NCBI RefSeq assembly: GCF_000714435.1
Contig: NZ_JJMW01000063.1
Span: forward strand, 1-64,000
DNA length: 64,000 bases
Source of the DNA: Exiguobacterium alkaliphilum 12/1
Lineage (GTDB): Bacteria; Bacillota; Bacilli; Exiguobacteriales; Exiguobacteriaceae
Direction of reading: 5' to 3'
The translations under genes and the position numbers were made by a program. The notes under the pieces are model-generated. The model did not search any database. It saw only the letters and a program-made list of their open reading frames with translations, and had not been told where the DNA came from. Position 1 is the first letter of the stretch. Each line of letters starts with the position of its first letter. Shown one piece after another: positions 1-64,000 of this stretch.

Positions 1-41
1 TTAGTGTCTCATATAGCTAGGTCAGTCTAGAGTTTGCAGTT

Positions 42-839
42 TTGAAAACCATTCGGCAGAAGAATGTGACGTATTATCAAATCTCACCTAGCCTATACAT
101 CCAACACTCTAAGAAAGTCACTTTCTCGAATCCGCCCAAAACGGTCATCAATCAATTGAAAAAAGAAAAAATTGTTTACGCAGGAACTCAGTATATTTCA
201 TACCTGGATCGTGTAAATGATAAAGACTTTTTAGATAATATCAACACGTATGTTATTACAGATTTAAATTTTGACGGGTATCCTGAATTATTTATGGGGA
301 TGGCCGCGATGACGTCTCCTGAATTGTATACGGCTCTTACGATAGAAAATCATCAAGTTAAGAAGATTGTGTTTACAGGGGATACGGGAGGATCGAACTA
401 TTGTTATAACGGTGCTCAGTATTTGTTCAGTTGTAGAAAGAATAAATTACATTTGGGAGTGCCTGGACTATTGAATCTAGAGCGACGTTTGGATTCAAAA
501 ACGAAAAAGGGGCACTGGATTGCTAACGATGGTACACAACTCAATTATAATAACTATCAAGGCAGCTATCTAGAACTTAAATTGAATGGAACGAACCTGT
601 ATGCAAAAGAACGTTTTTACTACCAATACGATAATGAATATTCACTGAAAGAAACTTATCGTGTGAATAAAAAGAAAGTATCACGAAGTGTATTTGAAAA
701 GAGCTTGGCTCAATACAAACAGTACAATAAAACTCAACTCTACAAAAAAAATCACTCTTCTTACGGCGACTTTGATGAAGCTCCTTGGTCTGACTATAAA
801 TATCATATTGAACAAGGTGTGAAGCAATTAAAACAGTAA
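42..839 (+). CDS. Secreted-type hypothetical protein, N-terminus missing or frameshifted
   Basis: I do not recognise the family. The reading frame is open from base 21 (an in-frame TAG lies at 18-20) and the only start is a TTG at 42 with no ribosome binding site, so the true N-terminus is probably lost by frameshift or lies before the window. The first residues (NVTYYQISPSLYI) resemble the end of a SLAP or SH3-like wall-binding domain. A DLNFDGYPEL segment near residue 76 resembles an FG-GAP or EF-hand-like calcium loop, common in secreted proteins. A hairpin terminator follows at 901. It lies next to other secreted proteins. Function unknown; wall location is inferred. Confidence 0.6.
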   Translation: MKTIRQKNVTYYQISPSLYIQHSKKVTFSNPPKTVINQLKKEKIVYAGTQYISYLDRVNDKDFLDNINTYVITDLNFDGYPELFMGMAAMTSPELYTALTIENHQVKKIVFTGDTGGSNYCYNGAQYLFSCRKNKLHLGVPGLLNLERRLDSKTKKGHWIANDGTQLNYNNYQGSYLELKLNGTNLYAKERFYYQYDNEYSLKETYRVNKKKVSRSVFEKSLAQYKQYNKTQLYKKNHSSYGDFDEAPWSDYKYHIEQGVKQLKQ

Positions 840-900
840 GAAAGACGAATTTCGTTTTTGCGTAATTGGATGAATGGTTTCATCGTTATGTAATCATTAA

Positions 901-926
901 GCTCACCCCCATGGTGAGTTTTTTGG
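901..926 (+). terminator. Rho-independent terminator of the first gene
   Basis: CTCACC and GGTGAG form a stem with a short CCCAT loop, followed directly by a run of six T. It closes the unit ending at 839. Confidence 0.8.
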
Positions 927-1052
927 TATATTCCCATTTTCAGAATTTGAAAACTCATTTCCAATTCGTTAGGAAATCAACAAATTTTCACAGCTTAACT
1001 TGATACAATAAAATCGATTTCAATTCAAACTCGAACGATTGGAGCGTTATAC

Positions 1053-1943
1053 ATGAAAAAATGGATGTTAGCATTTATCTTGTTTCTGGTGATGACAGTC
1101 GCGCCTGTGGAGGCCGCAAGTCATACGGAAACATTGATTCAACAACTTCAAACCACTTCAGAAAATGGGTATAAGGTTCACTCTTATGAGCTCGCTCAAA
1201 TGAACAAATCGAAAATGAGAGAAGTTGTTGTTCTCTTTAATCGCGACACGTTCACCAACATGGCAGATGACTATCTCATCAAAGTGTATGAATGGAATAA
1301 TGGGAAGTGGAACGTCATTTACAAGCGCGAATATTTAGAAGTGATGAACTTGAAGTTTCTCACGGTAGGCAAACTTGGTGGCTATGACAAAGTCGTATTT
1401 GGACAATATCACGGCCTCGATACGGAAAATGTGATGTCTCCCATCATCATCGGTTCACCGGACGGGCAGAAGATTCGTCTTCTAGGAGATTCCCCTAGTA
1501 TTTTTTTTGGAAACGCTACTATAAAGAATGATACGTTGTACATCATGCGTCGTTCCATCGTTACGCATCAGTTGAAAATGAAGGGCGGCAAGTTAATACG
1601 TGTCGGAACGGGAACTGGAAAAGATGATCGTTACGTAGCAGGCAATCCGAAACACTGGATCGGCGTCAAAGGGAGACAACTGATCGGTCCAACGACCATC
1701 ACGATGAAAGTCGGTGAAAAAATCGGAGTAGGTCGATATGATGCCAGCGTAGACGGAGATTATCTTTATTCCCCTTACGCGTTCATTGAAAAAAATCCTG
1801 TGATTGAGTGGGACGACCGGCGTCTTGGATTCATCGCCAAACAAAAAGGAGTTACTTCGATTAAATTGAATGCGACAGTACGTTATGATGGTCCAAAAGT
1901 GTATCCGGCGGGGCAATTAGAAGTTCAAGTAATTGTGGAGTAA
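1053..1943 (+). CDS. Secreted hypothetical protein, paralogue of the gene at 5199
   Basis: A 296-residue protein with a clear signal peptide (MKKWMLAFILFLVMTVAP, cleavage near VEAAS at residue 22). I do not recognise a named domain. It aligns along its whole length with the product at 5199-6068; the best shared blocks are a GxxDDRxxAGNPKxWxGxK motif near residues 187-206 and VGxxIGxGR near 215-225. Repeated short beta-type segments (EVVVLFNRD, KVYEWNNGKW) suggest a beta-propeller or beta-sandwich fold. The start is an ATG with GGAG about 8 bases upstream. Function unknown; a wall or envelope role is inferred only from the export signal and the neighbours. Confidence 0.85.
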   Translation: MKKWMLAFILFLVMTVAPVEAASHTETLIQQLQTTSENGYKVHSYELAQMNKSKMREVVVLFNRDTFTNMADDYLIKVYEWNNGKWNVIYKREYLEVMNLKFLTVGKLGGYDKVVFGQYHGLDTENVMSPIIIGSPDGQKIRLLGDSPSIFFGNATIKNDTLYIMRRSIVTHQLKMKGGKLIRVGTGTGKDDRYVAGNPKHWIGVKGRQLIGPTTITMKVGEKIGVGRYDASVDGDYLYSPYAFIEKNPVIEWDDRRLGFIAKQKGVTSIKLNATVRYDGPKVYPAGQLEVQVIVE

Positions 1944-2020
1944 GAGTAATCTCTTTTCTCGTTTTATGATGCTGGAAGGAAGAAGAAATTTATAAATGAA
2001 GGGCAATAGCATATTTTTAA

Positions 2021-2128
2021 AAACAAGCGAGGCTATTTGTCGTAATAAATACTTTGGTTCTCATGGTTGGATTGTCTGTTCCTTATACTTACGCTGGCGC
2101 ACATGCGAATACATTGTGTCAAAAATGA
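2021..2128 (+). pseudogene. Signal-peptide remnant of a lost secreted-protein gene
   Basis: Within the 515-base gap between 1943 and 2459, one frame reads KQARLFVVINTLVLMVGL followed by SVPYTYAGAHAN. This has the charged, hydrophobic and AxA-type parts of a signal peptide, then a TGA at 2126. No start codon lies in that frame (TAA at 2018), but an ATG in another frame sits just upstream at 1996. A terminator-like hairpin at 2267 would mark the end of the old gene. The rest of the gap shows nothing else I can support. Confidence 0.45.
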
Positions 2129-2266
2129 ATCGCATCTTACCAATTAACAGACAAACATCTATCAAGCAAAACATATGAAGTTGCGTTCGCTAAAACGCTT
2201 GACGTTCGAATGTGATATCGAACAGTTCTGAAAAGATTCAGGAACTTCATGTCTTTCAATAAGCCG

Positions 2267-2300
2267 AACAGGATGTCAGCCATGGCACCCTGTTTCTTTG
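2267..2300 (+). terminator. Probable orphan terminator hairpin
   Basis: AACAGG at 2267-2272 pairs with CCTGTT at 2289-2294, with two more pairs beyond one mismatch, followed by a T-rich stretch. No intact gene precedes it, so it may be left from the decayed gene at 2021. Confidence 0.45.
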
Positions 2301-2458
2301 TTATACTGCAAATCTCGTTTGTCGACATTTGTCGAGATATTTTTTGAGAATTTCAGAATTTCATTTCCCTGTTTCCGTGATGTGACGTCCTATATGACAA
2401 CAGCCTTGCTACTATCAATATAGCCATTATTCTATTCAGGAAAGTAGGGAATTGTACG

Positions 2459-2878
2459 ATGCGTCATCTTATCAAGTACGGAGTCATCGCACTCATCATA
2501 GGCCTGTTCTTCTCGAGCGAACGGATGTTGATTATTCCGCTCATCTTCCTCATCCTCGCCGTCAGCATCCCGCTTCAAATCTTCTATGCGCTTAAAATCA
2601 AGAAATGGGAAAATGAACTGAAGCGACGAGATGTACGTCAAATCGAATTTCATGACTTGCTTGAAGACATGAAGGCGATTTGGTGGGTGTCGAACCATCC
2701 AACATATTGGGGCCGCTGTAAGACGATTTATTTCGCGGCGCTTCATTCGCGAGTGTTGTCATTCGAGCAAAAGCGTGAACTATTTGACGTGTTTGATCAT
2801 TTAAAAGTGAAAGGAATCCCGTATCCGAAAGGGCAGTCGAATGCATCAAAAGAAATCAAGGCCCATGATCATTTTTAA
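2459..2878 (+). CDS. Small membrane protein, unknown function
   Basis: A 139-residue protein. Residues about 5-45 form two closely spaced hydrophobic segments (YGVIALIIGLFF and MLIIPLIFLILAVSIPL), followed by a charged cytoplasmic-type domain. The C-terminal domain contains IEFHDLLEDMKAIWW, then HPTYWGRCKTIYFAALHS and a KVKGIPYPKG end. The same domain recurs in the broken gene at 3125-3519, so this is a local paralogue pair. I do not recognise the family. The ATG at 2459 is the only sensible start, although its ribosome binding site is weak. Confidence 0.75.
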   Translation: MRHLIKYGVIALIIGLFFSSERMLIIPLIFLILAVSIPLQIFYALKIKKWENELKRRDVRQIEFHDLLEDMKAIWWVSNHPTYWGRCKTIYFAALHSRVLSFEQKRELFDVFDHLKVKGIPYPKGQSNASKEIKAHDHF

Positions 2879-3124
2879 GAAGAGCGTTGTGTGACTAAAA
2901 AGAACAGTAGCGGTTACAGTCCTGGTGTGTCATCAGAAACATTGCTGCCGTACTTTACGAAAACGTATGGTTGTATGTCGAATGTGAACAGATGAAGGGG
3001 ACGATTCGATTAAAAAACACTCATAAAACGAAATGGATACATAAACATACGAAAGAAAAGAGGGAATGATATACGGAACACTGATTCGAAGAAATTAGGA
3101 TGACCGATGAAAGGGAGAAGTGTA

Positions 3125-3519
3125 ATGGAGAACAATATTACTTTAATAATTATTATGGGCATTCTCGGTATTTTACTATCAATTCTTATGATTGGTGCTG
3201 TTTTAGCACTGCCTTATTTCTTTATCCGAATGATTCTCAAGCAAATCGAGTATGGCAAAGTCATTAAAATGTGGGGACTCGACTTAAAGAAACGCCACAC
3301 GACACAAGTGGAGTTTCATCCTTGCTACGAGATATACAACAGGTGAAGTGGAGTCCAAACTATCCGGAGTATTGGGGCTATTGTAAACATATCTTTTATG
3401 CGACGTTGCATTCGCAAGACGTGACACTCGAACAGAAACGTCAACTGCACGAGGAAATGGAACGTTTGAAAGTGCGCGGACTGCCGTATCCGCAATCAAG
3501 ACAAAACGAAAAAATATGA
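3125..3519 (+). pseudogene. Frameshifted paralogue of the small membrane gene at 2459
   Basis: The ATG at 3125 follows GGGAGAAG. The N-terminal part is one or two membrane segments (ITLIIIMGILGILLSILMI and onward), then KKRHTTQVEFH. Just after the CAT codon at 3317-3319 the similarity to the 2459 gene moves to another frame, which continues SLLRDIQQVKWSPNYPEYWG and ends LKVRGLPYP. Compared with VEFH-x-LL in the intact copy, one base is missing after 3319. This is either a recent inactivating deletion or a sequencing error. The two halves together match the paralogue over almost its whole length. Confidence 0.7.
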
Positions 3520-3540
3520 AATAAACAAAGGGGGATAATC

Positions 3541-5175
3541 GTGAAGCGGTTAATAGGCGGTTTAGTTGGGATTTTAGTGCTGGTATCTACGCTGAGTGTT
3601 TCAGCCGAGGTCAAGATGTCCACGTTAAGTCAAATCAATGAAAGAGATCCATACGGCTATGTTGTCAAAGGGGATACGTTATATCTGTCAAATGGCGACT
3701 TGAAACTATACGATATGGAGACAGGGACATTGTTACGAAAGCACGAGGCGGATTATGGGGATTGGCTATTGGATGTCAGTGATGACCAAGCGTGGACTGT
3801 CATGTCCGATTCTTATGGGGGAATTCGCATCCTGAATCAGTTTGGAGAAGTCACCCATGAACTGAGAAATCTAGAGTATTTAAACGAAACGTATCACATC
3901 TATTCAGATATGCAAGCAAAGTTTCTTCCAGGAACCTCGACGCTCGTTATCGCGACAGATGAAAATCAGTTGATTTTTTATGACGTTGAACAATCTTTCG
4001 TTCGGTTTGTTCGAGGTATGGATACATCAGGAAAGTTAAGCGTATCCAATGCTCATATTGCGATGGGGTATGACAAGTCGATTGCTCTGCTCAACCATAA
4101 CGGGCATAGTGTTCGCGAGATTATGGAAAATAAACAAATTGTCTCTTACGATTTAACGCGAAGTGGACAACTGGCCTACAACACGAACGATGGGATTGTG
4201 AATATATATAGCAACCCTGCATTTACTGGTATGTCGAAGCGACTTGGGATCACTACGAAAATCAACCTAGACGAGACAGGAATGTTTATCGGGACGACGA
4301 ACGGTCAACTGTATGATATCGAGTCAGGGAAAAAAATCTACACGAACATGAAGTTTGATACGGTCGACTTTAACGAGGACACATCTCGCTTGATTACGAT
4401 TGGAGATGGGCCAATCAGAGTATACAACGGGCTTAATTTAAAAAAACGAATTCATCACTTGTCTATTCAACTAGGGAAAGCTGATTTGATTGAAGGAACA
4501 GAGCTTATTCCTTCGGTCCTTGTGACCGGTAAAGATCAATCGACATCAATTGTGAAAGACAAGGTCGTATGGCGGACAAACAATTCGCAAGTTGCTTATT
4601 TCTCACAAGGTAAGCTGATTCTGAAATCACCTGGCCGGGTTGCAATCAAGGCGACGTATGAAGACCATGAAGCAACACTAGAGGTGACAGTCAAAAAAGA
4701 CCCACGTCCTTCTGATACGGAATGGTTGAAACAGCAGAAACAAGCACTTGAGCAACGTCGTACATTTTTGAATGCACCGTACACACTTTATTCGAGCTAC
4801 AGCAAAGTTGGGGGCGTCGCAGGCAAATTTACGCTTGACCAGGATGTGATTTCACGCGGGAAATTCAAAGGCAACTGGATGTATGGCACGTATCGAGGTA
4901 CGAAGAAAATCGATGAGATGCTGTTGCTACTTGACTATGAAAAACGTGATATCACGATAGACGAGGCTCGAAAAGTCTTCGGTAAGCCGATGTGGGACAT
5001 TGATGTGGAAGGGAGTGCGAGTCGATTGACCCGAGGGACGAAAACGATTGATCAGTCGGAATTATCAAGACTCACGCTACATGCAATCAATAAAAAACAC
5101 GCGCTTTTCATCATGTATGATTTGGAAGGGAAAGCAGTCTACTTCTACTTCACTGAATCACTCCCATCTGGTTGA
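3541..5175 (+). CDS. Secreted beta-propeller-like protein with Big-type Ig domain
   Basis: A 544-residue protein with a GTG start after a GGGGG-type ribosome binding site, and a signal peptide (MKRLIGGLVGILVLVSTL, cleavage near SVSAEV). Residues about 40-310 are repeated short beta units (LKLYDMETGTLL, IRILNQFGEV, LIFYDVEQSF, GQLYDIESGK) typical of a WD40/PQQ-like propeller. Residues about 320-395 (VWRTNNSQVAYFSQGKL, PGRVAIKATYEDHEA) look like a Big_2-type Ig domain. The C-terminal 150 residues are a separate domain I do not recognise. It lies 23 bases before the paralogue gene at 5199 and is probably cotranscribed with it. Role unknown; probably envelope-bound. Confidence 0.75.
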   Translation: MKRLIGGLVGILVLVSTLSVSAEVKMSTLSQINERDPYGYVVKGDTLYLSNGDLKLYDMETGTLLRKHEADYGDWLLDVSDDQAWTVMSDSYGGIRILNQFGEVTHELRNLEYLNETYHIYSDMQAKFLPGTSTLVIATDENQLIFYDVEQSFVRFVRGMDTSGKLSVSNAHIAMGYDKSIALLNHNGHSVREIMENKQIVSYDLTRSGQLAYNTNDGIVNIYSNPAFTGMSKRLGITTKINLDETGMFIGTTNGQLYDIESGKKIYTNMKFDTVDFNEDTSRLITIGDGPIRVYNGLNLKKRIHHLSIQLGKADLIEGTELIPSVLVTGKDQSTSIVKDKVVWRTNNSQVAYFSQGKLILKSPGRVAIKATYEDHEATLEVTVKKDPRPSDTEWLKQQKQALEQRRTFLNAPYTLYSSYSKVGGVAGKFTLDQDVISRGKFKGNWMYGTYRGTKKIDEMLLLLDYEKRDITIDEARKVFGKPMWDIDVEGSASRLTRGTKTIDQSELSRLTLHAINKKHALFIMYDLEGKAVYFYFTESLPSG

Positions 5176-5198
5176 TTACAAAAAATGGAGGAATGAAT

Positions 5199-6068
5199 AT
5201 GAACAACCGACTGAAAGTATTTATTCTTTGTGTTGTTTTGATTTTTGTCGCGGTACCGGCAGAGGCTGCGCAATCGACGGATCAATTCGTCAAAGAACTA
5301 AAAAAATCAAATCTAAACGGTTACACTTATGATGATCACCAGTTGATTCAATTAAATAGTTCAAAACCGCTCGAAGTCGTATCGATTTTTAAAAAAGAGG
5401 AGGCGTATTGGAACGATTACATGGTCCTCGTACACGAACTGAAGAACGGGAAATGGAAACAGTCATATCGAAGGTCATTCGAAGATCGCTCAAACCTTAT
5501 GTTCATCTCGAAAGGGAGAATGGGTGCAAGCGATAAAATTGTGGTCGGGACGTATGAAGGGAGCGGCAGTTTTCTAGAAGCTTTCCTGATTGGATCTCCG
5601 AATGGTCGAGACATTAAATTGATGCATCAAAAAAGCGAATTGTACAAAGGGAATGCGCTAATCATTGATGGGGTTCTCTTTTACACGAATGGTTCGATTG
5701 TTCAACAGAAGTATCGTGTTCAAAACGGGAAAGTCGTATCGGCTGGACGTGCGACCGGACGTGATGATCGATTTATCGCCGGGAATCCGAAAATCTGGCT
5801 CGGGCTGAAACACTCAGGTAAAAACGCAGTTTATGTAGGCAAGACTACACTATATGTAAAAGTCGGAGATCGAATTGGAATCGGGCGCCATGGATTGAAC
5901 GATAGCCGTGGGTATGCGTACAGGGTAATGAGCTATGATGGTGGGACTACACTTGACTATGACTTAAATCGTCCTGCTCTGGTCGCGAAAAAGAGAGGGA
6001 CCAGCGTGTTGTCGCTCGAACCGGAGGCATATGGCGATGCTGTAGAAATTACAGTGATTGTTCGTTAA
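5199..6068 (+). CDS. Secreted hypothetical protein, paralogue of the gene at 1053
   Basis: A 289-residue product starting at the ATG at 5199, 7 bases after GGAGG at 5187-5191; an upstream TTG at 5172 and an ATG at 5193 are less well placed. The signal peptide is MNNRLKVFILCVVLIFVAV with cleavage near AEAAQ. It shares the GRDDRFIAGNPKIWLGLK and VGDRIGIGR blocks with the 1053 gene and has the same length, so the two are a duplicated pair separated by about 3.2 kb. No domain recognised. The gene is convergent with the lyase at 6164, and both would use the hairpin at 6116. Confidence 0.85.
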   Translation: MNNRLKVFILCVVLIFVAVPAEAAQSTDQFVKELKKSNLNGYTYDDHQLIQLNSSKPLEVVSIFKKEEAYWNDYMVLVHELKNGKWKQSYRRSFEDRSNLMFISKGRMGASDKIVVGTYEGSGSFLEAFLIGSPNGRDIKLMHQKSELYKGNALIIDGVLFYTNGSIVQQKYRVQNGKVVSAGRATGRDDRFIAGNPKIWLGLKHSGKNAVYVGKTTLYVKVGDRIGIGRHGLNDSRGYAYRVMSYDGGTTLDYDLNRPALVAKKRGTSVLSLEPEAYGDAVEITVIVR

Positions 6069-6115
6069 GTCCGCTCGCATCACATTTACGCTTGTTGCTC
6101 GCTTCATGACATAAG

Positions 6116-6160
6116 AAAACAGGCTGACACCAAACTTAATTGTGGGGTCAGCCTGTTTCT
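6116..6160. terminator. Bidirectional terminator between convergent genes
   Basis: AAACAGGCTGAC and GTCAGCCTGTTT form a 12-bp stem, with A-rich sequence on the left and T-rich on the right, so it can end transcription from both sides. Confidence 0.85.
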
Positions 6161-6163
6161 TGT

Positions 6164-8248
6164 TCACATCGGTACTTCGAGTTGTTTCGTTTCTTTATTC
6201 GACAACGTGTAAGTGACGACGTAGTTGGTCCCGACAGCCTTGACGCTCGCGCTCGTGATCGTAGTCTTCGATTGGTCGAGCCGGATGAGCGTCACGTAGC
6301 GGACGTCCTTCCCGGTATTGTACGAGATGACTTGCGGGCGCGGTTTCCATTCATAGTCGCGGACGGCGACGAAGCTCGAGCTCGTACGCATCGAGGTGCC
6401 GTTCAAGTTCAACTGCATGAGCTGTACCGTCCGTCCGTTCGAATCGCCATACAACACGTTTTGAGTCCCTATCGAACTCCGGAGGAGCGTCAGTCCTTCG
6501 GCGAGGTGGAACCGCTGCACGTATTTCGCCGCAATCGGAGAAGTGACCTTGTCGTAGACGACGAGCGTCTGCGCTTTGTCATAGACAATCGTCCGACGGT
6601 GGGTCGCCCCTTTTCCAATCAATTTGCTCTCGCCAATCGCAAGATGGGTCGCCCCATTATCCCGTGTCGTCACGATGCGGCTCTTGCCGCGCATCGCCGC
6701 GCTCAAATCAAGGTTTTCCCCATCCCGGTGGACGGTGTTGTGCGCCTCGACCCCGAAGACGCGCTGTCGCTCTGGGCGGTTCGTATAGCCGTAGCGTCCG
6801 GTCTCGATGATGAAGTCACGCCCGAGCCCATACACGTCAATCGTCAAATCGTCCGCGTGTTTGTGCGCACTCGAATGATAGCCGGCCGTCATCATGACCT
6901 GGGTCGCGTTCGAGAAGGAGCGTGGGGGATTGGCCCAATACTCGCGCATGAAGCTATACTGTGTCCCGACGCGTTTGACGAGATGTCTCGGCATGACGCC
7001 CTCTTGCCCACGACTGACCGCATAGGCGAGCTCTGGATAGTCGGCCGTGTTCGGGATGATGTTCATCGTCCGGATCGCGCCGGACGTGTCCCCGAAGATC
7101 GGGAGCGTCCCGTTCGGTTTCACCATGTACGTCAATTGCTTCGGCATGTCCTCCATGTTCGCCATGCTTGGCGGGAGGACGAACCGGTTCGCCTCGGCCC
7201 AGTCGAGGAAGCGGGCGAACGTGTGGTACATATATGCCTGGTATCCCGGCGAGTGCTCGAGATGGACGGCGTCACGCGAGATGCTGTGCGTGATTTGTCG
7301 TTGAAGCCGTGTGTTCGCGAACGTCTGCCATGCTGCGCTCCGATCAAACTCAGGGAACGTCTGGGCGATGGCGGTGAGCGCCATGTCTTGGAAGATGCCG
7401 TGGTTATGGTACTCCTTATAAAAGCTCGGTGTGGCGAGGAGCGTGCCATGGTCATACAACGTCTTCAACATGAGCCCAGTGAACGCCGGGTCTTTATTCA
7501 GCGACGTCTTTTTATAGACGTCCCAGAAGTTCAACAGATGAAACGCACGAATCGAGGTGCCGTGGTCGTTATAGGGCCAGCGGTACTGTTTGTAGTTCGC
7601 GATGGGGTGCGCCTTCGTCCAACTCTTGATGAGCCGTTCCCCATAGCGCAAATAGGCAAGGTCCCCCGTCGCGTTGTAGGCCTGCGTCAACTGGTTGAGC
7701 GTCGTCAAATAATGGATTTGGAATGGATACGAGTTGCTGTCTGATGCCGGTATACCGGTATGCCAGTTGAACGTGTCGACGTTTTTGACCGTGAGGCGAA
7801 ACGGCGCGGTCGGCACATACCAGTCACCGCGCAACGCCCGGTCCGCATATTGAATCGCCCGTGTGTTGCCGAGCTGCTCATATTCATAAGGAACATGAGA
7901 GCGAGTCGTCTTCATGTAATCGTGGGCGAGGGCGCGCGTGTTCGGCTGTTGGAAGCTCGATGCGGTCAAAGGCCTCGCGACAAGCAGTTTCGCCTCGCTC
8001 TTTTTCAGATATATTTTCTTATTGTTCTCGACGGCCTCGAAATACCATCCGGAAGGTCGGATGACGTTGTAGCGTTTCGTCCCGGATAGTTGGGTTGTCG
8101 GTGTGATTTTACGTTGTCGCAATTCGTGAACGGTCGCGTTCGGAACTGAACGGATATGGAAGTATGGATCGACGCTTGCGTCGGCTGTTGACGGTGCCAT
8201 CGTGATGAGGAAGCTGCCGATTATCAGACTTGTGATTGTTTTTTTCAT
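6164..8248 (-). CDS. Secreted heparinase II/III family polysaccharide lyase, copy 1
   Basis: A 694-residue protein with signal peptide MKKTITSLIIGSFLITMAP. Residues about 27-95 form an SH3-like region (YNVIRPSGWYFEAVENNKK). Residues 100-390 are an alpha-toroid of the lyase type, and the C-terminal half is the heparinase II/III beta-sandwich. Family hallmarks seen are HNHGIFQDMAL (N282, H283), LEHSPGYQAYMYH, AHKHADDL (H462, H464) and a later HNTV. Members cleave uronic-acid-containing polysaccharides by beta-elimination outside the cell; the substrate here is unknown. It is one of three paralogues in the window, the others at 14285 and 16487. A possible target is the uronate-type polymer made by the cluster at 25964, which is inference. 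Confidence 0.85.
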   Translation of the reverse strand: MKKTITSLIIGSFLITMAPSTADASVDPYFHIRSVPNATVHELRQRKITPTTQLSGTKRYNVIRPSGWYFEAVENNKKIYLKKSEAKLLVARPLTASSFQQPNTRALAHDYMKTTRSHVPYEYEQLGNTRAIQYADRALRGDWYVPTAPFRLTVKNVDTFNWHTGIPASDSNSYPFQIHYLTTLNQLTQAYNATGDLAYLRYGERLIKSWTKAHPIANYKQYRWPYNDHGTSIRAFHLLNFWDVYKKTSLNKDPAFTGLMLKTLYDHGTLLATPSFYKEYHNHGIFQDMALTAIAQTFPEFDRSAAWQTFANTRLQRQITHSISRDAVHLEHSPGYQAYMYHTFARFLDWAEANRFVLPPSMANMEDMPKQLTYMVKPNGTLPIFGDTSGAIRTMNIIPNTADYPELAYAVSRGQEGVMPRHLVKRVGTQYSFMREYWANPPRSFSNATQVMMTAGYHSSAHKHADDLTIDVYGLGRDFIIETGRYGYTNRPERQRVFGVEAHNTVHRDGENLDLSAAMRGKSRIVTTRDNGATHLAIGESKLIGKGATHRRTIVYDKAQTLVVYDKVTSPIAAKYVQRFHLAEGLTLLRSSIGTQNVLYGDSNGRTVQLMQLNLNGTSMRTSSSFVAVRDYEWKPRPQVISYNTGKDVRYVTLIRLDQSKTTITSASVKAVGTNYVVTYTLSNKETKQLEVPM

Positions 8249-8503
8249 CGTTACCTCTATTGGAATTTGATTGACTTCTTTTTAAATATATCACAGCAAG
8301 AACCGATTTCCTTATTCTTGAAAAATTGAAAAAATTGTATAACAAGTGGCGGTATAATGAAACGAGATGAATATAGATCGGAGAGGAACAGATGAAACTT
8401 TTTAACAAAGGAAAGGGACTGGCACTGGTGAACTGATATGCTCCCCAATAGGTAGACAGATGAAATAACAAATCTGTTTATTCTTATCGGGGAGTGTTTT
8501 TTT

Positions 8504-8902
8504 ATGGCGAGAAGTCGGCATTCGATTGAACAAAAACTGAGTGCGCTACGTATGATGGAAGAAGGGACATACACCTGGAAGGAAATCGAGGAGGCCCATC
8601 ACGTCTCTGAGAATACCCTCCGGGTGTGGAAAGTGAAATTCGATACCGGTGGGATCGATGCGTTGAAGGAGTCGAAGACATGGAAACATTACACCAAGGA
8701 ACAGAAGATCGCGGCCGTACGTGACTATCTCGATGGGTTCACTAAAATGGAGGTTCTCTCCAAATATCATATTAGTAGTTGGTCGGTTCTATATCGGTGG
8801 ATCAAGAAGTATACTGGTCATAGCGAGTTAACAGAGCATCGACAACGCCCCGATCGAGGGCTTTTGGGGCACCCTGAAAGTCGAGATGTACTACCTGCGT
8901 GA
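8504..8902 (+). CDS. IS3-family transposase OrfA (helix-turn-helix), altered C-terminus
   Basis: A 132-residue reading frame. Residues 1-115 are a typical IS3-family OrfA: two helix-turn-helix units (SALRMMEEGTYTWKEIEEAH and KIAAVRDYLDGFTKMEVLSK) that bind the IS ends. From about residue 116 the frame runs into orfB sequence in the wrong frame, because the internal deletion joined orfA to the 3' end of orfB. OrfA alone cannot transpose, but it could still bind the element ends or affect full-length relatives elsewhere in the genome. Confidence 0.8.
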   Translation: MARSRHSIEQKLSALRMMEEGTYTWKEIEEAHHVSENTLRVWKVKFDTGGIDALKESKTWKHYTKEQKIAAVRDYLDGFTKMEVLSKYHISSWSVLYRWIKKYTGHSELTEHRQRPDRGLLGHPESRDVLPA

Positions 8903-9026
8903 GTTCCAGGCCTATAACGAACTCACATCGGCCATCGAGGCCTACATATCGTTCTACAACCATGACCGTTTCCAGAAAAGGCTAAACGGCTTGAGCCCTG
9001 TCGAATACAGGACTCAAGCCGCCTAG
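8841..9026 (+). pseudogene. 3' remnant of IS3-family transposase OrfB
   Basis: 62 codons reading DNAPIEGFWGTLKVEMYYL and then FYNHDRFQKRLNGLSPVEY, ending TAG at 9024. This is the end of the DDE integrase domain and includes the last catalytic Glu (in NAPIEGFWG). The two Asp residues and the rest of the domain are deleted. Confidence 0.85.
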
Positions 9027-10997
9027 TTTGGTTTTCATTATTTGCCCTGTCTACTTGACGGGGAGCAGTTCAATCGGAATGAGTCTTAGTGTGTTGGTCT
9101 TGACGCCTGTCTTGACGACGACGCAGGTTGAGGCTTCAAGTTACAACTATTCTGCCGACCAGTTGCAGGCGCTTGCGAACTTGAACAAGTTACGGGTTGA
9201 GGCAGGTATGAAACCGGTCAAGTTAGACCCATTCCTCACGAAAGCGGCGACGAACCATTTTAACTATCTCATTACAAACGGTGGGTCGTATGGACACTCA
9301 GAGGTGAAGGGACATAAAGGTTTCACAGGGGTAAAACCTCAAGACCGAGTATTGGCGGTCGGTGGTTCTGTGGGAGAGTATTTGAGTGAAAACATTGTAT
9401 TTGCAACTCGTATTCATACAAACAGTATTATGGAGTTGGTACATGAAGCACCGCTTCACCGTGAGGGGTTATTGAACCCTGATTTACAGTCAGTAGGTAT
9501 TGAGGCTGAGAAGGGGAACCAAAAAGGGTTCCACGTCATCAAACTCCGTATTGATGAATACGGCGAGCGTGCTACTGACCATGTCTATCCAGTTAACGGT
9601 ATGAAAAACGTCAACCCGTTATTCGGGGGTAACGAGATTCCGAACCCGTTGAAAAACTACGGGATTTCGCAGTCGGGACATATCTTAACATACTGGTATC
9701 CTTTAGATGTAATGGTTTTTGACAGCAAAAACTTCTCATTTGTATTAAAAGATTCGAAAGGGGTAGTTGTTCCTGCATTTGTAGATTTCAAGATGAATCA
9801 AGCGGTTCGACTTATCCCTAAACAGCAGTTGAAATGGGGAGAGACGTACACGGCTACTGTAAAGTGGACGAGTCCTGAGGATAAGATGTCAGGCGGTCGT
9901 ACTTGGTCATTCACGACCATGACTTCCGACCCGAACGGGGTAACGCCTACGAAGCCGACGCCACCTCCAGTTGAGGTTATCAAGGAGAGTAAAGATTACA
10001 CGGTGATTAAGGCTCAGCCATTGTACGCATCCAACAGCACGTCATCGAAGCAGATCGTACAAGTTCCTGCCAATGCAAAGGTTCGTTCTATTGAGAAGCG
10101 GGCTTCATGGATGAAAGTAACGTATAACGGCAGTACGGGTTGGGTTGCGGTCAACAATTTGAAGGCGTATGTCGCTCCGAAAACGGTCACGATGTATGCG
10201 AACAAGGCGACAAAGGCGTATACGACTCGCTCGACAAAAGGTAAGGTCGCATTTAACCTTGCGAACGGTGCTAAAGTAACTCGGACAGGGGTAAACGGCT
10301 CTTGGTCGCAGGTGAAGGTCGGAACGAAGACGGGTTGGATCGCATCCCGAGATTTGTCGGCTGTGCTCCTAGCCAACAGGATCAAGACACAGTATGGTAG
10401 CCATATTTACGGAGTTAATAATCAAGCAGAATATGATGCCGTTATGAAAATCGTAAAAGATGAGTTTGCTAAAAACTTTAACTCGAAAGATTTCGAGTTA
10501 CCAAACGATATTTTTCGTGTCATGAATGGTGAGAGGGGTACTAGAGATAGGAATGACCCTGCTTTTCGTTCACCTAATAATGGTGGGTTGTTGAATGCGG
10601 AGTTAGGTTTAGCGCCTGTTCTTGAGGGTAGAGTTTCATTTGAAACTTACCAAAGCGTGCATAGAGCAGACTCCTTTGCGAGTTATTTGGAAAAAAAGTA
10701 TAACTCTAAATCTGTAGTAGGGGATAAGAATGTAAAATCCGCCTATGATGTTCTAATAAATAAGAAGATGGATTGCGATGCCAGTGCACAATTGCGTTCT
10801 ATAGTATACGATATGGCGGGTATGGATAATGCAATTGTAGGAGATGGAGTAACCCATGCCGTTATTGTCTTTAAAGTCAAAGAGGGTTGGACAGAGAGTA
10901 GCTTAACGCCTTACAGTAAGAAAGACATTGATTCGCTTAATTCATTGAGTGTGTATCTTTCATACACGCAGTCAGGTGCAAAAATTCAATAATCATC

Positions 10998-11023
10998 GAA
11001 AGAGGGGTGACACCCTCTTTTTG
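10998..11023 (+). terminator. Terminator after the interrupted CAP gene
   Basis: AAAGAGGG and CCCTCTTT form a stem around GTGACA and end in a T run, 6 bases after the stop codon at 10992. Confidence 0.8.
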
Positions 11024-11110
11024 TTATGACTTCTTTAGATACAGCATAAAACGAAGGATAAGAGCGTTGTGTTTAGAGATATAAATATAGGTTAAGTGTA
11101 GTGCAAATAT

Positions 11111-11169
11111 ACAAAGGAGGAATCAGGATGAAGCGAATGACAAGGTCACCACGAACATATACGTGGTGA
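11111..11169 (+). other. Orphan ribosome binding site and 13-codon open frame
   Basis: An AAAGGAGG at 11113-11120 is followed 7 bases later by ATG (11128) and a short frame MKRMTRSPRTYTW that stops at 11167 inside the terminator stem. The strong signal without a gene suggests the start of a deleted secreted-protein gene (MKRM-type start) now joined to the terminator of the recombinase gene. A real micropeptide cannot be excluded. Confidence 0.35.
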
Positions 11170-11178
11170 CCTTGTTTC
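11141..11178. terminator. Hairpin at the 3' end of the recombinase gene
   Basis: CAAGGTCACCACG (11141-11153) pairs perfectly with CGTGGTGACCTTG (11162-11174). It lies 2 bases beyond the recombinase stop on the minus strand. The T tail is stronger on the plus strand. Confidence 0.75.
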
Positions 11179-12040
11179 AATCCAGATTGATTCGATTCAC
11201 GGCGTTCCTCAAATGGTTCTCCTTCACACGAATGTATCGTCGCGTCGTCTTCGGCTCGGCATGACCGAGGAGCTCGGACAGTGTCGTCTCCATGACGCCT
11301 TGGTCGTACAGATGTGTCGTGAAGGCGTGACGCAACGTGTGCGACGTGATCTCATAGCCGAGTACATCGGACGACGCTTCGGTCAGGTGGCGATTGATCG
11401 TCGTCTTACAGATAACGCCCCCGCGGCGGGACGGGAAGACGTAAGGGGACGGGCCATGACGCCGCTCTTCCTCCATATACGTCCGCATCACGTCGTAAAT
11501 GATGTCGTTCAACGGCACCGTCCTTGACTTGCCCGCCTTCGATTCATGGACGTGGACACGGCGTCGCTCCAAATCGAGCGCCTCCGTCGTCAACAGTCGG
11601 ACCTCGTTGATCCGCATCCCGGTATGGAGCTGGAATGTCAAAAACGTTCGATAGAGCGGGACGTCGATCGCCTCGATAATCGAGAGAATCGTCCGTGGTG
11701 TCGGGACGTCGGAAGGAAGACGTTCGTTTACTTTCACCCGCAAGCGGAGGAACGGATTATGTGCCGTCAACTGTTCGGTCATCGCCCAATCGTATAGGCC
11801 ACGGAGCGCGCTCAAGTAGTTATTGATGGTCACGGGTTGGCAGTTGTTCGCGCGGAGCGCATCGATATACGGCATGACGTCCTGCCTCGTCTTGAAATCG
11901 TCGAGCCGGGCGTCCTGCCCCATAATGGATAAGAACCGATCGAACTTATATCCCGCGTGGTCAATCGTGTTCTGTGCCTTCCCGGTCACATGTAAGTAGT
12001 GGAGGTGTCGTTTGACCGCCTCGTCGATGCGAAGATTCAT
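11177..12040 (-). CDS. Tyrosine recombinase (XerC/D-like integrase)
   Basis: Starts at the ATG at 12040, 8 bases after AAGGAG, in preference to the ATG at 12046; 287 residues. Residues 1-105 are a SAM-like core-binding domain and 110-287 the catalytic domain. The full catalytic set is visible: R143 in HTGMRINE, K168 in ESKAGK, H234 and R237 in HTLRHAF, H260 in LLGHAE, and the nucleophile Y269 in RRYIRV. It performs site-specific strand exchange on DNA. The gene follows the sigma-like gene by 12 bases (6 from the alternative start), with its ribosome binding site overlapping that stop codon, so the two are translated together. Likely substrate: the inverted repeats at 12541 and 12669. It is not an integron IntI, since the extra IntI-specific domain is not seen. 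Confidence 0.9.
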   Translation of the reverse strand: MNLRIDEAVKRHLHYLHVTGKAQNTIDHAGYKFDRFLSIMGQDARLDDFKTRQDVMPYIDALRANNCQPVTINNYLSALRGLYDWAMTEQLTAHNPFLRLRVKVNERLPSDVPTPRTILSIIEAIDVPLYRTFLTFQLHTGMRINEVRLLTTEALDLERRRVHVHESKAGKSRTVPLNDIIYDVMRTYMEEERRHGPSPYVFPSRRGGVICKTTINRHLTEASSDVLGYEITSHTLRHAFTTHLYDQGVMETTLSELLGHAEPKTTRRYIRVKENHLRNAVNRINLD

Positions 12041-12052
12041 CGTCATCTCTCC

Positions 12053-12493
12053 TTAATTGGTGTCTTCGCGGAGCATCCGGTACAGCTCGGCCCGGTATGC
12101 CCGGAGCCGGCTCGGTGAGTAGCCGAGCGTGTCCTCGGTGCCGCAAAGCATATGGCAGAGTAACGCGTAATGGCGGGGCGGTAAACTGTTTTCTTGATCG
12201 GATAACCATAGGTGAAACGGAAGTGGGGATTGCCCCGTTTCTGGGAGATGCTCGCACGTGACCTCATGGACGAGCGTCTTTTTTTGCTTTGCTCGATGGT
12301 TGAGGATTGCGCCGCGGATGCGGATGAAGCAATACGTCTTCGACAACGTCTTCTCACCGAGTAGGGCGCGCCATAGGGCGATACGTCCGGCTTGGGCGCA
12401 GTCGTCAATCTCGTTCGGGTGAATGTGGAGCGTGCGGATGACGTAATGGATCATCGGCTCCCAATCGTTTAGTTGTTCATTAAAGTCTGACAT
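12053..12493 (-). CDS. Sigma-70-like factor with short region 4
   Basis: A 146-residue protein. Residues 8-80 match sigma-70 region 2: WEPMIHYVIRTLHIHPNEIDD, then QAGRIALWRALLGEK and YCFIRIRGAILNHRAKQ, which is the core RNA polymerase and -10 binding part. The C-terminus (LPPRHYALLCHML ... GYSPSRLRAYRAELYRMLRE) resembles only the recognition half of region 4. It is similar in size to small alternative or phage-type sigma factors. It is the first gene of an operon with the tyrosine recombinase, and just upstream lies the inverted-repeat segment 12541-12683. It may direct polymerase to the recombinase operon or to nearby surface genes; the target is unknown. Confidence 0.75.
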   Translation of the reverse strand: MSDFNEQLNDWEPMIHYVIRTLHIHPNEIDDCAQAGRIALWRALLGEKTLSKTYCFIRIRGAILNHRAKQKKTLVHEVTCEHLPETGQSPLPFHLWLSDQENSLPPRHYALLCHMLCGTEDTLGYSPSRLRAYRAELYRMLREDTN

Positions 12494-12540
12494 CGTTCGC
12501 TACTCTCTCGCGCGCGTTCGGTTTTCCTAGGTGAATCCAG

Positions 12541-12683
12541 CATAATGGTTGTTATAAAGAAATGACGGTTAGGCGAAACAACGCCTAGCGCTTATTTCAT
12601 CTATACGGGACGTTATACATAACGCTTGGCCTGACGTAACGACGGGGATGGCGAGGTGTCAAAACCGCATAACAACCATTATG
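12541..12683. repeat. 143-bp segment bounded by perfect 15-bp inverted repeats (possible invertible switch)
   Basis: CATAATGGTTGTTAT at 12541-12555 is the exact reverse complement of 12669-12683. Inside are two smaller dyads: TAGGCG/CGCCTA (12570-12587) and CGTTAT/ATAACG (12611-12624). It lies between the sigma-recombinase operon on the left and a secreted-protein gene on the right. Perfect inverted repeats next to a tyrosine recombinase are the layout of fim-type phase switches, in which the segment flips and turns a promoter around. It could instead be an operator or an old attachment site. The rest of 12494-12817 shows no gene. Confidence 0.6.
12553..12581 (-). promoter_or_regulatory. Possible promoter for the sigma-recombinase operon, inside the inverted-repeat segment
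   Basis: On the minus strand TTGTTT (12581-12576) is followed after 17 bases by TTTATA (12558-12553), the -10 overlapping the left inverted repeat. It points toward the sigma gene at 12493. If the segment inverted, the same promoter would face the gene at 12818. The boxes are weak, so this is tentative. Confidence 0.35.
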
Positions 12684-12817
12684 GGAGGATGGAGGCGAAT
12701 TGAAACAAAAAGGAATGAGAAAGTGAAGAAACGTTTATCTCGTTTCAGTAATTTGAAACCTGATGGGGAAGGAAGCCTGATATTATTTGGAGTAGACAAA
12801 AATTAGGAGGATTACTT

Positions 12818-13756
12818 ATGAAATGGAGCAAACAACTGATTGTCGTATTGATGACACTTGTTTTTGTGCTTAGTATGGGTCATACCAGCGAAGCATCAAG
12901 CCTGGAAAAACAATCGACTGCGAACCTACAAAAACAAATCAATGCCTTAAAGAAAGAAAACAGTGCATTGAAGAAAAACTTGGAAACCTCAAAAAAGGAG
13001 ATCTCGAACTTAAAAAAGAAAGTGACGAATGTCGAGAAAAGCAATAAATCTCTTACGGCTAAAATTAATGAGTACAAGAAATATGAAAAAGGAGTCAAAA
13101 CGAAGAGTGGGGTTGTAAAAAGCATTCGGGTGACAGAAAATCAAGCTGAGTTTTATTTAGACGGTCAGCGTCTTCTACCTACGGTGAGCAAAGGGAAGAC
13201 ACCACGCACGTTCGTATTTGATAATCAATTGTATGCACCGATTGAATCGGTAGGCAAAGCCCTACTAGGTGGACAAAAACCTACTACTTGGAATGCAACT
13301 AAACAAGCAATGTACTTTGGGATTGCTCCAAAAGGGAAAGTACAACCATTGACTAACAATAATATTTTCGATTACTCGAGTATAACTGTAGATGATAGTA
13401 GAGATGGAAACGATATTAGTTTTAAAATTCTAGAAGATACTTACTATCCATCAAATGTAGTTCAAGGAAGTTGGGGATCTTGGGTTCAATATGCGCTTAA
13501 AGGGAACTATCAATCAATCAAAGGGAAATATGCAATACCGCAAAACAGATTAAATGATGATAATGAATCTGCATTAAGCTTCCACAGTGTAGATTCTTAT
13601 GGCAATAAACAACTGATTCAAAGGTACAATATAAAGAGTGGGGACCCATTCGTGAATGTCGACGTCGATCTCAGCGGAGTTCAATACTTACAAATCACTT
13701 TGGACAGAAATTATTCAATTTTCCATAATATCACACTTGAAAGTTTAATCGATTAA
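12818..13756 (+). CDS. Secreted coiled-coil protein with stalk and NPCBM-like domains
   Basis: A 312-residue protein with a GGAGG ribosome binding site and signal peptide MKWSKQLIVVLMTLVFVLSM. Residues 28-90 are a Lys/Glu-rich coiled coil (LQKQINALKKENSALKKN and onward). Residues about 98-170 (RVTENQAEFYLDGQRLLP, FVFDNQLYAPIESVGKALLG, WN) look like a copper-amine-oxidase N-terminal type stalk domain. The C-terminal 130 residues (YYPSNVVQGSWGSWVQYAL, LSFHSVDSYG, VDVDLSGVQYLQITLD) resemble an NPCBM carbohydrate-binding module. Probably a wall or glycan-binding surface protein. It starts 134 bases from the inverted repeat, so it is the natural candidate for a switched gene; this is inference. 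Confidence 0.8.
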   Translation: MKWSKQLIVVLMTLVFVLSMGHTSEASSLEKQSTANLQKQINALKKENSALKKNLETSKKEISNLKKKVTNVEKSNKSLTAKINEYKKYEKGVKTKSGVVKSIRVTENQAEFYLDGQRLLPTVSKGKTPRTFVFDNQLYAPIESVGKALLGGQKPTTWNATKQAMYFGIAPKGKVQPLTNNNIFDYSSITVDDSRDGNDISFKILEDTYYPSNVVQGSWGSWVQYALKGNYQSIKGKYAIPQNRLNDDNESALSFHSVDSYGNKQLIQRYNIKSGDPFVNVDVDLSGVQYLQITLDRNYSIFHNITLESLID

Positions 13757-13868
13757 TCTCTAGTCTGCCCTCGATTGGACTTTTTTGTCGGATTATGTCG
13801 ACAAAGACCTTGAGTAATGGACGCTCTTGTTACACTCTTGCTAGCCAGACAGGCCGTGTCAATCATAG

Positions 13869-14157
13869 CACGTGACGACGAACATCTTGAACGCATTCAA
13901 GACGATGTTGATTGTATCCGTCCGTACGACAAGCACGGTCGTGACTGAAAGGGCAGACAGCGGTGCTTATGTCCGTGTCTTTGCGGGGACACGTCAACTT
14001 GGCAAGACAACCATTGCTTCGTCGAAAGCCACTTCCCAGTGAGCATCTCGAAACAAAAAAAAGAACTGTACTCCCCGTTCGCGTCTCTCGGGTCGGCTAT
14101 GCCACAGGAGAACGAAAAATGACTGCAAATGAATGGACTTTAAGCGTCTGCTCTTAA
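13869..14157 (+). pseudogene. Remnant of a C-terminal Ig-like domain of a surface protein
   Basis: In the 528-base gap 13757-14284 one frame reads STVVTERADSGAYVRVFAG and GTRQLGKTTIASSKAT before a TGA near 14039. One base on, another frame continues FPVSISKQKKRTVLPVRVSR and VGYATGERKMTANEW to 14157. Together they follow the pattern of a Big_6-type bacterial Ig repeat (VTGKADAGAYVxV, GxFxVxIKKQKKGTxLxVxAxD). So this is the frameshifted end of a larger surface protein whose 5' part is gone. A weak hairpin and T run at 14150-14180 could be its terminator. Confidence 0.55.
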
Positions 14158-14215
14158 AAAAGAGTGGGCGTTTTTAATTATATTGGTTTAAAAGGTAAAT
14201 GATATCCACTTTTTA

Positions 14216-14244
14216 TTGTTTATAAACTCAAAGTTGGATACAAT
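14216..14244 (+). promoter_or_regulatory. Sigma-A-type promoter of lyase copy 2
   Basis: TTGTTT (14216-14221) and TACAAT (14239-14244) with a 17-base spacer, 40 bases before the ATG at 14285. Confidence 0.6.
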
Positions 14245-14284
14245 TTACAAATGAAATCCTTTTAGAATGGTGAGGTATTACAAC

Positions 14285-16372
14285 ATGAACCGATTAAATA
14301 AATCAATTGCCTCGGCACTGCTCGGTGGAACACTTATCTTAGCTCCACTCGCGGCCGAAGCGAACTCAGACTTCAACGTCCGGGTCGCGCCGAAGACGAC
14401 GATCCATCAGATGAAAGACAAGAAGGTCGTCCCGCTACAGACGGTGAACACGACACGCGAATATCGAATCGTCCGTCCGTCCGGTTGGTATTATTTAGCG
14501 ATGTCCGGCGGGAAGCCAATCTATATCAAGAAGAGTCAAGCTCAAGTCGTCCCGGCTCGCTCTTTGACGAAAGCACGAATCTCGTCGCCGGCGAACCGGC
14601 TCTTAATTCACGATTATATGAGACAGACGCCCGGCCACGCCCCTTACGAGTATGACCGGTTGACGACGGATCAGGCGCGACAGTTCGCAGACCGAGCGCT
14701 CCGCGGCGACTGGTACATCCCGACGGCGCCGAACCAGTTGCTCGTCCCGAACATCGACACGTTCAATTGGCATAAGGACGTCCCGGCGGTCGACAGCACG
14801 TCGTATGCGTTCCAGCTCCACTATTTCACGGTGCTCAACCAACTGACGCAAGCGTATAACAAGACCGGAAACCGAGCGTATCTTCAGTACGGGGAGCGAA
14901 TCATCAAGAGTTGGACGAAGGCGCACCCCGCAGCAAACTATAAACGGCTCCGATGGGGGTACAACGATCAAGGGACGGCCATCCGCGTCTTCCACCTGTT
15001 GAACTTCTGGGACGTCTACAAGAAGACAACGCTCCATAAAGACCCGGCCTTCACGGAGCTCATGTTAAAGACGATTTATGAGCATGCCGAGATTCTCGCG
15101 GCACCGGACTTCTACAAGGCCCGCCACAATCATGGCATCTTCCAAGACATGGCACTCACGGCCATCGCTCAAAGTTTTCCCGAGTTCGACAAGAGCGCAG
15201 CCTGGCAGACGCTCGCGAACAATCGGCTCCAGACACAAATCGCGCACAGCATCTCGTCGGACGGGATTCACCTCGAGCACTCGCCGGGCTACCAAGTATA
15301 CGTCTATCACACGTTCGCCCGTTTCTTGACGTGGGCCGAGGCGAACGGCTTCACCTTGCCATCTCGCATCGAGGACATCAAAGAGATACCGGAACAGCTC
15401 ACGTATATGGTGAAACCGAACCGGACGCTCCCGATCTTCGGCGACACCGCGGGCCACCTCCGGGCGATGAACATCATCCCAGGGACGGCCGATTACCCGC
15501 ATCTCGCCTATGCGGTCAGCGGTGGGACGGAAGGGGTCGAGCCGCCACTTCTGACGAAACAGCTCGGGAGCCAGTACAGCTTCATGCGCGAATATTGGGC
15601 CAATCCGCCTCAAGCTTTCTCTGGGGCGACCCAGGTCATGATGACGGCCGGCTATCATTCGAGCGCGCACAAGCACGCCGATGATTTGAGCATCGACCTG
15701 TACGGCCTCGCCCGCGACTTCATCGTCGAGACGGGTCGTTACGGCTACACGAACCGTCCCGAGCGGAGAGAAGTGTTCAAGGTCGAGGCGCATAACACGG
15801 TCCACCGCTTCGGCGAAGGGCTCGATTTGAGTCCTGACATGGTCGGCAAGAGTCGGATTGTCTCGGTCGAGGACCTTGGTGCGACGAGCGTCGCCATCGG
15901 CGAGAGCGAGCTGATCGGGAAGGGTGGGGTGCATCGACGCACGCTCGTCTACGACAAGGCGAAGACGCTCGTCGTCTATGACAAAATCACCTCGCCAGAG
16001 CCGGACATGTTCGTTCAACGCTTCCATCTCGGCGACGGGTTGACGCTCTCGCGCGGTTCGATTGAACAGAACGACGTCACGTTCCGCGATGCGACGCGCC
16101 GTACGATTCAACTCATGCAACTTGAGACGGACGAGGACTCGTATATGGCGATTCGACCGAGTCACTTGTCGGTCCGTGACTTCGAATGGAAGCCGCGTGA
16201 GCAGGTCGTCTCGGTCGAGTATGGCGATGACGTGCGATACATCACGTTGATTCGCATCGATCGTTCGAACACGTACATCGAACAAGCTGATATTGAAGAA
16301 CGTGAGACCGATTACGTCCTCTCCTATACCGTCTCGAACGGAGAGACGGGTGAGATGACGATTCCAAAATAA
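14285..16372 (+). CDS. Secreted heparinase II/III family polysaccharide lyase, copy 2
   Basis: Starts at the ATG at 14285 (GAGG 8-9 bases upstream) in preference to the ATG at 14267; 695 residues. Signal peptide MNRLNKSIASALLGGTLIL with cleavage near AEANS. Same layout as copy 1: an SH3-like N-terminal region (YRIVRPSGWYYLAMSGGK), an alpha-toroid with HNHGIFQDMAL (N282) and LEHSPGYQVYVYH, and a beta-sandwich with AHKHADDLSIDLYGLARDF and HNTV. It is expected to cleave a uronate-containing glycan outside the cell. It is followed by a strong terminator and then copy 3 in the same orientation, so each copy has its own promoter. Confidence 0.85.
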   Translation: MNRLNKSIASALLGGTLILAPLAAEANSDFNVRVAPKTTIHQMKDKKVVPLQTVNTTREYRIVRPSGWYYLAMSGGKPIYIKKSQAQVVPARSLTKARISSPANRLLIHDYMRQTPGHAPYEYDRLTTDQARQFADRALRGDWYIPTAPNQLLVPNIDTFNWHKDVPAVDSTSYAFQLHYFTVLNQLTQAYNKTGNRAYLQYGERIIKSWTKAHPAANYKRLRWGYNDQGTAIRVFHLLNFWDVYKKTTLHKDPAFTELMLKTIYEHAEILAAPDFYKARHNHGIFQDMALTAIAQSFPEFDKSAAWQTLANNRLQTQIAHSISSDGIHLEHSPGYQVYVYHTFARFLTWAEANGFTLPSRIEDIKEIPEQLTYMVKPNRTLPIFGDTAGHLRAMNIIPGTADYPHLAYAVSGGTEGVEPPLLTKQLGSQYSFMREYWANPPQAFSGATQVMMTAGYHSSAHKHADDLSIDLYGLARDFIVETGRYGYTNRPERREVFKVEAHNTVHRFGEGLDLSPDMVGKSRIVSVEDLGATSVAIGESELIGKGGVHRRTLVYDKAKTLVVYDKITSPEPDMFVQRFHLGDGLTLSRGSIEQNDVTFRDATRRTIQLMQLETDEDSYMAIRPSHLSVRDFEWKPREQVVSVEYGDDVRYITLIRIDRSNTYIEQADIEERETDYVLSYTVSNGETGEMTIPK

Positions 16373-16376
16373 TCTT

Positions 16377-16402
16377 AGCCCGGCCACGAGCCGGGCTTTT
16401 TG
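16377..16402 (+). terminator. Terminator after lyase copy 2
   Basis: AGCCCGGC and GCCGGGCT form a GC-rich stem around CACGA, followed by TTTTT, 5 bases after the stop at 16372. Confidence 0.85.
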
Positions 16403-16421
16403 GCGTCAAGTCGGATTTTGA

Positions 16422-16450
16422 TTGTATCCAATGCCCTGTTCAGGTAGAAT
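16422..16450 (+). promoter_or_regulatory. Sigma-A-type promoter of lyase copy 3
   Basis: TTGTAT (16422-16427) and TAGAAT (16445-16450) with a 17-base spacer, close to the start region at 16487. Confidence 0.5.
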
Positions 16451-16486
16451 TTTCAAGTGATGAATGGAAATGAAGTGGGGGACATG

Positions 16487-18556
16487 ATGGAACGCTCAAT
16501 CTCAAAACACCTCGTCGCTCAGCTCACGACACGGGCGCACAGTGACTGGAACGCACGACTCGCACCTGGGACGATGGTGTACCAATTGAAAGGCAAGGCG
16601 GTCGTCCCGTATGAACGGACGAGCGAGACAACCGAATATCGTATCATCCGTCCGTTTGGGCGCTACACGATTGTCCGGTCACGGTCACGACAGTTGCTCG
16701 TACTGACATCGATGGTCGAGTTCGTCCTTGTCCGTCCCCTCACGAGAGCGAGAGCCGCGAACGGGTTGAATCGGGTGCTCCTTCACGACTATATGCGGCA
16801 GAAGGGAGCGTTGATCCCTTTTACATACGAACGCCTGACTGACGAACAGGCCATCATGTTCGCTGATCGTGCCCTCGTCGGCGATTGGTACATCCCGACG
16901 GCACCGCACCATCTGCGTGTCGAAGCAATCGAACGGTTCGATTGGGAGCGCGACGTGCCGGACGTCGACAGTAAGTCGTTCCGTTTCCAACTCCACTATT
17001 GGACGACGGTCAATCAGTTGACACGGGCTTATCGCACCACGGGTCGGATCGACTATATCGCGTATGCCGAGCGTATCGTCCGTAGCTGGACACGACAGTA
17101 CCCGATGTCTCAGGTTTCAAGAAATCGTGTCGCCTATGACGGGCACGGTACCGCCGTGCGAGTGTTCCATCTGATCGGATTTTGGGATGCGTTTCGACAA
17201 TCGGCGCTACATCACGACTCGCATATGACTGAGCACGTCTTGAACGTGGTGCATGACCATGCCGTGCTGCTAGCGTCACCAAGCTTTTACCGGGTGCGTC
17301 ATAACCACGGGTTGTTTCAAGACATGGCACTCCTTGTCATCGCCGAGACATTTCCTGAGTTCGAGGCGAGCGCGGACTGGGGGCGCGTCGCCCGAGACCG
17401 GCTCGACGAACAGCTCAAGGCGAGTCTGGCAGATGACGGGACGCACCTCGAGCACTCGCCGGGGTATCACGTCTATGTCTACCATACGTTGGCCCGCTTC
17501 ACGGAATGGGCCGAGTCGAACGGTGTCGGACTGCCTCGGCGCTTCGCTTTGATTCGGCGTATGCCTGATCGGCTAACCTACATGGTCAAGCCGAATCGGA
17601 CACTCCCGATATTCGGCGATACGAGCGGACAAATCCGTCCGTTCGATGCGATCCCGGGCATCGGTCACTACCCAGAGCTTGCCTATGCGCTCAGTGGTGG
17701 GACGGTCGGGGACCAGCCGAGCGAACTTGTACAGAAACTAGGGACACAGTACGCTGTCATGCGCGAGTATTGGGCGCATCCGAAGCGTCCGTTCAGCGAT
17801 GCGACCCATATCATGATGACGGCCGGTTATAACGGCTATGCTCATAAACACGCCGACGACCTCAGTATTGAGCTGTATGGTCTTGGTCGCGACTTCATCG
17901 TCGAGACGGGCCGTTACGGCTACACGGACCGGGAAGAACGGGCTCGTGCGTTACGGGTCGCAGCCCACAACACGGTCCATCGGCTCGGTGAAGAACTAGA
18001 CTTCTCGGTCGAACAAATCGGGCAGAGCGGAATCCTCTCCGTCGAGTCTAGTGGGAGAATGGCGATCGCCCATGGGATCAGTCGGCTCATCGGCAAAGGG
18101 GTGACGCATGAGCGTAGTGTCGTCTACGATAAGGCGCGCACGCTCCTTGTCCATGATCGAATCACTTCTCCCAATCCTGACCTGTTCGTGCAACGCTTCC
18201 ATCTCGGCGTCGGACTCGATCTCGTCGGGGGCTCGACCGAGGCGCGTGACGTCTTGTTCCGTGACGTGAACGGCCGTTCGATCCAACTCGTTCAGTTGAT
18301 GGGGGCGGAAGGTGCTTATATGGATATCGAGGCGAGCCATGTCGCGAGCCGTGACTTCGAGTGGAAGCCACGAAAGCAGGTCGTCTCGTTTGAATATGGC
18401 ACGGACATCCGGTATTTGACGCTCATCCGTCTCGATCGGACCGACAACCCGATTGTCGAGACCAAACTCGAACGACGTGACGAGATCGATATCGTCACGT
18501 ACTGGTTATCGAGCGGTACGAAACACGTCATTCGATTCAGTTCAGAAAACAATTGA
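16487..18556 (+). CDS. Heparinase II/III family lyase, copy 3, without signal peptide
   Basis: Start chosen at the ATG at 16487 (GTGGGGG just upstream; ATGs at 16484 and 16457 are alternatives), giving 689 residues. The N-terminus MERSISKHLVAQLTTRAHSD has no hydrophobic core, and the protein enters the shared domain about 9 residues earlier than copies 1 and 2, as if the middle of a signal peptide had been deleted. The catalytic blocks are intact: HNHGLFQDMAL (N273), LEHSPGYHVYVYH, AHKHADDLSIELYGLGRDF and HNTV. It may be cytoplasmic, exported another way, or on its way to becoming a pseudogene. Identity to the family is certain, cellular location is not. Confidence 0.8.
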   Translation: MERSISKHLVAQLTTRAHSDWNARLAPGTMVYQLKGKAVVPYERTSETTEYRIIRPFGRYTIVRSRSRQLLVLTSMVEFVLVRPLTRARAANGLNRVLLHDYMRQKGALIPFTYERLTDEQAIMFADRALVGDWYIPTAPHHLRVEAIERFDWERDVPDVDSKSFRFQLHYWTTVNQLTRAYRTTGRIDYIAYAERIVRSWTRQYPMSQVSRNRVAYDGHGTAVRVFHLIGFWDAFRQSALHHDSHMTEHVLNVVHDHAVLLASPSFYRVRHNHGLFQDMALLVIAETFPEFEASADWGRVARDRLDEQLKASLADDGTHLEHSPGYHVYVYHTLARFTEWAESNGVGLPRRFALIRRMPDRLTYMVKPNRTLPIFGDTSGQIRPFDAIPGIGHYPELAYALSGGTVGDQPSELVQKLGTQYAVMREYWAHPKRPFSDATHIMMTAGYNGYAHKHADDLSIELYGLGRDFIVETGRYGYTDREERARALRVAAHNTVHRLGEELDFSVEQIGQSGILSVESSGRMAIAHGISRLIGKGVTHERSVVYDKARTLLVHDRITSPNPDLFVQRFHLGVGLDLVGGSTEARDVLFRDVNGRSIQLVQLMGAEGAYMDIEASHVASRDFEWKPRKQVVSFEYGTDIRYLTLIRLDRTDNPIVETKLERRDEIDIVTYWLSSGTKHVIRFSSENN

Positions 18557-18705
18557 CCTCTTTTGGTAAAATTCTTGATTTTTAACCGTTTGTCTCTTGC
18601 GTACAGTTGGAAAGTAATTTAAAATCATTTAAGGAAATTATAATTTTGGATATTCTTAACAGATTTTCAAATAAATCTGACGAGGACGGAAAGGTAGAGG
18701 CGAAG

Positions 18706-21042
18706 ATGGATAAATGGATGACAGGCGCGGTGCTCGCGCTGGCGGTATGGACGAGTGGCTTATCGGCAGAAGCCGCACCAATCGATATGAAGAACCGAGA
18801 ATTGATTGTAGGGAGCGACTATTTCCTGGAGCGGTCATATGATCAGGCCACGCAAAAAAATGTCTATCATTTCGTGAATGACGAGACAGGTGCGCGCGTA
18901 CTCGCCCCGATTGACAGCACGTATGACATCAGTGTTGTCGCCTTTGGCGACGACGTGTTGATTGAGCGGTCACGTTCGGTCGAGCGCGTCAACCTCACGA
19001 CGGGTGAGTCGACACAAATCACATCGCCGCATTTCTATCAAGCGATCGTCGACACGGACGTCGCGCGGGGGCGTATCCTCCTCAAGGTGAACTTGCAAGA
19101 AGGGGTCGTCATCGACCTCGACGGCAACGTCCTTCATCGATTCACGGGCGAGTCGTCCACGTTCCTCGACAATGGTGATGTGCTCGTCTCAGGCGGGATG
19201 AAGACGACGATCCTTGACGCATGGACGTTCACTGAAAAAGACACGTTCTCGATGAAAGATCGGGTCGCTTCAATTTACCCGTTCAAAGAGGAGGATGTCG
19301 TGCTCGTCCGGACAGAAGAAGGGCTCTACTTTTATGACGACAAGAAACGGACGCTGACGTATGAGCCGTTCGCACACGAATATCATATCGACGGTGTCTA
19401 CATGTACGACGGAAAGATGTACTTGATCAATCGGATGAAGTTGACGACGTACGACCGAACGAGTCGCGTCCTCACGACAGAACCGTTGGAGTACAGCAGA
19501 AGCGGTTGGTTTTCGATTGCGGCGACGAGTCGCGGCTTGTTCTTAGGCGATAAGCTTTACGGGGGTGAAGACGTCTACGAATTCCCGAAGGCGATTTCAC
19601 TCAGTGTACCGAAGACGACGAAAAACTGGTACACGAACACCGACTATACCCCGCAACTCGTCGTCACGACGATTGGTGGGAATGTTGTGCGTCCTCGTTT
19701 GAGCGAGACGCTCCTTAGCGTCCCGGCGAACGTGACGGCCAGCAATAGTCTCAACGTCACGGCCCCGGGCAAGGTCACGCTTTCGTTCACGACAGCCGGG
19801 CTGACGTTCCCGTGGACGCAGACGTTTTATGATTATGTCCCGATTACGGTCGAGTCCGCTGGCACGTTGACTGAGATTAAAGGGAAGACGGCACCGAACG
19901 TAGCGGTCTGGGTCGCATATCGCCAGTTCAACGAGACACAGTTTCGTGGCACGAGCGTCCAAGCGGACGCAGAAGGTGTGTACCGCCTCAAGCTCGGAAC
20001 GACGCTCTATGGGGGTGGCTTGATCACGGTCAGCCATTCGACCGACACGAGCCTCGCTGAGAAAATTGAAGTCACGACGACTGAGCGCGAAGCGTTCGAC
20101 AATGGTGTGACACTCGTCTCACTCAGTCGCTACAACGGGGCCGTCTTCAAGACGACGCCCGGCGAAACGGTCGAAATCACATACAACGACCCGTACATGT
20201 TGACGGGGGCGACCGCCGTCGCCGATGCTTCAGGCATTGCGCGCTTCACGAACGAATTCCCGAAAAACGGGCGCGTCTACTACAAGTTGGCACGTGACGT
20301 TGAAGAGGCGTACAAGTTAGAGACAGTGAAAGAAGATTATGGGTTACCGACGGTCGACGTGACCGACGTCTTGCTCATGAAGACGAACGCCGTCTTCTCG
20401 GTGAAGAAGGATGCGAGCACGACGCTCCGGTTCCTCGTAGACGGTCAGTCCGTGACGGCGAAACAGCTGTCGCCGACGCGCTATCAGCTTCCGGTCAAAC
20501 CGGGCGCGACGGTGACCGTGCGCGGTATAAACCAGGCACGCGTACAAGATAAGGCGATTGTCTTGCCGGAAACCGTGCTCAGCCAGTTGCGAATCAATAA
20601 TGAGATTAGTTCATGGACGGGTATCTTTTTACCGAACTCAGCTGTCACGCTCACGAGCCCGAACGGTGTCGTGAAAGCGACGGCCAGTTCGACAGGGCGG
20701 GTGACGCTTCGCTTCCCACGCTTCACGACGGGACAAGAGGTTACGTTGTTGAGCCAAGAAGGTATGTTCCGCCATCAACAGAAAATGACCGTCACAGAAG
20801 GCGTGACGCCGAGCATCACAGTCGGTGCGTTGACAAACGCGAGCCGCTCGGTCGCTGTGAAGGCGAACGTCAACTATGGAACAATCACTGTGCTTCGAGG
20901 CACGACGGTGCTTGCGACGCATACGGTCACGGCGACGAACTCGACTGTGGCCATCAGTCCGCAAAGTAAAGGGACAAAGTTGACAGTGCGACTCGTCACC
21001 CCGCGCGGGAAGACAGTGTCTCGGACAGTCGATGTAAAATAA
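18706..21042 (+). CDS. Large secreted multi-domain protein, unknown function
   Basis: Starts at the ATG at 18706, after GGAAAGG and AGAGG, rather than the upstream TTG at 18607; 778 residues. Signal peptide MDKWMTGAVLALAVWTSGL with cleavage near AEAAP. Residues about 40-320 are short beta repeats (INLTTGES-type strands, ETGARVLAPIDS, GNVLHRFTGE) like a propeller. From about 330 to the end are several Ig-like or fibronectin-like beta domains rich in Thr and Val (TAPGKVTLSFTTAG, TASSTGRVTLRFPRF). No catalytic motif seen. The next gene at 21065 follows 22 bases later and is probably cotranscribed. Likely a surface adhesin or scaffold, by inference from the fold only. Confidence 0.75.
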   Translation: MDKWMTGAVLALAVWTSGLSAEAAPIDMKNRELIVGSDYFLERSYDQATQKNVYHFVNDETGARVLAPIDSTYDISVVAFGDDVLIERSRSVERVNLTTGESTQITSPHFYQAIVDTDVARGRILLKVNLQEGVVIDLDGNVLHRFTGESSTFLDNGDVLVSGGMKTTILDAWTFTEKDTFSMKDRVASIYPFKEEDVVLVRTEEGLYFYDDKKRTLTYEPFAHEYHIDGVYMYDGKMYLINRMKLTTYDRTSRVLTTEPLEYSRSGWFSIAATSRGLFLGDKLYGGEDVYEFPKAISLSVPKTTKNWYTNTDYTPQLVVTTIGGNVVRPRLSETLLSVPANVTASNSLNVTAPGKVTLSFTTAGLTFPWTQTFYDYVPITVESAGTLTEIKGKTAPNVAVWVAYRQFNETQFRGTSVQADAEGVYRLKLGTTLYGGGLITVSHSTDTSLAEKIEVTTTEREAFDNGVTLVSLSRYNGAVFKTTPGETVEITYNDPYMLTGATAVADASGIARFTNEFPKNGRVYYKLARDVEEAYKLETVKEDYGLPTVDVTDVLLMKTNAVFSVKKDASTTLRFLVDGQSVTAKQLSPTRYQLPVKPGATVTVRGINQARVQDKAIVLPETVLSQLRINNEISSWTGIFLPNSAVTLTSPNGVVKATASSTGRVTLRFPRFTTGQEVTLLSQEGMFRHQQKMTVTEGVTPSITVGALTNASRSVAVKANVNYGTITVLRGTTVLATHTVTATNSTVAISPQSKGTKLTVRLVTPRGKTVSRTVDVK

Positions 21043-21064
21043 GTAAACAGCATAGGGAGGAACT

Positions 21065-21568
21065 ATGAGTCGTACAGAAAAACGAATGAAACAATCGATG
21101 CGAACATGGATGCAAATCGCAATTGCTTGTATGTTGTTACTGACCGGAGTGTTATGGACTCGGGCTGAGGATGATGCGGACGCAAACTCCGGGCTTTTAC
21201 CGTCGGTGACAGGGGACTCACTCACGTTCAGTGGGATGGCGCTCCGATTTGACCCGGTGAACGGCCCTTACATTCATGCCAACGCGTCGCACTATCCACT
21301 TGGGTTTAAGTCGGCTGTGATTGACAGCCGTGGCTATTTGACGATTCGACGCGATCGCGTTGATTCGGTCGTCTCGATCATTGTCGACCCGGATGAAACG
21401 CTCACGGCGCGTGGCATCACAATCGGCGCATCAGGTGGCGGCGTCGTCACGAACCTTTATTTCTACCAAAACGGTCGTCTGCTAAATTTGGCGAAACCGT
21501 CTGACTATGCGATTATCGCTGGGCCGTTCTCGAACGCCTGGGTCACGATTATTAGTCAACCGAAATAA
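21065..21568 (+). CDS. Small secreted or membrane-anchored protein, unknown function
   Basis: A 167-residue protein with GGGAGG 6 bases before the ATG. The N-terminus MSRTEKRMKQSMRTWMQIAI followed by ACMLLLTGVLW is a signal peptide or N-terminal anchor. The rest is beta-rich (SLTFSGMALRFDPVNGPYI, GYLTIRRDRVDSVVSIIVD) with no family I recognise. It is second in a likely operon with the 778-residue protein upstream and is closed by a perfect palindromic terminator. Function unknown. Confidence 0.75.
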   Translation: MSRTEKRMKQSMRTWMQIAIACMLLLTGVLWTRAEDDADANSGLLPSVTGDSLTFSGMALRFDPVNGPYIHANASHYPLGFKSAVIDSRGYLTIRRDRVDSVVSIIVDPDETLTARGITIGASGGGVVTNLYFYQNGRLLNLAKPSDYAIIAGPFSNAWVTIISQPK

Positions 21569-21606
21569 GACAAGGTCATCTCGCGCGCGAGATGACCTTG
21601 TCTTAT
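21568..21606. terminator. Perfect palindromic bidirectional terminator
   Basis: TAAGACAAGGTCATCTCGCG is the exact reverse complement of the following bases up to 21606. It serves the gene ending at 21568 and the convergent gene ending at 21603. Confidence 0.9.
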
Positions 21607-23411
21607 TTTAGTTTTGCGTTTTGATAGCCGTAAGCCTTGACGACGAGCCCATCGTTCATCTTTCCGTCATAGTGAGAGAGGACGACAGAATCATTCGGAG
21701 GCCAGTTACCGATGTCGATTTTGTCTGAGATCACTTGACCACCGGCGATGTAATTTTTATTGACCGGTAACGTATAGGAATGGACGTTTTTAATCCAGTT
21801 CCGATCGTTTGAACGGACGACCAAGTAAGAAGCATATCCGTGCTTGACGATTTTGGCCTCGAAGACAGGGGCCGGTTGATTGTAAGACTTAGGGGCGTTT
21901 TCGTTCAGGCGAACGAGTTCAAAGTAACCTTTTCCATATTGCTGATCAAGTTCCGCCTGCTGTTGGATGTCGTAAGTGAATCCTTTCACCATGTTATCGT
22001 CAATGGTGATGACCCGATAACTGCCCGGGCTGGTTGTTGTGATGTATCGACCGTTGTCATGTTCGTACGCTTTGAAATCAATGGTCGGGTCTTCTTCGCG
22101 TTTAAACGTGATGGAATATAAAACATCATCTTTTATGACAGCCGTCACACTTCGTTTATAAGAAGCGGGTGACTCGCTTCTTTTTCTTACGAGATGATTT
22201 GTCTTGACGGTCACACGCCCATTGTCAATGGAGACGTAAGGCGGGCTTGATTGTCTCATGGACAGGACCGTATCGACTGTTCGGACGATAAAACTTACGT
22301 CCTCTCTACTGGCGACAAGTCGCTTGTTCGCATCGGCGCTATGATTTTGTGTGAACGCTTTGACATAGGCGTCCATTCGTTCAGGGGAATGAGGAATGTT
22401 CAACTGGTTGAGTAGCCGTTCGAGCTGAGCGGCTGTCACCTTGGGCCACATTTGATTAATGACTTTTTCTTCGTTCCCCATTCGCTTGCCTTGGATAATC
22501 TTTGTGACTTTTGTCGTTCCCAACACGCCATTTGTTCCGTCAATCACTGAAGCTTTTGATGGTCCGGAAACCGCGTGTACGGTAAACGTATTCGACCCTC
22601 GAACCATTCCGTCTTCATTTTTCATATTTAAATATCCGATTTCTCCGTTGTAGTGTGCCTGAATCGAGAACGAATACAACGTTTCCTTCGCGACGTCCCA
22701 GCGGTCAATCCTGCCTTTTCCTTTCAGGTTGAAGACCCCGTCGCTATGGAATTGTCGAATCGGACCGTTTAACGTCACGTTCATTCTCTCCTCTGTTGAT
22801 GGGGCGAAATATGGGGATGCGTTCAAGACGACTTGACGAAGCGGACCGGCCGTCGTCACGGTGATGTTTTTTCGAACTTGCAGTGACAAACTGTCGATAC
22901 GTGAGGCTGCTTGTTTATCGAGCGTAAACGTTTTGTCGACCGGAACGAAGAAACCGATTGTCAATGTATGAAATCCTACAATTGTGTTATTTTCGATGAT
23001 TGGTTTTGCGAGCGTACTTCGCAGCGCGGCGGCGTTCTGTTTGAAGAAGGGGAGTAGCGCCGGAGCAATTTTTGCACTTTTCCCGCTGACGCTGGCAATG
23101 TCCGTCCCTTTATACGTCATGACCTGATTCAAGCCGTGGTCTTTGATTGGGATTTCAAGGGGCAAGACACTCTTGAACGGGACGTATCCTCTCGTCTTAC
23201 CGACTTGGATATGGGCCCACCCGTTCTGTGTCGAGATGAGCGAAACGTTCGTGTTCACTTTGAGCGTTTGGATTGTTTTTGCTTTAGAACTCGCGGACAC
23301 TTTCAACTGGGTCGATTCGAGCGTCTTGTATGGTGACGACGACGCTTCGACGTTTGCCATTGTGAACGTGACGAGCGTGATGATGAAAACCATGAACCAT
23401 TTTTTATACAT
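21603..23411 (-). CDS. Secreted SH3b-domain protein, unknown function
   Basis: A 602-residue protein with AAGGAGGAG before the ATG at 23411 and signal peptide MYKKWFMVFIITLVTFTMA. Residues about 25-85 form an SH3b-like wall-binding domain (LESTQLKVSASSKAKTIQTL, GWAHIQVGKTRGYVPFKSV). The remaining 500 residues have no motif I recognise. The region around residues 150-290 is beta-rich and the end contains repeated DxNWIKNVHSYTLPV-type strands. It has its own divergent promoter region shared with the nucleotidase gene at 23701. Probably a wall-associated protein. Confidence 0.75.
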   Translation of the reverse strand: MYKKWFMVFIITLVTFTMANVEASSSPYKTLESTQLKVSASSKAKTIQTLKVNTNVSLISTQNGWAHIQVGKTRGYVPFKSVLPLEIPIKDHGLNQVMTYKGTDIASVSGKSAKIAPALLPFFKQNAAALRSTLAKPIIENNTIVGFHTLTIGFFVPVDKTFTLDKQAASRIDSLSLQVRKNITVTTAGPLRQVVLNASPYFAPSTEERMNVTLNGPIRQFHSDGVFNLKGKGRIDRWDVAKETLYSFSIQAHYNGEIGYLNMKNEDGMVRGSNTFTVHAVSGPSKASVIDGTNGVLGTTKVTKIIQGKRMGNEEKVINQMWPKVTAAQLERLLNQLNIPHSPERMDAYVKAFTQNHSADANKRLVASREDVSFIVRTVDTVLSMRQSSPPYVSIDNGRVTVKTNHLVRKRSESPASYKRSVTAVIKDDVLYSITFKREEDPTIDFKAYEHDNGRYITTTSPGSYRVITIDDNMVKGFTYDIQQQAELDQQYGKGYFELVRLNENAPKSYNQPAPVFEAKIVKHGYASYLVVRSNDRNWIKNVHSYTLPVNKNYIAGGQVISDKIDIGNWPPNDSVVLSHYDGKMNDGLVVKAYGYQNAKLK

Positions 23412-23643
23412 ATGAATTCTCCTCCTTTATCAAAACCATTATATAGAAACAAGAAGTTATGTGTTTCTAATGTTTATTAAATATGGAAAATGTTTTCTTG
23501 TGAAAATTGTAAAAAGTTTTAAAATCTTCAATTCGTGATTGTTGCCTGCCACAATATCCGGTACATTAGGAGTAGAGTGAATGGAGACGAGAAGACGTAA
23601 CAAGAAGATCATGGCGAGGAAAGCGACTCGCTGGGGTTTCACT

Positions 23644-23659
23644 ATGTAAGCGTTTACCA
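23644..23659. promoter_or_regulatory. Possible cre site (CcpA operator)
   Basis: ATGTAAGCGTTTACCA matches the degenerate cre consensus WTGNAANCGNWWNCAW at 15 of 16 positions. It lies 42 bases before the nucleotidase start, which would suit carbon catabolite control of that gene. The 289-base gap 23412-23700 is otherwise AT-rich with no gene seen. Confidence 0.5.
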
Positions 23660-23700
23660 AATCGGATTCTGTTCACGAAAACTGAAAGGGGAAATGGTTT

Positions 23701-25773
23701 ATGGCACAGAAAACGACACGGAGGCTCTACACGGCACTTGCGGTAGCTGCGGTTTCAACGGCAGCGCTCACCCCAGCAGCGGTGGCAGAGGCGGCACCAG
23801 GCGTTGCGACGAAAGCGAAAGCTGTCTCGCTCGGTTCAGGTTACGTTTCAGGCGGAGACCTTGACAAGGCGTTAGATGCTACATATAAAGGGGCGCCGAT
23901 TCATTGGTATAAGTCGAGCGTCAACATGAAAAAGCTCGGGGAGTTTCAAACGGCACGTGGGATTGTCAAAGGGAAAGGGTTGGTCGTTGAGAAACGCGTC
24001 CGCGTCCTCGATTACCCGATGGCAATCGTCGCACCTAAAGAACCGCTCGTCTTCAAACAAGGAAAGCCGGCGACAGGCATCGTGAAGCAACAAGTCCAAT
24101 TCGTCAGTGGCACATATGAAAAACCAGTACGATGGAGCGGGATTGATACGAGCAAGGTTGGCGAGTTCGTGGCAACGGCTACATATACGAACAAAGGGAA
24201 GACAATCACGCTCGAAGTCCCTTACCAAGTCGTTGGTTATCAACTTTCGATCATGCACACGAACGACACGCACGCGGCGTTGCGTTACGCGCCGAACCGC
24301 GCGACGGCAGTCAAGCAAATTCGTTCTGAAAAACCTGATGCTCTCTTGATTGATGCAGGGGACGTCTTCTCCGGATCACTCTATTTCAACGAGTTCAAAG
24401 GCCAAGCCGACCTCAAGCTCATGAATTATATGAAGTATGACATGATGGTACCGGGTAACCACGAGTTTGACCTCGGGACAGACGCGGGACATAAAGAATT
24501 CGCTGACTTCGTCCGCTATGCGAACTTCCCGTTCGTCAGCTCGAACGTCGACTACTCGGGCGATCAGTACTTGAACCGTCTCTTCCGTGACGAAATTACG
24601 ACAAAACCGGTAAACGGACGTCTTTATGAGGGCATCATTAAAGTCGTTGATGGGAAAAAGGTCGGATTCTTCGGCTTGACGACAGAAGATACAGCGAACA
24701 TCGCGAGCCCGGGACCGGTCAAATTCCAAAACTATATCGACGAGGCGAAAAAAGCAGTCGAAGCGTTTGAGGCGATGGGTGTTGATCAAATCGTCGCTGT
24801 CTCTCACCTTGGATTCGATGATAACCCAAATATGGATAACGATCAGCTCTTGGCAGAAAATGTCGACGGAATCGACATCATCATCGGTGGACACACGCAT
24901 ACACGTTTAGACAAGCCTGTCGTGGTCACGGAAGGTAAAACAGAACCGACCCTCATCGTCCATGCTTATCAATACAGCGAGTTTCTCGGCACACTTGATG
25001 TCGAGTTCGACAAAGATGGGAAAATCATTGCTCACGAAGGCCGCTTGATTGATGTGAAAGGACTTGAGCCGGATGCGCGTGCCGTCCAACTCCTTGCACC
25101 GTTTAAAGAAGAAGTCGATCGCATCAGCAACGAGCCGATTGGCGTGACGCTCACAGCCCCACTTCTCAACCCACGTTTCTCTGACCCTTCAGACGCCAGC
25201 GTCCGTGCCAACGAGACGGCACTTGGTAACTTGATTGCGGACGGCATGCTTGCGAAAGCGAGAGAGTTTGACTCAAGTGTCATCGCGGCCGTGCAAAACG
25301 CCGGCGGTATTCGCGCTGGCATCGATGAAGGTCCTGTGACGACAGGAGAAGTCATCACGGTGCTTCCATTCGGGAACACCCTCTCGATCATGGAATTGAA
25401 AGGTAGCGAGTTGTTGGCAGCGTTTGAGCGTAGCGTTAGCGCGTATCCACGTGAAAGCGGCGGCTTCCTTCAAGTATCAGGTCTCAAGGTGGAGTTTGAC
25501 AGCTCGAAGCCGGCGAACGAGCGAATCGTCAAGGTAACGTACAATGATGGAGCGAACGATGTGACCATCGATCCGAACGGTACGTACAAAATCGCAACGA
25601 ACTACTACACAGCAACGGGTGGCGACAACTACGTTGAGTTCGAAGCGGCATTCAAAGACGGACGCGTCAATGACCTCGGTCTCAGCGACTGGCAGAACTT
25701 GCGCGACCATATGCTTGGACTCGGGGAAATCACACCGACGACCGAAGGACGTATCGTCGACGTGAAAGAATAA
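23701..25773 (+). CDS. Secreted 5'-nucleotidase / 2',3'-cyclic phosphodiesterase family protein
   Basis: A 690-residue protein. Signal peptide MAQKTTRRLYTALAVAAVST with cleavage near AEAAP. Residues about 105-180 look like an Ig-type domain (FVSGTYEKPVRWSGIDTSKV). From about 183 on is a metallophosphatase domain with MHTNDTHA (D189, H191), DAGDVFSG, GNHEFD and GGHTHT, then a C-terminal 5'-nucleotidase domain (NETALGNLIADGML, NAGGIRAGI, GNTLSIMELKG). Members remove phosphate from extracellular nucleotides using two metal ions. It is a single gene with its own terminator, and may be under catabolite control through the site at 23644. Wall anchoring is not evident: no LPXTG seen. Confidence 0.85.
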   Translation: MAQKTTRRLYTALAVAAVSTAALTPAAVAEAAPGVATKAKAVSLGSGYVSGGDLDKALDATYKGAPIHWYKSSVNMKKLGEFQTARGIVKGKGLVVEKRVRVLDYPMAIVAPKEPLVFKQGKPATGIVKQQVQFVSGTYEKPVRWSGIDTSKVGEFVATATYTNKGKTITLEVPYQVVGYQLSIMHTNDTHAALRYAPNRATAVKQIRSEKPDALLIDAGDVFSGSLYFNEFKGQADLKLMNYMKYDMMVPGNHEFDLGTDAGHKEFADFVRYANFPFVSSNVDYSGDQYLNRLFRDEITTKPVNGRLYEGIIKVVDGKKVGFFGLTTEDTANIASPGPVKFQNYIDEAKKAVEAFEAMGVDQIVAVSHLGFDDNPNMDNDQLLAENVDGIDIIIGGHTHTRLDKPVVVTEGKTEPTLIVHAYQYSEFLGTLDVEFDKDGKIIAHEGRLIDVKGLEPDARAVQLLAPFKEEVDRISNEPIGVTLTAPLLNPRFSDPSDASVRANETALGNLIADGMLAKAREFDSSVIAAVQNAGGIRAGIDEGPVTTGEVITVLPFGNTLSIMELKGSELLAAFERSVSAYPRESGGFLQVSGLKVEFDSSKPANERIVKVTYNDGANDVTIDPNGTYKIATNYYTATGGDNYVEFEAAFKDGRVNDLGLSDWQNLRDHMLGLGEITPTTEGRIVDVKE

Positions 25774-25781
25774 AAATCTTC

Positions 25782-25817
25782 AGACGTATCGGACATCGTT
25801 CCGGTACGTCTTTTTTG
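25782..25817 (+). terminator. Terminator after the nucleotidase gene
   Basis: AGACGTA and TACGTCT, extended by CGGA and TCCG, form the stem, followed by TTTTTT. Confidence 0.85.
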
Positions 25818-25855
25818 TCGTATCTTGTCGTATCGGAAACGCTTGCGTGAGCGAA

Positions 25856-25884
25856 TTGCGAGTGACATGTAACTCTGTTACTAT
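25856..25884 (+). promoter_or_regulatory. Promoter of the polymer synthesis cluster
   Basis: TTGCGA (25856-25861) and TACTAT (25879-25884) are 17 bases apart, 80 bases before the ATG at 25964. It is the first promoter-like signal after the nucleotidase terminator. Confidence 0.5.
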
Positions 25885-25963
25885 ACAGAAGGATGTGACT
25901 CAACAAAATACAATGAGTTATTGATAAAATAAGAACGACTAACGGAAAAGGTGGAGCGAACGT

Positions 25964-28612
25964 ATGGATGTGAAAACGACACTGCGCGATTTGCAACAGC
26001 ACGTCAAGTGGTTGAAAGATGAGAAAAGTCGAATGGACGAAAAAGGGAAGTTAACCGGTGATGAACTCATACTGATTGACGACCTCCCGTCCCTTTCAAA
26101 AGCTGCACAACAACCTCATCTAGATGACCGCCTGCGCGCGGTCCAGACGCAAGAACTCAAAAGAGAAGTGACTGATGCACGGGCCCGTATGCCAAAAGAC
26201 TTACCGACACCGATTGCGTCAAACGGATGCGCGTTTTATGAACGGACAAACGTACACGTCGCCTTCGTTGGACCAACAAAACGAGCCGAAGAGCTTGATC
26301 GTCTTTGCCACACGTATCGTTTCGATAACGTATCTGGTTTCTTAGCAGTCGTAGACGCGCAACCGATTGACTTCCTTTTAATTTCTGCCGCTCTCGTCGA
26401 AGACGAGACGACGGCGTTCCACTATATGGGGATGCCCATGTCCCATTCAAGGGAATGGCTCATTAAACTGATTCGTCAAGCAAGGCGGAAAGAAGTCCCT
26501 GTCGTCTTCGAGACGACACTCGATACGAATCATTTCGACCGGTTCTCTTCGCTTGCTGCAGAGTGTGACTATATCTTTACAGCGAACGAAGAGCGCGTAG
26601 CTGACTACGTCGAAGAAGCTGGTCATGATCGAGTCTTCGTGATTCGTCCTGGGATTGACCCGCTCCGTTTTAATCCGATTGGGATGGCGACAGAAAAGTC
26701 TGAACGCGTCTTGGTGACAAATCGTTTCCCCGTGCAACGGTTCTCGAAAGATTTATTGGTCCTCGCTGACGGCGTGCGTCAAGCAGGGAAAGAGTTACTT
26801 GTCCTCCGTGAAGCGGATAAATCGGTCAAGTCGAAAGCGCCAAAAGAACTGAATGATGCCCTCGTATTGGCGGAAGTGGACGAGGGGGAACGCTTGAAAC
26901 GCGCAAGCGATTGGATTTTACACGTGAACGAAGTGAAAGCGAGCCCGACGATGACGGCGCGCGAGATTTACGAGGCGCAGGCACGAGGAAACCTCGTCTT
27001 GACGAACTATAACGTGGCCGTCAACAACGATTTTCCAAACGTCTTCATCGCGACGAGCGCGCTCGATGCGAAAGGGATTCTCGAGATGTTCAAAACGGAA
27101 GCGGAGCGGTATGCGCATCAGTTATCAGGGGTTCGCAACGTGTTCACGAATCACACGATGTACGACCGCTTCAATGAGATGCTCTTCGCGCTCGGGATTT
27201 CACGCTCGGTGCAACGAGATGTCCTTGTCATCGGACGAGGCGATTTGACGAAAGCGAAAGCAGATTTTGACATCCAATCTTATCCACATACACGTTTCGT
27301 CGCCGAAGAAGAACTGACGGAGCAAGACTTGCTCCATGTCGATTACGTCACGGTGTTTGACAGCCGTTTCACGTATCTCGATTACTATATAGAAGATTTA
27401 GTAAATGCATTCAAATATACGGACGTGCATTTCGTGACGAAACCTGCTCCTGAGGGTCTTGAGCACGTCTATGTCGAACGATATGACGACGTGGCCCAGA
27501 CATTGTTCCAAGCGGCACACATTTCGCTCGGAGTGATTGACGGCAGTGAAGAAATCAGAGGAAGCGGATATGTGATCGACCGCTTTGAACAGTTGGAGAC
27601 GAGTGCCCGGTTTGTGGTCAATCCGCCTGGTACGTACAAACTGTCGGTCATCGTTCCGATTTACAATAATGGACGCTACCTATACAACAAATGTTTTTCT
27701 AGTTTACGTCGAAGCTCGATGTTCGATGATATGGAAATTTGGCTCGTTGATGACGGGTCGACTGAACAGGAGACGACGAGTTACATTGAGCGTCTTACGC
27801 GCGAATACTCGAACGTCTACACGTACTCGTTCAATGATGGCGGTAGCGGTAGCGCGTCACGCCCTCGGAACAAAGGCGTCGAACTCGCAACAACCCCTTA
27901 CATTGCTTTCCTTGATCCGGACAACGAGGCGGTCAATGACGGGTATGCTGAATTGTTCCGTCTCATGCAGGATGACTCGCTTGATTTAGCCGTTGGGAGC
28001 ATGTTGAAGCTGGCTACGCGCGAAGCGATGATTGAGCTAAACGAGCTTGAACCAGGTGGCGTTAAAATGATAGACGACCCAAGAGCATACTTGCTCAAGC
28101 ATCATTTCAAAGTGCAGAGCATTCAGACGATGGTCATTAAAAAATCTTTCTTGACAGCGAACGGACTCGAACAGGTCATCGGCGCCGTCGGACAGGATTC
28201 CCTCTTCTTCCAAGAAATGTTCTTACGAGCCGGACGCGTGGCCCTAGTCGATTTGACGATACATGATTACTACGCGGCTGTAGCCGGTTCGACAGTGAAT
28301 ACGATTACGAAGAAATATTTCGATAAATGTGTCATCCGTGAGACGGCACGCGCGAAAGCTTTTGCGCGTGAAGGTGTGCTGGATGAGTATCGTGCGACTC
28401 GCTTCGAACGCTTCTTTGAGATGTGGTACTTGGTCTTCTTACGTTTAAGCCGCTCAGAAGATTTTGACGACAACGTTGCGAAACTTTATACGATTATCGA
28501 GCAATATAGACCGATTGAGTTGAAGAGCCCACGGGTTAAGCAATTTGTCGATCTTTATGAAACTGGGCAACTGCAAGAACTAAAACGTCTATATTTTGAC
28601 GCATACATGTGA
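25964..28612 (+). CDS. Two-domain glycosyltransferase (GT4-like plus GT2)
   Basis: An 882-residue cytoplasmic protein. Residues 1-45 are charged and helical. Residues about 95-420 resemble a GT4/CgeB-type fold (VVFETTLDTNHFDRF, IFTANEERVADYVEEAGHD, FVIRPGIDPLRFNP). Residues about 560-800 are a GT2 (GT-A) domain: LSVIVPIYNNGRYLYNKCF, WLVDDGSTE, SASRPRNKG and the metal-binding region FLDPDNEA, where the usual DxD appears as DPDN. It would add sugars to the surface polymer from nucleotide-sugar donors. It is the first gene of the cluster and is followed after 9 bases by the coiled-coil gene. Donor and linkage cannot be told. Confidence 0.8.
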   Translation: MDVKTTLRDLQQHVKWLKDEKSRMDEKGKLTGDELILIDDLPSLSKAAQQPHLDDRLRAVQTQELKREVTDARARMPKDLPTPIASNGCAFYERTNVHVAFVGPTKRAEELDRLCHTYRFDNVSGFLAVVDAQPIDFLLISAALVEDETTAFHYMGMPMSHSREWLIKLIRQARRKEVPVVFETTLDTNHFDRFSSLAAECDYIFTANEERVADYVEEAGHDRVFVIRPGIDPLRFNPIGMATEKSERVLVTNRFPVQRFSKDLLVLADGVRQAGKELLVLREADKSVKSKAPKELNDALVLAEVDEGERLKRASDWILHVNEVKASPTMTAREIYEAQARGNLVLTNYNVAVNNDFPNVFIATSALDAKGILEMFKTEAERYAHQLSGVRNVFTNHTMYDRFNEMLFALGISRSVQRDVLVIGRGDLTKAKADFDIQSYPHTRFVAEEELTEQDLLHVDYVTVFDSRFTYLDYYIEDLVNAFKYTDVHFVTKPAPEGLEHVYVERYDDVAQTLFQAAHISLGVIDGSEEIRGSGYVIDRFEQLETSARFVVNPPGTYKLSVIVPIYNNGRYLYNKCFSSLRRSSMFDDMEIWLVDDGSTEQETTSYIERLTREYSNVYTYSFNDGGSGSASRPRNKGVELATTPYIAFLDPDNEAVNDGYAELFRLMQDDSLDLAVGSMLKLATREAMIELNELEPGGVKMIDDPRAYLLKHHFKVQSIQTMVIKKSFLTANGLEQVIGAVGQDSLFFQEMFLRAGRVALVDLTIHDYYAAVAGSTVNTITKKYFDKCVIRETARAKAFAREGVLDEYRATRFERFFEMWYLVFLRLSRSEDFDDNVAKLYTIIEQYRPIELKSPRVKQFVDLYETGQLQELKRLYFDAYM

Positions 28613-28621
28613 GGTGACGGA

Positions 28622-28933
28622 ATGAGTAACGAACTTGAAAAAGAAATCGGTCTATTGAAACAACGTCTTGAGCAGCAACAACAAGAGATTCGACGCTTAA
28701 AACACGATGAACGCTTACTTCGTCAAAAATACCGTCGCCTCGTTCAAAAGTACGGAGAGCTGTTGTACACGTTCGAATGGACGGTCAAATCGCTCGATCA
28801 AAAAGAACAAGCTATCACGGACTGGCGTCAGAAGTACGACGTTCTCGACAAACGTTATCGCCGTTTGACACAGTCGAAAGCAGGGAAAGCGATTTTGAAG
28901 GCACAGGCCGTCGCGCGAAAGTTAAATAAATAA
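28622..28933 (+). CDS. Small coiled-coil protein in the polymer cluster
   Basis: A 103-residue protein with GGTGACGG before the ATG. Nearly the whole length is heptad-like and highly charged (LKQRLEQQQQEIRRLKHDER, QKYRRLVQKYGELLYTFEW) with no membrane segment. A similar charged coiled coil ends the glycosyltransferase at 41803. It may hold glycosyltransferases together in a complex, which is inference from its position and shape. Family unknown. Confidence 0.7.
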   Translation: MSNELEKEIGLLKQRLEQQQQEIRRLKHDERLLRQKYRRLVQKYGELLYTFEWTVKSLDQKEQAITDWRQKYDVLDKRYRRLTQSKAGKAILKAQAVARKLNK

Positions 28934-28941
28934 AAACGTGG

Positions 28942-28970
28942 CGAAGTGGCAAAGTTGTCACTTCGTTTCA
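28942..28970 (+). terminator. Hairpin between cluster genes (attenuator or weak terminator)
   Basis: CGAAGTG (28942-28948) pairs with CACTTCG (28959-28965), followed by TTTC. It may reduce rather than stop transcription into the next gene. Confidence 0.5.
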
Positions 28971-29001
28971 CAATCACTACGGTTTACACGGAGGAAATAA
29001 G

Positions 29002-32000
29002 ATGGAATGGCAGAAAAAAGCACGTCGCGCTGCCTATTTAGGGGTGCAACGTTCGAAACGGCTTGGGCGAAAAGTGCTCAAGAAGACGAGTCAACAAAAA
29101 GGGCAAGCATGGCGTGAAGTCGCACCGGGGTGGTTTACCCGCTCTTCACATATTTATATGGAAGGGACAGATTTTACAGTCACAAACGATGAGCCGATCG
29201 TGCTGACCTACCGTCCAGACGGGAAAAGTGACGTCGTCGCCATCGATTCTTTGCTCGGTGAGAATATGAAGTCATTTACATCGACGCTTCGAATCAAGTC
29301 ACGCGACAGCGTGGAACCGACGCTTCGTCTTGAAGTGTACCGTAAAGGTGGGCGTACCCGACAGATCACCTTGCAGAACGGACAGAAAGAAGAAGTCGCC
29401 CTCGGAATGGGAGAAAAGATTCTTCGTGCTCACCTCGATATTCATGGATCCGGTACGTTCAGTATGATCGACATCCGAATCGGGGAAGCGTCGATTTGGC
29501 ATGGAGAAGGTTCGACATCAAACGTAAAAGATGAAGATTTCGCATTTATGTTACCACTCGATGAGTCAAACCTCCGTTCGATGACACCGGAACGCACGGT
29601 CGCCAGATGGGAAAGTGACCGGCTCGTCTTGAGCGCAGAAGGGAATCAATATGCGCATTATGGTGTCGGAGAAGCTGAGCTTCCTCATGTGGACACGGGA
29701 AGAGGGATTGACTTCTCGACCGGGGATATGGACGATGACTTATATCGTTTCTATTTCAAAGGAGAAACGAACGGCGGGGCCGATGCCTCGCTGTTTGTCG
29801 CGACTTATACGAAAGCAGGACGAGATAAGTTGGTTGAAATCCCGCTTGGCTTGAGTGGGATTATCCGGATTGCACCGTCACATCGTTCGCTCCGTTATTT
29901 CGTGCGCGTAAATGGTCAGGGGGAGTTGCGCGACTTAGCGCTTGGGATGATTCGAGAGAAGAGCGTCCGCCAAGAAGAACTGTTTTCATTGAAGCCATCG
30001 ATGTGGACGATTCCTGCTCCAGATGTGATCAAGTTGAAGTCCAAGGCGGACCAGCTCGTCATCGACTTGAAAGGAGAAGATGATAAGCGACGGTATATCT
30101 CTTATGCTGAGATGAACAACAGTTTTAAAAAATTACCCGTCGAATACCCGTTTGAGGTGAAAGCGAACTGTCGTTATCGCGTGACGGTCGATGGCTCTGC
30201 TGGAGAAAATGCGAACGTCGTCCTCTACTTGGTCGCCTATTCAGAGACTGAGCGTCAACTTATGCAACAAGTTCAACTTGGTAGTGAGAAAGTGTTTTAC
30301 TTCGATCGCGGTATTCGTTTCCTTCGCTTTGCGCTTCGTGTGGATGGGAGCGGGGAAGCTGTCATTGACCGCATCCGTGTCGCAGAAGAACTTGTCAGTG
30401 ACGGTCGTGAACATCCGGACTTTCTTGATGTCCGTGAGGCCCGTCTCTTTGCTCAGCGACCAAGAGAGCTGCACGAATTGAAAGTTGCTGCCATCTTTGA
30501 CGAATTCACAATGGCTTCTTACGAGCCGGAATGCCAACTCATTACCTTCACACCAGACAATTGGCGGGCAACGCTACTCGATGAGCAGCCGGACGTCTTA
30601 ATCGTCGAGTCTGCTTGGAAAGGGAATCGTGGGGCATGGGAAAAGAAAATCGTCAAATATGGCACGAACACATGGGAAGAGCTCGACGACCTTCTGTCTT
30701 GGTGTCGCCATCAAAATATTCCGACCGTATTTTGGAACAAAGAAGACCCGATTCACTATGATCGTTTTATCGAAACGGCCCAGCGCTTTGACTATGTGTA
30801 TACGACCGACTTGAATCGTGTCCCGGACTATAAACGTGATTGCGGTCACGAACGCGTGGATGCTCTACCGTTTGCAGCCCAACCGAAAGAGCATAACCCG
30901 ATTCGCCTACCGGGCACGCGTGAGCCATACGCCTGTTTTGCCGGATCGTATTATGCGAATCGACACGAGTCGCGGAAAGCCGACATGGATCGGTTGTTTG
31001 CGGCGGCGGATCAATATGGCCTCGCGATTTATGACCGAAACTATGCCATCAATCAACGAGGAGAGAGCGACCAGCTCCAATTTCCTGAACAGTTCCGTCA
31101 CTCGATTCGCGGAAGTCTGAAATACAATCAAATCGCCAAAGCGTATAAAGGGTTTAAAGTCATGTTAAACGTCAACTCGGTGAACGATTCACCGACGATG
31201 TTTTCTAGACGCGTGTTCGAAGGTCTCGCCTGTGCGACGCCAGTCGTCAGTACGCGCTCGATTGGGGTCGAGGCGATGCTTGGGGACTACGTCTTCTTAG
31301 ATGATGGCGAGTCAGATTTGGATGAGACGTTCCGTCGTCTCATGACAGATGAGTCGTTTTATGAAGACGTCGCGATTGGCGGCATGCGTCATGTGTTGAC
31401 GTACCATACGTATACGCAGCGTCTCGCTAAAATCGTACAAGACGTCGGCATTCCATATCGGGTCGATCATGAAGAGGTCGCCGTGCTCGCGTTCGTCGCT
31501 TCGAAACAAGAAGCCGAAACGGCCGTCGCTCAATTCGAAGCACAGCGTTATCCGCATAAAAAACTGATTCTCTTCCTTGATAAGTTTGAAGACCACATCG
31601 ATGTATACAACACGTACAACACAGAATCGGTCTCGACATACATGCGAAGCTACTTGGAGCACTACACGTCATTGACAGAAATTTTGGAGCCGTTCGAGTG
31701 GGTCACCTATTTGAACCCGAATGACTATTACGGACCGGATTATCTATCAGACTACTTGCTCGCTTCCCGCTACGCGGAGGCGGACATCCTGACGAAAGCA
31801 GACTATTACTCTTATGAGGGCGTACTTCAAAAGCATGACCATGATGAATCGTTCCGTTACGTGTTCGATGCGATACCTTCTCGCTCGTTAATCAAGCCGT
31901 CGGCGCTACGTTTCGACACGGTTGATGCGGCACTACATCGTTTCCTTGCCGATGAGAGTTTGCGAGAACTTGCACGCTCGGGCAAACGGATGTTTAGTGT

Positions 32001-32070
32001 AGACCCTTATCAATACGTGAAAGATGGTGCCTCGATGGATGAGGCGTCAAGACAGGAGGTGACACGATGA
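29002..32070 (+). CDS. Giant glycosyltransferase with three N-terminal beta modules and a CgeB-like domain
   Basis: A 1022-residue protein with GGAGG before the ATG. Residues about 45-485 hold three similar beta-rich modules, each ending in a line of the type LRAHLDIHGSGTFSMIDI, LRYFVRVNGQGELRDLAL and LRFALRVDGSGEAVIDRI. Residues about 500-820 are a CgeB/Glyco_trans_1_2-type glycosyltransferase (PTVFWNKEDPIHYDRFI, DYVYTTDLNRVPDYKRD, FAGSYYANRHESRK, SPTMFSRRVFEGLACATPVV). The last 180 residues resemble a second GT-like fold. No membrane segment. It would act on the polymer in the cytoplasm, with the modules perhaps binding the growing chain. The stop overlaps the next start (ATGA). Confidence 0.8.
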   Translation: MEWQKKARRAAYLGVQRSKRLGRKVLKKTSQQKGQAWREVAPGWFTRSSHIYMEGTDFTVTNDEPIVLTYRPDGKSDVVAIDSLLGENMKSFTSTLRIKSRDSVEPTLRLEVYRKGGRTRQITLQNGQKEEVALGMGEKILRAHLDIHGSGTFSMIDIRIGEASIWHGEGSTSNVKDEDFAFMLPLDESNLRSMTPERTVARWESDRLVLSAEGNQYAHYGVGEAELPHVDTGRGIDFSTGDMDDDLYRFYFKGETNGGADASLFVATYTKAGRDKLVEIPLGLSGIIRIAPSHRSLRYFVRVNGQGELRDLALGMIREKSVRQEELFSLKPSMWTIPAPDVIKLKSKADQLVIDLKGEDDKRRYISYAEMNNSFKKLPVEYPFEVKANCRYRVTVDGSAGENANVVLYLVAYSETERQLMQQVQLGSEKVFYFDRGIRFLRFALRVDGSGEAVIDRIRVAEELVSDGREHPDFLDVREARLFAQRPRELHELKVAAIFDEFTMASYEPECQLITFTPDNWRATLLDEQPDVLIVESAWKGNRGAWEKKIVKYGTNTWEELDDLLSWCRHQNIPTVFWNKEDPIHYDRFIETAQRFDYVYTTDLNRVPDYKRDCGHERVDALPFAAQPKEHNPIRLPGTREPYACFAGSYYANRHESRKADMDRLFAAADQYGLAIYDRNYAINQRGESDQLQFPEQFRHSIRGSLKYNQIAKAYKGFKVMLNVNSVNDSPTMFSRRVFEGLACATPVVSTRSIGVEAMLGDYVFLDDGESDLDETFRRLMTDESFYEDVAIGGMRHVLTYHTYTQRLAKIVQDVGIPYRVDHEEVAVLAFVASKQEAETAVAQFEAQRYPHKKLILFLDKFEDHIDVYNTYNTESVSTYMRSYLEHYTSLTEILEPFEWVTYLNPNDYYGPDYLSDYLLASRYAEADILTKADYYSYEGVLQKHDHDESFRYVFDAIPSRSLIKPSALRFDTVDAALHRFLADESLRELARSGKRMFSVDPYQYVKDGASMDEASRQEVTR

Positions 32071-34250
32071 AAGCCAAGCAATTACGAGTGTTAGTGTATG
32101 GCGACGTCAACTTAAACTTGATTGACGGCTCGGCCATCTGGCTTACATCAGTCGTCCATATGTTAAACCAAGACCCGAACCTAGAAGTGGATGTCTTATT
32201 AAAACGTTCGATTGTCAAACCGGAAGTGACGGCCTCAATCAAACAGCTCGAACGTGTCAATTTTATTGACGTGTTCAGCGAACAGTCAACGAAGCGAGAT
32301 GAGCCGTACTATGAGAAGAAAGTGCTTCAGGCAGATGAAGCGGCCCAACTCATTCACGAGCTCGTTCAAACGAACGGGTACGATATGGCGTTCATCCGTG
32401 GTTTCCAACTCGCTTATGAATTGACGTCCTACCCCGACACGATGAAAAAGACATGGACGTACATCACCGACTTTACACACGACCATTCCGAAGCGTCACA
32501 AGAAGAGCTCGCTCGCTTGAAAACCATCGCAAGTCTTTCTGCTCGTATGCTCTGCCAGACAGCAGAAATGAAAGAGTACTTCGAGACATTCCTGGAAACA
32601 CCGCGTCCGTTTTTAATTCTGAATCCAATGATTCCGAATATGCGTGAGGAAGTACCGACGTTTAAACGGGAGGGCAAACAGCTCGTCTACACTGGGAAAT
32701 TCGCGCCACTTTGGTATTCGAGCGAAATCTTGGATGCGTTTCAACAAACGCGAAACAGAATGCCGGACGTCACGTTAAAAGTGGCAGGAGATAAGTTCAA
32801 CCAAGATCCGAATAACCCGAACTTCCGTAAAGAAGTGACGAGCCGTCTTCAAACAGACGAAGGAGTCGACTGGTTGAAAGGGATTCCGCGTGCCGAGGTT
32901 GAAACGTTAATCGCCTCGAGCGACATCGGATTGTCTTGGCGCCATCCTGATTTAGATGATAGCCTCGAGTTGTCGACGAAGCTGCTGGAATACGGCGCGC
33001 TCGGTAAACCGGTTTTGTTAAACCGTAACAGGATGCATGAAATGTTGCTCGGCTCGAGCTATCCGCTTTTCGTCAACTCAGAAGCGGAATTTATCGAAAA
33101 AGTTGAACTCGCATTTACACACCCTGCCATTTATCGAGATGCCGCAGAACGACTATATAATATGACGAAGTTTTATACGTTTTCGAGCACGTATGCGCGC
33201 TTACGTGAGGCGATTTGGGAAATGCGGCCGACGACGATTTTGTTCGCGGGCCACGATTTGAAATTCATCCGGATGTTCATGGAACGTTTCCAGGGAAATC
33301 CACGCTATCGTGTTCTCGTCGATGAGTGGGAAGGCCATAAAATTCACGATGTAAACCATAGTAAAGCATGCCTTGAAGCGGCTGACATCATCTTTTGTGA
33401 GTGGGGGCTTGGGAATGCGGTTTGGTATTCACATCACAAGTTACCCCATCAACGCCTCATCGTCCGGATTCATCGGCAGGAAAAAGAGACGCCATTCCCG
33501 AATGAGTATGAGCTCGATAATATCGACCGAATCATTCTCGTCTCGCCTTATATGCTTGAGGAGATGAGTCGCCTGTTCCACATCCCGCGTCATAAGATGA
33601 CGATGCTGTATAATGCTGTCGATGGAGACAAGTTGGATAAACCAAAATATGACAAAGCCTTGCCGTTCCATCTCGGGATGATTGGCATCAACCCGAAACT
33701 GAAACGTCCAGACTTAGCACTTGACGTATTGGAACGTTTACTCGCGCAAGATAACCGCTATCACTTGTTCTTTAAAGGGCATCATCCGAGTGAAGTATAT
33801 TGGATTGCGAAGCGGGAAGAGGAACGGACATATTATGAGTCGTTCTTACAACGGATTGAACAGCCACCTTTGAAAGGACATGTCCATTTCGATGGTCACG
33901 GGGATGACGTGGATACCTGGTTGCAAAAGATTGGCTTCGTGTTGTCAATGAGCGATTTGGAAAGTTTTCACCTTTCTCCGGCAGAAGGAATGGCCGCCGG
34001 CTCTTATCCGTTAATTCGGCGCTGGACAGGCAGCGAGACGATTTACCCTGATGAATTGCTCGTTAATAACCCGCTCGACGTCGTCGACACAATCTTGTCA
34101 TATCGCGATCGACCGGTCGAATTATTGGCGGCGACGGCACCGTTCCAGCAGTACGCCCGTAAGCACTTTGGGGTTAACGCCCTATTCCCGAAGATGGAAC
34201 GCATTATTTTAGGAGAAAAGCATGACAACGGTGGAACGGCATTGTCATAA
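32067..34250 (+). CDS. Double GT4 glycosyltransferase
   Basis: A 727-residue protein whose ATG overlaps the previous stop by 4 bases. Two GT-B halves are visible. Residues about 10-385 include TGKFAPLWYSSEIL, GIPRAEVETLIASSDIGLSW and LSTKLLEYGALGKPVLLNR. Residues about 390-720 include RIILVSPYMLEEMSRLF, KMTMLYNAVDGDKLDKP, GMIGINPKLKRPDLALDV and the end motif SDLESFHLSPAEGMAAGSYP, with the family's E-x7-E type site. No membrane part. Each half could make one linkage of the repeat unit. It is the last of the first glycosyltransferase group; the dehydrogenase gene follows after 128 bases with its own promoter. Confidence 0.85.
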   Translation: MKAKQLRVLVYGDVNLNLIDGSAIWLTSVVHMLNQDPNLEVDVLLKRSIVKPEVTASIKQLERVNFIDVFSEQSTKRDEPYYEKKVLQADEAAQLIHELVQTNGYDMAFIRGFQLAYELTSYPDTMKKTWTYITDFTHDHSEASQEELARLKTIASLSARMLCQTAEMKEYFETFLETPRPFLILNPMIPNMREEVPTFKREGKQLVYTGKFAPLWYSSEILDAFQQTRNRMPDVTLKVAGDKFNQDPNNPNFRKEVTSRLQTDEGVDWLKGIPRAEVETLIASSDIGLSWRHPDLDDSLELSTKLLEYGALGKPVLLNRNRMHEMLLGSSYPLFVNSEAEFIEKVELAFTHPAIYRDAAERLYNMTKFYTFSSTYARLREAIWEMRPTTILFAGHDLKFIRMFMERFQGNPRYRVLVDEWEGHKIHDVNHSKACLEAADIIFCEWGLGNAVWYSHHKLPHQRLIVRIHRQEKETPFPNEYELDNIDRIILVSPYMLEEMSRLFHIPRHKMTMLYNAVDGDKLDKPKYDKALPFHLGMIGINPKLKRPDLALDVLERLLAQDNRYHLFFKGHHPSEVYWIAKREEERTYYESFLQRIEQPPLKGHVHFDGHGDDVDTWLQKIGFVLSMSDLESFHLSPAEGMAAGSYPLIRRWTGSETIYPDELLVNNPLDVVDTILSYRDRPVELLAATAPFQQYARKHFGVNALFPKMERIILGEKHDNGGTALS

Positions 34251-34258
34251 AAATGTAA

Positions 34259-34288
34259 TTGCGTGGCGGATTTGTTCAAGAGTATAAT
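34259..34288 (+). promoter_or_regulatory. Internal promoter before the UDP-ManNAc dehydrogenase gene
   Basis: TTGCGT (34259-34264), an 18-base spacer and a perfect TATAAT (34283-34288), about 90 bases before the ATG at 34379. It would express the export and precursor genes as a separate unit. Confidence 0.65.
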
Positions 34289-34378
34289 GAGTATTGTTTT
34301 ATTGTCGAAACTGAAATAAAATGATGGACATGCGCTCGAATGAAATCGAGCATCAGAACATTTGGAGGTTACTACAAA

Positions 34379-35668
34379 ATGAAAGTATGTACAGTAGGTC
34401 TTGGATATATCGGGTTACCGACTTCGGCAGTTTTTGCAAATTACGGCGTGGACGTCGTTGGAGTCGATATTTCACAACACGTTGTCGATAAATTGAACCG
34501 CGGCGAAATCCATATCGAAGAGCCAGGTCTTGGCGAAATGGTAGCGGACGTCGTTGCAAAAGGGAAGTTCCGTGCGTCACTTTCACCAGAGAAAGCAGAT
34601 GCGTTCATCATCGCGGTACCGACACCGAACAATGATGACGAACACAAATCTTGTGACCTCACGTATGTGTTAGACGCGACGCGTAAAGTGTTGCCGTTCG
34701 TAGAAAAAGGGAATGTCATTATCGTGGAGTCGACGATCGCGCCACGTACGATGGACGATTTTGTCAAACCACTCGTTGAAGAAGCTGGATTCGTCGTAGG
34801 CGAAGACATTTTCCTCGTTCACTGCCCAGAGCGTGTTTTACCAGGACAAATCTTGCATGAGCTCGTTCACAACAACCGAATCGTAGGCGGCATCACATCA
34901 GCATGTGCTGAAGCTGGCGCACGCGTTTACGGCACGTTTGTTGAAGGGGAAATCGTCAAGACGGATGCGAAGACGGCAGAGATGTCTAAATTGATGGAAA
35001 ACACATTCCGTGATGTGAACATCGCCCTCGCGAATGAGCTTGCAAAAGTTTGTAACGACCTCGATATTAACGTGCTTGATGTCATCGAGATGGCGAACAA
35101 GCATCCTCGTGTCAACTTGCACAGTCCGGGACCAGGTGTCGGTGGACACTGCCTTGCTGTTGACCCGTACTTCATCGTCGCGAAGTCGCCTGACCTTGCG
35201 AAAATTATCAACTTGTCACGTGAAACGAACGTCTCGATGCCAGCTTACGTTGCCGATAACGTCCAAAAGCTAACAGACGGAATTGAAGCACCGAAAGTAG
35301 CAGTCTTTGGTGTGACATACAAAGGAAATGTCGATGACATGCGCGAAAGCCCAGCTGTAGAAATTGCTGAGTTGTTGCTTGATCGTGGCGTTAACATCTC
35401 TGTTCATGACGGACATGTTGAAAAATCGACGTCTAGCCGTTTTGATCTCGTATCAAAAGAAGAGGCACTTCAAGACGCTGACCTCGTGCTTGTACTCGTT
35501 GACCACAATGAGTTTAAGACACTCGATTTTGCTGAGCTTCAAGCGACAATGCGTCGTCCAATGATTTTCGATACACGTAACATTGTGAAACCAGCAGGTG
35601 ATGATGTGATGGTCGTGAACTACGGAAATCTATATAAATATACAAAGGAAACGAATCTCGTTCTTTGA
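34379..35668 (+). CDS. wecC: UDP-N-acetyl-D-mannosamine dehydrogenase (WecC-like)
   Basis: Start at the ATG at 34379, after TTGGAGG; an ORF from 34340 is only upstream extension. 429 residues. N-terminal Rossmann NAD site VCTVGLGYIGLPTSAVFA, then VESTIAPRTMDDF, the central domain, the catalytic cysteine C258 in GVGGHCLAVDPYF, and a C-terminal UDP-binding domain (VFGVTYKGNVDDMRESP). It oxidises UDP-ManNAc to UDP-ManNAcA with two NAD. With the epimerase at 37424 it would give the complete route from UDP-GlcNAc. The IAPRT and GGHCLAVDP forms favour the WecC type over UDP-glucose dehydrogenase, but a related amino-sugar substrate is possible. Confidence 0.85.
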   Translation: MKVCTVGLGYIGLPTSAVFANYGVDVVGVDISQHVVDKLNRGEIHIEEPGLGEMVADVVAKGKFRASLSPEKADAFIIAVPTPNNDDEHKSCDLTYVLDATRKVLPFVEKGNVIIVESTIAPRTMDDFVKPLVEEAGFVVGEDIFLVHCPERVLPGQILHELVHNNRIVGGITSACAEAGARVYGTFVEGEIVKTDAKTAEMSKLMENTFRDVNIALANELAKVCNDLDINVLDVIEMANKHPRVNLHSPGPGVGGHCLAVDPYFIVAKSPDLAKIINLSRETNVSMPAYVADNVQKLTDGIEAPKVAVFGVTYKGNVDDMRESPAVEIAELLLDRGVNISVHDGHVEKSTSSRFDLVSKEEALQDADLVLVLVDHNEFKTLDFAELQATMRRPMIFDTRNIVKPAGDDVMVVNYGNLYKYTKETNLVL

Positions 35669-35683
35669 TTCAGGTGAATGAAC

Positions 35684-36481
35684 ATGTTTAAATCCGCGAA
35701 AGCTATCTTTACAGAACTGAAATCGAGTCTGTATCTGATTTTCCGTCTTGCAACTTATGAGACGAAAAGCAACAACTCGATGCAGTACCTCGGATTTTTA
35801 TGGGAGTTCGTTACACCGTTATTGCAGATTGGAGTTTACTGGTTCGTGTTTGGATTTGGTATTCGAAGCGGCAGGCCGATTGATGGCGTGCCGTTTCTGC
35901 CATGGCTCGTGGCAGGGATTGTCGTTTGGTTCTTTATCGCCTCGGCCATCACATCCACAGCCCGTTCGGTCTATTCAAAGATCGGCATGGTCTCCAAAAT
36001 GAGCTTTCCAATCTCGACGATTCCCGCGTATGTCCTGTTGTCGCTATTTTATAGACATTTAGCGTTAGTAGGCGCAGCCTTTATTTTGATGTGGGCATTC
36101 GGTTATCCGATGGGACTGCACTCGCTCTGGTTTATTTATTTGGCAATCAGCGCGCTCGCGCTTCTCTATTCGCTCGCGCTGATTACCTCTGCCCTTACGA
36201 CGATTGTACGAGATCTTCAAAACTTGCTTCAATCGATGATGCGGATGTTAATGTATTTGACGCCGATTTTTTGGGTGCCGCCTGCTAACTTGGCGAGCAT
36301 CCTTCAAATCAATCCGCTCTACTACTTAGTCGAAGGGTATCGATCGATGTTCCTCGGAAGCGACTGGTTGGCGACGAACTGGGCTTACGGCCTCTATTAT
36401 TGGACCATCGTTCTCGTTCTCTTCTTCGTCGGATCGATGATTCATGTACGTTTCCGTCGACATTTCATCGATTATATTTGA
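35684..36481 (+). CDS. tagG: ABC-2 polysaccharide export permease (TagG/Wzm-like)
   Basis: Start at the ATG at 35684, 7 bases after AGGTG (the ATG at 35678 is too close); 265 residues. Six hydrophobic segments, with the typical TagG layout YETKSNNSMQYLGFLWEFV at the N-terminus, WLVAGIVVWFFIAS, and the C-terminal NPLYYLVEGYRSMF motif seen in wall teichoic acid and O-antigen exporters. It forms the membrane channel with the ATPase encoded next and moves lipid-linked polymer across the membrane. The two genes lie 10 bases apart. Whether the cargo is teichoic acid or a ManNAcA polymer is judged only from the neighbours. Confidence 0.85.
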   Translation: MFKSAKAIFTELKSSLYLIFRLATYETKSNNSMQYLGFLWEFVTPLLQIGVYWFVFGFGIRSGRPIDGVPFLPWLVAGIVVWFFIASAITSTARSVYSKIGMVSKMSFPISTIPAYVLLSLFYRHLALVGAAFILMWAFGYPMGLHSLWFIYLAISALALLYSLALITSALTTIVRDLQNLLQSMMRMLMYLTPIFWVPPANLASILQINPLYYLVEGYRSMFLGSDWLATNWAYGLYYWTIVLVLFFVGSMIHVRFRRHFIDYI

Positions 36482-36491
36482 GGAGGACACC

Positions 36492-37373
36492 ATGTATCAG
36501 GTTAAGTTTGAAAATGTATCGAAGCGATATACGCTCTATAACAAACCGATTGACAAGCTGAAGGAAATCTTCTTCAGCAAGGCTTCGGGAAAGCAGTTTT
36601 ATGCGCTCCGAAATGTGACATTTGAAGTTCCACCTGGTGAAGTTGTCGGGATTATCGGGATTAACGGATCAGGTAAGTCGACGATGTCGAACTTGCTTGC
36701 TGACGTCATGCCTCCGACGCACGGGAAAATCGAGCTTCATGGGAAAACGGCATTGATTGCCATTTCGTCCGGATTAAACGGAAATTTGACGGGGCTTGAA
36801 AATATCGAGCTAAAAGGGTTGATGCTCGGGATGACGAAGCAAGAGATTATCGACTTGACTCCGGCTATCATCGAGTTCGCAGATATCGGCGATTTTATTC
36901 ATCAACCGGTCAAAACGTATTCGAGTGGAATGAAGTCTCGGCTCGGCTTTGCGATTTCGATTAATGTCGATCCAGACATTTTGGTCATCGATGAGGCGCT
37001 CTCGGTCGGAGACCAGACGTTCACGGATCGCTGCCTTGCGAAGATGAACGAATTTAAAGAACAAGGGAAAACGATTTTCTTCATCAGTCATTCGGTCTCA
37101 CAAGTCCGACAATTCTGTACGCTCGGGCTATGGCTCGAGTTCGGAGAGGTCCGGGAATATGGGCCGGTCAATGAAGTGGTCAGTGAGTACAACAAGTTTT
37201 TAAAATGGTTCCGCAGTCTTTCGAAAGAGCAACAAGATGCATTCAAAGCCGATAAGTTGAAGCGTCGGACGACTGTCGTCGATGCGACAGAACTCGGTGA
37301 GACGTATATCTTGCCTGCCCATTCGGAAGAGAAGTTAAAAACGCGTCACGCGATGTCTTCTGTATCGACGTGA
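36492..37373 (+). CDS. tagH: ABC exporter ATPase (TagH/Wzt-like)
   Basis: Start at the ATG at 36492, after AGGAGG; 293 residues. Walker A GINGSGKST (K62), signature SSGMKSRLGFAISI, Walker B ILVIDEALSVGDQ and the switch His in FFISHS. The N-terminal KFENVSKRYTLYNKPIDKLK is typical of TagH. The C-terminal tail after residue 240 is short, without the long extracytoplasmic part of B. subtilis TagH and without a Wzt carbohydrate-binding domain. It powers export with the permease just upstream. Confidence 0.85.
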   Translation: MYQVKFENVSKRYTLYNKPIDKLKEIFFSKASGKQFYALRNVTFEVPPGEVVGIIGINGSGKSTMSNLLADVMPPTHGKIELHGKTALIAISSGLNGNLTGLENIELKGLMLGMTKQEIIDLTPAIIEFADIGDFIHQPVKTYSSGMKSRLGFAISINVDPDILVIDEALSVGDQTFTDRCLAKMNEFKEQGKTIFFISHSVSQVRQFCTLGLWLEFGEVREYGPVNEVVSEYNKFLKWFRSLSKEQQDAFKADKLKRRTTVVDATELGETYILPAHSEEKLKTRHAMSSVST

Positions 37374-37423
37374 CGCAACGGGAGGAGGAAGTACGTCTAT
37401 CGAGTAGACGTGCAAAACGACCT

Positions 37424-38524
37424 ATGAAAAAAGTTATGACTGTATTCGGGACGAGACCAGAAGCCATCAAAATGGCACCGCTCGTCTTAGAGTTAAAGAA
37501 ACGTGAGGGTGTCGAACCGATCGTTGTCGTCACAGCCCAGCACCGCCAAATGCTCGACCAAGTGCTTGAATTGTTTGAAATCAAGCCGGACTATGACCTC
37601 GACATCATGAAAGATAAGCAGACCCTCTATGACGTGACATCACGCGTCCTAAAAGGCATGGGAGAGGTCATTGCAGATACGAAGCCTGACATCGTACTCG
37701 TCCATGGGGACACGACAACGACGTTCGCGGCTTCACTAGCGGCATTTTATAATCAAGTAGCCGTCGGACACGTTGAAGCAGGTCTTCGGACGTACAATAA
37801 ATATTCTCCATTCCCAGAAGAGATGAACCGTCAGTTGACGGGTGTCATGGCTGATCTCCATTTTGCTCCGACCGAAACGTCGAAAGACAATTTACTACGC
37901 GAAGGCAAGAATGAAGATACGATTTTCGTGACAGGAAACACGGCGATTGATGCTTTAAAAACAACGGTACGTGAAGATTATTCGAGTGAGTTGCTCAATA
38001 TGATTCGAAACGAAGGACGCCGACTTGTTCTGTTGACGGCACACCGTCGTGAGAACCTTGGCGAGCCGATGCGAAATATGTTCCGTGCCGTCCGTCGTCT
38101 CATTGAGAAATATGATGATATTGAAGTGGTTTACCCGGTCCATATGAACCCGGTCGTGCGTGAACTCGCAAACGAGATTCTACATGATGTCGATCGTGTG
38201 CATTTGATTGAGCCGCTCGATGTATTTGATTTCCACAACTATGCTTCGGCTTCCCATTTGATTTTGACAGACTCAGGTGGCGTACAAGAAGAAGCACCAT
38301 CACTTGGTGTCCCTGTCCTGGTTCTCCGTGACACGACGGAACGACCTGAAGGTGTAGCCGCAGGCACGCTCAAGTTGGCGGGAGTTGACGAGGAAGTGAT
38401 TTACTCACTCGCTGACGAGTTACTTTCGGATGAGACGGCATATGAAAAAATGTCGAAAGCATCAAACCCATACGGTGATGGAGAAGCATCACGACGAATC
38501 GTCGATGCGATTCTTGCCAACTGA
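37424..38524 (+). CDS. mnaA: UDP-N-acetylglucosamine 2-epimerase (WecB/MnaA-like)
   Basis: Start placed at the ATG at 37424 (MKKVMTVFGTRPEAIKMAPL), because homologues begin there; a GTG at 37370 overlapping the previous stop would add 18 residues, and the GGAGGAGG at 37380 fits neither start well. 366 residues, the usual length. Motifs: FGTRPEAIKMAPL, LVHGDTTTTFAA, VGHVEAGLRT, LTAHRREN, and DSGGVQEEAPSLGVPVLVLR. It interconverts UDP-GlcNAc and UDP-ManNAc, giving the substrate for the dehydrogenase at 34379 or ManNAc for a linkage unit. Confidence 0.9.
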   Translation: MKKVMTVFGTRPEAIKMAPLVLELKKREGVEPIVVVTAQHRQMLDQVLELFEIKPDYDLDIMKDKQTLYDVTSRVLKGMGEVIADTKPDIVLVHGDTTTTFAASLAAFYNQVAVGHVEAGLRTYNKYSPFPEEMNRQLTGVMADLHFAPTETSKDNLLREGKNEDTIFVTGNTAIDALKTTVREDYSSELLNMIRNEGRRLVLLTAHRRENLGEPMRNMFRAVRRLIEKYDDIEVVYPVHMNPVVRELANEILHDVDRVHLIEPLDVFDFHNYASASHLILTDSGGVQEEAPSLGVPVLVLRDTTERPEGVAAGTLKLAGVDEEVIYSLADELLSDETAYEKMSKASNPYGDGEASRRIVDAILAN

Positions 38525-38604
38525 ATGGATGCAGAATGAGTTGTTTTGTGCGATGCACAGCAACTCTTTTCTGTATCGGCATTTTGAAATTGGAGGCGTT
38601 ATTT

Positions 38605-39081
38605 ATGTCAACAAAACGAATTCGACCAGCCATCTATCATTATTACCCGCGAGGTCCACAAAAAGATCATATGTCGATGCGGGAAGAAGAATACAAGACG
38701 GAAGTGACTTTTCTCCCAAAAGCAGAAACGGACTCGATTTACGTGCAGCTGTTCGATTTGAAGTTTGAGATTCCACCATCAAAGATCTTTTTGGGCGATG
38801 CTAAAATTGAGCCGTGCAAAGAGATTAAAATTGAGACTCAATTGTTTGTCGAAGGGGACCAGAAGATTGATTTTGAACTTTATTTCATGCAGTACACGGA
38901 TGAAGAACGAGTCTCGAATAAACGTTTTCGTTTAACGCTCAACCCGGGGATGAATGACGTGAACGAAACAATCAAACGAATCGAGGACGCGAAATACTTT
39001 AAGCTGTCTTATAAATACGTGGTACAGACGCTTGAACCCGTCACCGTTCGTTTTGACGACCTTTACGTGACCTTCGCGTAA
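38605..39081 (+). CDS. Stand-alone beta module related to the 1022-residue glycosyltransferase
   Basis: Start at the ATG at 38605, 8 bases after TGGAGG; an upstream ATG at 38536 lacks a ribosome binding site. 158 residues, no signal peptide. No named family recognised. The C-terminal half (FELYFMQYTDEERVSNKRF, then a KYFKLSYKYVVQ block and PVTVRFDDLYVTF) follows the same pattern as the third N-terminal module of the 29002 product (VVLYLVAYSETERQLMQQV, FLRFALRVDGSGEAVIDRI). A polymer- or partner-binding role inside the cell is inferred. It lies between the epimerase and acetylation genes, in the same transcription direction. Confidence 0.7.
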   Translation: MSTKRIRPAIYHYYPRGPQKDHMSMREEEYKTEVTFLPKAETDSIYVQLFDLKFEIPPSKIFLGDAKIEPCKEIKIETQLFVEGDQKIDFELYFMQYTDEERVSNKRFRLTLNPGMNDVNETIKRIEDAKYFKLSYKYVVQTLEPVTVRFDDLYVTFA

Positions 39082-39117
39082 ACATCGTCAATTTTTAGGG
39101 AGAAAGGAACAGGGAAA

Positions 39118-40548
39118 ATGCTATTTAGTTCCACAGTTTTTTTATTCTACTTCTTACCAGTCGTTTTACTCATCTACTTCTTATCACCGCGTGTGCTCAA
39201 GAACTCGATTCTACTCGTTGCAAGTCTGTTCTTTTATGCATGGGGGGAACCGAGGTTCGTCCTCATCATGCTCGCTTCGATTGTGATGAACTATGTCTTT
39301 GGGTTACTCGTTGATCGATACCGATACGAAGCCAAACCGTTAAAGTGGACGATGGTAGCAATGATTATCGGAAACTTAGGAATGCTTGGTGTCTTCAAGT
39401 ATGCAAGCTTCTTCGTTGAAAATGTAAACTCGGTCATGGGCTTCTCGTTGAATGATCCTGAGATTCCGTTGCCGCTTGGTATCTCATTCTTTACGTTCCA
39501 AGCGATGAGCTATGTAATTGATGTTTATCGTCAAGATGGACGCCTGCAACGCAATATCTTTGATTTGGCACTGTATGTCTCGTTCTTCCCGCAGCTCATC
39601 GCAGGTCCAATCGTGCGCTATCAGACGGTCGCGGACGAGATTGTGGACCGGCGCGAGACCGTAGATGACTTTGTGAATGGTGTACAACGATTCGTCATCG
39701 GTCTAGGAAAGAAAATGATTTTAGCGAACAGTTGTGGCTATGTGGCGGATCAGGTGTTCTCGCAATCACCAGGAGACTTATCGACGACGTTAGCGTGGAT
39801 TGGAATCATCGCCTATTCGCTTCAAATCTATTTTGACTTCTCTGGCTATTCGGACATGGCGATTGGTCTCGGACGGATGTTCGGATTCCATTTCCTCGAA
39901 AACTTTAACTATCCCTATATCTCGAAGTCGGTGTCTGAGTTTTGGCGTCGTTGGCACATTTCACTGGGGAGTTGGTTCCGAGACTATGTATATATTCCGC
40001 TCGGGGGGAACCGCTCGGGTAGCTACAGGACGTACCGAAACTTAACTATCGTCTGGTTGTTGACAGGTGTTTGGCATGGAGCGAGCTGGACATTCATCGC
40101 CTGGGGACTTTACTATGGAATCTTCATCATGTTGGAGCGGGCATTTCTCGGGAAATGGCTCGCGACATGGCCGGCATGGCTCGCTCATGCGTTCACTTTG
40201 TTTGTCGTCGTCGTCGGATGGGTATTCTTCCGTGCGGATAATTTTGAATATGCACTCGGCTATTTACAAGTCATGTTTGGCTTGCATGGAGGCGACTTGT
40301 TTAATCAGACGGCTTACTTCTATCTCGTCCAATACGGAGTCGTCCTACTTCTAGCGATGATTGCGGCGACACCGATACCGAAGTATGTAGTGGCACGCTT
40401 CTTGAAACACGAGTTAAATACAGAACGACCAGCACTTGCCGTAAGCGCTGGGGTAGCAAGGGCGACCTACGTATTGTTTATTTTTGCGATTTCTATATCG
40501 TATGTCGTTTCGAGCACATTCAATCCGTTTATTTATTTCCGGTTCTAA
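39118..40548 (+). CDS. MBOAT membrane O-acyltransferase (AlgI/DltB-like)
   Basis: A 476-residue multi-spanning membrane protein. Hallmarks: PLGISFFTFQAMSYVIDVYR, QLIAGPIVRY, FDFSGYSDMAIGLGRMFGF, FWRRWHISLGSWFRDYVYIP, and the catalytic His in WLLTGVWHGASW. AlgI-type members pass acetyl groups through the membrane for O-acetylation of exported polysaccharide, working with an AlgJ/AlgX-type SGNH partner, which is exactly the next gene, 13 bases away. DltB would require dltA and dltC neighbours, which are absent here, so acetylation is the better call. Confidence 0.85.
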   Translation: MLFSSTVFLFYFLPVVLLIYFLSPRVLKNSILLVASLFFYAWGEPRFVLIMLASIVMNYVFGLLVDRYRYEAKPLKWTMVAMIIGNLGMLGVFKYASFFVENVNSVMGFSLNDPEIPLPLGISFFTFQAMSYVIDVYRQDGRLQRNIFDLALYVSFFPQLIAGPIVRYQTVADEIVDRRETVDDFVNGVQRFVIGLGKKMILANSCGYVADQVFSQSPGDLSTTLAWIGIIAYSLQIYFDFSGYSDMAIGLGRMFGFHFLENFNYPYISKSVSEFWRRWHISLGSWFRDYVYIPLGGNRSGSYRTYRNLTIVWLLTGVWHGASWTFIAWGLYYGIFIMLERAFLGKWLATWPAWLAHAFTLFVVVVGWVFFRADNFEYALGYLQVMFGLHGGDLFNQTAYFYLVQYGVVLLLAMIAATPIPKYVVARFLKHELNTERPALAVSAGVARATYVLFIFAISISYVVSSTFNPFIYFRF

Positions 40549-40561
40549 GGGAGGCTGCATG

Positions 40562-41779
40562 ATGAAACGAATCTCATCTGATGAACTGAATCAACGAACA
40601 CGTCGTAAACTGTCATGGATTACAAATACAATCATCCTGTTCAGTTTTCTAGGCATTCTATTTTACGGTTTAACCGTTTTTGCACTCGGTGAAGAGGAAG
40701 AGTCTTCGGATGTGGAAGGGCGGATGCTCGAAAAGCGTCCGGCCTTCAGCGTTTCGTCATTTTTAGACGGAACGTACACAGAGACGTTTGAATCCTCTGC
40801 CAACGATCAAGTATTTCAACGTGATTTATGGATTGAAGGCCAAGCTTGGTTTCAACGAAACATTTTAAGACAGCAAATGAATAATGGTGTCATCAGTTTA
40901 GACGGTGTACTCTATTCACCTGAGACGAACGCAAGTGAATATTCGGCGCTTGGTGAGTTCTTTAAGACGTTCCAAGAGGAGATGAAGGCGCAACAGGTGC
41001 CGGTCTATTTTGCTTCGGCGCCTAGTAAGCCAGTGTATGCGGCGCGAAATGGGATTTTTCCGCGTTACATTGAAACAGTGGACGTGGAAAATCGAGAAAG
41101 GCTTCACCAGCGTATAAACGAAGCGGATATACCGTTAATCGACTTGGAGGAGCGACTTAGGGAGATGGACGGTGAGGACATCTATTTCAAGACAGACCAT
41201 CACTGGAGAGCGGAAGGCGCGTTTATCGGGTATGAGGAAATTATGAACGTGTTGACTGACGAATATCCAGAACTCCAAATGTTATCAATCGAGAAAATGG
41301 AAACGAAAACGGTGGAAGGGCCTTTCTATGGTTCAAGTGCACGGGAAATCTCCATTTCATACGTGCAGGAGGCTGATACATTCACCTATTTGGAACCAAA
41401 AGATGGCTTTACGACAACAGTCTGTCGAAACTTTGATGATTGCGGCCATGAAGTGCTTGACCGGGCTGTTCTTGAAGACACAACGGACTTCACCAACTAC
41501 TATAATCTTTTTTTGGGCGACAACTATGCGCAATTGAAAATCGAACAGAAAGAGCCAATCAATGATCGGCATATCCTCGTGTTGAAAGATTCCTATGCGA
41601 ATCCGTTGCTCGGTTATTTAGGTGAATCGTTCGGTACCGTATCTGCAATTGATGTACGTTATGCGGAAGGAAACGTCGACATCACGGATTATATCGAAGA
41701 AGAGCAGGTTGATCTCGTGTTGTTTATGCACAACGACCGTATTTCAGGGATGGCCAGCGATTACGAGGACGCATTCTAA
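40562..41779 (+). CDS. AlgJ/AlgX-like (DHHW) acetyltransferase partner
   Basis: Start at the ATG at 40562, 7 bases after GGGAGG (an ATG at 40559 is adjacent); 405 residues. One N-terminal membrane anchor (ITNTIILFSFLGILFYGLTV), then an extracellular SGNH-like domain. The signature D212-H213-H214-W215 in FKTDHHWRAEG and the serine region VLKDSYANPLLGYLGESF are seen, with RMLEKRPAFSVSSFLDGTYT as the usual entry sequence. It completes O-acetylation of the exported polymer using acetyl groups supplied by the MBOAT protein upstream. Confidence 0.8.
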   Translation: MKRISSDELNQRTRRKLSWITNTIILFSFLGILFYGLTVFALGEEEESSDVEGRMLEKRPAFSVSSFLDGTYTETFESSANDQVFQRDLWIEGQAWFQRNILRQQMNNGVISLDGVLYSPETNASEYSALGEFFKTFQEEMKAQQVPVYFASAPSKPVYAARNGIFPRYIETVDVENRERLHQRINEADIPLIDLEERLREMDGEDIYFKTDHHWRAEGAFIGYEEIMNVLTDEYPELQMLSIEKMETKTVEGPFYGSSAREISISYVQEADTFTYLEPKDGFTTTVCRNFDDCGHEVLDRAVLEDTTDFTNYYNLFLGDNYAQLKIEQKEPINDRHILVLKDSYANPLLGYLGESFGTVSAIDVRYAEGNVDITDYIEEEQVDLVLFMHNDRISGMASDYEDAF

Positions 41780-41802
41780 CTCGTATAGAGAGGGGGAATC
41801 TT

Positions 41803-43194
41803 ATGAAGATACTCTTACCTGTATATTTTCATTCGGCGATGGGTGGTTTGCATTTGCATATTATTGCGTCGGTACGATATTTACGTAAACAGGGATATGA
41901 GGTGACCGTCGTGTGTAAACCTGGGCCATTCTCTGAAGAGATTCAAAGTCTAGGCGGTGAGGTCATCGAGACAGACTACACCAATCAAGATGTGCACCGT
42001 GTCATCGATGAAGTGTTGCCGCAATCGTTCGATGTCGTCTATGCGCACCCGTTCGACTCGAGGCAGTTAGGACTTGCTATCGCAGAAGCGAAAAATATTC
42101 CTTTTGTCCTCGTTATTCATGGGATGTATCATGACGAGATTGCTCAATACCATGAGCGGATTTCAAAAGTGATTGCGGTCTCGGAAACGATTGGTGACTA
42201 TTTGATTGAACATTGCCCTGATGTGGCTTCGAAGATTGAAGTCATCTTCAATGGCGTGTCCGATTCATTCCGGCCGGGGGCTGTGCGTGAAGACCCCGGT
42301 CGATTGACAGGCATGTTTATATCGCGCATTGATGCGGACATGTTGTTTAATTTAGATGTTTTTTGGGATGCGCTTCAAGATGACGCAGTTAAACGCCTTC
42401 CGATTGATTGGGTTGTGGTAGGCGATGGGACACAACGAGGTAAGTATGAAATAAGGTATGCGGATGAATTGAAGGCAACCTCTCAGACTATTACGTGGAC
42501 AGGATGGCTATCTCAAGAAGCATTACCTATTCAAATGCAACAAGCAGATTTTATCATTGCGCCTAGTCGAGCTGCGATTGAGGCGTTAGCAGTCGGTAAG
42601 CCGACCATCGCAGCAGGTAGTAAGGGATACCATGGGCTAATTACACCGGATACGTGGAAAGAAGCTGCCAAAACGAATTTTGGTGGAATTGGTTCGAGAT
42701 ATGAGGGGTATCAAAAAGGTGAAATCGGTAGAGACATTATTCGATTGACAGACCCAAAGGTGCGCAAAGAATTAGGAGAATTTTCTTCAGAGTTGGCGAA
42801 TCGAGAGTTTCGTGACGACAAACCGCAACGTCAATTAGAGCATCTGCTTCAATCTGTGATTAGAGAAGGAACTACACCGATAAATATGAACGCGAGTTAT
42901 CCGCATGTCCGCTATGAACAATTACATTTTCATCGGTCGGCTCAATTGCTAAGAGGCAAGCTTGAGAAGCAAAATACGAAACGGGAAAGAGCAATAGAAG
43001 AGCGAGACGAAGCGAGAAAAGAAGTGAAACGAGGCGAACAGAATTTGATAGCCATCAATCACTCGAACCGTAAGAAAGATCAAGAGCTCGAAAAATTGCG
43101 TGCTCAACTCAAAGAACGACAAGAGGCATATCGACGCCTTCTTCAACAGTTCAATAAAGAGCAAGCCGAAGCAAAACAGCGTCCGAATGAATAA
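41803..43194 (+). CDS. GT4 glycosyltransferase with C-terminal coiled coil
   Basis: A 463-residue protein with GAGGGGG before the ATG. Residues 1-370 are a GT4 fold: SAMGGLHLHIIASVRYLRKQ at the glycine-rich start, KVIAVSETIGDYLIEHCPD, VIFNGVSDSFRPG, VVGDGTQRGKYEIRYADEL, and FIIAPSRAAIEALAVGKPTI with the donor-binding Glu. Residues about 385-463 are a strongly charged coiled coil (KREQAIEER-type heptads, ELEKLRAQLKERQEAYRRLL). The tail may bind the coiled-coil protein at 28622 or self-associate. It is the last gene of the cluster and is followed by a strong terminator. Confidence 0.85.
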   Translation: MKILLPVYFHSAMGGLHLHIIASVRYLRKQGYEVTVVCKPGPFSEEIQSLGGEVIETDYTNQDVHRVIDEVLPQSFDVVYAHPFDSRQLGLAIAEAKNIPFVLVIHGMYHDEIAQYHERISKVIAVSETIGDYLIEHCPDVASKIEVIFNGVSDSFRPGAVREDPGRLTGMFISRIDADMLFNLDVFWDALQDDAVKRLPIDWVVVGDGTQRGKYEIRYADELKATSQTITWTGWLSQEALPIQMQQADFIIAPSRAAIEALAVGKPTIAAGSKGYHGLITPDTWKEAAKTNFGGIGSRYEGYQKGEIGRDIIRLTDPKVRKELGEFSSELANREFRDDKPQRQLEHLLQSVIREGTTPINMNASYPHVRYEQLHFHRSAQLLRGKLEKQNTKRERAIEERDEARKEVKRGEQNLIAINHSNRKKDQELEKLRAQLKERQEAYRRLLQQFNKEQAEAKQRPNE

Positions 43195-43216
43195 CAGTTC
43201 GTCTACTCATAAATTG

Positions 43217-43260
43217 AAAATCAAGGTGTCCCTCGTATGGGAGGACACCTTGATTTTTTA
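43217..43260. terminator. Terminator of the polymer cluster
   Basis: AAAATCAAGGTGTCC pairs with GGACACCTTGATTTT. The 15-bp stem is followed by T, and A-rich sequence lies on the other side, so it also serves the convergent gene ending at 43282. Confidence 0.9.
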
Positions 43261-43281
43261 ATGGACTCATTCTATCGTTCT

Positions 43282-43548
43282 TTACGTTAGTCTGCACGGC
43301 CCTAACGTCGATAAGTATCGGATTGCGGCCCGAAGGCAGGCAAGCTGCTCGTTGTAAGATTTGTCCGGTTGAATACGGAGATGAGTTAATGACTCTTCTT
43401 GATTTTGCCATTGCTCAGTCGGATGAATAATAAATTTGTAATAAGAATTCTCCATACGGACCACTTCGATTTCTGCAAAAAGTTTTGTATCACGTCGATA
43501 AGAAAATCGTGTTGACACAAAAGAAAAATCCTCCATCTCAGATACCAT
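43282..43548 (-). CDS. Small hypothetical protein
   Basis: An 88-residue frame (MVSEMEDFSFVSTRF...), with GGGAGG only 2 bases before the ATG at 43548 and a second ATG at 43536. It has balanced, non-shadow composition, with an antiparallel beta-like N-terminal half (VSTRFSYRRDTKLFAEIEVV) and a helix (NEQLACLRAAIRYL). No signal peptide, no known motif. It ends at the shared terminator with the polymer cluster. The 273 bases 43549-43821 are AT-rich without a gene. Confidence 0.55.
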   Translation of the reverse strand: MVSEMEDFSFVSTRFSYRRDTKLFAEIEVVRMENSYYKFIIHPTEQWQNQEESLTHLRIQPDKSYNEQLACLRAAIRYLSTLGPCRLT

Positions 43549-43738
43549 TTCCTCCCTTAAAAACCCTTATAAAAATCATTATAAGACAATTAAAAGTAAA
43601 AAAGAATTTATTTTTTCATATTATGGAAATGTTTAAAAGCATATATGACAATTATTTAGGTTTTTGTGTATATAATCTTATGAAAGAAGTATTATAAAAA
43701 TCCTTCTTTAGCGGTTAACAAATATTTTAAAGATATGA

Positions 43739-43767
43739 TTCAGCAAACAGCCAATCTTATATATAAT
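43739..43767 (+). promoter_or_regulatory. Possible promoter of the YdcF-like gene
   Basis: TTCAGC (43739-43744) and a perfect TATAAT (43762-43767) with a 17-base spacer, 54 bases before the ATG at 43822. The -35 box is weak. Confidence 0.45.
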
Positions 43768-43821
43768 AATGACCATAAGTGAAAAACATTGTTATGATGA
43801 GATTATTAAAAAAGGGGGCCA

Positions 43822-44322
43822 ATGTTGAAGCAACCAGACGGCACGTATCGATACGTCCTCATCCTCGGGGCGAAAGTGAACGGGATCAAGCCATCGAAAG
43901 CACTCCGGCATCGGATCGAGGTGGCGGCTGCTTACGCGGCACGCTTCCCACACGTGGAACTGATTGCGACAGGCGGACAAGGGCCGGACGAAGGGATGGC
44001 CGAGGCGCTCGTCATCAAGCGGGAACTCATCGCCCGCGGGGTCAGCGAGGAGCGGATCCACGTCGAGGCCGCGTCGACGTCGACGTATGAGAACTTTCTC
44101 CTCAGCCGCGTGATTTGGGACGGGGAACCGGGGCTCACCGTCGTGACGAACGATTTCCACGTCCGCCGAGCCCGGCTCGTCGCACGTCTCTACTTCGGGC
44201 TGAAGACGGACGCGCTTTATGCGTTGACACCGGCTTCGGTCAAGCCGAAATATGTCATCCGCGAACAGCTCGCCTACATCAAGCTGTTCCTCAACTATAT
44301 GCGCTGGAAGTGGCGCCCATGA
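43822..44322 (+). CDS. DUF218/YdcF-like protein
   Basis: A 166-residue protein with AAAGGGGG before the ATG. The DUF218 pattern is clear: VLILGAKVNGIKPSKALRHR at the start, LIATGGQGPDEGMAEAL, the ASTSTYENFLLSR block, and VVTNDFHVRRARLVARLYF with the conserved His. Members of the SanA/ElyC/YdcF group are linked to envelope maintenance and lipid-carrier use, although the reaction is poorly defined. No membrane segment is seen, unlike ElyC. It ends convergently with the OatA-like gene at a shared hairpin. Confidence 0.85.
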   Translation: MLKQPDGTYRYVLILGAKVNGIKPSKALRHRIEVAAAYAARFPHVELIATGGQGPDEGMAEALVIKRELIARGVSEERIHVEAASTSTYENFLLSRVIWDGEPGLTVVTNDFHVRRARLVARLYFGLKTDALYALTPASVKPKYVIREQLAYIKLFLNYMRWKWRP

Positions 44323-44353
44323 AAAAATGACCTAGCAGCCGCTAGGTCATTTG
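44323..44353. terminator. Bidirectional terminator between YdcF-like and OatA-like genes
   Basis: AAATGACCTAGC and GCTAGGTCATTT form a 12-bp stem with the loop AGCC, A-rich on the left and T-rich on the right. Confidence 0.85.
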
Positions 44354-46113
44354 TCGTTCATACAGCCGATCTCGTCTTCGAGCATCCGACCGAACGCCTC
44401 GGCGCCATCGATCGTCAAATGGACGCCGTCGCTTTCGAAATAGTCGCCTTTGCCGGCGGACGCCTCGTGCCAATCGATGAGCGTGACGTTGTCGTGCAAC
44501 TCGCTCGCACGTTGGAGTGTTCTGTTCACATCTTGCTCCCACGGTCGCGGCACACGTGTGTTAATCAAGTAGACGCGGTCCGCGTGTTCGAACTGCCCGA
44601 TTAACGTATCGAGCTGCTCCATCTTGAAGGCGCCGTTCGTCCCGAGGTGGAGGAAGACGACGTGGCCCGGTGCGTCATACGTTTGATACGTCGCGGCGAC
44701 GTCTTGGGCGTCACGGACTTGGCGGCCGAGCTCGGCATCGATCTCCATGTTCGGGAAGGTGCTCCCGAGATACTCGTTCAAGCCGAGGAGGACCGAGTCC
44801 CCGATGGCGAGCGCCGGTGGACACGTGTCAATCGGACGCTCCGTTTCTTGTTCCGTCGCTTCTTCAGGCTTTTCAGGTGCCGGATTCGGTTTGACGATCG
44901 GAATCGCTTCGGTCCGCTCGTTCGCCCCACTGAAGGCGAGAATCGACAAGTTGCCGACGAGGACGAGCGAGAGGGCGGTCGCCACGCTCACGGTAGCGAT
45001 GCGGCCTGGCGACAGGACGGGACGAAGGGATTGGATTGCCCCTTTGAAGCCATGATGGCGCACCGGCGTCTCGATGAACCGGTACGACAACTCGGCAATC
45101 GCGAGCGTCAAGGCGACTTGTCCGAACGCGCGGATCGGTTCGAACGTGCCGATTTGTTCAATCGGGGTCGTCAAGATGATGACCGGATAGTGCCACAAAT
45201 AGATGCCGTACGTCCGAGTCCCGATTGTGCGAAGCCACTCGCTACCGAACAACCGGGCCCAGACGGTCGACGGGTGCGCCGTCGCGGCGATTAAGACGGC
45301 CGATGCCAACGCGACGAGCAAGAACCCGCCGTAATAGAGGAACGCACCGTACGCGCTCGCCCGCGTCATGATGACGAGGAGGGCGAAAAGCGCCACGCCG
45401 CCGCCGATGTTCAAAATACGGCGCCCGATGTCCGGCATGTCCCGTTTGAACGTGTCCGGTTGCCAACCGAAGGCGAGGACGGCACCGATTAAGAGGGCGA
45501 ACAGGCGTGTGTCCGTCCCGTAATAGACGCGGCTCGGATCGGTGCCCGGCGTGAAGTTCACGGCCATCCATACGGCGGAGGCGACGAGCATGACCGAGAC
45601 GACTTGGAGCAGGCGCCGCTTCGACTTCAAACCGAAGAGGAGCAGGAGCGGCCAGACGAGATAGAACTGCTCCTCAATCGAGAGCGACCATAGATTTTGA
45701 AGCGGGGACGGTTTGCCGAAGCTCTCAAAGTACGACACGTCATGGAAGACGTACCACCAGTTGTTCACGTAGACGAGCGCGGCGAGCGTGTCTTGCCGCA
45801 CCGTGTTCAACAAGTCCGGTTCGAACAGCCAAACGACCGTCATGACGACGGAAAGCATGAAGACGAGCGCCGGCAATAGCCGCCGGAACCGGGCGATATA
45901 GAACCGTTTTAAATCGAGTCGGCCGGCGTTCGCCCATTCGCGAATCAAGATGCCGGTGATCAAATAGCCGGACAGGACGAAAAAGACGTCGACCCCGAGG
46001 AAGCCCCCGGTTATGTATGGTGTGTTCACATGAAATAAGATGACGGCTAAGACGGCGAACGTGCGCAGTCCGTCGAGGCCGGGCATATAGTTTGAGTGGC
46101 GCAACAGTTGCAT
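44347..46113 (-). CDS. OatA-like membrane acyltransferase with SGNH domain
   Basis: A 588-residue protein. Residues 1-360 are the acyltransferase-3 membrane domain with about 10-11 segments (MPGLDGLRTFAVLAVILFHV, GGFLGVDVFFVLSGYLITGI). After a Pro/Glu-rich linker (about 400-430) comes an extracellular SGNH hydrolase domain: the serine in LAIGDSVLLGL, HLGTNGAF, and SDGVHLTIDG with the catalytic Asp and His. OatA O-acetylates N-acetylmuramic acid of peptidoglycan and gives lysozyme resistance. The acceptor could instead be another wall polymer. Single gene with its own terminator. Confidence 0.85.
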   Translation of the reverse strand: MQLLRHSNYMPGLDGLRTFAVLAVILFHVNTPYITGGFLGVDVFFVLSGYLITGILIREWANAGRLDLKRFYIARFRRLLPALVFMLSVVMTVVWLFEPDLLNTVRQDTLAALVYVNNWWYVFHDVSYFESFGKPSPLQNLWSLSIEEQFYLVWPLLLLFGLKSKRRLLQVVSVMLVASAVWMAVNFTPGTDPSRVYYGTDTRLFALLIGAVLAFGWQPDTFKRDMPDIGRRILNIGGGVALFALLVIMTRASAYGAFLYYGGFLLVALASAVLIAATAHPSTVWARLFGSEWLRTIGTRTYGIYLWHYPVIILTTPIEQIGTFEPIRAFGQVALTLAIAELSYRFIETPVRHHGFKGAIQSLRPVLSPGRIATVSVATALSLVLVGNLSILAFSGANERTEAIPIVKPNPAPEKPEEATEQETERPIDTCPPALAIGDSVLLGLNEYLGSTFPNMEIDAELGRQVRDAQDVAATYQTYDAPGHVVFLHLGTNGAFKMEQLDTLIGQFEHADRVYLINTRVPRPWEQDVNRTLQRASELHDNVTLIDWHEASAGKGDYFESDGVHLTIDGAEAFGRMLEDEIGCMNDK

Positions 46114-46248
46114 GCTCCCACTTCCTTTCGTACGTTTCCCTATTGTTTAAAAAAAGATATCTTTTAGTATAGCGAGACGTCACCTAGAAAAAGTTTCAAA
46201 CGATTAACATTTTCAAAACGAAAGTGGAGAAAAACAGGGAATGAAAAA

Positions 46249-46270
46249 AGGACCTCGAAAGGTCCTAGTC
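46249..46270 (-). terminator. Terminator of the padR-chrA operon
   Basis: On the minus strand AGGACCT and AGGTCCT form a stem followed by TTTTTT, just downstream of the chrA stop at 46272. Confidence 0.85.
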
Positions 46271-46271
46271 G

Positions 46272-47456
46272 TTACAGCATCTCGATAATCGTCCCGCCGA
46301 TAACACCCGCGATGACGAGCGCCCACGGCGGCAGTTTCCAATAGGCAATCATGACGAACAAGAAGGCAGCAAAGACGAAATCGACGACGCCGTTCACCGT
46401 GCTCGTGAAGATCGGCTGATAGAACGCCGCAATCAAAATCCCGACGACGGCCGCGTTCACCCCGATGAGGGCACCGCCGACTTTCGGATTTCGACGGAGC
46501 GCGTTCCAAAACGGGAGCGCCCCGAGGATCAACAGGAACGCCGGCAAGAAGATGGCGAACGTCGCGAGCAAGCCACCTGGCACCCCGTCGATGACGGTCC
46601 CGAGGTACGACGCGAACGTGAACAGCGGTCCCGGTACGGCCTGGGCCGCCCCGTATCCGGCGAGGAACGCCTCTTCACTCAAGAAGCCGGCAGGGACGAG
46701 CTCACGCTCGAGGAGCGGCAAGACGACGTGACCGCCGCCGAAGACGAGCGCCCCGGCCCGGTAAAAGCTGTCGAACATCGCAATCGATTGGTTCTCGATC
46801 GTCTCACGTAAAATCGGCAAGATGACGAGAAGTGCCCCAAACAACCCGAGGAGCACGGCCCCGAGTCGTTTCGAGAGCGGGAACGTCGCCGATTTGACGT
46901 CCAAGTTTTGCGGCTTGAATAGCAAGAACCCGGCCAAGGCGGCGAGGACGATGACGAGCACTTGGCTATACGCCGTCTGGACGAGCAAGGCGCCGGCGAG
47001 GGCGAAGAAGGCGATCGTCCGCGTCTTCGCGTCCGGTGTGAGCTTCCCGGCCATGCCGAGGATGGCGTGGGCGACGATGGCGACGGCGACGACTTTTAAG
47101 CCGTAGAGCCAGCCGGCGTCCGACACGTCGAGCCCGGAGACGAACAGGGCGAATACGATGAGTGCGATGACCGACGGGGCGGTGAAGCCGATGAACGACG
47201 TGATCCCGCCGAGAATCCCACCTCGGACGATGCCGATCCCGATCCCGACCTGAGAGCTTGCCGGTCCGGGTAAGAACTGACAGAGGGCGACGAGGTCGGC
47301 GTACGCCTTCTCATCAATCCATTTGCGGCGTCTGACGTATTCCTCGTGGAAGTAACCGAGGTGGGCGATCGGTCCCCCGAACGACGTCAAGCCGAGCCGG
47401 GTCGAGACGAATAAAATCTCAAGTAACGTTTTGAGCGTTACGCGTTGTTTCTCCAT
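46272..47456 (-). CDS. chrA: Chromate transporter ChrA (two CHR domains)
   Basis: A 394-residue membrane protein, the usual length for the long ChrA type. It has two homologous halves, each beginning with an FGG motif: LTSFGGPIAHLGYFHEEYV near residue 20 and ALVFGGGHVVLPLLERELV near residue 235. Each is followed by an LPGPxxS-type loop (FLPGPASSQVG, AVPGPLFTFAS). The family exports chromate in exchange for other anions. It lies 6 bases after a padR gene, which fits regulated expression; some family members may carry sulfate or other ions. Confidence 0.9.
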   Translation of the reverse strand: MEKQRVTLKTLLEILFVSTRLGLTSFGGPIAHLGYFHEEYVRRRKWIDEKAYADLVALCQFLPGPASSQVGIGIGIVRGGILGGITSFIGFTAPSVIALIVFALFVSGLDVSDAGWLYGLKVVAVAIVAHAILGMAGKLTPDAKTRTIAFFALAGALLVQTAYSQVLVIVLAALAGFLLFKPQNLDVKSATFPLSKRLGAVLLGLFGALLVILPILRETIENQSIAMFDSFYRAGALVFGGGHVVLPLLERELVPAGFLSEEAFLAGYGAAQAVPGPLFTFASYLGTVIDGVPGGLLATFAIFLPAFLLILGALPFWNALRRNPKVGGALIGVNAAVVGILIAAFYQPIFTSTVNGVVDFVFAAFLFVMIAYWKLPPWALVIAGVIGGTIIEML

Positions 47457-47462
47457 GTGGTG

Positions 47463-47771
47463 TCACTCCTTTATCTCTTTAAACAGTTCATACGCTTTTT
47501 GGCGGGCTTCCGCCAAGACGACACGTCCTTTGTCGGTCGTCGTGTAGTTCTTCCGGATGTGGCCGTCGACGTTCTCGTTCGTCCGGATGAGCAAGCCGTC
47601 CTTCTCCATCCCGTGCAAAATCGGGTAGAGCGTACCGGCACTGATCGCATAACCGTGTTCACGGAGCTCTTCGACCATCCAGGCACCATACACCGGATGT
47701 TCTGCGGCATGGTGCAAAATGTGGATATGGATGAAACCGAGGAAGAGCTTCCTGAGGATGCGGTCTTCCAT
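47463..47771 (-). CDS. PadR-family transcriptional regulator
   Basis: Start at the ATG at 47771, 9 bases after AAGGAG; the TTG at 47780 would overlap that site. 102 residues. Winged helix: LRKLFLGFIHIHILHHAAEH, VYGAWMVEELREHGYAISAG, TLYPILHGMEKDGLLI and a wing VDGHIRKNYTTTDKG, followed by a short C-terminal helix for dimerisation. PadR proteins usually repress a neighbouring transport or stress operon until an effector binds; the obvious target is its own operon with chrA. Chromate-linked control by PadR rather than ChrB is somewhat unusual. Confidence 0.85.
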   Translation of the reverse strand: MEDRILRKLFLGFIHIHILHHAAEHPVYGAWMVEELREHGYAISAGTLYPILHGMEKDGLLIRTNENVDGHIRKNYTTTDKGRVVLAEARQKAYELFKEIKE

Positions 47772-47788
47772 TGTGATCAACTCCTTAA

Positions 47789-47810
47789 AATCGAAATTCG
47801 ATATCGATTA
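47789..47810. promoter_or_regulatory. Possible PadR operator
   Basis: An imperfect AT-rich dyad around ATCGAAATTCGATATCGAT lies directly upstream of the padR ribosome binding site, where a repressor would block its own promoter. No test of this was possible here. Confidence 0.35.
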
Positions 47811-47976
47811 CCGACATCAGTCTAACAAGAATGATGCAGACGTTCAACCGTTGAGACGTAACTTTACACAAACTTTACATGTACATATTCGGTTGAATGC
47901 ATTCGGAAAATATAGGGAATTCATCGAAAATGAGGTAAACTGAAAAGTAGAAACTGACCCAGTAGGAGGGAATGAC

Positions 47977-50661
47977 GTGACAGCACGCGACCATACTCAA
48001 TACCAATCCTTGTTGCGCCATATGCCCCAGGGCTACGTCGAGTTCAAAGTCGTCTACGACGCGAACGGTGAGCCCGTCGACTATGAGTTCTTCGAAGTGA
48101 ACAAAGCGTTCGAGAACATCATGAAAGCAAAGCGAGACCAGTTCATCGGCGGGCACATCACGGACGTGTTGAAAGACTTTGAATACAGCGAACGGGAATG
48201 GATCGCGCAAGTGGCCAAGGCGGTCAGCAGCGGGGAGGCCATCACGTTCGAACACTTCTCGCGTCGCAACAAGGCGTGGTATGAGCTATCCGTCTTCAGC
48301 GAGCGACCAGGCTACGTGACGACGATCTTTCATGACGTGACGCCGCACGTCCAGGAGAACAACGCCTTGAAGCAACTCGTCAACGTGTCGCATCGGTTCG
48401 TGTCGACCGGACGCGAACTGTTGATCAATCAACATTTCCTCGATCAAATCCGGTCGTTCACCGGGGCGAAAGCGGTGGCGCTCAACTTGATTGAAGAGGA
48501 CGGCGAGACGTACTCGACCGTCGCACTGAGCGGTCTGAACGAGACGATCGAGCGAAGTTTGGACATTTTAGGGTTCCATCCCGTTGGCAAGAAGTGGGGG
48601 GTCTATCCGGAACGGGTCCGCCTGATGAAGCAGGACAACCCCATCATATTCAAGCACGTCGAAGAGCTGATCGAGAATCGACTCTCGAAGCGATTAATCA
48701 AAAACTTGACCCGCATCTTTGACCTCGGGCAAATCGTCTTGTTTAAAATTGAGAAGGATGGCGTGCTCTACGGCGACTTGACGATCGTCATGCAAGGGAC
48801 AGACGAGCCGGACCGGCTTGGTCTCGTCGAATTATACATCCATCACATCCTCGAACAGATGATGAAGTCGGACCAACAGACGGGTAAAGCGAAAGACTCG
48901 ATGTTCGAAGGGTTCGCCACCGTCGACCTCGAGTGCATCATGTCGCTCCAGAAACGGGACATTTTACATTTGAACAAACCGTGGGAGCGGGTGCTCGGTT
49001 TTCCACTCGAAGAACTCGAGAACATGGACTTCATCGGCCTCGTCCACCCGGATGACGTCGCGAAGACGGACCGTGCCTTCGCCGAGCTCGAGACGGCAAG
49101 GGAACTGTTCCGTTTCGTCAACCGTTACCGGACGATTGACGGGGACTATCGCTCCATCGAGTGGCATTGTAAAGTCCAAGGTAGTTACATTTACGCCGTC
49201 GCCAAAGACGTGACCGAACGCGTCCAGCTCGAGGAGGAGCTCGCCGAGCGTGACCGTCTGCTGACGAAGCTGTCCGACCAAGTCCCAGGGGCGATCTATC
49301 AGTTCGAGCGCCGGCCGGACGGCTCGTTCTCGTTCCCGTTCTTTAGCCGCGGGTTCGAAGAGTTGACCGGTGTGCTCGCCGAGGACGTTCGGAAAGACGC
49401 GAGTATCGTCTTCTCGAAGATCCATCCCGACGATCACCCGCACGTCATGGCGAGCATCGAGACGTCGTATCGCGACTTGACGATTTGGGACGCCGAGTTC
49501 CGCGTCTTCATGCCGGACGGGCATACGACGTGGATTCTCGGCTCGTCCCGCCCTGAGAAGCTCGCCGACGGGCACGTGCTCTGGCACGGCTATATCGGGG
49601 ACGTCACGGAGAAGAAGAAGTATGAGATGGAGATCGAGTACTTGAGTTATCACGACCAACTGACGGGCGTGAAGAACCGCCGTTACTTCGATGAGGCGCT
49701 CCTCACGTATGACGAGGAAGCGTATTATCCGCTCACGCTCATCGTCGTCGACGTGAACGGGTTGAAGTTGACGAACGATGCGTTCGGGCATCTCGTCGGG
49801 GACCGGCTCTTGATCGAGGCGACGAACATCTTGAAGCGGGAAGTACGGGGCAAGGACACCGTCGCCCGAATCGGCGGGGACGAGTTCGTCCTCATCTTGC
49901 CGAACACGTCACCGAACGAGGCGCGGCAGCTCGCCGACCGATTGAGCCGGATGTTCCATGCCAAGTCGATCGAAGGGCTGCCAATCTCGGCGTCGTTCGG
50001 CGAAGCGGTGAAGCTTGATGCGTCGATGCCGATTATCGAGGTGTTCAATTTAGCGGAGGACCGGATGTACCATCATAAAGTATCCGAGAAGCAGAGCCGA
50101 CGCCATCACTCGATTCAACTCATCATGCGGACGCTCTACGAGAAAATCCCCCGGGAAGAGGCGCATTCGCAACGGGTCGCTGAACTGTCCGGGAAGCTCG
50201 GGACGGCGATGGGCTTCACGACCGCCGAAGTGAGCGAGCTGAAGACGGCCGCCGTCTTGCACGATATCGGGAAAGTCGCGATCAGCAACGATATCCTCGA
50301 CAAGACGGGGCCGCTCACCGACACTGAATGGCGCGAGATTAAACGCCATCCGGAAGTGAGCTACAACATCTTGAGCACGGTGCCGGAGTACGGCACGTTG
50401 TCCGAGATCGTGCTCGCCCACCACGAGCGCTGGGACGGGAAAGGCTATCCGAAAGGGATAAGCGAGTATGACATTCCGCTCGCCTCACGCATCATCTCGA
50501 TTGCCGACACGTTCGACGTCATGGTGACGGGACGACCGTATCGTAAGGCGAAGACGGTCGAGGAGGCGCTCGCGGTCATTCGAGACGAGGCTGGCAAACA
50601 GTTCGACCCGATGCTCGTCGAGGTGTTCTTCGAGAAAGTCGTGCCGACGTTACAACGGTAA
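47977..50661 (+). CDS. PAS-GGDEF-HD-GYP cyclic di-GMP enzyme
   Basis: An 894-residue protein with a GTG start after AGGAGGG. Domains in order: a PAS near 10-125, a GAF-like stretch about 130-300, PAS domains near 320-430 and 435-565, GGDEF 566-725 and HD-GYP 730-894. The GGDEF motif is intact (G633-F637), with a product-inhibition I-site RGKD at 624-627, five residues upstream. The HD-GYP has HDIGK (H762) and HHERWDGKGYPKG. Both synthesis and breakdown of cyclic di-GMP are therefore chemically possible, set by the sensor domains. No membrane segment, so a cytoplasmic signal is likely. Single gene with its own terminator. Confidence 0.9.
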   Translation: MTARDHTQYQSLLRHMPQGYVEFKVVYDANGEPVDYEFFEVNKAFENIMKAKRDQFIGGHITDVLKDFEYSEREWIAQVAKAVSSGEAITFEHFSRRNKAWYELSVFSERPGYVTTIFHDVTPHVQENNALKQLVNVSHRFVSTGRELLINQHFLDQIRSFTGAKAVALNLIEEDGETYSTVALSGLNETIERSLDILGFHPVGKKWGVYPERVRLMKQDNPIIFKHVEELIENRLSKRLIKNLTRIFDLGQIVLFKIEKDGVLYGDLTIVMQGTDEPDRLGLVELYIHHILEQMMKSDQQTGKAKDSMFEGFATVDLECIMSLQKRDILHLNKPWERVLGFPLEELENMDFIGLVHPDDVAKTDRAFAELETARELFRFVNRYRTIDGDYRSIEWHCKVQGSYIYAVAKDVTERVQLEEELAERDRLLTKLSDQVPGAIYQFERRPDGSFSFPFFSRGFEELTGVLAEDVRKDASIVFSKIHPDDHPHVMASIETSYRDLTIWDAEFRVFMPDGHTTWILGSSRPEKLADGHVLWHGYIGDVTEKKKYEMEIEYLSYHDQLTGVKNRRYFDEALLTYDEEAYYPLTLIVVDVNGLKLTNDAFGHLVGDRLLIEATNILKREVRGKDTVARIGGDEFVLILPNTSPNEARQLADRLSRMFHAKSIEGLPISASFGEAVKLDASMPIIEVFNLAEDRMYHHKVSEKQSRRHHSIQLIMRTLYEKIPREEAHSQRVAELSGKLGTAMGFTTAEVSELKTAAVLHDIGKVAISNDILDKTGPLTDTEWREIKRHPEVSYNILSTVPEYGTLSEIVLAHHERWDGKGYPKGISEYDIPLASRIISIADTFDVMVTGRPYRKAKTVEEALAVIRDEAGKQFDPMLVEVFFEKVVPTLQR

Positions 50662-50664
50662 AGA

Positions 50665-50698
50665 GCGGGGCGCCCGAGTCGGGGCGTCCCGCTTTGTT
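50665..50698. terminator. Terminator after the cyclic di-GMP gene
   Basis: AGCGGGGCGCCC pairs with GGGGCGTCCCGCT (one or two mismatches), followed by TTTG. It lies between convergent genes. Confidence 0.8.
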
Positions 50699-51800
50699 AT
50701 GTCGTCAGCGGCCGTCTCTTCAAGTAGAGCGCCGTCGCGAGAAAGAAGATGAGCGTCATCACGACGAGGACGGACAAGGACTGTGCCGGGAAACGGCCGG
50801 CGTACATGTCAATCACCCCCGCGTTGAACCAATACGTCGGAAGCAATCGCCCGACGACCGTCAACGAATCGGGCAGCCACGTCAAAGCGATGAAGGCGCC
50901 CCCGGTGATGGCGGCCGCCATCGTCACGGAGATTTGCCAAATGTTCGCCTTCTCCCGGTTCGACGCCGACACGGCGATGAGCGACCCGATGGCGAGACAG
51001 CTGCCTAAATACGTGAGAAAGAGCAGTGTGAGCACCGGCAGATGGGGGAGGATGTCATCCCGATAGAGCACGGAGCTGAAGGCGAGCAACATGAGGACGT
51101 ACAACGTGCCGACCGCGAAAAACGAGCCGGTGAGCGACGCGATATAGCGGCGCGGTGAAATCGGGGCGGCGAATAGACGGGCATAAATCGATTCGTCCCG
51201 GTCGTCGGCGACGAATAGCGGGATGAACTGGAGGAACGCCGACATCATGACGAACGACAGGAGTCCGAGAAACGCCTGCGTCCGTGCCGTCGTCTGGACG
51301 CTCTCGCTGAACGGCTCGCTCGTGAGCGTATAGCCCCCCGATGGTTCTTCATCCATGAGCGTCCGGAACACCGTCAAGTCATAGTTGCTCGCCTCGAGCA
51401 GTTGTCGTTCCCGGGACAAGTGGGCGTTCAGTGCCTGTTCGACGAGGGCGGCGTCACTCCCTTCAGTCGCGCTGAAGGCGAGGCGAGGCGTCTCGGTTTG
51501 AAACATCGCTTCCGTGAACCGTTCCGGGATGACGAGGACGATATCCTGGCCTTCGAGGAACGTGTCTTCCTCCGCGGTCGAACGCAACAACGTCACGTCG
51601 CCGAACCGTTCGGCCTCTTCAATCAGGCGCTCGGAGAGGAGCCCGCCGTCGCGATCGAGGATGCCAATCGAGGCGTTGAGCGTCGACGTCGAGTTGAAAA
51701 ACGACAGGACGAGGGCGAAACCGAACATCGAGACGAACGTGAACACCCATAACCCCTTCTTCCGCAGCATCCGTTTGGCGACGTGTCTAAACAGCACCAT
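50697..51800 (-). CDS. ABC-2 exporter permease (second subunit)
   Basis: A 367-residue protein. N-terminal membrane segment (KGLWVFTFVSMFGFALVLSF), a large extracellular domain of about 150 residues, then five membrane segments in the C-terminal half (FLGLLSFVMMSAFLQFIPLF, IGSLIAVSASNREK). This is the ABC2_membrane_3 layout used for drug, bacteriocin or lipid export. It overlaps the previous permease gene by 14 bases and is the last gene of the three-gene operon. The substrate is unknown. Confidence 0.85.
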   Translation of the reverse strand: MVLFRHVAKRMLRKKGLWVFTFVSMFGFALVLSFFNSTSTLNASIGILDRDGGLLSERLIEEAERFGDVTLLRSTAEEDTFLEGQDIVLVIPERFTEAMFQTETPRLAFSATEGSDAALVEQALNAHLSRERQLLEASNYDLTVFRTLMDEEPSGGYTLTSEPFSESVQTTARTQAFLGLLSFVMMSAFLQFIPLFVADDRDESIYARLFAAPISPRRYIASLTGSFFAVGTLYVLMLLAFSSVLYRDDILPHLPVLTLLFLTYLGSCLAIGSLIAVSASNREKANIWQISVTMAAAITGGAFIALTWLPDSLTVVGRLLPTYWFNAGVIDMYAGRFPAQSLSVLVVMTLIFFLATALYLKRRPLTT

Positions 51801-52935
51801 GGCGCTTCACCCCTTTCCAGAGCAACAAGCTGAGTGCGGCGAAGACGAGCACGTGAAGCGACAGCCAGCCGAGACTTTGCCAAAAGAGCGACGTGTCCGC
51901 GCCCCGCAACAACACGGCGAGCAGGCCGTCGCGCATGAAGATCGGCATGAAGACGTAACGGGCCCACGGTGCGTATGCGAGCGTCACTTGATCGAAGCCC
52001 GGGACGTAACCGCCCGAAAGAATCATGATGATGGCGACGAAGCCGTTGACGATCGCGTCTTTCGTCGAGTAGGCGAGGCGCGGCAGGCTCGAGATGAAGA
52101 AGCCGAACGCCGTGCCATACGTGGCGAGGGCGACCCAACCGATGAGGAGCAGCTCGAGGCGCACGTGATCGAGCGAGAAGCTCCGATAGACGAAATGGCT
52201 GAACCAGAACACGAGCACGAGCTGGAGGAAGATGAGCCCATAGCGGCTCACAGTCCGGGCGAGCCGATAGTCGATTAGCCGGACGGGCGCGGCCTGAATC
52301 CGGAGGTAGCTGCCGCGCATCGGCCGCTCATCGTTTAGCATCGACGTGATATAGAATGCGCCGAACAAGGCCGTCATGATGGAGATGGTGACGGTGAAAT
52401 ATTCGAGCGACGTCGGGGTGCGGCCCGACAAGTCGACGCTCTCGCTGTCCGTGAAGGTGAACGGTTCGTACGGTGCGGATGCGCCCGCTTCGGCGAGCAA
52501 AATCTGTTGATTGGCGATATCCGTGTATTGCGTGAGCACCGCCTCTAAAACGTCGACCTCGACCGTCGTCGGCTCTTCATATAACAGCGTCACGTCCGGC
52601 CCGACGAGATGAAGGATGACATCGGCGTCCCCATCGTTCACGGCCGCCTCGGCACGGTCGACTGTATCGTAAGCCGTGAGCGTCAGAAATTCACGCATGT
52701 CGTCCGACGTGAGGAACGTCTCGAGCGGTTCCCGATACGCGTCGGTCGATTCCTCGACGTAGGCGACGTCCGTCACCGGGAGTGAGAACTCGGTGCTGAA
52801 GATGGCCGACAACATCGTCCCGAGGCCGAAGATGAGGACGATTGGGAAGATGAGCATCCAAAACAAGGTGGACCGGTCACGCAGTTGCTGTTTGATGTCA
52901 TATTTGATGAACGTCCATGTCTTCATGATGATCAC
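51787..52935 (-). CDS. ABC-2 exporter permease (first subunit)
   Basis: A 382-residue protein with the same layout as its neighbour: one N-terminal segment (FWMLIFPIVLIFGLGTMLSA), an extracellular part with VTDVAYVEESTDAYREPLE, then five or six membrane segments. Its start overlaps the ATPase stop by 4 bases, so the two are translationally coupled; a second ATG at 52926 is possible. The two permeases would pair as a heterodimer with two copies of the ATPase. Confidence 0.85.
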   Translation of the reverse strand: MIIMKTWTFIKYDIKQQLRDRSTLFWMLIFPIVLIFGLGTMLSAIFSTEFSLPVTDVAYVEESTDAYREPLETFLTSDDMREFLTLTAYDTVDRAEAAVNDGDADVILHLVGPDVTLLYEEPTTVEVDVLEAVLTQYTDIANQQILLAEAGASAPYEPFTFTDSESVDLSGRTPTSLEYFTVTISIMTALFGAFYITSMLNDERPMRGSYLRIQAAPVRLIDYRLARTVSRYGLIFLQLVLVFWFSHFVYRSFSLDHVRLELLLIGWVALATYGTAFGFFISSLPRLAYSTKDAIVNGFVAIIMILSGGYVPGFDQVTLAYAPWARYVFMPIFMRDGLLAVLLRGADTSLFWQSLGWLSLHVLVFAALSLLLWKGVKRHGAV

Positions 52936-53864
52936 TCCCGGAGCGTCTTGCCGGTCAAGGCGAGGAAGACGGTGTTCAACGACGGTCGGTCGACGGTGAT
53001 GGCGGTGAAGCGAACCCGTTCGTCGTGGAGCACGTCAAGGAGCGGCGCGAGCGGGGTGTCTTTCTCGAGCGAGACGTCAAGGTACGGCTCCTCGTACTCG
53101 ACGCGGCGCACCCGTTCGAGCGCCCCGAGCCGGTCAAGTAGGCCAGGGGTGAGCGCCTCGACTTTGATCCGTGCCGTCTCGAGCGTCATGACTTGGTCTT
53201 TCAACTCGTCTTGCGTCCCTTCGGCGATGATCCTGCCTTCGTCGACGATGGCGACCCGGTCACATAATAGCTCGACTTCCTCCATATAGTGAGACGTGTA
53301 GATAATCGTCGCCCCGCGGCGGTTGAGCTCACGGATATTCTCGAGAATCGTGTTCCGCGATTGCGGGTCGATGGCGACGGTCGGCTCGTCCATGAAGATG
53401 AGCTCGGGCTCGTGCACGATGCCACAGGCGATGTTGAGACGGCGAAGCAGTCCCCCGGACAGTTCCGGCGGACGTTTCTTTTGATGCGCGGTCAGTTCGA
53501 CGAAGTCGAGGGCGGCGAGCGTCTTCTGCTTCGCCTCGTCGGGCTTGAACCCATACAGCTCGGCGAAGAACTGGATGTTCTCGAACACGGTGAGCTGGTC
53601 ATAGACGGACACGTGTTGCGGGACGATGCCGACGCGTCGTTTGATGGCGAGCTCGTCTTTTGGCATCGATTGACCGAAAATGCGGATTGTCCCGCTGTCG
53701 GCCGGATACAAGTTGAGCATGACAGAGATGGCGGTCGTCTTACCGGCACCGTTCGGTCCGAGCAGACCGAACAACGTGCCAGCTTCGACGTGGAGGGAGA
53801 AGTCGTTCAAGGCGACGGTCTCCCCGAAGCGTTTCGTCACATGGTCGAGCGCGATGATGGACAC
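52932..53864 (-). CDS. ABC transporter ATPase of the export operon
   Basis: Start placed at the GTG at 53864 (VSIIALDHVTKRFGE), after AAAGGAG; the longer frame to 53972 has no ribosome binding site and no homology. 310 residues. Walker A GLLGPNGAGKTTA, signature ELSGGLLRRLNIACG, Walker B LIFMDEPTVAIDPQ and the switch His in IIYTSHYMEEVE. The C-terminal 90 residues are the regulatory tail common in the drug-export (DRA) group. It drives the two permeases that follow. Confidence 0.9.
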   Translation of the reverse strand: MSIIALDHVTKRFGETVALNDFSLHVEAGTLFGLLGPNGAGKTTAISVMLNLYPADSGTIRIFGQSMPKDELAIKRRVGIVPQHVSVYDQLTVFENIQFFAELYGFKPDEAKQKTLAALDFVELTAHQKKRPPELSGGLLRRLNIACGIVHEPELIFMDEPTVAIDPQSRNTILENIRELNRRGATIIYTSHYMEEVELLCDRVAIVDEGRIIAEGTQDELKDQVMTLETARIKVEALTPGLLDRLGALERVRRVEYEEPYLDVSLEKDTPLAPLLDVLHDERVRFTAITVDRPSLNTVFLALTGKTLRE

Positions 53865-54000
53865 GGGAACGCAGCTCCTTTCTCGTGAAAACCTATACAA
53901 AGATTTGTTCCCGTTTGCAGGGATTTTCAACGCCTCGTCGAATGAAAAACAATAGTCGGAGTATTCAGACAACTACCGGGAGATGAAGTGAGGGATTCAT

Positions 54001-54399
54001 ATGAAAGGATGGCAATTCAACAAAGGAGAATCGGGAGAGAAGTTCCCTGACGAGATGGCATGGGCGCTGTTTTGCATGGTCGAGCCGAAACGGATGGATG
54101 CGACGCTCCCGTTTTATTATGATGAGTCGGTGTTCCGTTTCTCGAACGGGAGCGAGTCGTTTTATTTCAAAGTGTCGCCGAGTTATCACGAGTTCGAGGT
54201 GAACGTCAAAGACGAGCGTGGAGAGCTCCTTTATTACCAGCTGCTCCGTACCGTCGGCAAGGTCGAAGTGCTCGAGGACCGGCGCGACCATGGCGAGCTC
54301 TTGATCGTCATGAGCGAGGACCGGGACCGGACGGTGACAACGATTGAGCTGACGGTCCGCCCGCGTTTTCGCGTCCTCGTCAAAGAGCACTATGTTTGA
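54001..54399 (+). CDS. Hypothetical cytoplasmic protein
   Basis: A 132-residue protein with GTGAGGG before the ATG. No signal peptide and no membrane segment. It is rich in acidic and aromatic residues, with beta strands such as FRFSNGSESFYFKVSPSYHE and TVTTIELTVRPRFRVLV. I do not recognise the family. It is divergent from the ABC export operon with a 136-base shared upstream region, and is followed 56 bases later by the CsbD gene in the same direction. Confidence 0.65.
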   Translation: MKGWQFNKGESGEKFPDEMAWALFCMVEPKRMDATLPFYYDESVFRFSNGSESFYFKVSPSYHEFEVNVKDERGELLYYQLLRTVGKVEVLEDRRDHGELLIVMSEDRDRTVTTIELTVRPRFRVLVKEHYV

Positions 54400-54455
54400 G
54401 TTTTTCTCACAGTGGTACATGAATTAGACACGATACCACAAGGAGGACACCACAC

Positions 54456-54656
54456 ATGAGTAAAGACGGATTGAACAAAAAAGTTGATGGATTGATCGAT
54501 AAGGCGGCAGGCAAAGCGAAAGAAGCGGCCGGCAAGGCGACGGACAACCGTTCGCTCGAGCGTGAAGGGAAGAAAGACCAGGTGAAGGGCACGGCAAAAG
54601 AAAAGACCGGCCAGGCGCAACAAGACCTGGACAGTCTGAAAAACGATCGTCGTTAA
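54456..54656 (+). CDS. csbD: CsbD-family stress protein
   Basis: A 66-residue protein with AAGGAGG before the ATG. The family pattern is plain: DGLIDKAAGKAKEAAGKATD followed by KDQVKGTAKEKTGQAQQDL, a short, charged, probably helical or disordered protein. In B. subtilis CsbD is induced by sigma-B during general stress; the molecular role is unknown. No clear sigma-B promoter was identified upstream here. A terminator follows at once. Confidence 0.9.
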   Translation: MSKDGLNKKVDGLIDKAAGKAKEAAGKATDNRSLEREGKKDQVKGTAKEKTGQAQQDLDSLKNDRR

Positions 54657-54660
54657 ATGG

Positions 54661-54686
54661 ACGGGCTCACGACGAGCCCGTTTTTC
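54661..54686. terminator. Terminator after csbD
   Basis: ACGGGCTC (54661-54668) and GAGCCCGT (54674-54681), followed by TTTT. The convergent CAP gene ends at 54685 on the other side. Confidence 0.85.
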
Positions 54687-55611
54687 ATTTGGTCAAAAAC
54701 ACTTGGACGTGAATCGTCTGCCCTTGCGCATTTTTGGCCGCACCTGTCCCGAGATGGGTGAAACGGGTGTTCAAGATGTTGGCGCGGTGGCCGCTCGAGT
54801 TCATCCATGCTCGGACGGCTGTCGCCGGATCGCTTGACCCCATATAGATGTTCTCGCCCCAACCGCGATAGCTGACGTTATAGGCGTCGAGCGTGTCACC
54901 CGGGCTTCCGTTCTCACGAAGCTGGTGCGAGAACTGACCGGTGCGCGCCATCTCATCGGCCCGGACTTGGGCGACGCGGTTCGCTTCCGCCGAGGCACCG
55001 AGAACCGACAGGCCAGCCGCCTGACGCTCTTTGTTCGTCTCGCTCAAGACGGACACGGTCGCAGGTGCGGTGAACGTGACGTGTTTCGCCATCAAGTAGC
55101 CCGTTTGCGTCCCGACTTTCACTTTGTACCAACGGGTCGGACCGGTGTAGCGGTAGCTGATCGTCTCGAACTTCGTGCCTTGGCGGAGGAAGGCGAGGTT
55201 CGACGAGACGGTCGAGGCGCCCGACTTCAAGTAGACGCTCGATGGCGCGACGTAGGCCGTCTGTTTATAAGCGACCTCAGCTGTCGACAGCTTCACGTAG
55301 GCGGCCGGGACGTAGGCGAACCCGGCACCCCATTGAATCTTGTACCACGGCGTGCCGTTGACGTTGAACGACGTCCGCACCGTCATCGTGCCGTTCCGGG
55401 GGATCAGACCGAGCCGAGCGGCCGAGAGTGACGGGGTCTTGCGGACCGGCAGTTGGCTGATGCCGGTGACGCTCCCTTTCGTGTTGACGGCGGTTTCCGT
55501 ATAAGCGGCCTCGACCGTTGTCGGTTCGAGCGGCAACGGGGACGTCGACGGGGTGAACGTGAGCGTCGCCGCGAGGGCGGCGGAGGTGAGGAGTGCGATT
55601 GGTTTTTTCAA
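54685..55611 (-). CDS. Secreted SH3b-CAP domain protein
   Basis: A 308-residue protein with a TTG start 8 bases after AAAGGAG. Signal peptide MKKPIALLTSAALAATLTF, cleavage near VEAAY. Two SH3b-like domains: about residues 45-110 (LPVRKTPSLSAARLGLIPRN) and 115-178 (SSVYLKSGASTVSSNLAFLR, GYLMAKHVTF). The CAP/SCP domain is about 185-308 (LSETNKERQAAGL, QVRADEMARTGQFSH, RGWGENIYMGS, MNSSGHRANILNTRFTHLG) with the conserved His and Glu positions. The order is reversed compared with the interrupted CAP gene at 8392. Probably wall-bound; activity unknown. Confidence 0.9.
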   Translation of the reverse strand: MKKPIALLTSAALAATLTFTPSTSPLPLEPTTVEAAYTETAVNTKGSVTGISQLPVRKTPSLSAARLGLIPRNGTMTVRTSFNVNGTPWYKIQWGAGFAYVPAAYVKLSTAEVAYKQTAYVAPSSVYLKSGASTVSSNLAFLRQGTKFETISYRYTGPTRWYKVKVGTQTGYLMAKHVTFTAPATVSVLSETNKERQAAGLSVLGASAEANRVAQVRADEMARTGQFSHQLRENGSPGDTLDAYNVSYRGWGENIYMGSSDPATAVRAWMNSSGHRANILNTRFTHLGTGAAKNAQGQTIHVQVFLTK

Positions 55612-55689
55612 GGGGATGGCTCCTTTTCGAGTAATCTACCTCCATAATATATTGAGAAGGGGAATGATGGGTATTACCATTTCGTTACA

Positions 55690-55726
55690 AAACAGGCAGA
55701 CTCAGATGAGCCTGCCTGTTTGATCA
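55690..55726. terminator. Hairpin between the CAP and lipoprotein genes
   Basis: AAACAGGCAG (55690-55699) pairs with CTGCCTGTTT (55712-55721). On the minus strand it would end the lipoprotein transcript. Confidence 0.75.
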
Positions 55727-55746
55727 TATGCGGACTAATAAAAACT

Positions 55747-56541
55747 TTAATTTAATTCTGAAAACAATAGTCTTGCTTCATCTGAGGAAGAACCATAATC
55801 AGTATTAGTATAAGATATAGAAACTATCTCACCTTCTTTCAGATTAACAACTACATCATTATTTGTAGCAGTGAACGTTTGGTCTCTGCTTTGTCCATTT
55901 TCGTCATTGTAAATTGAGATACCCCATCCTAAATTATCATAGTCGGGGTTCATCTTAACTTTAGTAGAAAGCTTATACTCACCAGGTAATATATCTCTTC
56001 CGACAATGAATTCACCTATTCCCAACTCATTAGAAGGCTCAACCTTTTCAGGGACCGCATTGAACTTAACTTTGGAAATGTTCATAAATTCGAGCACATC
56101 TCCTTCAAAAAGAATAATCCGTATTTTAGAAGGGTAGTCTCCAGAATTATTTTCTGCTCCGCCTACCCAATTGATGAACAATGCAGAAACATCAGCTCGC
56201 TCTCCTAAGATATTTCCTGAACCACCAATGATTTCGAGATCATAAATCCCAGGTGTAACTTCTTCTTGTTCACCAATAGTTATCTTATCCGTAACATAGA
56301 GTTCATCTGTTTGAGTCGAGAGCGTTGCGAGTTGATTTAAAATATCAAGGGTAGAAGCTTCATCTTGATTCGTTTCATCTTGTGTCACTTCTTCTGTAGA
56401 GTTTTCAACTTCCTGTGTTTCATTCTCGCTACTTTCAAGAGAGTTGTTCGTTCCATCTCCGCAAGCTCCCAAAAGTATGACCGAAGATAGAAAGAGTCCT
56501 GTTATAAGGTTTCTTTTATAAGTCATGTGAAAGAAAGTCAT
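55747..56541 (-). CDS. Lipoprotein of unknown function
   Basis: A 264-residue protein whose ATG at 56541 follows AAAAGGAGG by 6 bases. Signal peptide with lipobox LLGAC (lipidation at C27). Residues 30-70 are Glu/Asn/Thr-rich and disordered (SSENETQEVENSTEEVTQDE). The rest is beta-rich, with EVTPGIYDLEIIGGSGNI and FIVGRDILPGEYKLSTKV. The two GIYDLE/GEYKLS lines suggest a repeated small beta domain. Base composition is clearly more AT-rich than the genes on either side, suggesting separate origin. Anchored outside the membrane; role unknown. Confidence 0.8.
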   Translation of the reverse strand: MTFFHMTYKRNLITGLFLSSVILLGACGDGTNNSLESSENETQEVENSTEEVTQDETNQDEASTLDILNQLATLSTQTDELYVTDKITIGEQEEVTPGIYDLEIIGGSGNILGERADVSALFINWVGGAENNSGDYPSKIRIILFEGDVLEFMNISKVKFNAVPEKVEPSNELGIGEFIVGRDILPGEYKLSTKVKMNPDYDNLGWGISIYNDENGQSRDQTFTATNNDVVVNLKEGEIVSISYTNTDYGSSSDEARLLFSELN

Positions 56542-56800
56542 AATAATCCTCCTTTTATTTATTTTGTGAAATATACCTTAATTATATCATGTTCAGTTCT
56601 CATAATACTTTTATTCACGAATTTATTCCTTAAAAATCCCAAAAAAAGAAGTGAATATATATGAACCTATTTCTATCGATAGATAATTATAAATCGCTCT
56701 AAATAATTTGTTCATGCTTTGGGCCAGAACATTCACAAAACGAATGTTAAATATTGATTTTAAGCATCGTATGAAAAGTGATGATTTTTGCGTGCAAAAA

Positions 56801-56854
56801 CCTCTCTTACTAGACAGACAGAATTGTAAGTTCGTCTGTTTGTCTTTCAGAGAG
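56801..56854 (-). terminator. Long hairpin terminator of the NamZ-like gene
   Basis: On the minus strand CCTCTCT at one end pairs with AGAGAGG at the other, with inner GACA/TGTC-type pairing, then TTTTTG. The rest of the 335-base gap 56542-56876 is AT-rich and shows no gene. Confidence 0.6.
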
Positions 56855-56876
56855 GATACTTTCGAGTTATGTTTTT

Positions 56877-58112
56877 TTATTTATACAACAAATACTCTTT
56901 CCGAATCGGCAAGAACGCGTCACGCTCGGCATCGACTTTCGTCATGATCGCCTCGAGCGACTCGCCGGCGAGGATCATGTCCTTGACGTAGGCGTTCCCG
57001 GTCAGGCGGGTGATGAAGTCGTTCGCGAGGAACTCGAACTCATCCGGATACAAGTCGTGCGCCGTCTTCACCATGGCGATGCCGGTCTTGACCGCCTCGA
57101 ACTTCGTCGGCTCGGTGACGTACACCTCGACGCCGTGCGACAGTTTGCCCGCGTTCTTCGAGAACGTCGGTGTGAACGAGGCGGCGCGGAACGTGACGCC
57201 AGGGAGTGCGAGGTCATTCAACGTTTGGGCATATTCATGCGCTTTGATGTACGGTGCGCCAATCAACTCGAACGGCTTCGTCGTGCCGCGGCCTTCCGAT
57301 AGGTTCGTCCCTTCGAATAACCCGGTCGCGGGATAGACGTTGACCGTGTCCGTCGTCGGCATGTTCGGTGACGGCATGACGAACGGGAGCCCCGTGTCCT
57401 CATACAGCATCGAACGCTTCCAGCCTTTCATCTTGACGACTTCGAGGTCCGCTTGAATCTGATACTCTGTGTTGAACAAGCCGGCGAGCTCGCCGACGGT
57501 CATGCCGTGTTTGAGCGGAATCGGGTAGAGGCCGATGAAGCTCGAGTAGGCCGGGTCGAGCACAGGTCCGTCGACGCGGAGGCCGCCTTGCGGGTTCGGC
57601 CGGTCGAGGACGACGAACGGGATGTCGTTCTCGGCCGCTGCTTCCATCGCATACGCCATCGTGTAGATGTACGTGTAGTACCTTGTGCCGACGTCTTGGA
57701 TGTCAAAGACGAGCACATCGATATCCGCGAGCATCTCCGGTGTCGGTTTCCGCGTCGCCCCGTACAGGCTGTAGACGGGGAGGCCGGTCACTTCATCGAT
57801 GTATGAGCTGACCGTGGCCCCAGCCTGGGCGTCACCGCGCACGCCGTGCTCTGGACCGTAGAGCGCCGTCAGTTCGAAGCTGTCCGCGTTGTGGAATAAG
57901 TCGACGATGCTCGTCATCGACGAGTCGACACCGGTCGGGTTCGTGATTAAGCCGACGCGTTTGCCGTCGAGTAGCGATGTGTCTGACATAAGCCGTTCGA
58001 CCCCGAGCTCGACTTTTGGCTTCTTCGGCACCGAGTTGGCATCCGTCTCGAGCATGACGAGCGATGAGGTGATGAGCGTCAGGGCAGCGACGCCCCCAAT
58101 CCATTTCTTCAT
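56877..58112 (-). CDS. namZ: Exo-beta-N-acetylmuramidase NamZ-like (DUF1343)
   Basis: A 411-residue protein with AAGGAGG before the ATG and signal peptide MKKWIGGVAALTLITSSLVM. DUF1343 blocks: VGLITNPTGVDSSM, TALYGPEHGVRGDAQAGA (E88 and H89, the putative catalytic pair), DVLVFDIQDVGTRYYTYIYT, DRPNPQGGLRVDGPVLD, MPTTDTVNVYPATGLFEGTN and LSEGRGTTKPFELIG. The family removes terminal N-acetylmuramic acid from peptidoglycan fragments outside the cell, for wall recycling. The mur recycling genes that often accompany it are not in this window. A cre-like box lies just upstream. Confidence 0.9.
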   Translation of the reverse strand: MKKWIGGVAALTLITSSLVMLETDANSVPKKPKVELGVERLMSDTSLLDGKRVGLITNPTGVDSSMTSIVDLFHNADSFELTALYGPEHGVRGDAQAGATVSSYIDEVTGLPVYSLYGATRKPTPEMLADIDVLVFDIQDVGTRYYTYIYTMAYAMEAAAENDIPFVVLDRPNPQGGLRVDGPVLDPAYSSFIGLYPIPLKHGMTVGELAGLFNTEYQIQADLEVVKMKGWKRSMLYEDTGLPFVMPSPNMPTTDTVNVYPATGLFEGTNLSEGRGTTKPFELIGAPYIKAHEYAQTLNDLALPGVTFRAASFTPTFSKNAGKLSHGVEVYVTEPTKFEAVKTGIAMVKTAHDLYPDEFEFLANDFITRLTGNAYVKDMILAGESLEAIMTKVDAERDAFLPIRKEYLLYK

Positions 58113-58132
58113 AAAAATTCCTCCTTCAGAAA

Positions 58133-58148
58133 ATGTAAGCGCTTCACT
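58133..58148. promoter_or_regulatory. Possible cre-like box upstream of namZ
   Basis: TGTAAGCGCTT matches the core of the CcpA consensus, with two mismatches in the last part. It lies about 21 bases before the namZ start, where binding would repress. Confidence 0.35.
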
Positions 58149-58246
58149 TATTTAGTTGAAGTGTAGCATTCTGTATTTTTAATTCAATATATTTTATTGA
58201 AAATAGGAAATTTTATTTCTCAAAATGATTCAGAATACCTAAAAAG

Positions 58247-58272
58247 AGCCAGACGCGTATACGTCTGACTCG
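58247..58272 (-). terminator. Terminator of the C39-like gene
   Basis: On the minus strand GAGTCAGACG and CGTCTGGCTC form a stem (one G-T pair), followed by TTTTT. Confidence 0.85.
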
Positions 58273-58278
58273 TAAGTG

Positions 58279-59835
58279 TTAGCGGACGGATAACGCCTTC
58301 CAGCCGGTCGCCCTCATGACGGCGCTCACTTGTGACTTCGGGATCACCAAGCGGCCGCGATACGGGTCGTTAATATAGAGGTTGTTCTTGTCATAGCCCG
58401 TCGCAAGCATGACGTGATAGTTCAAGAAGCCGGTGAACTTTTGGTTCGAGGCCGTGTACCAGTTGAAATAGCCATACGGCGTCTTAAAATCGACGCTCGC
58501 CCAGACGATGACCGGGTTCCCCATCGACAGCTCACGCTCAATCGAGGCGAGCCCTTGCCCAGACATGTCTTTCACGGGCCGATATTTGCTCGAGAAACCG
58601 ATCATGCCTTTCGGATAGATACCATAGTTCCGATACTTGCCGAGCGTGCCTTTCGGGTCGCCGGTGAACATGACGTTCGGGTCGACCCAGCGGTACAATC
58701 GATTCTCGTAGCGGGCGTTCCACATGCTTTTCGGCATCTCGCGATAGAGCGTCTCGGCGCTGACGACCCGTCCTTTTTTCTCGAGCGCCATCTTGAGCGA
58801 GAAGAACTCACAGCCGGACGGATAGCCCATCTGGAACTGACGATAGAGCGGGACGTTCATCTTGTAGACGGACAAGGCAGGGGCATAGGCGCCGCGGCTG
58901 CCGAACGTGGCGTTGCCGACGCGCTTGTTTTTGTACATGACACCGGACGCATCGAAGAAGTACCAGTTGCCGTTAATCAATTGCCAATCCGTTTTCTTCG
59001 TGAGGGCGGGCGCGAAGTATTCGTATTGGGTCGTATACTTCCAACCGGTCTCACGGACGCCGGTCGAATGGAAGTGATACGTCACGCCGTCGAGCGTTTG
59101 CTTGCCACGTAACCGGTAACCGTACGTCGGATGCAGGCCGTACACTTTTCCGCCGATCGTCTGGAGACCGTGACGACGTATGCCGTCCGTCCCGAAGAAA
59201 TAGACGTTCGTCCCGTGCGTCTGCCAACCCGTCGCCATCTTCCCGTTCGTAAGAAATAGATATTTCTGTCCGCTGACGGTGTACATGCCGGTGCGGATGA
59301 TGCCGTCAGCGAACAGATAATGGCGGTTTCCGTTAATCGTCTGCCACCCGGTCAAGAGGGCACCGTTCGGGGCGAAGTAATGCCGGTTGTTCGATACGGT
59401 CCAGAACCCCGTCAACATGACACCGGTCGAATGGAAGAAGTAGCGTTTGCCGGCGACGGTTTGCCAACCTTTTTGCATCACGCCGTCGACGCCGAACAAG
59501 TACGTCTTCCCATCGATCGGTTGAAAACCAGTTGCCATCTTCCCGTCCGGAAAGAGATAGTATCGTTTCCCATCAAGGGAGAGCCAACCGGTGGCGAGGG
59601 CACCGTCCGGATTGAAATAGTATGTAGCCTGCTCAATCAATTGCCAGCCTGTCACCATGATCCCGTTCGAATCGAAGTAATACGTCTTCCCGTCAATCGT
59701 CTGCCACCCGGTCAAAAGCGTCCCGTCCGTCGCCGTGTACACCGTCCCGGCCGGTGTCGTCTCGAACCCGGCCTCGGCGTGAATCGGCAAGAGCATGGCG
59801 AAACTAAGCACCACCATCCACACATATCGCTGCAT
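58279..59835 (-). CDS. Secreted C39-like protein with about 13 wall-binding repeats
   Basis: A 518-residue protein with GGAGGG before the ATG and signal peptide MQRYVWMVVLSFAMLLPIHA. Residues about 30-320 are about 13 repeats of 20 residues in the choline/glucan-binding style (GWQTIDGKTYYFDSNGIMVT, GWLSLDGKRYYLFPDGKMAT). The C-terminal 190 residues are a Peptidase_C39_2-type cysteine protease-like domain: VPLYRQFQMGYPSGCEFFSL with the nucleophile Cys, NYHVMLATGYD with the His, and INDPYRG with the Asp. It probably binds wall polymer and cleaves or binds a peptide there. Target unknown. Confidence 0.85.
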   Translation of the reverse strand: MQRYVWMVVLSFAMLLPIHAEAGFETTPAGTVYTATDGTLLTGWQTIDGKTYYFDSNGIMVTGWQLIEQATYYFNPDGALATGWLSLDGKRYYLFPDGKMATGFQPIDGKTYLFGVDGVMQKGWQTVAGKRYFFHSTGVMLTGFWTVSNNRHYFAPNGALLTGWQTINGNRHYLFADGIIRTGMYTVSGQKYLFLTNGKMATGWQTHGTNVYFFGTDGIRRHGLQTIGGKVYGLHPTYGYRLRGKQTLDGVTYHFHSTGVRETGWKYTTQYEYFAPALTKKTDWQLINGNWYFFDASGVMYKNKRVGNATFGSRGAYAPALSVYKMNVPLYRQFQMGYPSGCEFFSLKMALEKKGRVVSAETLYREMPKSMWNARYENRLYRWVDPNVMFTGDPKGTLGKYRNYGIYPKGMIGFSSKYRPVKDMSGQGLASIERELSMGNPVIVWASVDFKTPYGYFNWYTASNQKFTGFLNYHVMLATGYDKNNLYINDPYRGRLVIPKSQVSAVMRATGWKALSVR

Positions 59836-59943
59836 TCGTGTCCCTCCATCACTAAATAGAATTGGAATTATTTTGTAATCATTCTATACCCGAAATGAAG
59901 AGGGATGAACGACTGAAAGGGACCCATTTTTCTAGGACGTCAA

Positions 59944-60702
59944 TCAGGACGATTTGCTCAAAAAGCGCAAGTACTTCGAGGCGAGGAATAGACAGAGACC
60001 GACGAGCAACAGTCCGCTCAGCAACGCCCAGAGCGGCTTCACGTCAAGCAGAAGCGCTTCCCCGGACAAACCGCCGAGCCGCCACGGCAGCCAGTCCCAC
60101 TCGAGCCAACTGATGAGGAGCGACAAGACGAGATGGCCGCCGAGCGTGATGACGAGTGCGACGAGGCCACTTTCGAGCAAGGCCGCGAACAAGAAGAAAA
60201 TCGAAAGTTGGACGACGAAATGGGCGATCAACAGCCCGGTCGACACGAGGAAGTCTGTCACATTGAACGTGTCGAAGAGGATGAACGTATAATACGCGGC
60301 CGTTCCTTGGGCGAGTAAAAGCGAGACGGTCGAAAGGAGCGTGTAGTGTCCCCATTTACTGACGACGATGCGCGTCGCCGGGATGTTCAATGATTTCAGC
60401 CAGGCGAGCGTACCGAGTGTCCGTTCTTGGCTGAACGTATGCATCGCCGACAACAGGACGACGAGCAGACCGATTTGCCGTAACTGCTCACCGGCCGACA
60501 ACAGCACCTCGGCCGGTGAAGGCGCGGGGATCTCGATGACGGCGCCTTCCGGCAAGTTGCCGCCGGCTGCCAAAATGTCGGGTAAGAAGTAGAGCGTGAG
60601 CGGCTGCATCGCAGCGAGCAACATGAGTGCGACAGGGACCCAAATGAGTCGTTTGTTGCGCCAAGACTCGTTCCACTCTTGTTTAAAGATGGCGGTCTTC
60701 AT
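59944..60702 (-). CDS. ABC-2 permease (YxlG-like)
   Basis: Start at the ATG at 60702, after GGAGG; the longer frame to 60885 lies in the ATPase gene. 252 residues. N-terminal MKTAIFKQEWNESWRNKRLI leads into a first membrane segment, then four or five more (LLSTVSLLLAQGTAAYYTFI, LVALVITLGGHLVLSLLISW). It overlaps the ATPase gene by 4 bases. Together with the PLDc_N protein and ATPase the order matches yxlE-yxlF-yxlG of the B. subtilis sigY operon. Substrate unknown. Confidence 0.8.
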   Translation of the reverse strand: MKTAIFKQEWNESWRNKRLIWVPVALMLLAAMQPLTLYFLPDILAAGGNLPEGAVIEIPAPSPAEVLLSAGEQLRQIGLLVVLLSAMHTFSQERTLGTLAWLKSLNIPATRIVVSKWGHYTLLSTVSLLLAQGTAAYYTFILFDTFNVTDFLVSTGLLIAHFVVQLSIFFLFAALLESGLVALVITLGGHLVLSLLISWLEWDWLPWRLGGLSGEALLLDVKPLWALLSGLLLVGLCLFLASKYLRFLSKSS

Positions 60703-61544
60703 GCGTTCACCTCCAAGAAGAGTGACTCGAGCGACGGATGACCGACGTGGAGAGATTGGACACGCAAGCCACGTTCGAGGATTGTTCGCAAGATTGCTTG
60801 TTCCGTCACGTCTTTCGCTGACGTCTCGAGTTCCCACGACGTCCCGGAGCGCGTCACGCGGACGACGCCAGGTAGCGCTCGCCAAACGTCCTCGGTCGTC
60901 TCGTCAGCGAACAAGCGGAGTTGGATCGACGACTTCGACCCAAGTAGGTCCGTAACTGTGCCTTCCATAAGAAGCTTGCCTTGACGGAGCAACAACACCC
61001 AATCGCTCGCTTCCTCGGCATCCGGCAAGACGTGGGTCGAATAGAGAATCATCCGCTCGCGTTTCAAGTCGCTCAACAAATCGAGCACTTCACGGCGTCC
61101 CCGCGGGTCGAGCGCCGACACCGGCTCATCGAGGAGCAATAGTTCCGGGTCATGGACGAGCGCTTGGGCGATGCCGAGACGTTGCCGCATCCCGCCTGAT
61201 AGTTGAGAGGCGGGTCGGTCGACCGGGTCGAGACCGACGCGGGCGAGCAGTTTCACGGGATCCGGTTTCGTTCCCGTCAGTTCACCAGCGTACCGGATCG
61301 TCTCGACAGGGGTGAGCGATGGATAGAGCGCCGGGCGCTGCGGCAAGTAACCGATACGAATGCTGTCATGACCAATCAGTTTACCAGACGTCGGCGTTGT
61401 CACCCGAGCCATCATGTTGAGCAATGTCGTCTTACCGGCCCCGTTCTCGCCGAGGAGTGACGTACAGCCGGGACGGAGCGAGAAGCTGACGTCATCGAGC
61501 GCGGTGAACGTGCCGAACCGTTTCGTGAGATGGTCCACTTTCAT
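60699..61544 (-). CDS. ABC transporter ATPase (YxlF-like)
   Basis: Start at the ATG at 61544, overlapping the upstream stop as ATGA; homology begins there (MKVDHLTKRFGTFTALDDVS). 281 residues. Walker A SLLGENGAGKTTLL, signature QLSGGMRQRLGIAQAL, Walker B LLLLDEPVSALDPRG and switch His YSTHVLPDAE. It drives the permease encoded next. The tight overlaps on both sides show a single coupled operon. Confidence 0.9.
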   Translation of the reverse strand: MKVDHLTKRFGTFTALDDVSFSLRPGCTSLLGENGAGKTTLLNMMARVTTPTSGKLIGHDSIRIGYLPQRPALYPSLTPVETIRYAGELTGTKPDPVKLLARVGLDPVDRPASQLSGGMRQRLGIAQALVHDPELLLLDEPVSALDPRGRREVLDLLSDLKRERMILYSTHVLPDAEEASDWVLLLRQGKLLMEGTVTDLLGSKSSIQLRLFADETTEDVWRALPGVVRVTRSGTSWELETSAKDVTEQAILRTILERGLRVQSLHVGHPSLESLFLEVNA

Positions 61545-61747
61545 CGTTTCGTCCGTCCCCAGAGGAAGTAGATGATTGGCCCGAGGATATTCATGAACAA
61601 GATGACGAGTAGCCACACCCACTTCGGCCCGTTCGTCTCATTTCGCTTAAATAGGTCGATTAACGCGAACGTCAGCAAGACGAGCTGTAAAATGAGTAGC
61701 GGCAATAAGATGAGCAATAACATGCCAGAATCGTTTGCGATTTCCAT
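61541..61747 (-). CDS. PLDc_N-domain small membrane protein (YxlE-like)
   Basis: A 68-residue protein with AAGGAGG before the ATG. Two membrane helices (MLLLILLPLLILQLVLLTFA and VWLLVILFMNILGPIIYFLW) with the family pattern ALIDLFKR...GPKWVWLLVILFMN between them, as in cardiolipin synthase N-termini and YxlE. In B. subtilis YxlE is in the sigY operon and helps hold SigY inactive. No sigma gene precedes it here, so its role is open. Confidence 0.85.
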   Translation of the reverse strand: MEIANDSGMLLLILLPLLILQLVLLTFALIDLFKRNETNGPKWVWLLVILFMNILGPIIYFLWGRTKR

Positions 61748-61823
61748 ATGAGTCCCTCCTTATTCAAAACATTCTTTACTTCCATTCCACATCTGCCGGT
61801 CAGTTCCTGTATCGGACACAAAA

Positions 61824-61856
61824 AATCCCTTTCTCGCGGCGGAGAAAGGGATTTAC
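61824..61856. terminator. Terminator of the universal stress protein gene
   Basis: AATCCCTTTCTC (61824-61835) pairs with GAGAAAGGGATT (61842-61853), with A-rich sequence on the plus-strand left side, i.e. a T run for the minus strand. Confidence 0.85.
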
Positions 61857-62270
61857 TCATTTGACGATGATGACAGGGGCGAGTGCACGTTTGGCAAGTT
61901 TGTGGCTGACGCTGCCGAGCACGAACTCTTGGAACGCGTTCAACCCGCGTGACCCGACGACGACGTACTCGTACGGTTCGTGGTTGGCGTACTTGACGAG
62001 TTCAACGTCCGGTTCGCCACGAAGCTCGATGTATTCATACTCGATGCCTGCTGACTCAATCAAATCGAAGAGTGGCTGTAGCATCCGCTTTCGTTTCGTC
62101 TCGAGGTCGATCTTCCCAGTCGAGTTGAGCGCGGCTTCTTTTGACTCTTTCGCGCTGACGACATGAACGAGATCGATTGTAGCGTCTGATGCCTTGGCGA
62201 GTTGAATCGCTTTCTCAAGCGCACGTTTCGAGTGGGCAGATCCGTCTGCCGCGATAAATACCTTTCCCAT
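61857..62270 (-). CDS. Universal stress protein family (UspA)
   Basis: A 137-residue protein with AGGAGG 7 bases before the ATG. Starts VFIAADGSAHSKRALEKAI (family Asp and ALxxA pattern) and ends with the ATP-binding signature VVGSRGLNAFQEFVLGSVSH, of the G-x2-G-x9-G(S/T) type. So it probably binds ATP and dimerises. Role in stress survival is known for the family only in general. It lies 71 bases downstream of the SulP gene in the same direction, a pairing often seen, and may be cotranscribed. Confidence 0.9.
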   Translation of the reverse strand: MGKVFIAADGSAHSKRALEKAIQLAKASDATIDLVHVVSAKESKEAALNSTGKIDLETKRKRMLQPLFDLIESAGIEYEYIELRGEPDVELVKYANHEPYEYVVVGSRGLNAFQEFVLGSVSHKLAKRALAPVIIVK

Positions 62271-62341
62271 ACAAGTCCTCCTCTTTCACACAGTCTCTTT
62301 TTAGTATATGCGATTGACCAACATGACGGACAGCAAATTCA

Positions 62342-63823
62342 TCAATGTCCGGCGTTCGCATCTTGTTGTTTCAAATGGAGTGCGAGCGTGTTGAGCAATT
62401 TTTCCGAGTCTTTGTTCAAGTTCAACAGTTCCGGCTCGATTCCGAGGGCACGGTATTTGAAGACGACTTTGTCGATGGCGCCGATGGCCGAGTCATCCCA
62501 TAAATGCGTGTTCGCGAAGTCGATCGTCACGTGTTTGATTCCGGCTTCCGCGTCTTCTTCAAGGTCGAACCGGTTGACGAATTCGGACGTCGAGGCGAAG
62601 AACAGTTGGCCGTTCACCGTGTAGTGGACGTTGTCTTGCTTGAAGTTCCGGTCGAGCTCGACTTTCGAGATTTTGGCCGCGAAGAGGATGGCTGCCGTCA
62701 AAATCCCGGCGAACACACCGAGCGACAAGTCGTGCGTGATGACCGTCACGAGTACCGTGACGAGCATGACGACCGTGTCTGATTTCTGCGCAGTACGAAG
62801 TCCTTTGAGCGAACCCCAATCGAACGTCGCGTACGAGACGAAGAACATGACGCCGACGAGGGCGCCGACCGGGATGAGCATCAAGATGTCGCTCATCGTC
62901 ATAATCATGATGAACAAGGCGAGCCCGGCGACGAACGTCGACAGGCGGCCACGGGCACCGGACGAGACGTTGATGACCGATTGGCCAATCATCGCACAAC
63001 CTGGCATCCCGCCGAAGAAGCCGGCGATGATGTTGGCGATGCCTTGACCTTTCGATTCGCGGTTTTTATTCGAATCCGTACCGGTCATGTCATCGACGAT
63101 TTGTGCGGTCAGGAGCGACTCGATCAATCCGACGAAGGCGAGGGAAATCGAGTAAGGGAGGATGATCATCAACGTTTCAAACGTCAACGGGACGTTCGGA
63201 AATAAAAATTCCGGTAGCGTTGCGGAAATCGTCCCCATGTCGCTAATGTTTTTCGTCTCAAGCCCGAGCGTGACCGCCAAAATCGTCATGACGACGATGG
63301 CGACGAGCGGCGCCGGGATGACTTTGTTGATGCGCGGGAACAAGAAGATGATGGCGAGCGATCCAGCGACGAGCGCCCAAATGATCCAGCTCTCACCTTC
63401 AAAGTTCGTCAACTGCGCCTGGAAGATTAAAATCGCCAAGGCGTTGACGAAGCCGACCATGACGGCACGCGGGATGAATTTCATTAACCGGGCGATGCCG
63501 AAGTAACCGAGCGCGATTTGAATGATTCCGGCGAGTATCCCGGCAGCGAGTAAATACTGCAACCCGTAATCGGCGACGAGCGAGACGATGACGAGCGCCA
63601 TCGCACCGGTCGCGGCCGAAATCATGGCCGGCCGGCCCCCAGCGATCGAGATGACCATCGCGATGATGAACGAAGCATAAAGCCCGACCATCGGATCGAC
63701 ACCGGCGATGAGCGAGAACGCGATCGCCTCTGGGATGAGCGCGAGCGCGACGACGAACCCCGCGAGGACGTCGGCCCGGACGTTGCCGAGCCAATCTTGT
63801 CTTACTGTATTTAGTTTTTCCAA
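62342..63823 (-). CDS. SulP-family anion transporter with STAS domain
   Basis: A 493-residue protein with a TTG start after AGAGGTG. About 12-14 membrane segments; SulP hallmarks are [20 protein letters not shown] at the start, [20 protein letters not shown], and [20 protein letters not shown] in the middle. The C-terminal STAS domain is about residues 400-490 ([20 protein letters not shown]). The family carries sulfate, bicarbonate or other anions with sodium or protons. Length and the [11 protein letters not shown] line favour a bacterial sulfate or bicarbonate transporter; which one cannot be told. The 177 bases after 63823 are its upstream region, with no gene seen. Confidence 0.9.
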
Positions 63824-64000
63824 AAGAACACACCTCTCTATATTTTTGACTTTGACCTCCGAGTCTCACGAAGATCAAAATGCGCATTATATGAAGAAAG
63901 TGTTCCTGCCGACACCTAGTTTCACAACGTCGTTTATCATACCCAACTTTTTCAGGAAAGACAATTGCTTCTCGTTAAAAACTATGTTAGTTTCATAACG

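Follow-up and report, generated by a model that had tools for sequence, protein, structure and literature searches.

The 143-bp segment at positions 12541-12683 of the window (the whole 64,000-nucleotide stretch of DNA that we analyzed) is likely a site-specific DNA-inversion switch. It stands in front of an operon for an ECF-like sigma factor and a tyrosine recombinase, and the recombinase is most likely the inverter. An earlier note on this DNA had proposed an invertible, tyrosine-recombinase-type switch beside this operon, and we find strong support for it: relatives show both orientations of the segment. The features of the locus, in window coordinates, are:

11177-12046, minus strand: tyrosine recombinase gene (289 amino acids), the presumed inverter, 6 nt downstream of the sigma gene
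12053-12493, minus strand: sigma factor gene (146 amino acids), with region 2 (from Pfam) and a C-terminal helical part that resembles region 4
12494-12545, minus strand: putative fixed leader/promoter flank of the sigma operon, from sequence conservation
12546-12551, plus strand: left recombination core TGGTTG, in the dif-like site GCATAA-TGGTTG-TTAT (left arm, 12541-12555)
12552-12672, no strand: invertible segment, 121 nt between the cores, in the orientation labelled F in this assembly
12571-12586, no strand: inner dyad AGGCG-N6-CGCCT, read from the sequence and alignment
12611-12624, no strand: inner dyad CGTTATACATAACG, read from the sequence and alignment
12673-12678, minus strand: right recombination core (CAACCA on the plus strand), facing the opposite way from the left site (right arm, 12669-12683)
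12818-13756, plus strand: gene for an exported coiled-coil/NPCBM protein (NPCBM, 4.7e-6), beyond the right site

The two 15-nt arms are 100% complementary, with 113 nt between them, which confirms the 143-bp segment with perfect 15-bp inverted repeats that had been described. The 64-kb window holds no other perfect inverted pair of 15-mers with a spacing of 60-400 nt, and 1 of 100 Markov-resampled windows held any such pair. Across the whole assembly, the exact 15-mer has no matches beyond the two arms. The inner 14-mer, with up to 2 mismatches, is found at 12 places in its own genome, versus 13 for the reversed control. We take these GCATAA-6 bp-TTATGC-like sites to be dif-like sites for a tyrosine recombinase, given their resemblance to such sites. 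Both of the previously described inner dyads are also there (12571-12586 and 12611-12624). Among six relatives with the same repeat, both dyads are found with one mismatch in G008 and G014, and they are absent from the other four.

We compared the locus across 38 genomes of the order, 19 from the window's genus, Exiguobacterium (g1), and 19 from the sister genus (g2). All 38 encode a homolog of the sigma protein and a related recombinase. The window's assembly has a second copy, for a total of 39 loci. At each of the 39, two inverted sites that share a 6-bp core lie upstream of the sigma gene, 52-63 bp from its start codon. The spacing between the cores is 119-146 nt. The core sequences are TGGTTG, TCGTTG, ACGCTA, TCATCG, TCATTG, GTAGAG, and GTCGAG, and the half-sites outside them are, for instance, GTATAA or GCATAA. 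The sigma and recombinase genes are linked at 38/39 loci; in G018, they are split over two contigs. In a search with the sigma protein, the match from Exiguobacterium sp. s122 was 96% identical and the match from E. algae was 62% identical. Between clades of one genus, the recombinases are 27-31% identical, versus 57-62% for the sigma proteins, and the recombinase clades in the tree track the core sequences.

Three contigs of the window's assembly, G000 (C12, C40, and C47, with loci L073, L074, and L075) are 100% identical over 17-20 kb, and this stretch holds a second, divergent copy of the sigma factor, recombinase, and switch. These may be duplicate contigs or may come from a second strain; the contamination of the assembly is listed as 7.58%. 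Because the second copy lies on three identical contigs, it gives no evidence of mixed orientation.

The positions that had been given for the sigma, recombinase, and NPCBM genes hold up, with Pfam matches to Sigma70_r2 (E = 2.6e-6, above the cut-off), Phage_integrase (1e-33), and NPCBM. Pfam had no match for region 4 in the 146-aa sigma protein. An AlphaFold model of modest confidence (pLDDT 69.3, from 3 sequences) has a second helical domain, with C-terminal helices at residues 93-103, 106-117, and 127-145. The nearest solved PDB chain to the sigma profile is FliA (E = 3.1e-4). Foldseek gave 225 PDB matches for the model, none of them at E ≤ 0.001, and the 50 of the 225 that were listed are all sigma factors or RNA polymerase complexes by title. 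In an alignment of 11 members, the invariant residues are Q34, L40, and W41, which we place, presumably, in the core-binding helix, and Y125, S126, R129, and R131, which fall in the C-terminal stretch YSPSRLRAY. From its sequence and its modelled fold, we predict that this protein is an ECF-like, two-domain member of the sigma-70 family.

For the recombinase, the best-scoring model is XerA/integron-integrase, though below the cut-off for that model, and the scores for XerC and XerD are also below their cut-offs. The catalytic R-K-H-R-H-Y residues of the recombinase are intact at 39/39 loci. Given its linkage and conservation, the co-encoded recombinase is most likely the protein that inverts the segment. 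At 18/19 loci from the sister genus, another tyrosine recombinase lies next to this one and converges with it (in G022, it is a 93-aa piece). These second recombinases (loci L078-L083 and L085-L096) lie ~1.2-2.1 kb downstream of the start of the sigma gene and form their own clade. By analogy, the two recombinases of the sister genus could be a pair like FimB and FimE.

The earlier note had named a single orientation in deep reads and in relatives as evidence against a switch; both orientations are found among the related genomes. A DNA search matched the segment to the strand opposite to its flank in G008, G014, and G012. In alignments of the inner segment, it is flipped relative to the window in G008, G014, G016, and G012 and has the window's orientation in G009 and G013. 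With each locus compared to its best partner in its own repeat clade, identities of the inner segment when flipped versus as is were 0.84 versus 0.53 for G008, 0.97 versus 0.52 for G002, 0.94 versus 0.54 for G010, and 0.91 versus 0.52 for G033. The orientation is clear at 38/39 loci. The exception, G024, was ambiguous (0.54 versus 0.58), and we excluded it ahead of the counts; after it, the weakest call is G021 (0.66 versus 0.55).

Both orientations are present in four of the five repeat clades, including the window's, and the two-member clade has one orientation only. The counts of orientations F and R, which are arbitrary labels within each clade, are 3/4, 3/5, 2/1, 2/0, and 13/5. Parsimony on the recombinase tree for the 38 loci gives at least 2+3+1+0+4 = 10 inversions; these counts are approximate because the branching of the tree is partly open. 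All of these comparisons are between species, with one assembly per species. We do not think that the opposite orientations are assembly errors, because the repeats are far shorter than the usual sequencing reads. By this comparison, the segment exists in both orientations between inverted sites that appear to be dif-like.

The fixed palindromes that adjoin the left site might suggest that the repeats are the operator of a repressor, instead of recombination sites. But the inner sequence is cleanly inverted at the repeats in many lineages. This refutes an operator as the sole explanation, and we consider that reading to be almost certainly wrong.

We compared the sequences on either side of the segment to see which side is the output. 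(G024 was left out of these comparisons.) Between the left core and the sigma gene, 45 nt were compared, with median identities within clades of 0.89-0.96. At 31-110 nt beyond the right core, the medians are 0.56-0.62, versus 0.57-0.64 for shuffled sequences, and 10/206 pairs exceed 0.7 identity. The 12 nt that adjoin the right core are partly kept (medians of 0.67-0.92), which matches the expectation for an outer half-site.

The fixed flank holds the palindrome CCTAGG, within TTCCTAGGT at 12524-12532, and a leftward −10-like hexamer, TATGCT, at 12539-12544, which overlaps the outer half-site for the recombinase. TTCCnnGGT..AG(T/C)ATA is found at this place in both genera and is altered in G005. 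The conserved palindromes of the fixed flank are CCTAGG or CCGCGG and, closer to the start codon, GAGCGCTC or ATATGCATAT. We suspect that these palindromes could be where a regulator binds.

Among the genes on the right are those for exported proteins, sugar epimerases, a ROK regulator, an HTH/IrrE-peptidase pair, and heparinase-like proteins, as well as an IS transposase and a glycosidase encoded on the opposite strand. They are mostly unrelated between species, and some face the switch. The NPCBM protein of the window has no relative among 20 clustered regions of the genus.

These observations bear on the proposal, from the earlier note, that the switch is bidirectional and fim-like, so that flipping would direct a promoter either at the sigma-recombinase operon or at the gene for a surface protein on the right. 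Several of the right-hand genes do encode exported or surface-type proteins, and, at 9/19 loci from the sister genus, a −35 box (TTGAAA) placed at the right end of the segment could pair with TATCCT outside the right site (TTGAAA-18-TATCCT, score 11.0). But the right-hand equivalent of the −10 box varies (TATCCT, TATCCA, TATCCG, TATAGG, TATGGG, and others), the gene on the far side varies by species and is sometimes on the opposite strand, and the sequence more than ~30 bp past the right site is mostly at the shuffled identity. We consider exchange with a surface protein to be quite improbable. Since the sigma flank is conserved, while the other side is at the shuffled level and has unrelated genes, we propose that the conserved output of the switch is the sigma-recombinase operon. 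Because the right flank is unconserved and the right-hand genes differ, the NPCBM protein appears to be an incidental neighbor, and its gene is probably not a conserved part of the switch.

The abrupt change of genes just outside the right site would also fit an integrase that captures variable cargo at attachment or attC-like sites, with flipping as a by-product, and the recombinase does score best with the XerA/integron-integrase model, though under its cut-off. However, a cassette would leave a third site, and near-matches within the window's own genome equal the reversed control. Near the loci, we found 6 extra sites with up to 3 mismatches, at 5/39 loci; the closest is in G023 (1 mismatch). 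Also, the sigma gene is kept in 38/38 genomes. We give the capture of cargo very little credence, and we rejected cassette capture or an integron as a candidate, with no convincing third site in the window's own genome or near the loci, where that single-mismatch copy is the closest. The copy in G023 (locus L080) is TATAAATAGAGTTATC, ~3350 nt to the right of the start of the sigma gene, and G027 has a degenerate copy with 3 mismatches at the same place.

The surroundings of the switch have other recurring features. In the window, it is surrounded by three paralogous heparinase II/III-like proteins, at 6164-8248 (minus strand), 14267-16372 (plus strand), and 16457-18556 (plus strand); the first two have family matches and all three were joined by clustering. 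The same heparinase-like cluster flanks the switch in G008, G014, G009, G016, G012, and G013. A lone transposase-like reading frame (HTH_Tnp_1/HTH_28) at 8504-8902 is consistent with an insertion-prone region.

Returning to the inversion switch, we asked how flipping might affect transcription of the sigma-recombinase operon. Outside the left site stands the fixed −10-like hexamer; with a sigma-A matrix of our own, we scored the −35 hexamers at a spacing of 16-18 bp from it and compared them to shuffles. Because of their relatedness, the loci do not count as independent. In one orientation, the sister genus has TTGAAA-18-TATACT at 11/19 loci (p = 0.002-0.009), TTGAAG at 1/19 (p = 0.027), and the weaker TTGCNN (TTGCAT or TTGCGC) at 6/19 (p = 0.08-0.13). 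Altogether, p is below 0.03 at 12/19 loci. G024 has no −35-like hexamer at the junction in that orientation. In the opposite orientation, p is above 0.3 at 15/19 loci, and three of the TTGCNN loci (G019, G020, and G029) have TTGCTT-16 with a similar p (0.09-0.13).

In the window's genus, a sigma-A-like promoter at the junction beats the shuffles in neither orientation (lowest p = 0.09). The best candidates in the genus are GTGCGA or GTGTCA-18-TATGCT, from the window's clade in orientation R (p = 0.09-0.26, not significant), and CTGAAA-16, from G007 (p = 0.09, not significant). Within the segment itself, a minus-strand promoter pair had been reported; a pair that faces the operon can be found, but it is weak (at best TTGACA-17-TTACGT, score 6.9). 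By weak analogy with the sister genus, the window's orientation (F) may be OFF-like.

Alternatively, the switch might act after initiation, as proposed for cwpV of C. difficile: a fixed promoter would read through the segment, and in one orientation a terminator or RNA structure would form. The RNA of the segment is predicted to fold strongly on both strands (z = −6.88 and −5.20), with much of this owed to the 15-bp arms alone. But this mechanism needs a promoter to the right of the right site, where the sequence is mostly unconserved, and the inner dyads have no run of T and are not conserved. No Rfam family matched the window at the gathering score, and we rejected a known RNA on that basis. 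Control after initiation therefore seems unlikely to us.

Instead, we favor the inversion of a promoter element. The co-encoded recombinase would exchange strands at the two cores, and one orientation would supply promoter sequence that drives the sigma-recombinase operon, while the other would supply none. The sigma factor would then be made in one phase only, which would switch a distant regulon. For most of the sister genus, we propose a composite promoter: a −35 box in one end of the invertible segment would lie 18 bp from TATACT, which is fixed outside the segment and overlaps the outer half-site for the recombinase. In the window's genus, the equivalent promoter might be weak, might depend on an activator, or might be read by the sigma factor itself.

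Because the recombinase lies downstream of the sigma factor, the ON phase would make the inverter as well, so we expect ON to be less stable than OFF. If OFF cells make no recombinase, then switching from OFF to ON would need basal expression or another recombinase. The second recombinase of the sister genus could serve for this, as FimB and FimE do. A broader proposal is that this is a self-contained flip-flop that is found across the order: a dedicated sigma factor is encoded in one operon with the recombinase, which inverts that operon's promoter element; the whole regulon is phase-variable; the ON state brings about its own loss; the −10 box also serves as an outer half-site; and the sigma factor diversifies far more slowly than the recombinase and its sites, which change together. 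We give this full proposal even chances of being correct.

We searched for the regulon of the sigma factor using the fixed-flank motif (TTCCnnGGT..AGTATA). This gave 38 matches in 32/38 genomes, versus 3 for the reversed control. Of these matches, 33/38 were the switch itself (counting the identical contigs of G000 three times) and 5 were elsewhere, and no convincing second site emerged across the 38 genomes. Four of the second matches (TTCCAAGGTTTCTTTCAGTATA) are at G006:C1:1364845, G007:C20:834363, G010:C21:76790, and G015:C21:71362. In G006, G007, and G010, a leftward reading frame of 183-184 aa starts 8-11 bp from the match, which is also inside a rightward open frame. The second match in G016 falls within a gene.

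About 16 kb to the right of the switch, at ~29000-43200 of the window, are glycosyltransferases, UDP-glucose dehydrogenase, UDP-GlcNAc 2-epimerase, and an MBOAT acyltransferase. These genes look like a surface-polysaccharide cluster and are a possible candidate for the regulon of the sigma factor. In the second clade of the genus (L051, L053, L054, L061, and L063), the genes to the left of the recombinase are often of polysaccharide type and point toward it; we named these, presumptively, by reading their sequences (UDP-glucose dehydrogenase and flippase, for instance).

We also looked for the same system outside the order. In a search with the sigma profile (348 genomes, cut-off of 1e-8), E fell from 5.5e-64 to 2e-13 outside the order. 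At 12 of the 32 weaker sigma loci outside the order, we examined ~3-4 kb in both directions, or as much as the contig provided, and found no homologous recombinase (E ≤ 1e-4). The sigma protein had no match among plasmids. Among phages, the recombinase matched 690 records, all at under 60% identity, and two exact patterns had no match among viral contigs.

DNA-inversion phase switches are already a known kind of system; what sets this one apart from the switches compared here is that the sigma factor and the recombinase are together in the operon that the switch faces. The sites resemble the familiar half-site pattern of XerC/XerD-dif: both systems have the tyrosine recombinase fold and GCATAA-6 bp-TTATGC-like sites. 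Unlike XerC/XerD-dif, there are two inverted sites for inversion, instead of the resolution of chromosome dimers. In the fim system of E. coli, the recombinases are encoded as separate genes. The fimS element is a 314-bp switch that is inverted by the tyrosine integrase FimB and drives the fimbrial structural operon (PMC9993118), and FimB and FimE are a pair of recombinases (PMC3911127). The switch described here is similar in having a short segment and tyrosine recombinases (two linked ones in the sister genus). Unlike fimS, it faces an operon made up of the recombinase and a sigma factor.

RecV of C. difficile is encoded elsewhere and serves several switches. As described in PMC7446863, RecV is a tyrosine recombinase, and the flagellar switch is a 154-bp segment with imperfect inverted repeats, upstream of the early flagellar operon that includes SigD. 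Within the sources covered, this is the nearest precedent we found for a phase-variable sigma factor. Its operon is flagellar; ours consists of the sigma factor and recombinase, with a single switch found. The cwpV switch of C. difficile, which controls a cell-wall protein, has its promoter outside the segment, and a terminator model was proposed for it; its distance from the start codon to the repeat is similar to that of our switch (PMC2784873). DNA inversion is rarely reported in Bacilli: PMC5903667 describes one signature in 22 samples, and its authors say that the samples from Bacilli were perhaps unsuited to detection. In the part of the open-licence PMC literature that our search covered, we found no inversion switch in Exiguobacterium and no recombinase-sigma operon that faces its own switch, which is not proof of novelty.

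The conserved output of this switch would be a transcription-initiation factor, not one surface protein, and the switch is kept in all 38 genomes of an order of Bacilli. If our proposal is correct, then this operon is a compact memory circuit, in which one inversion would re-program many genes.
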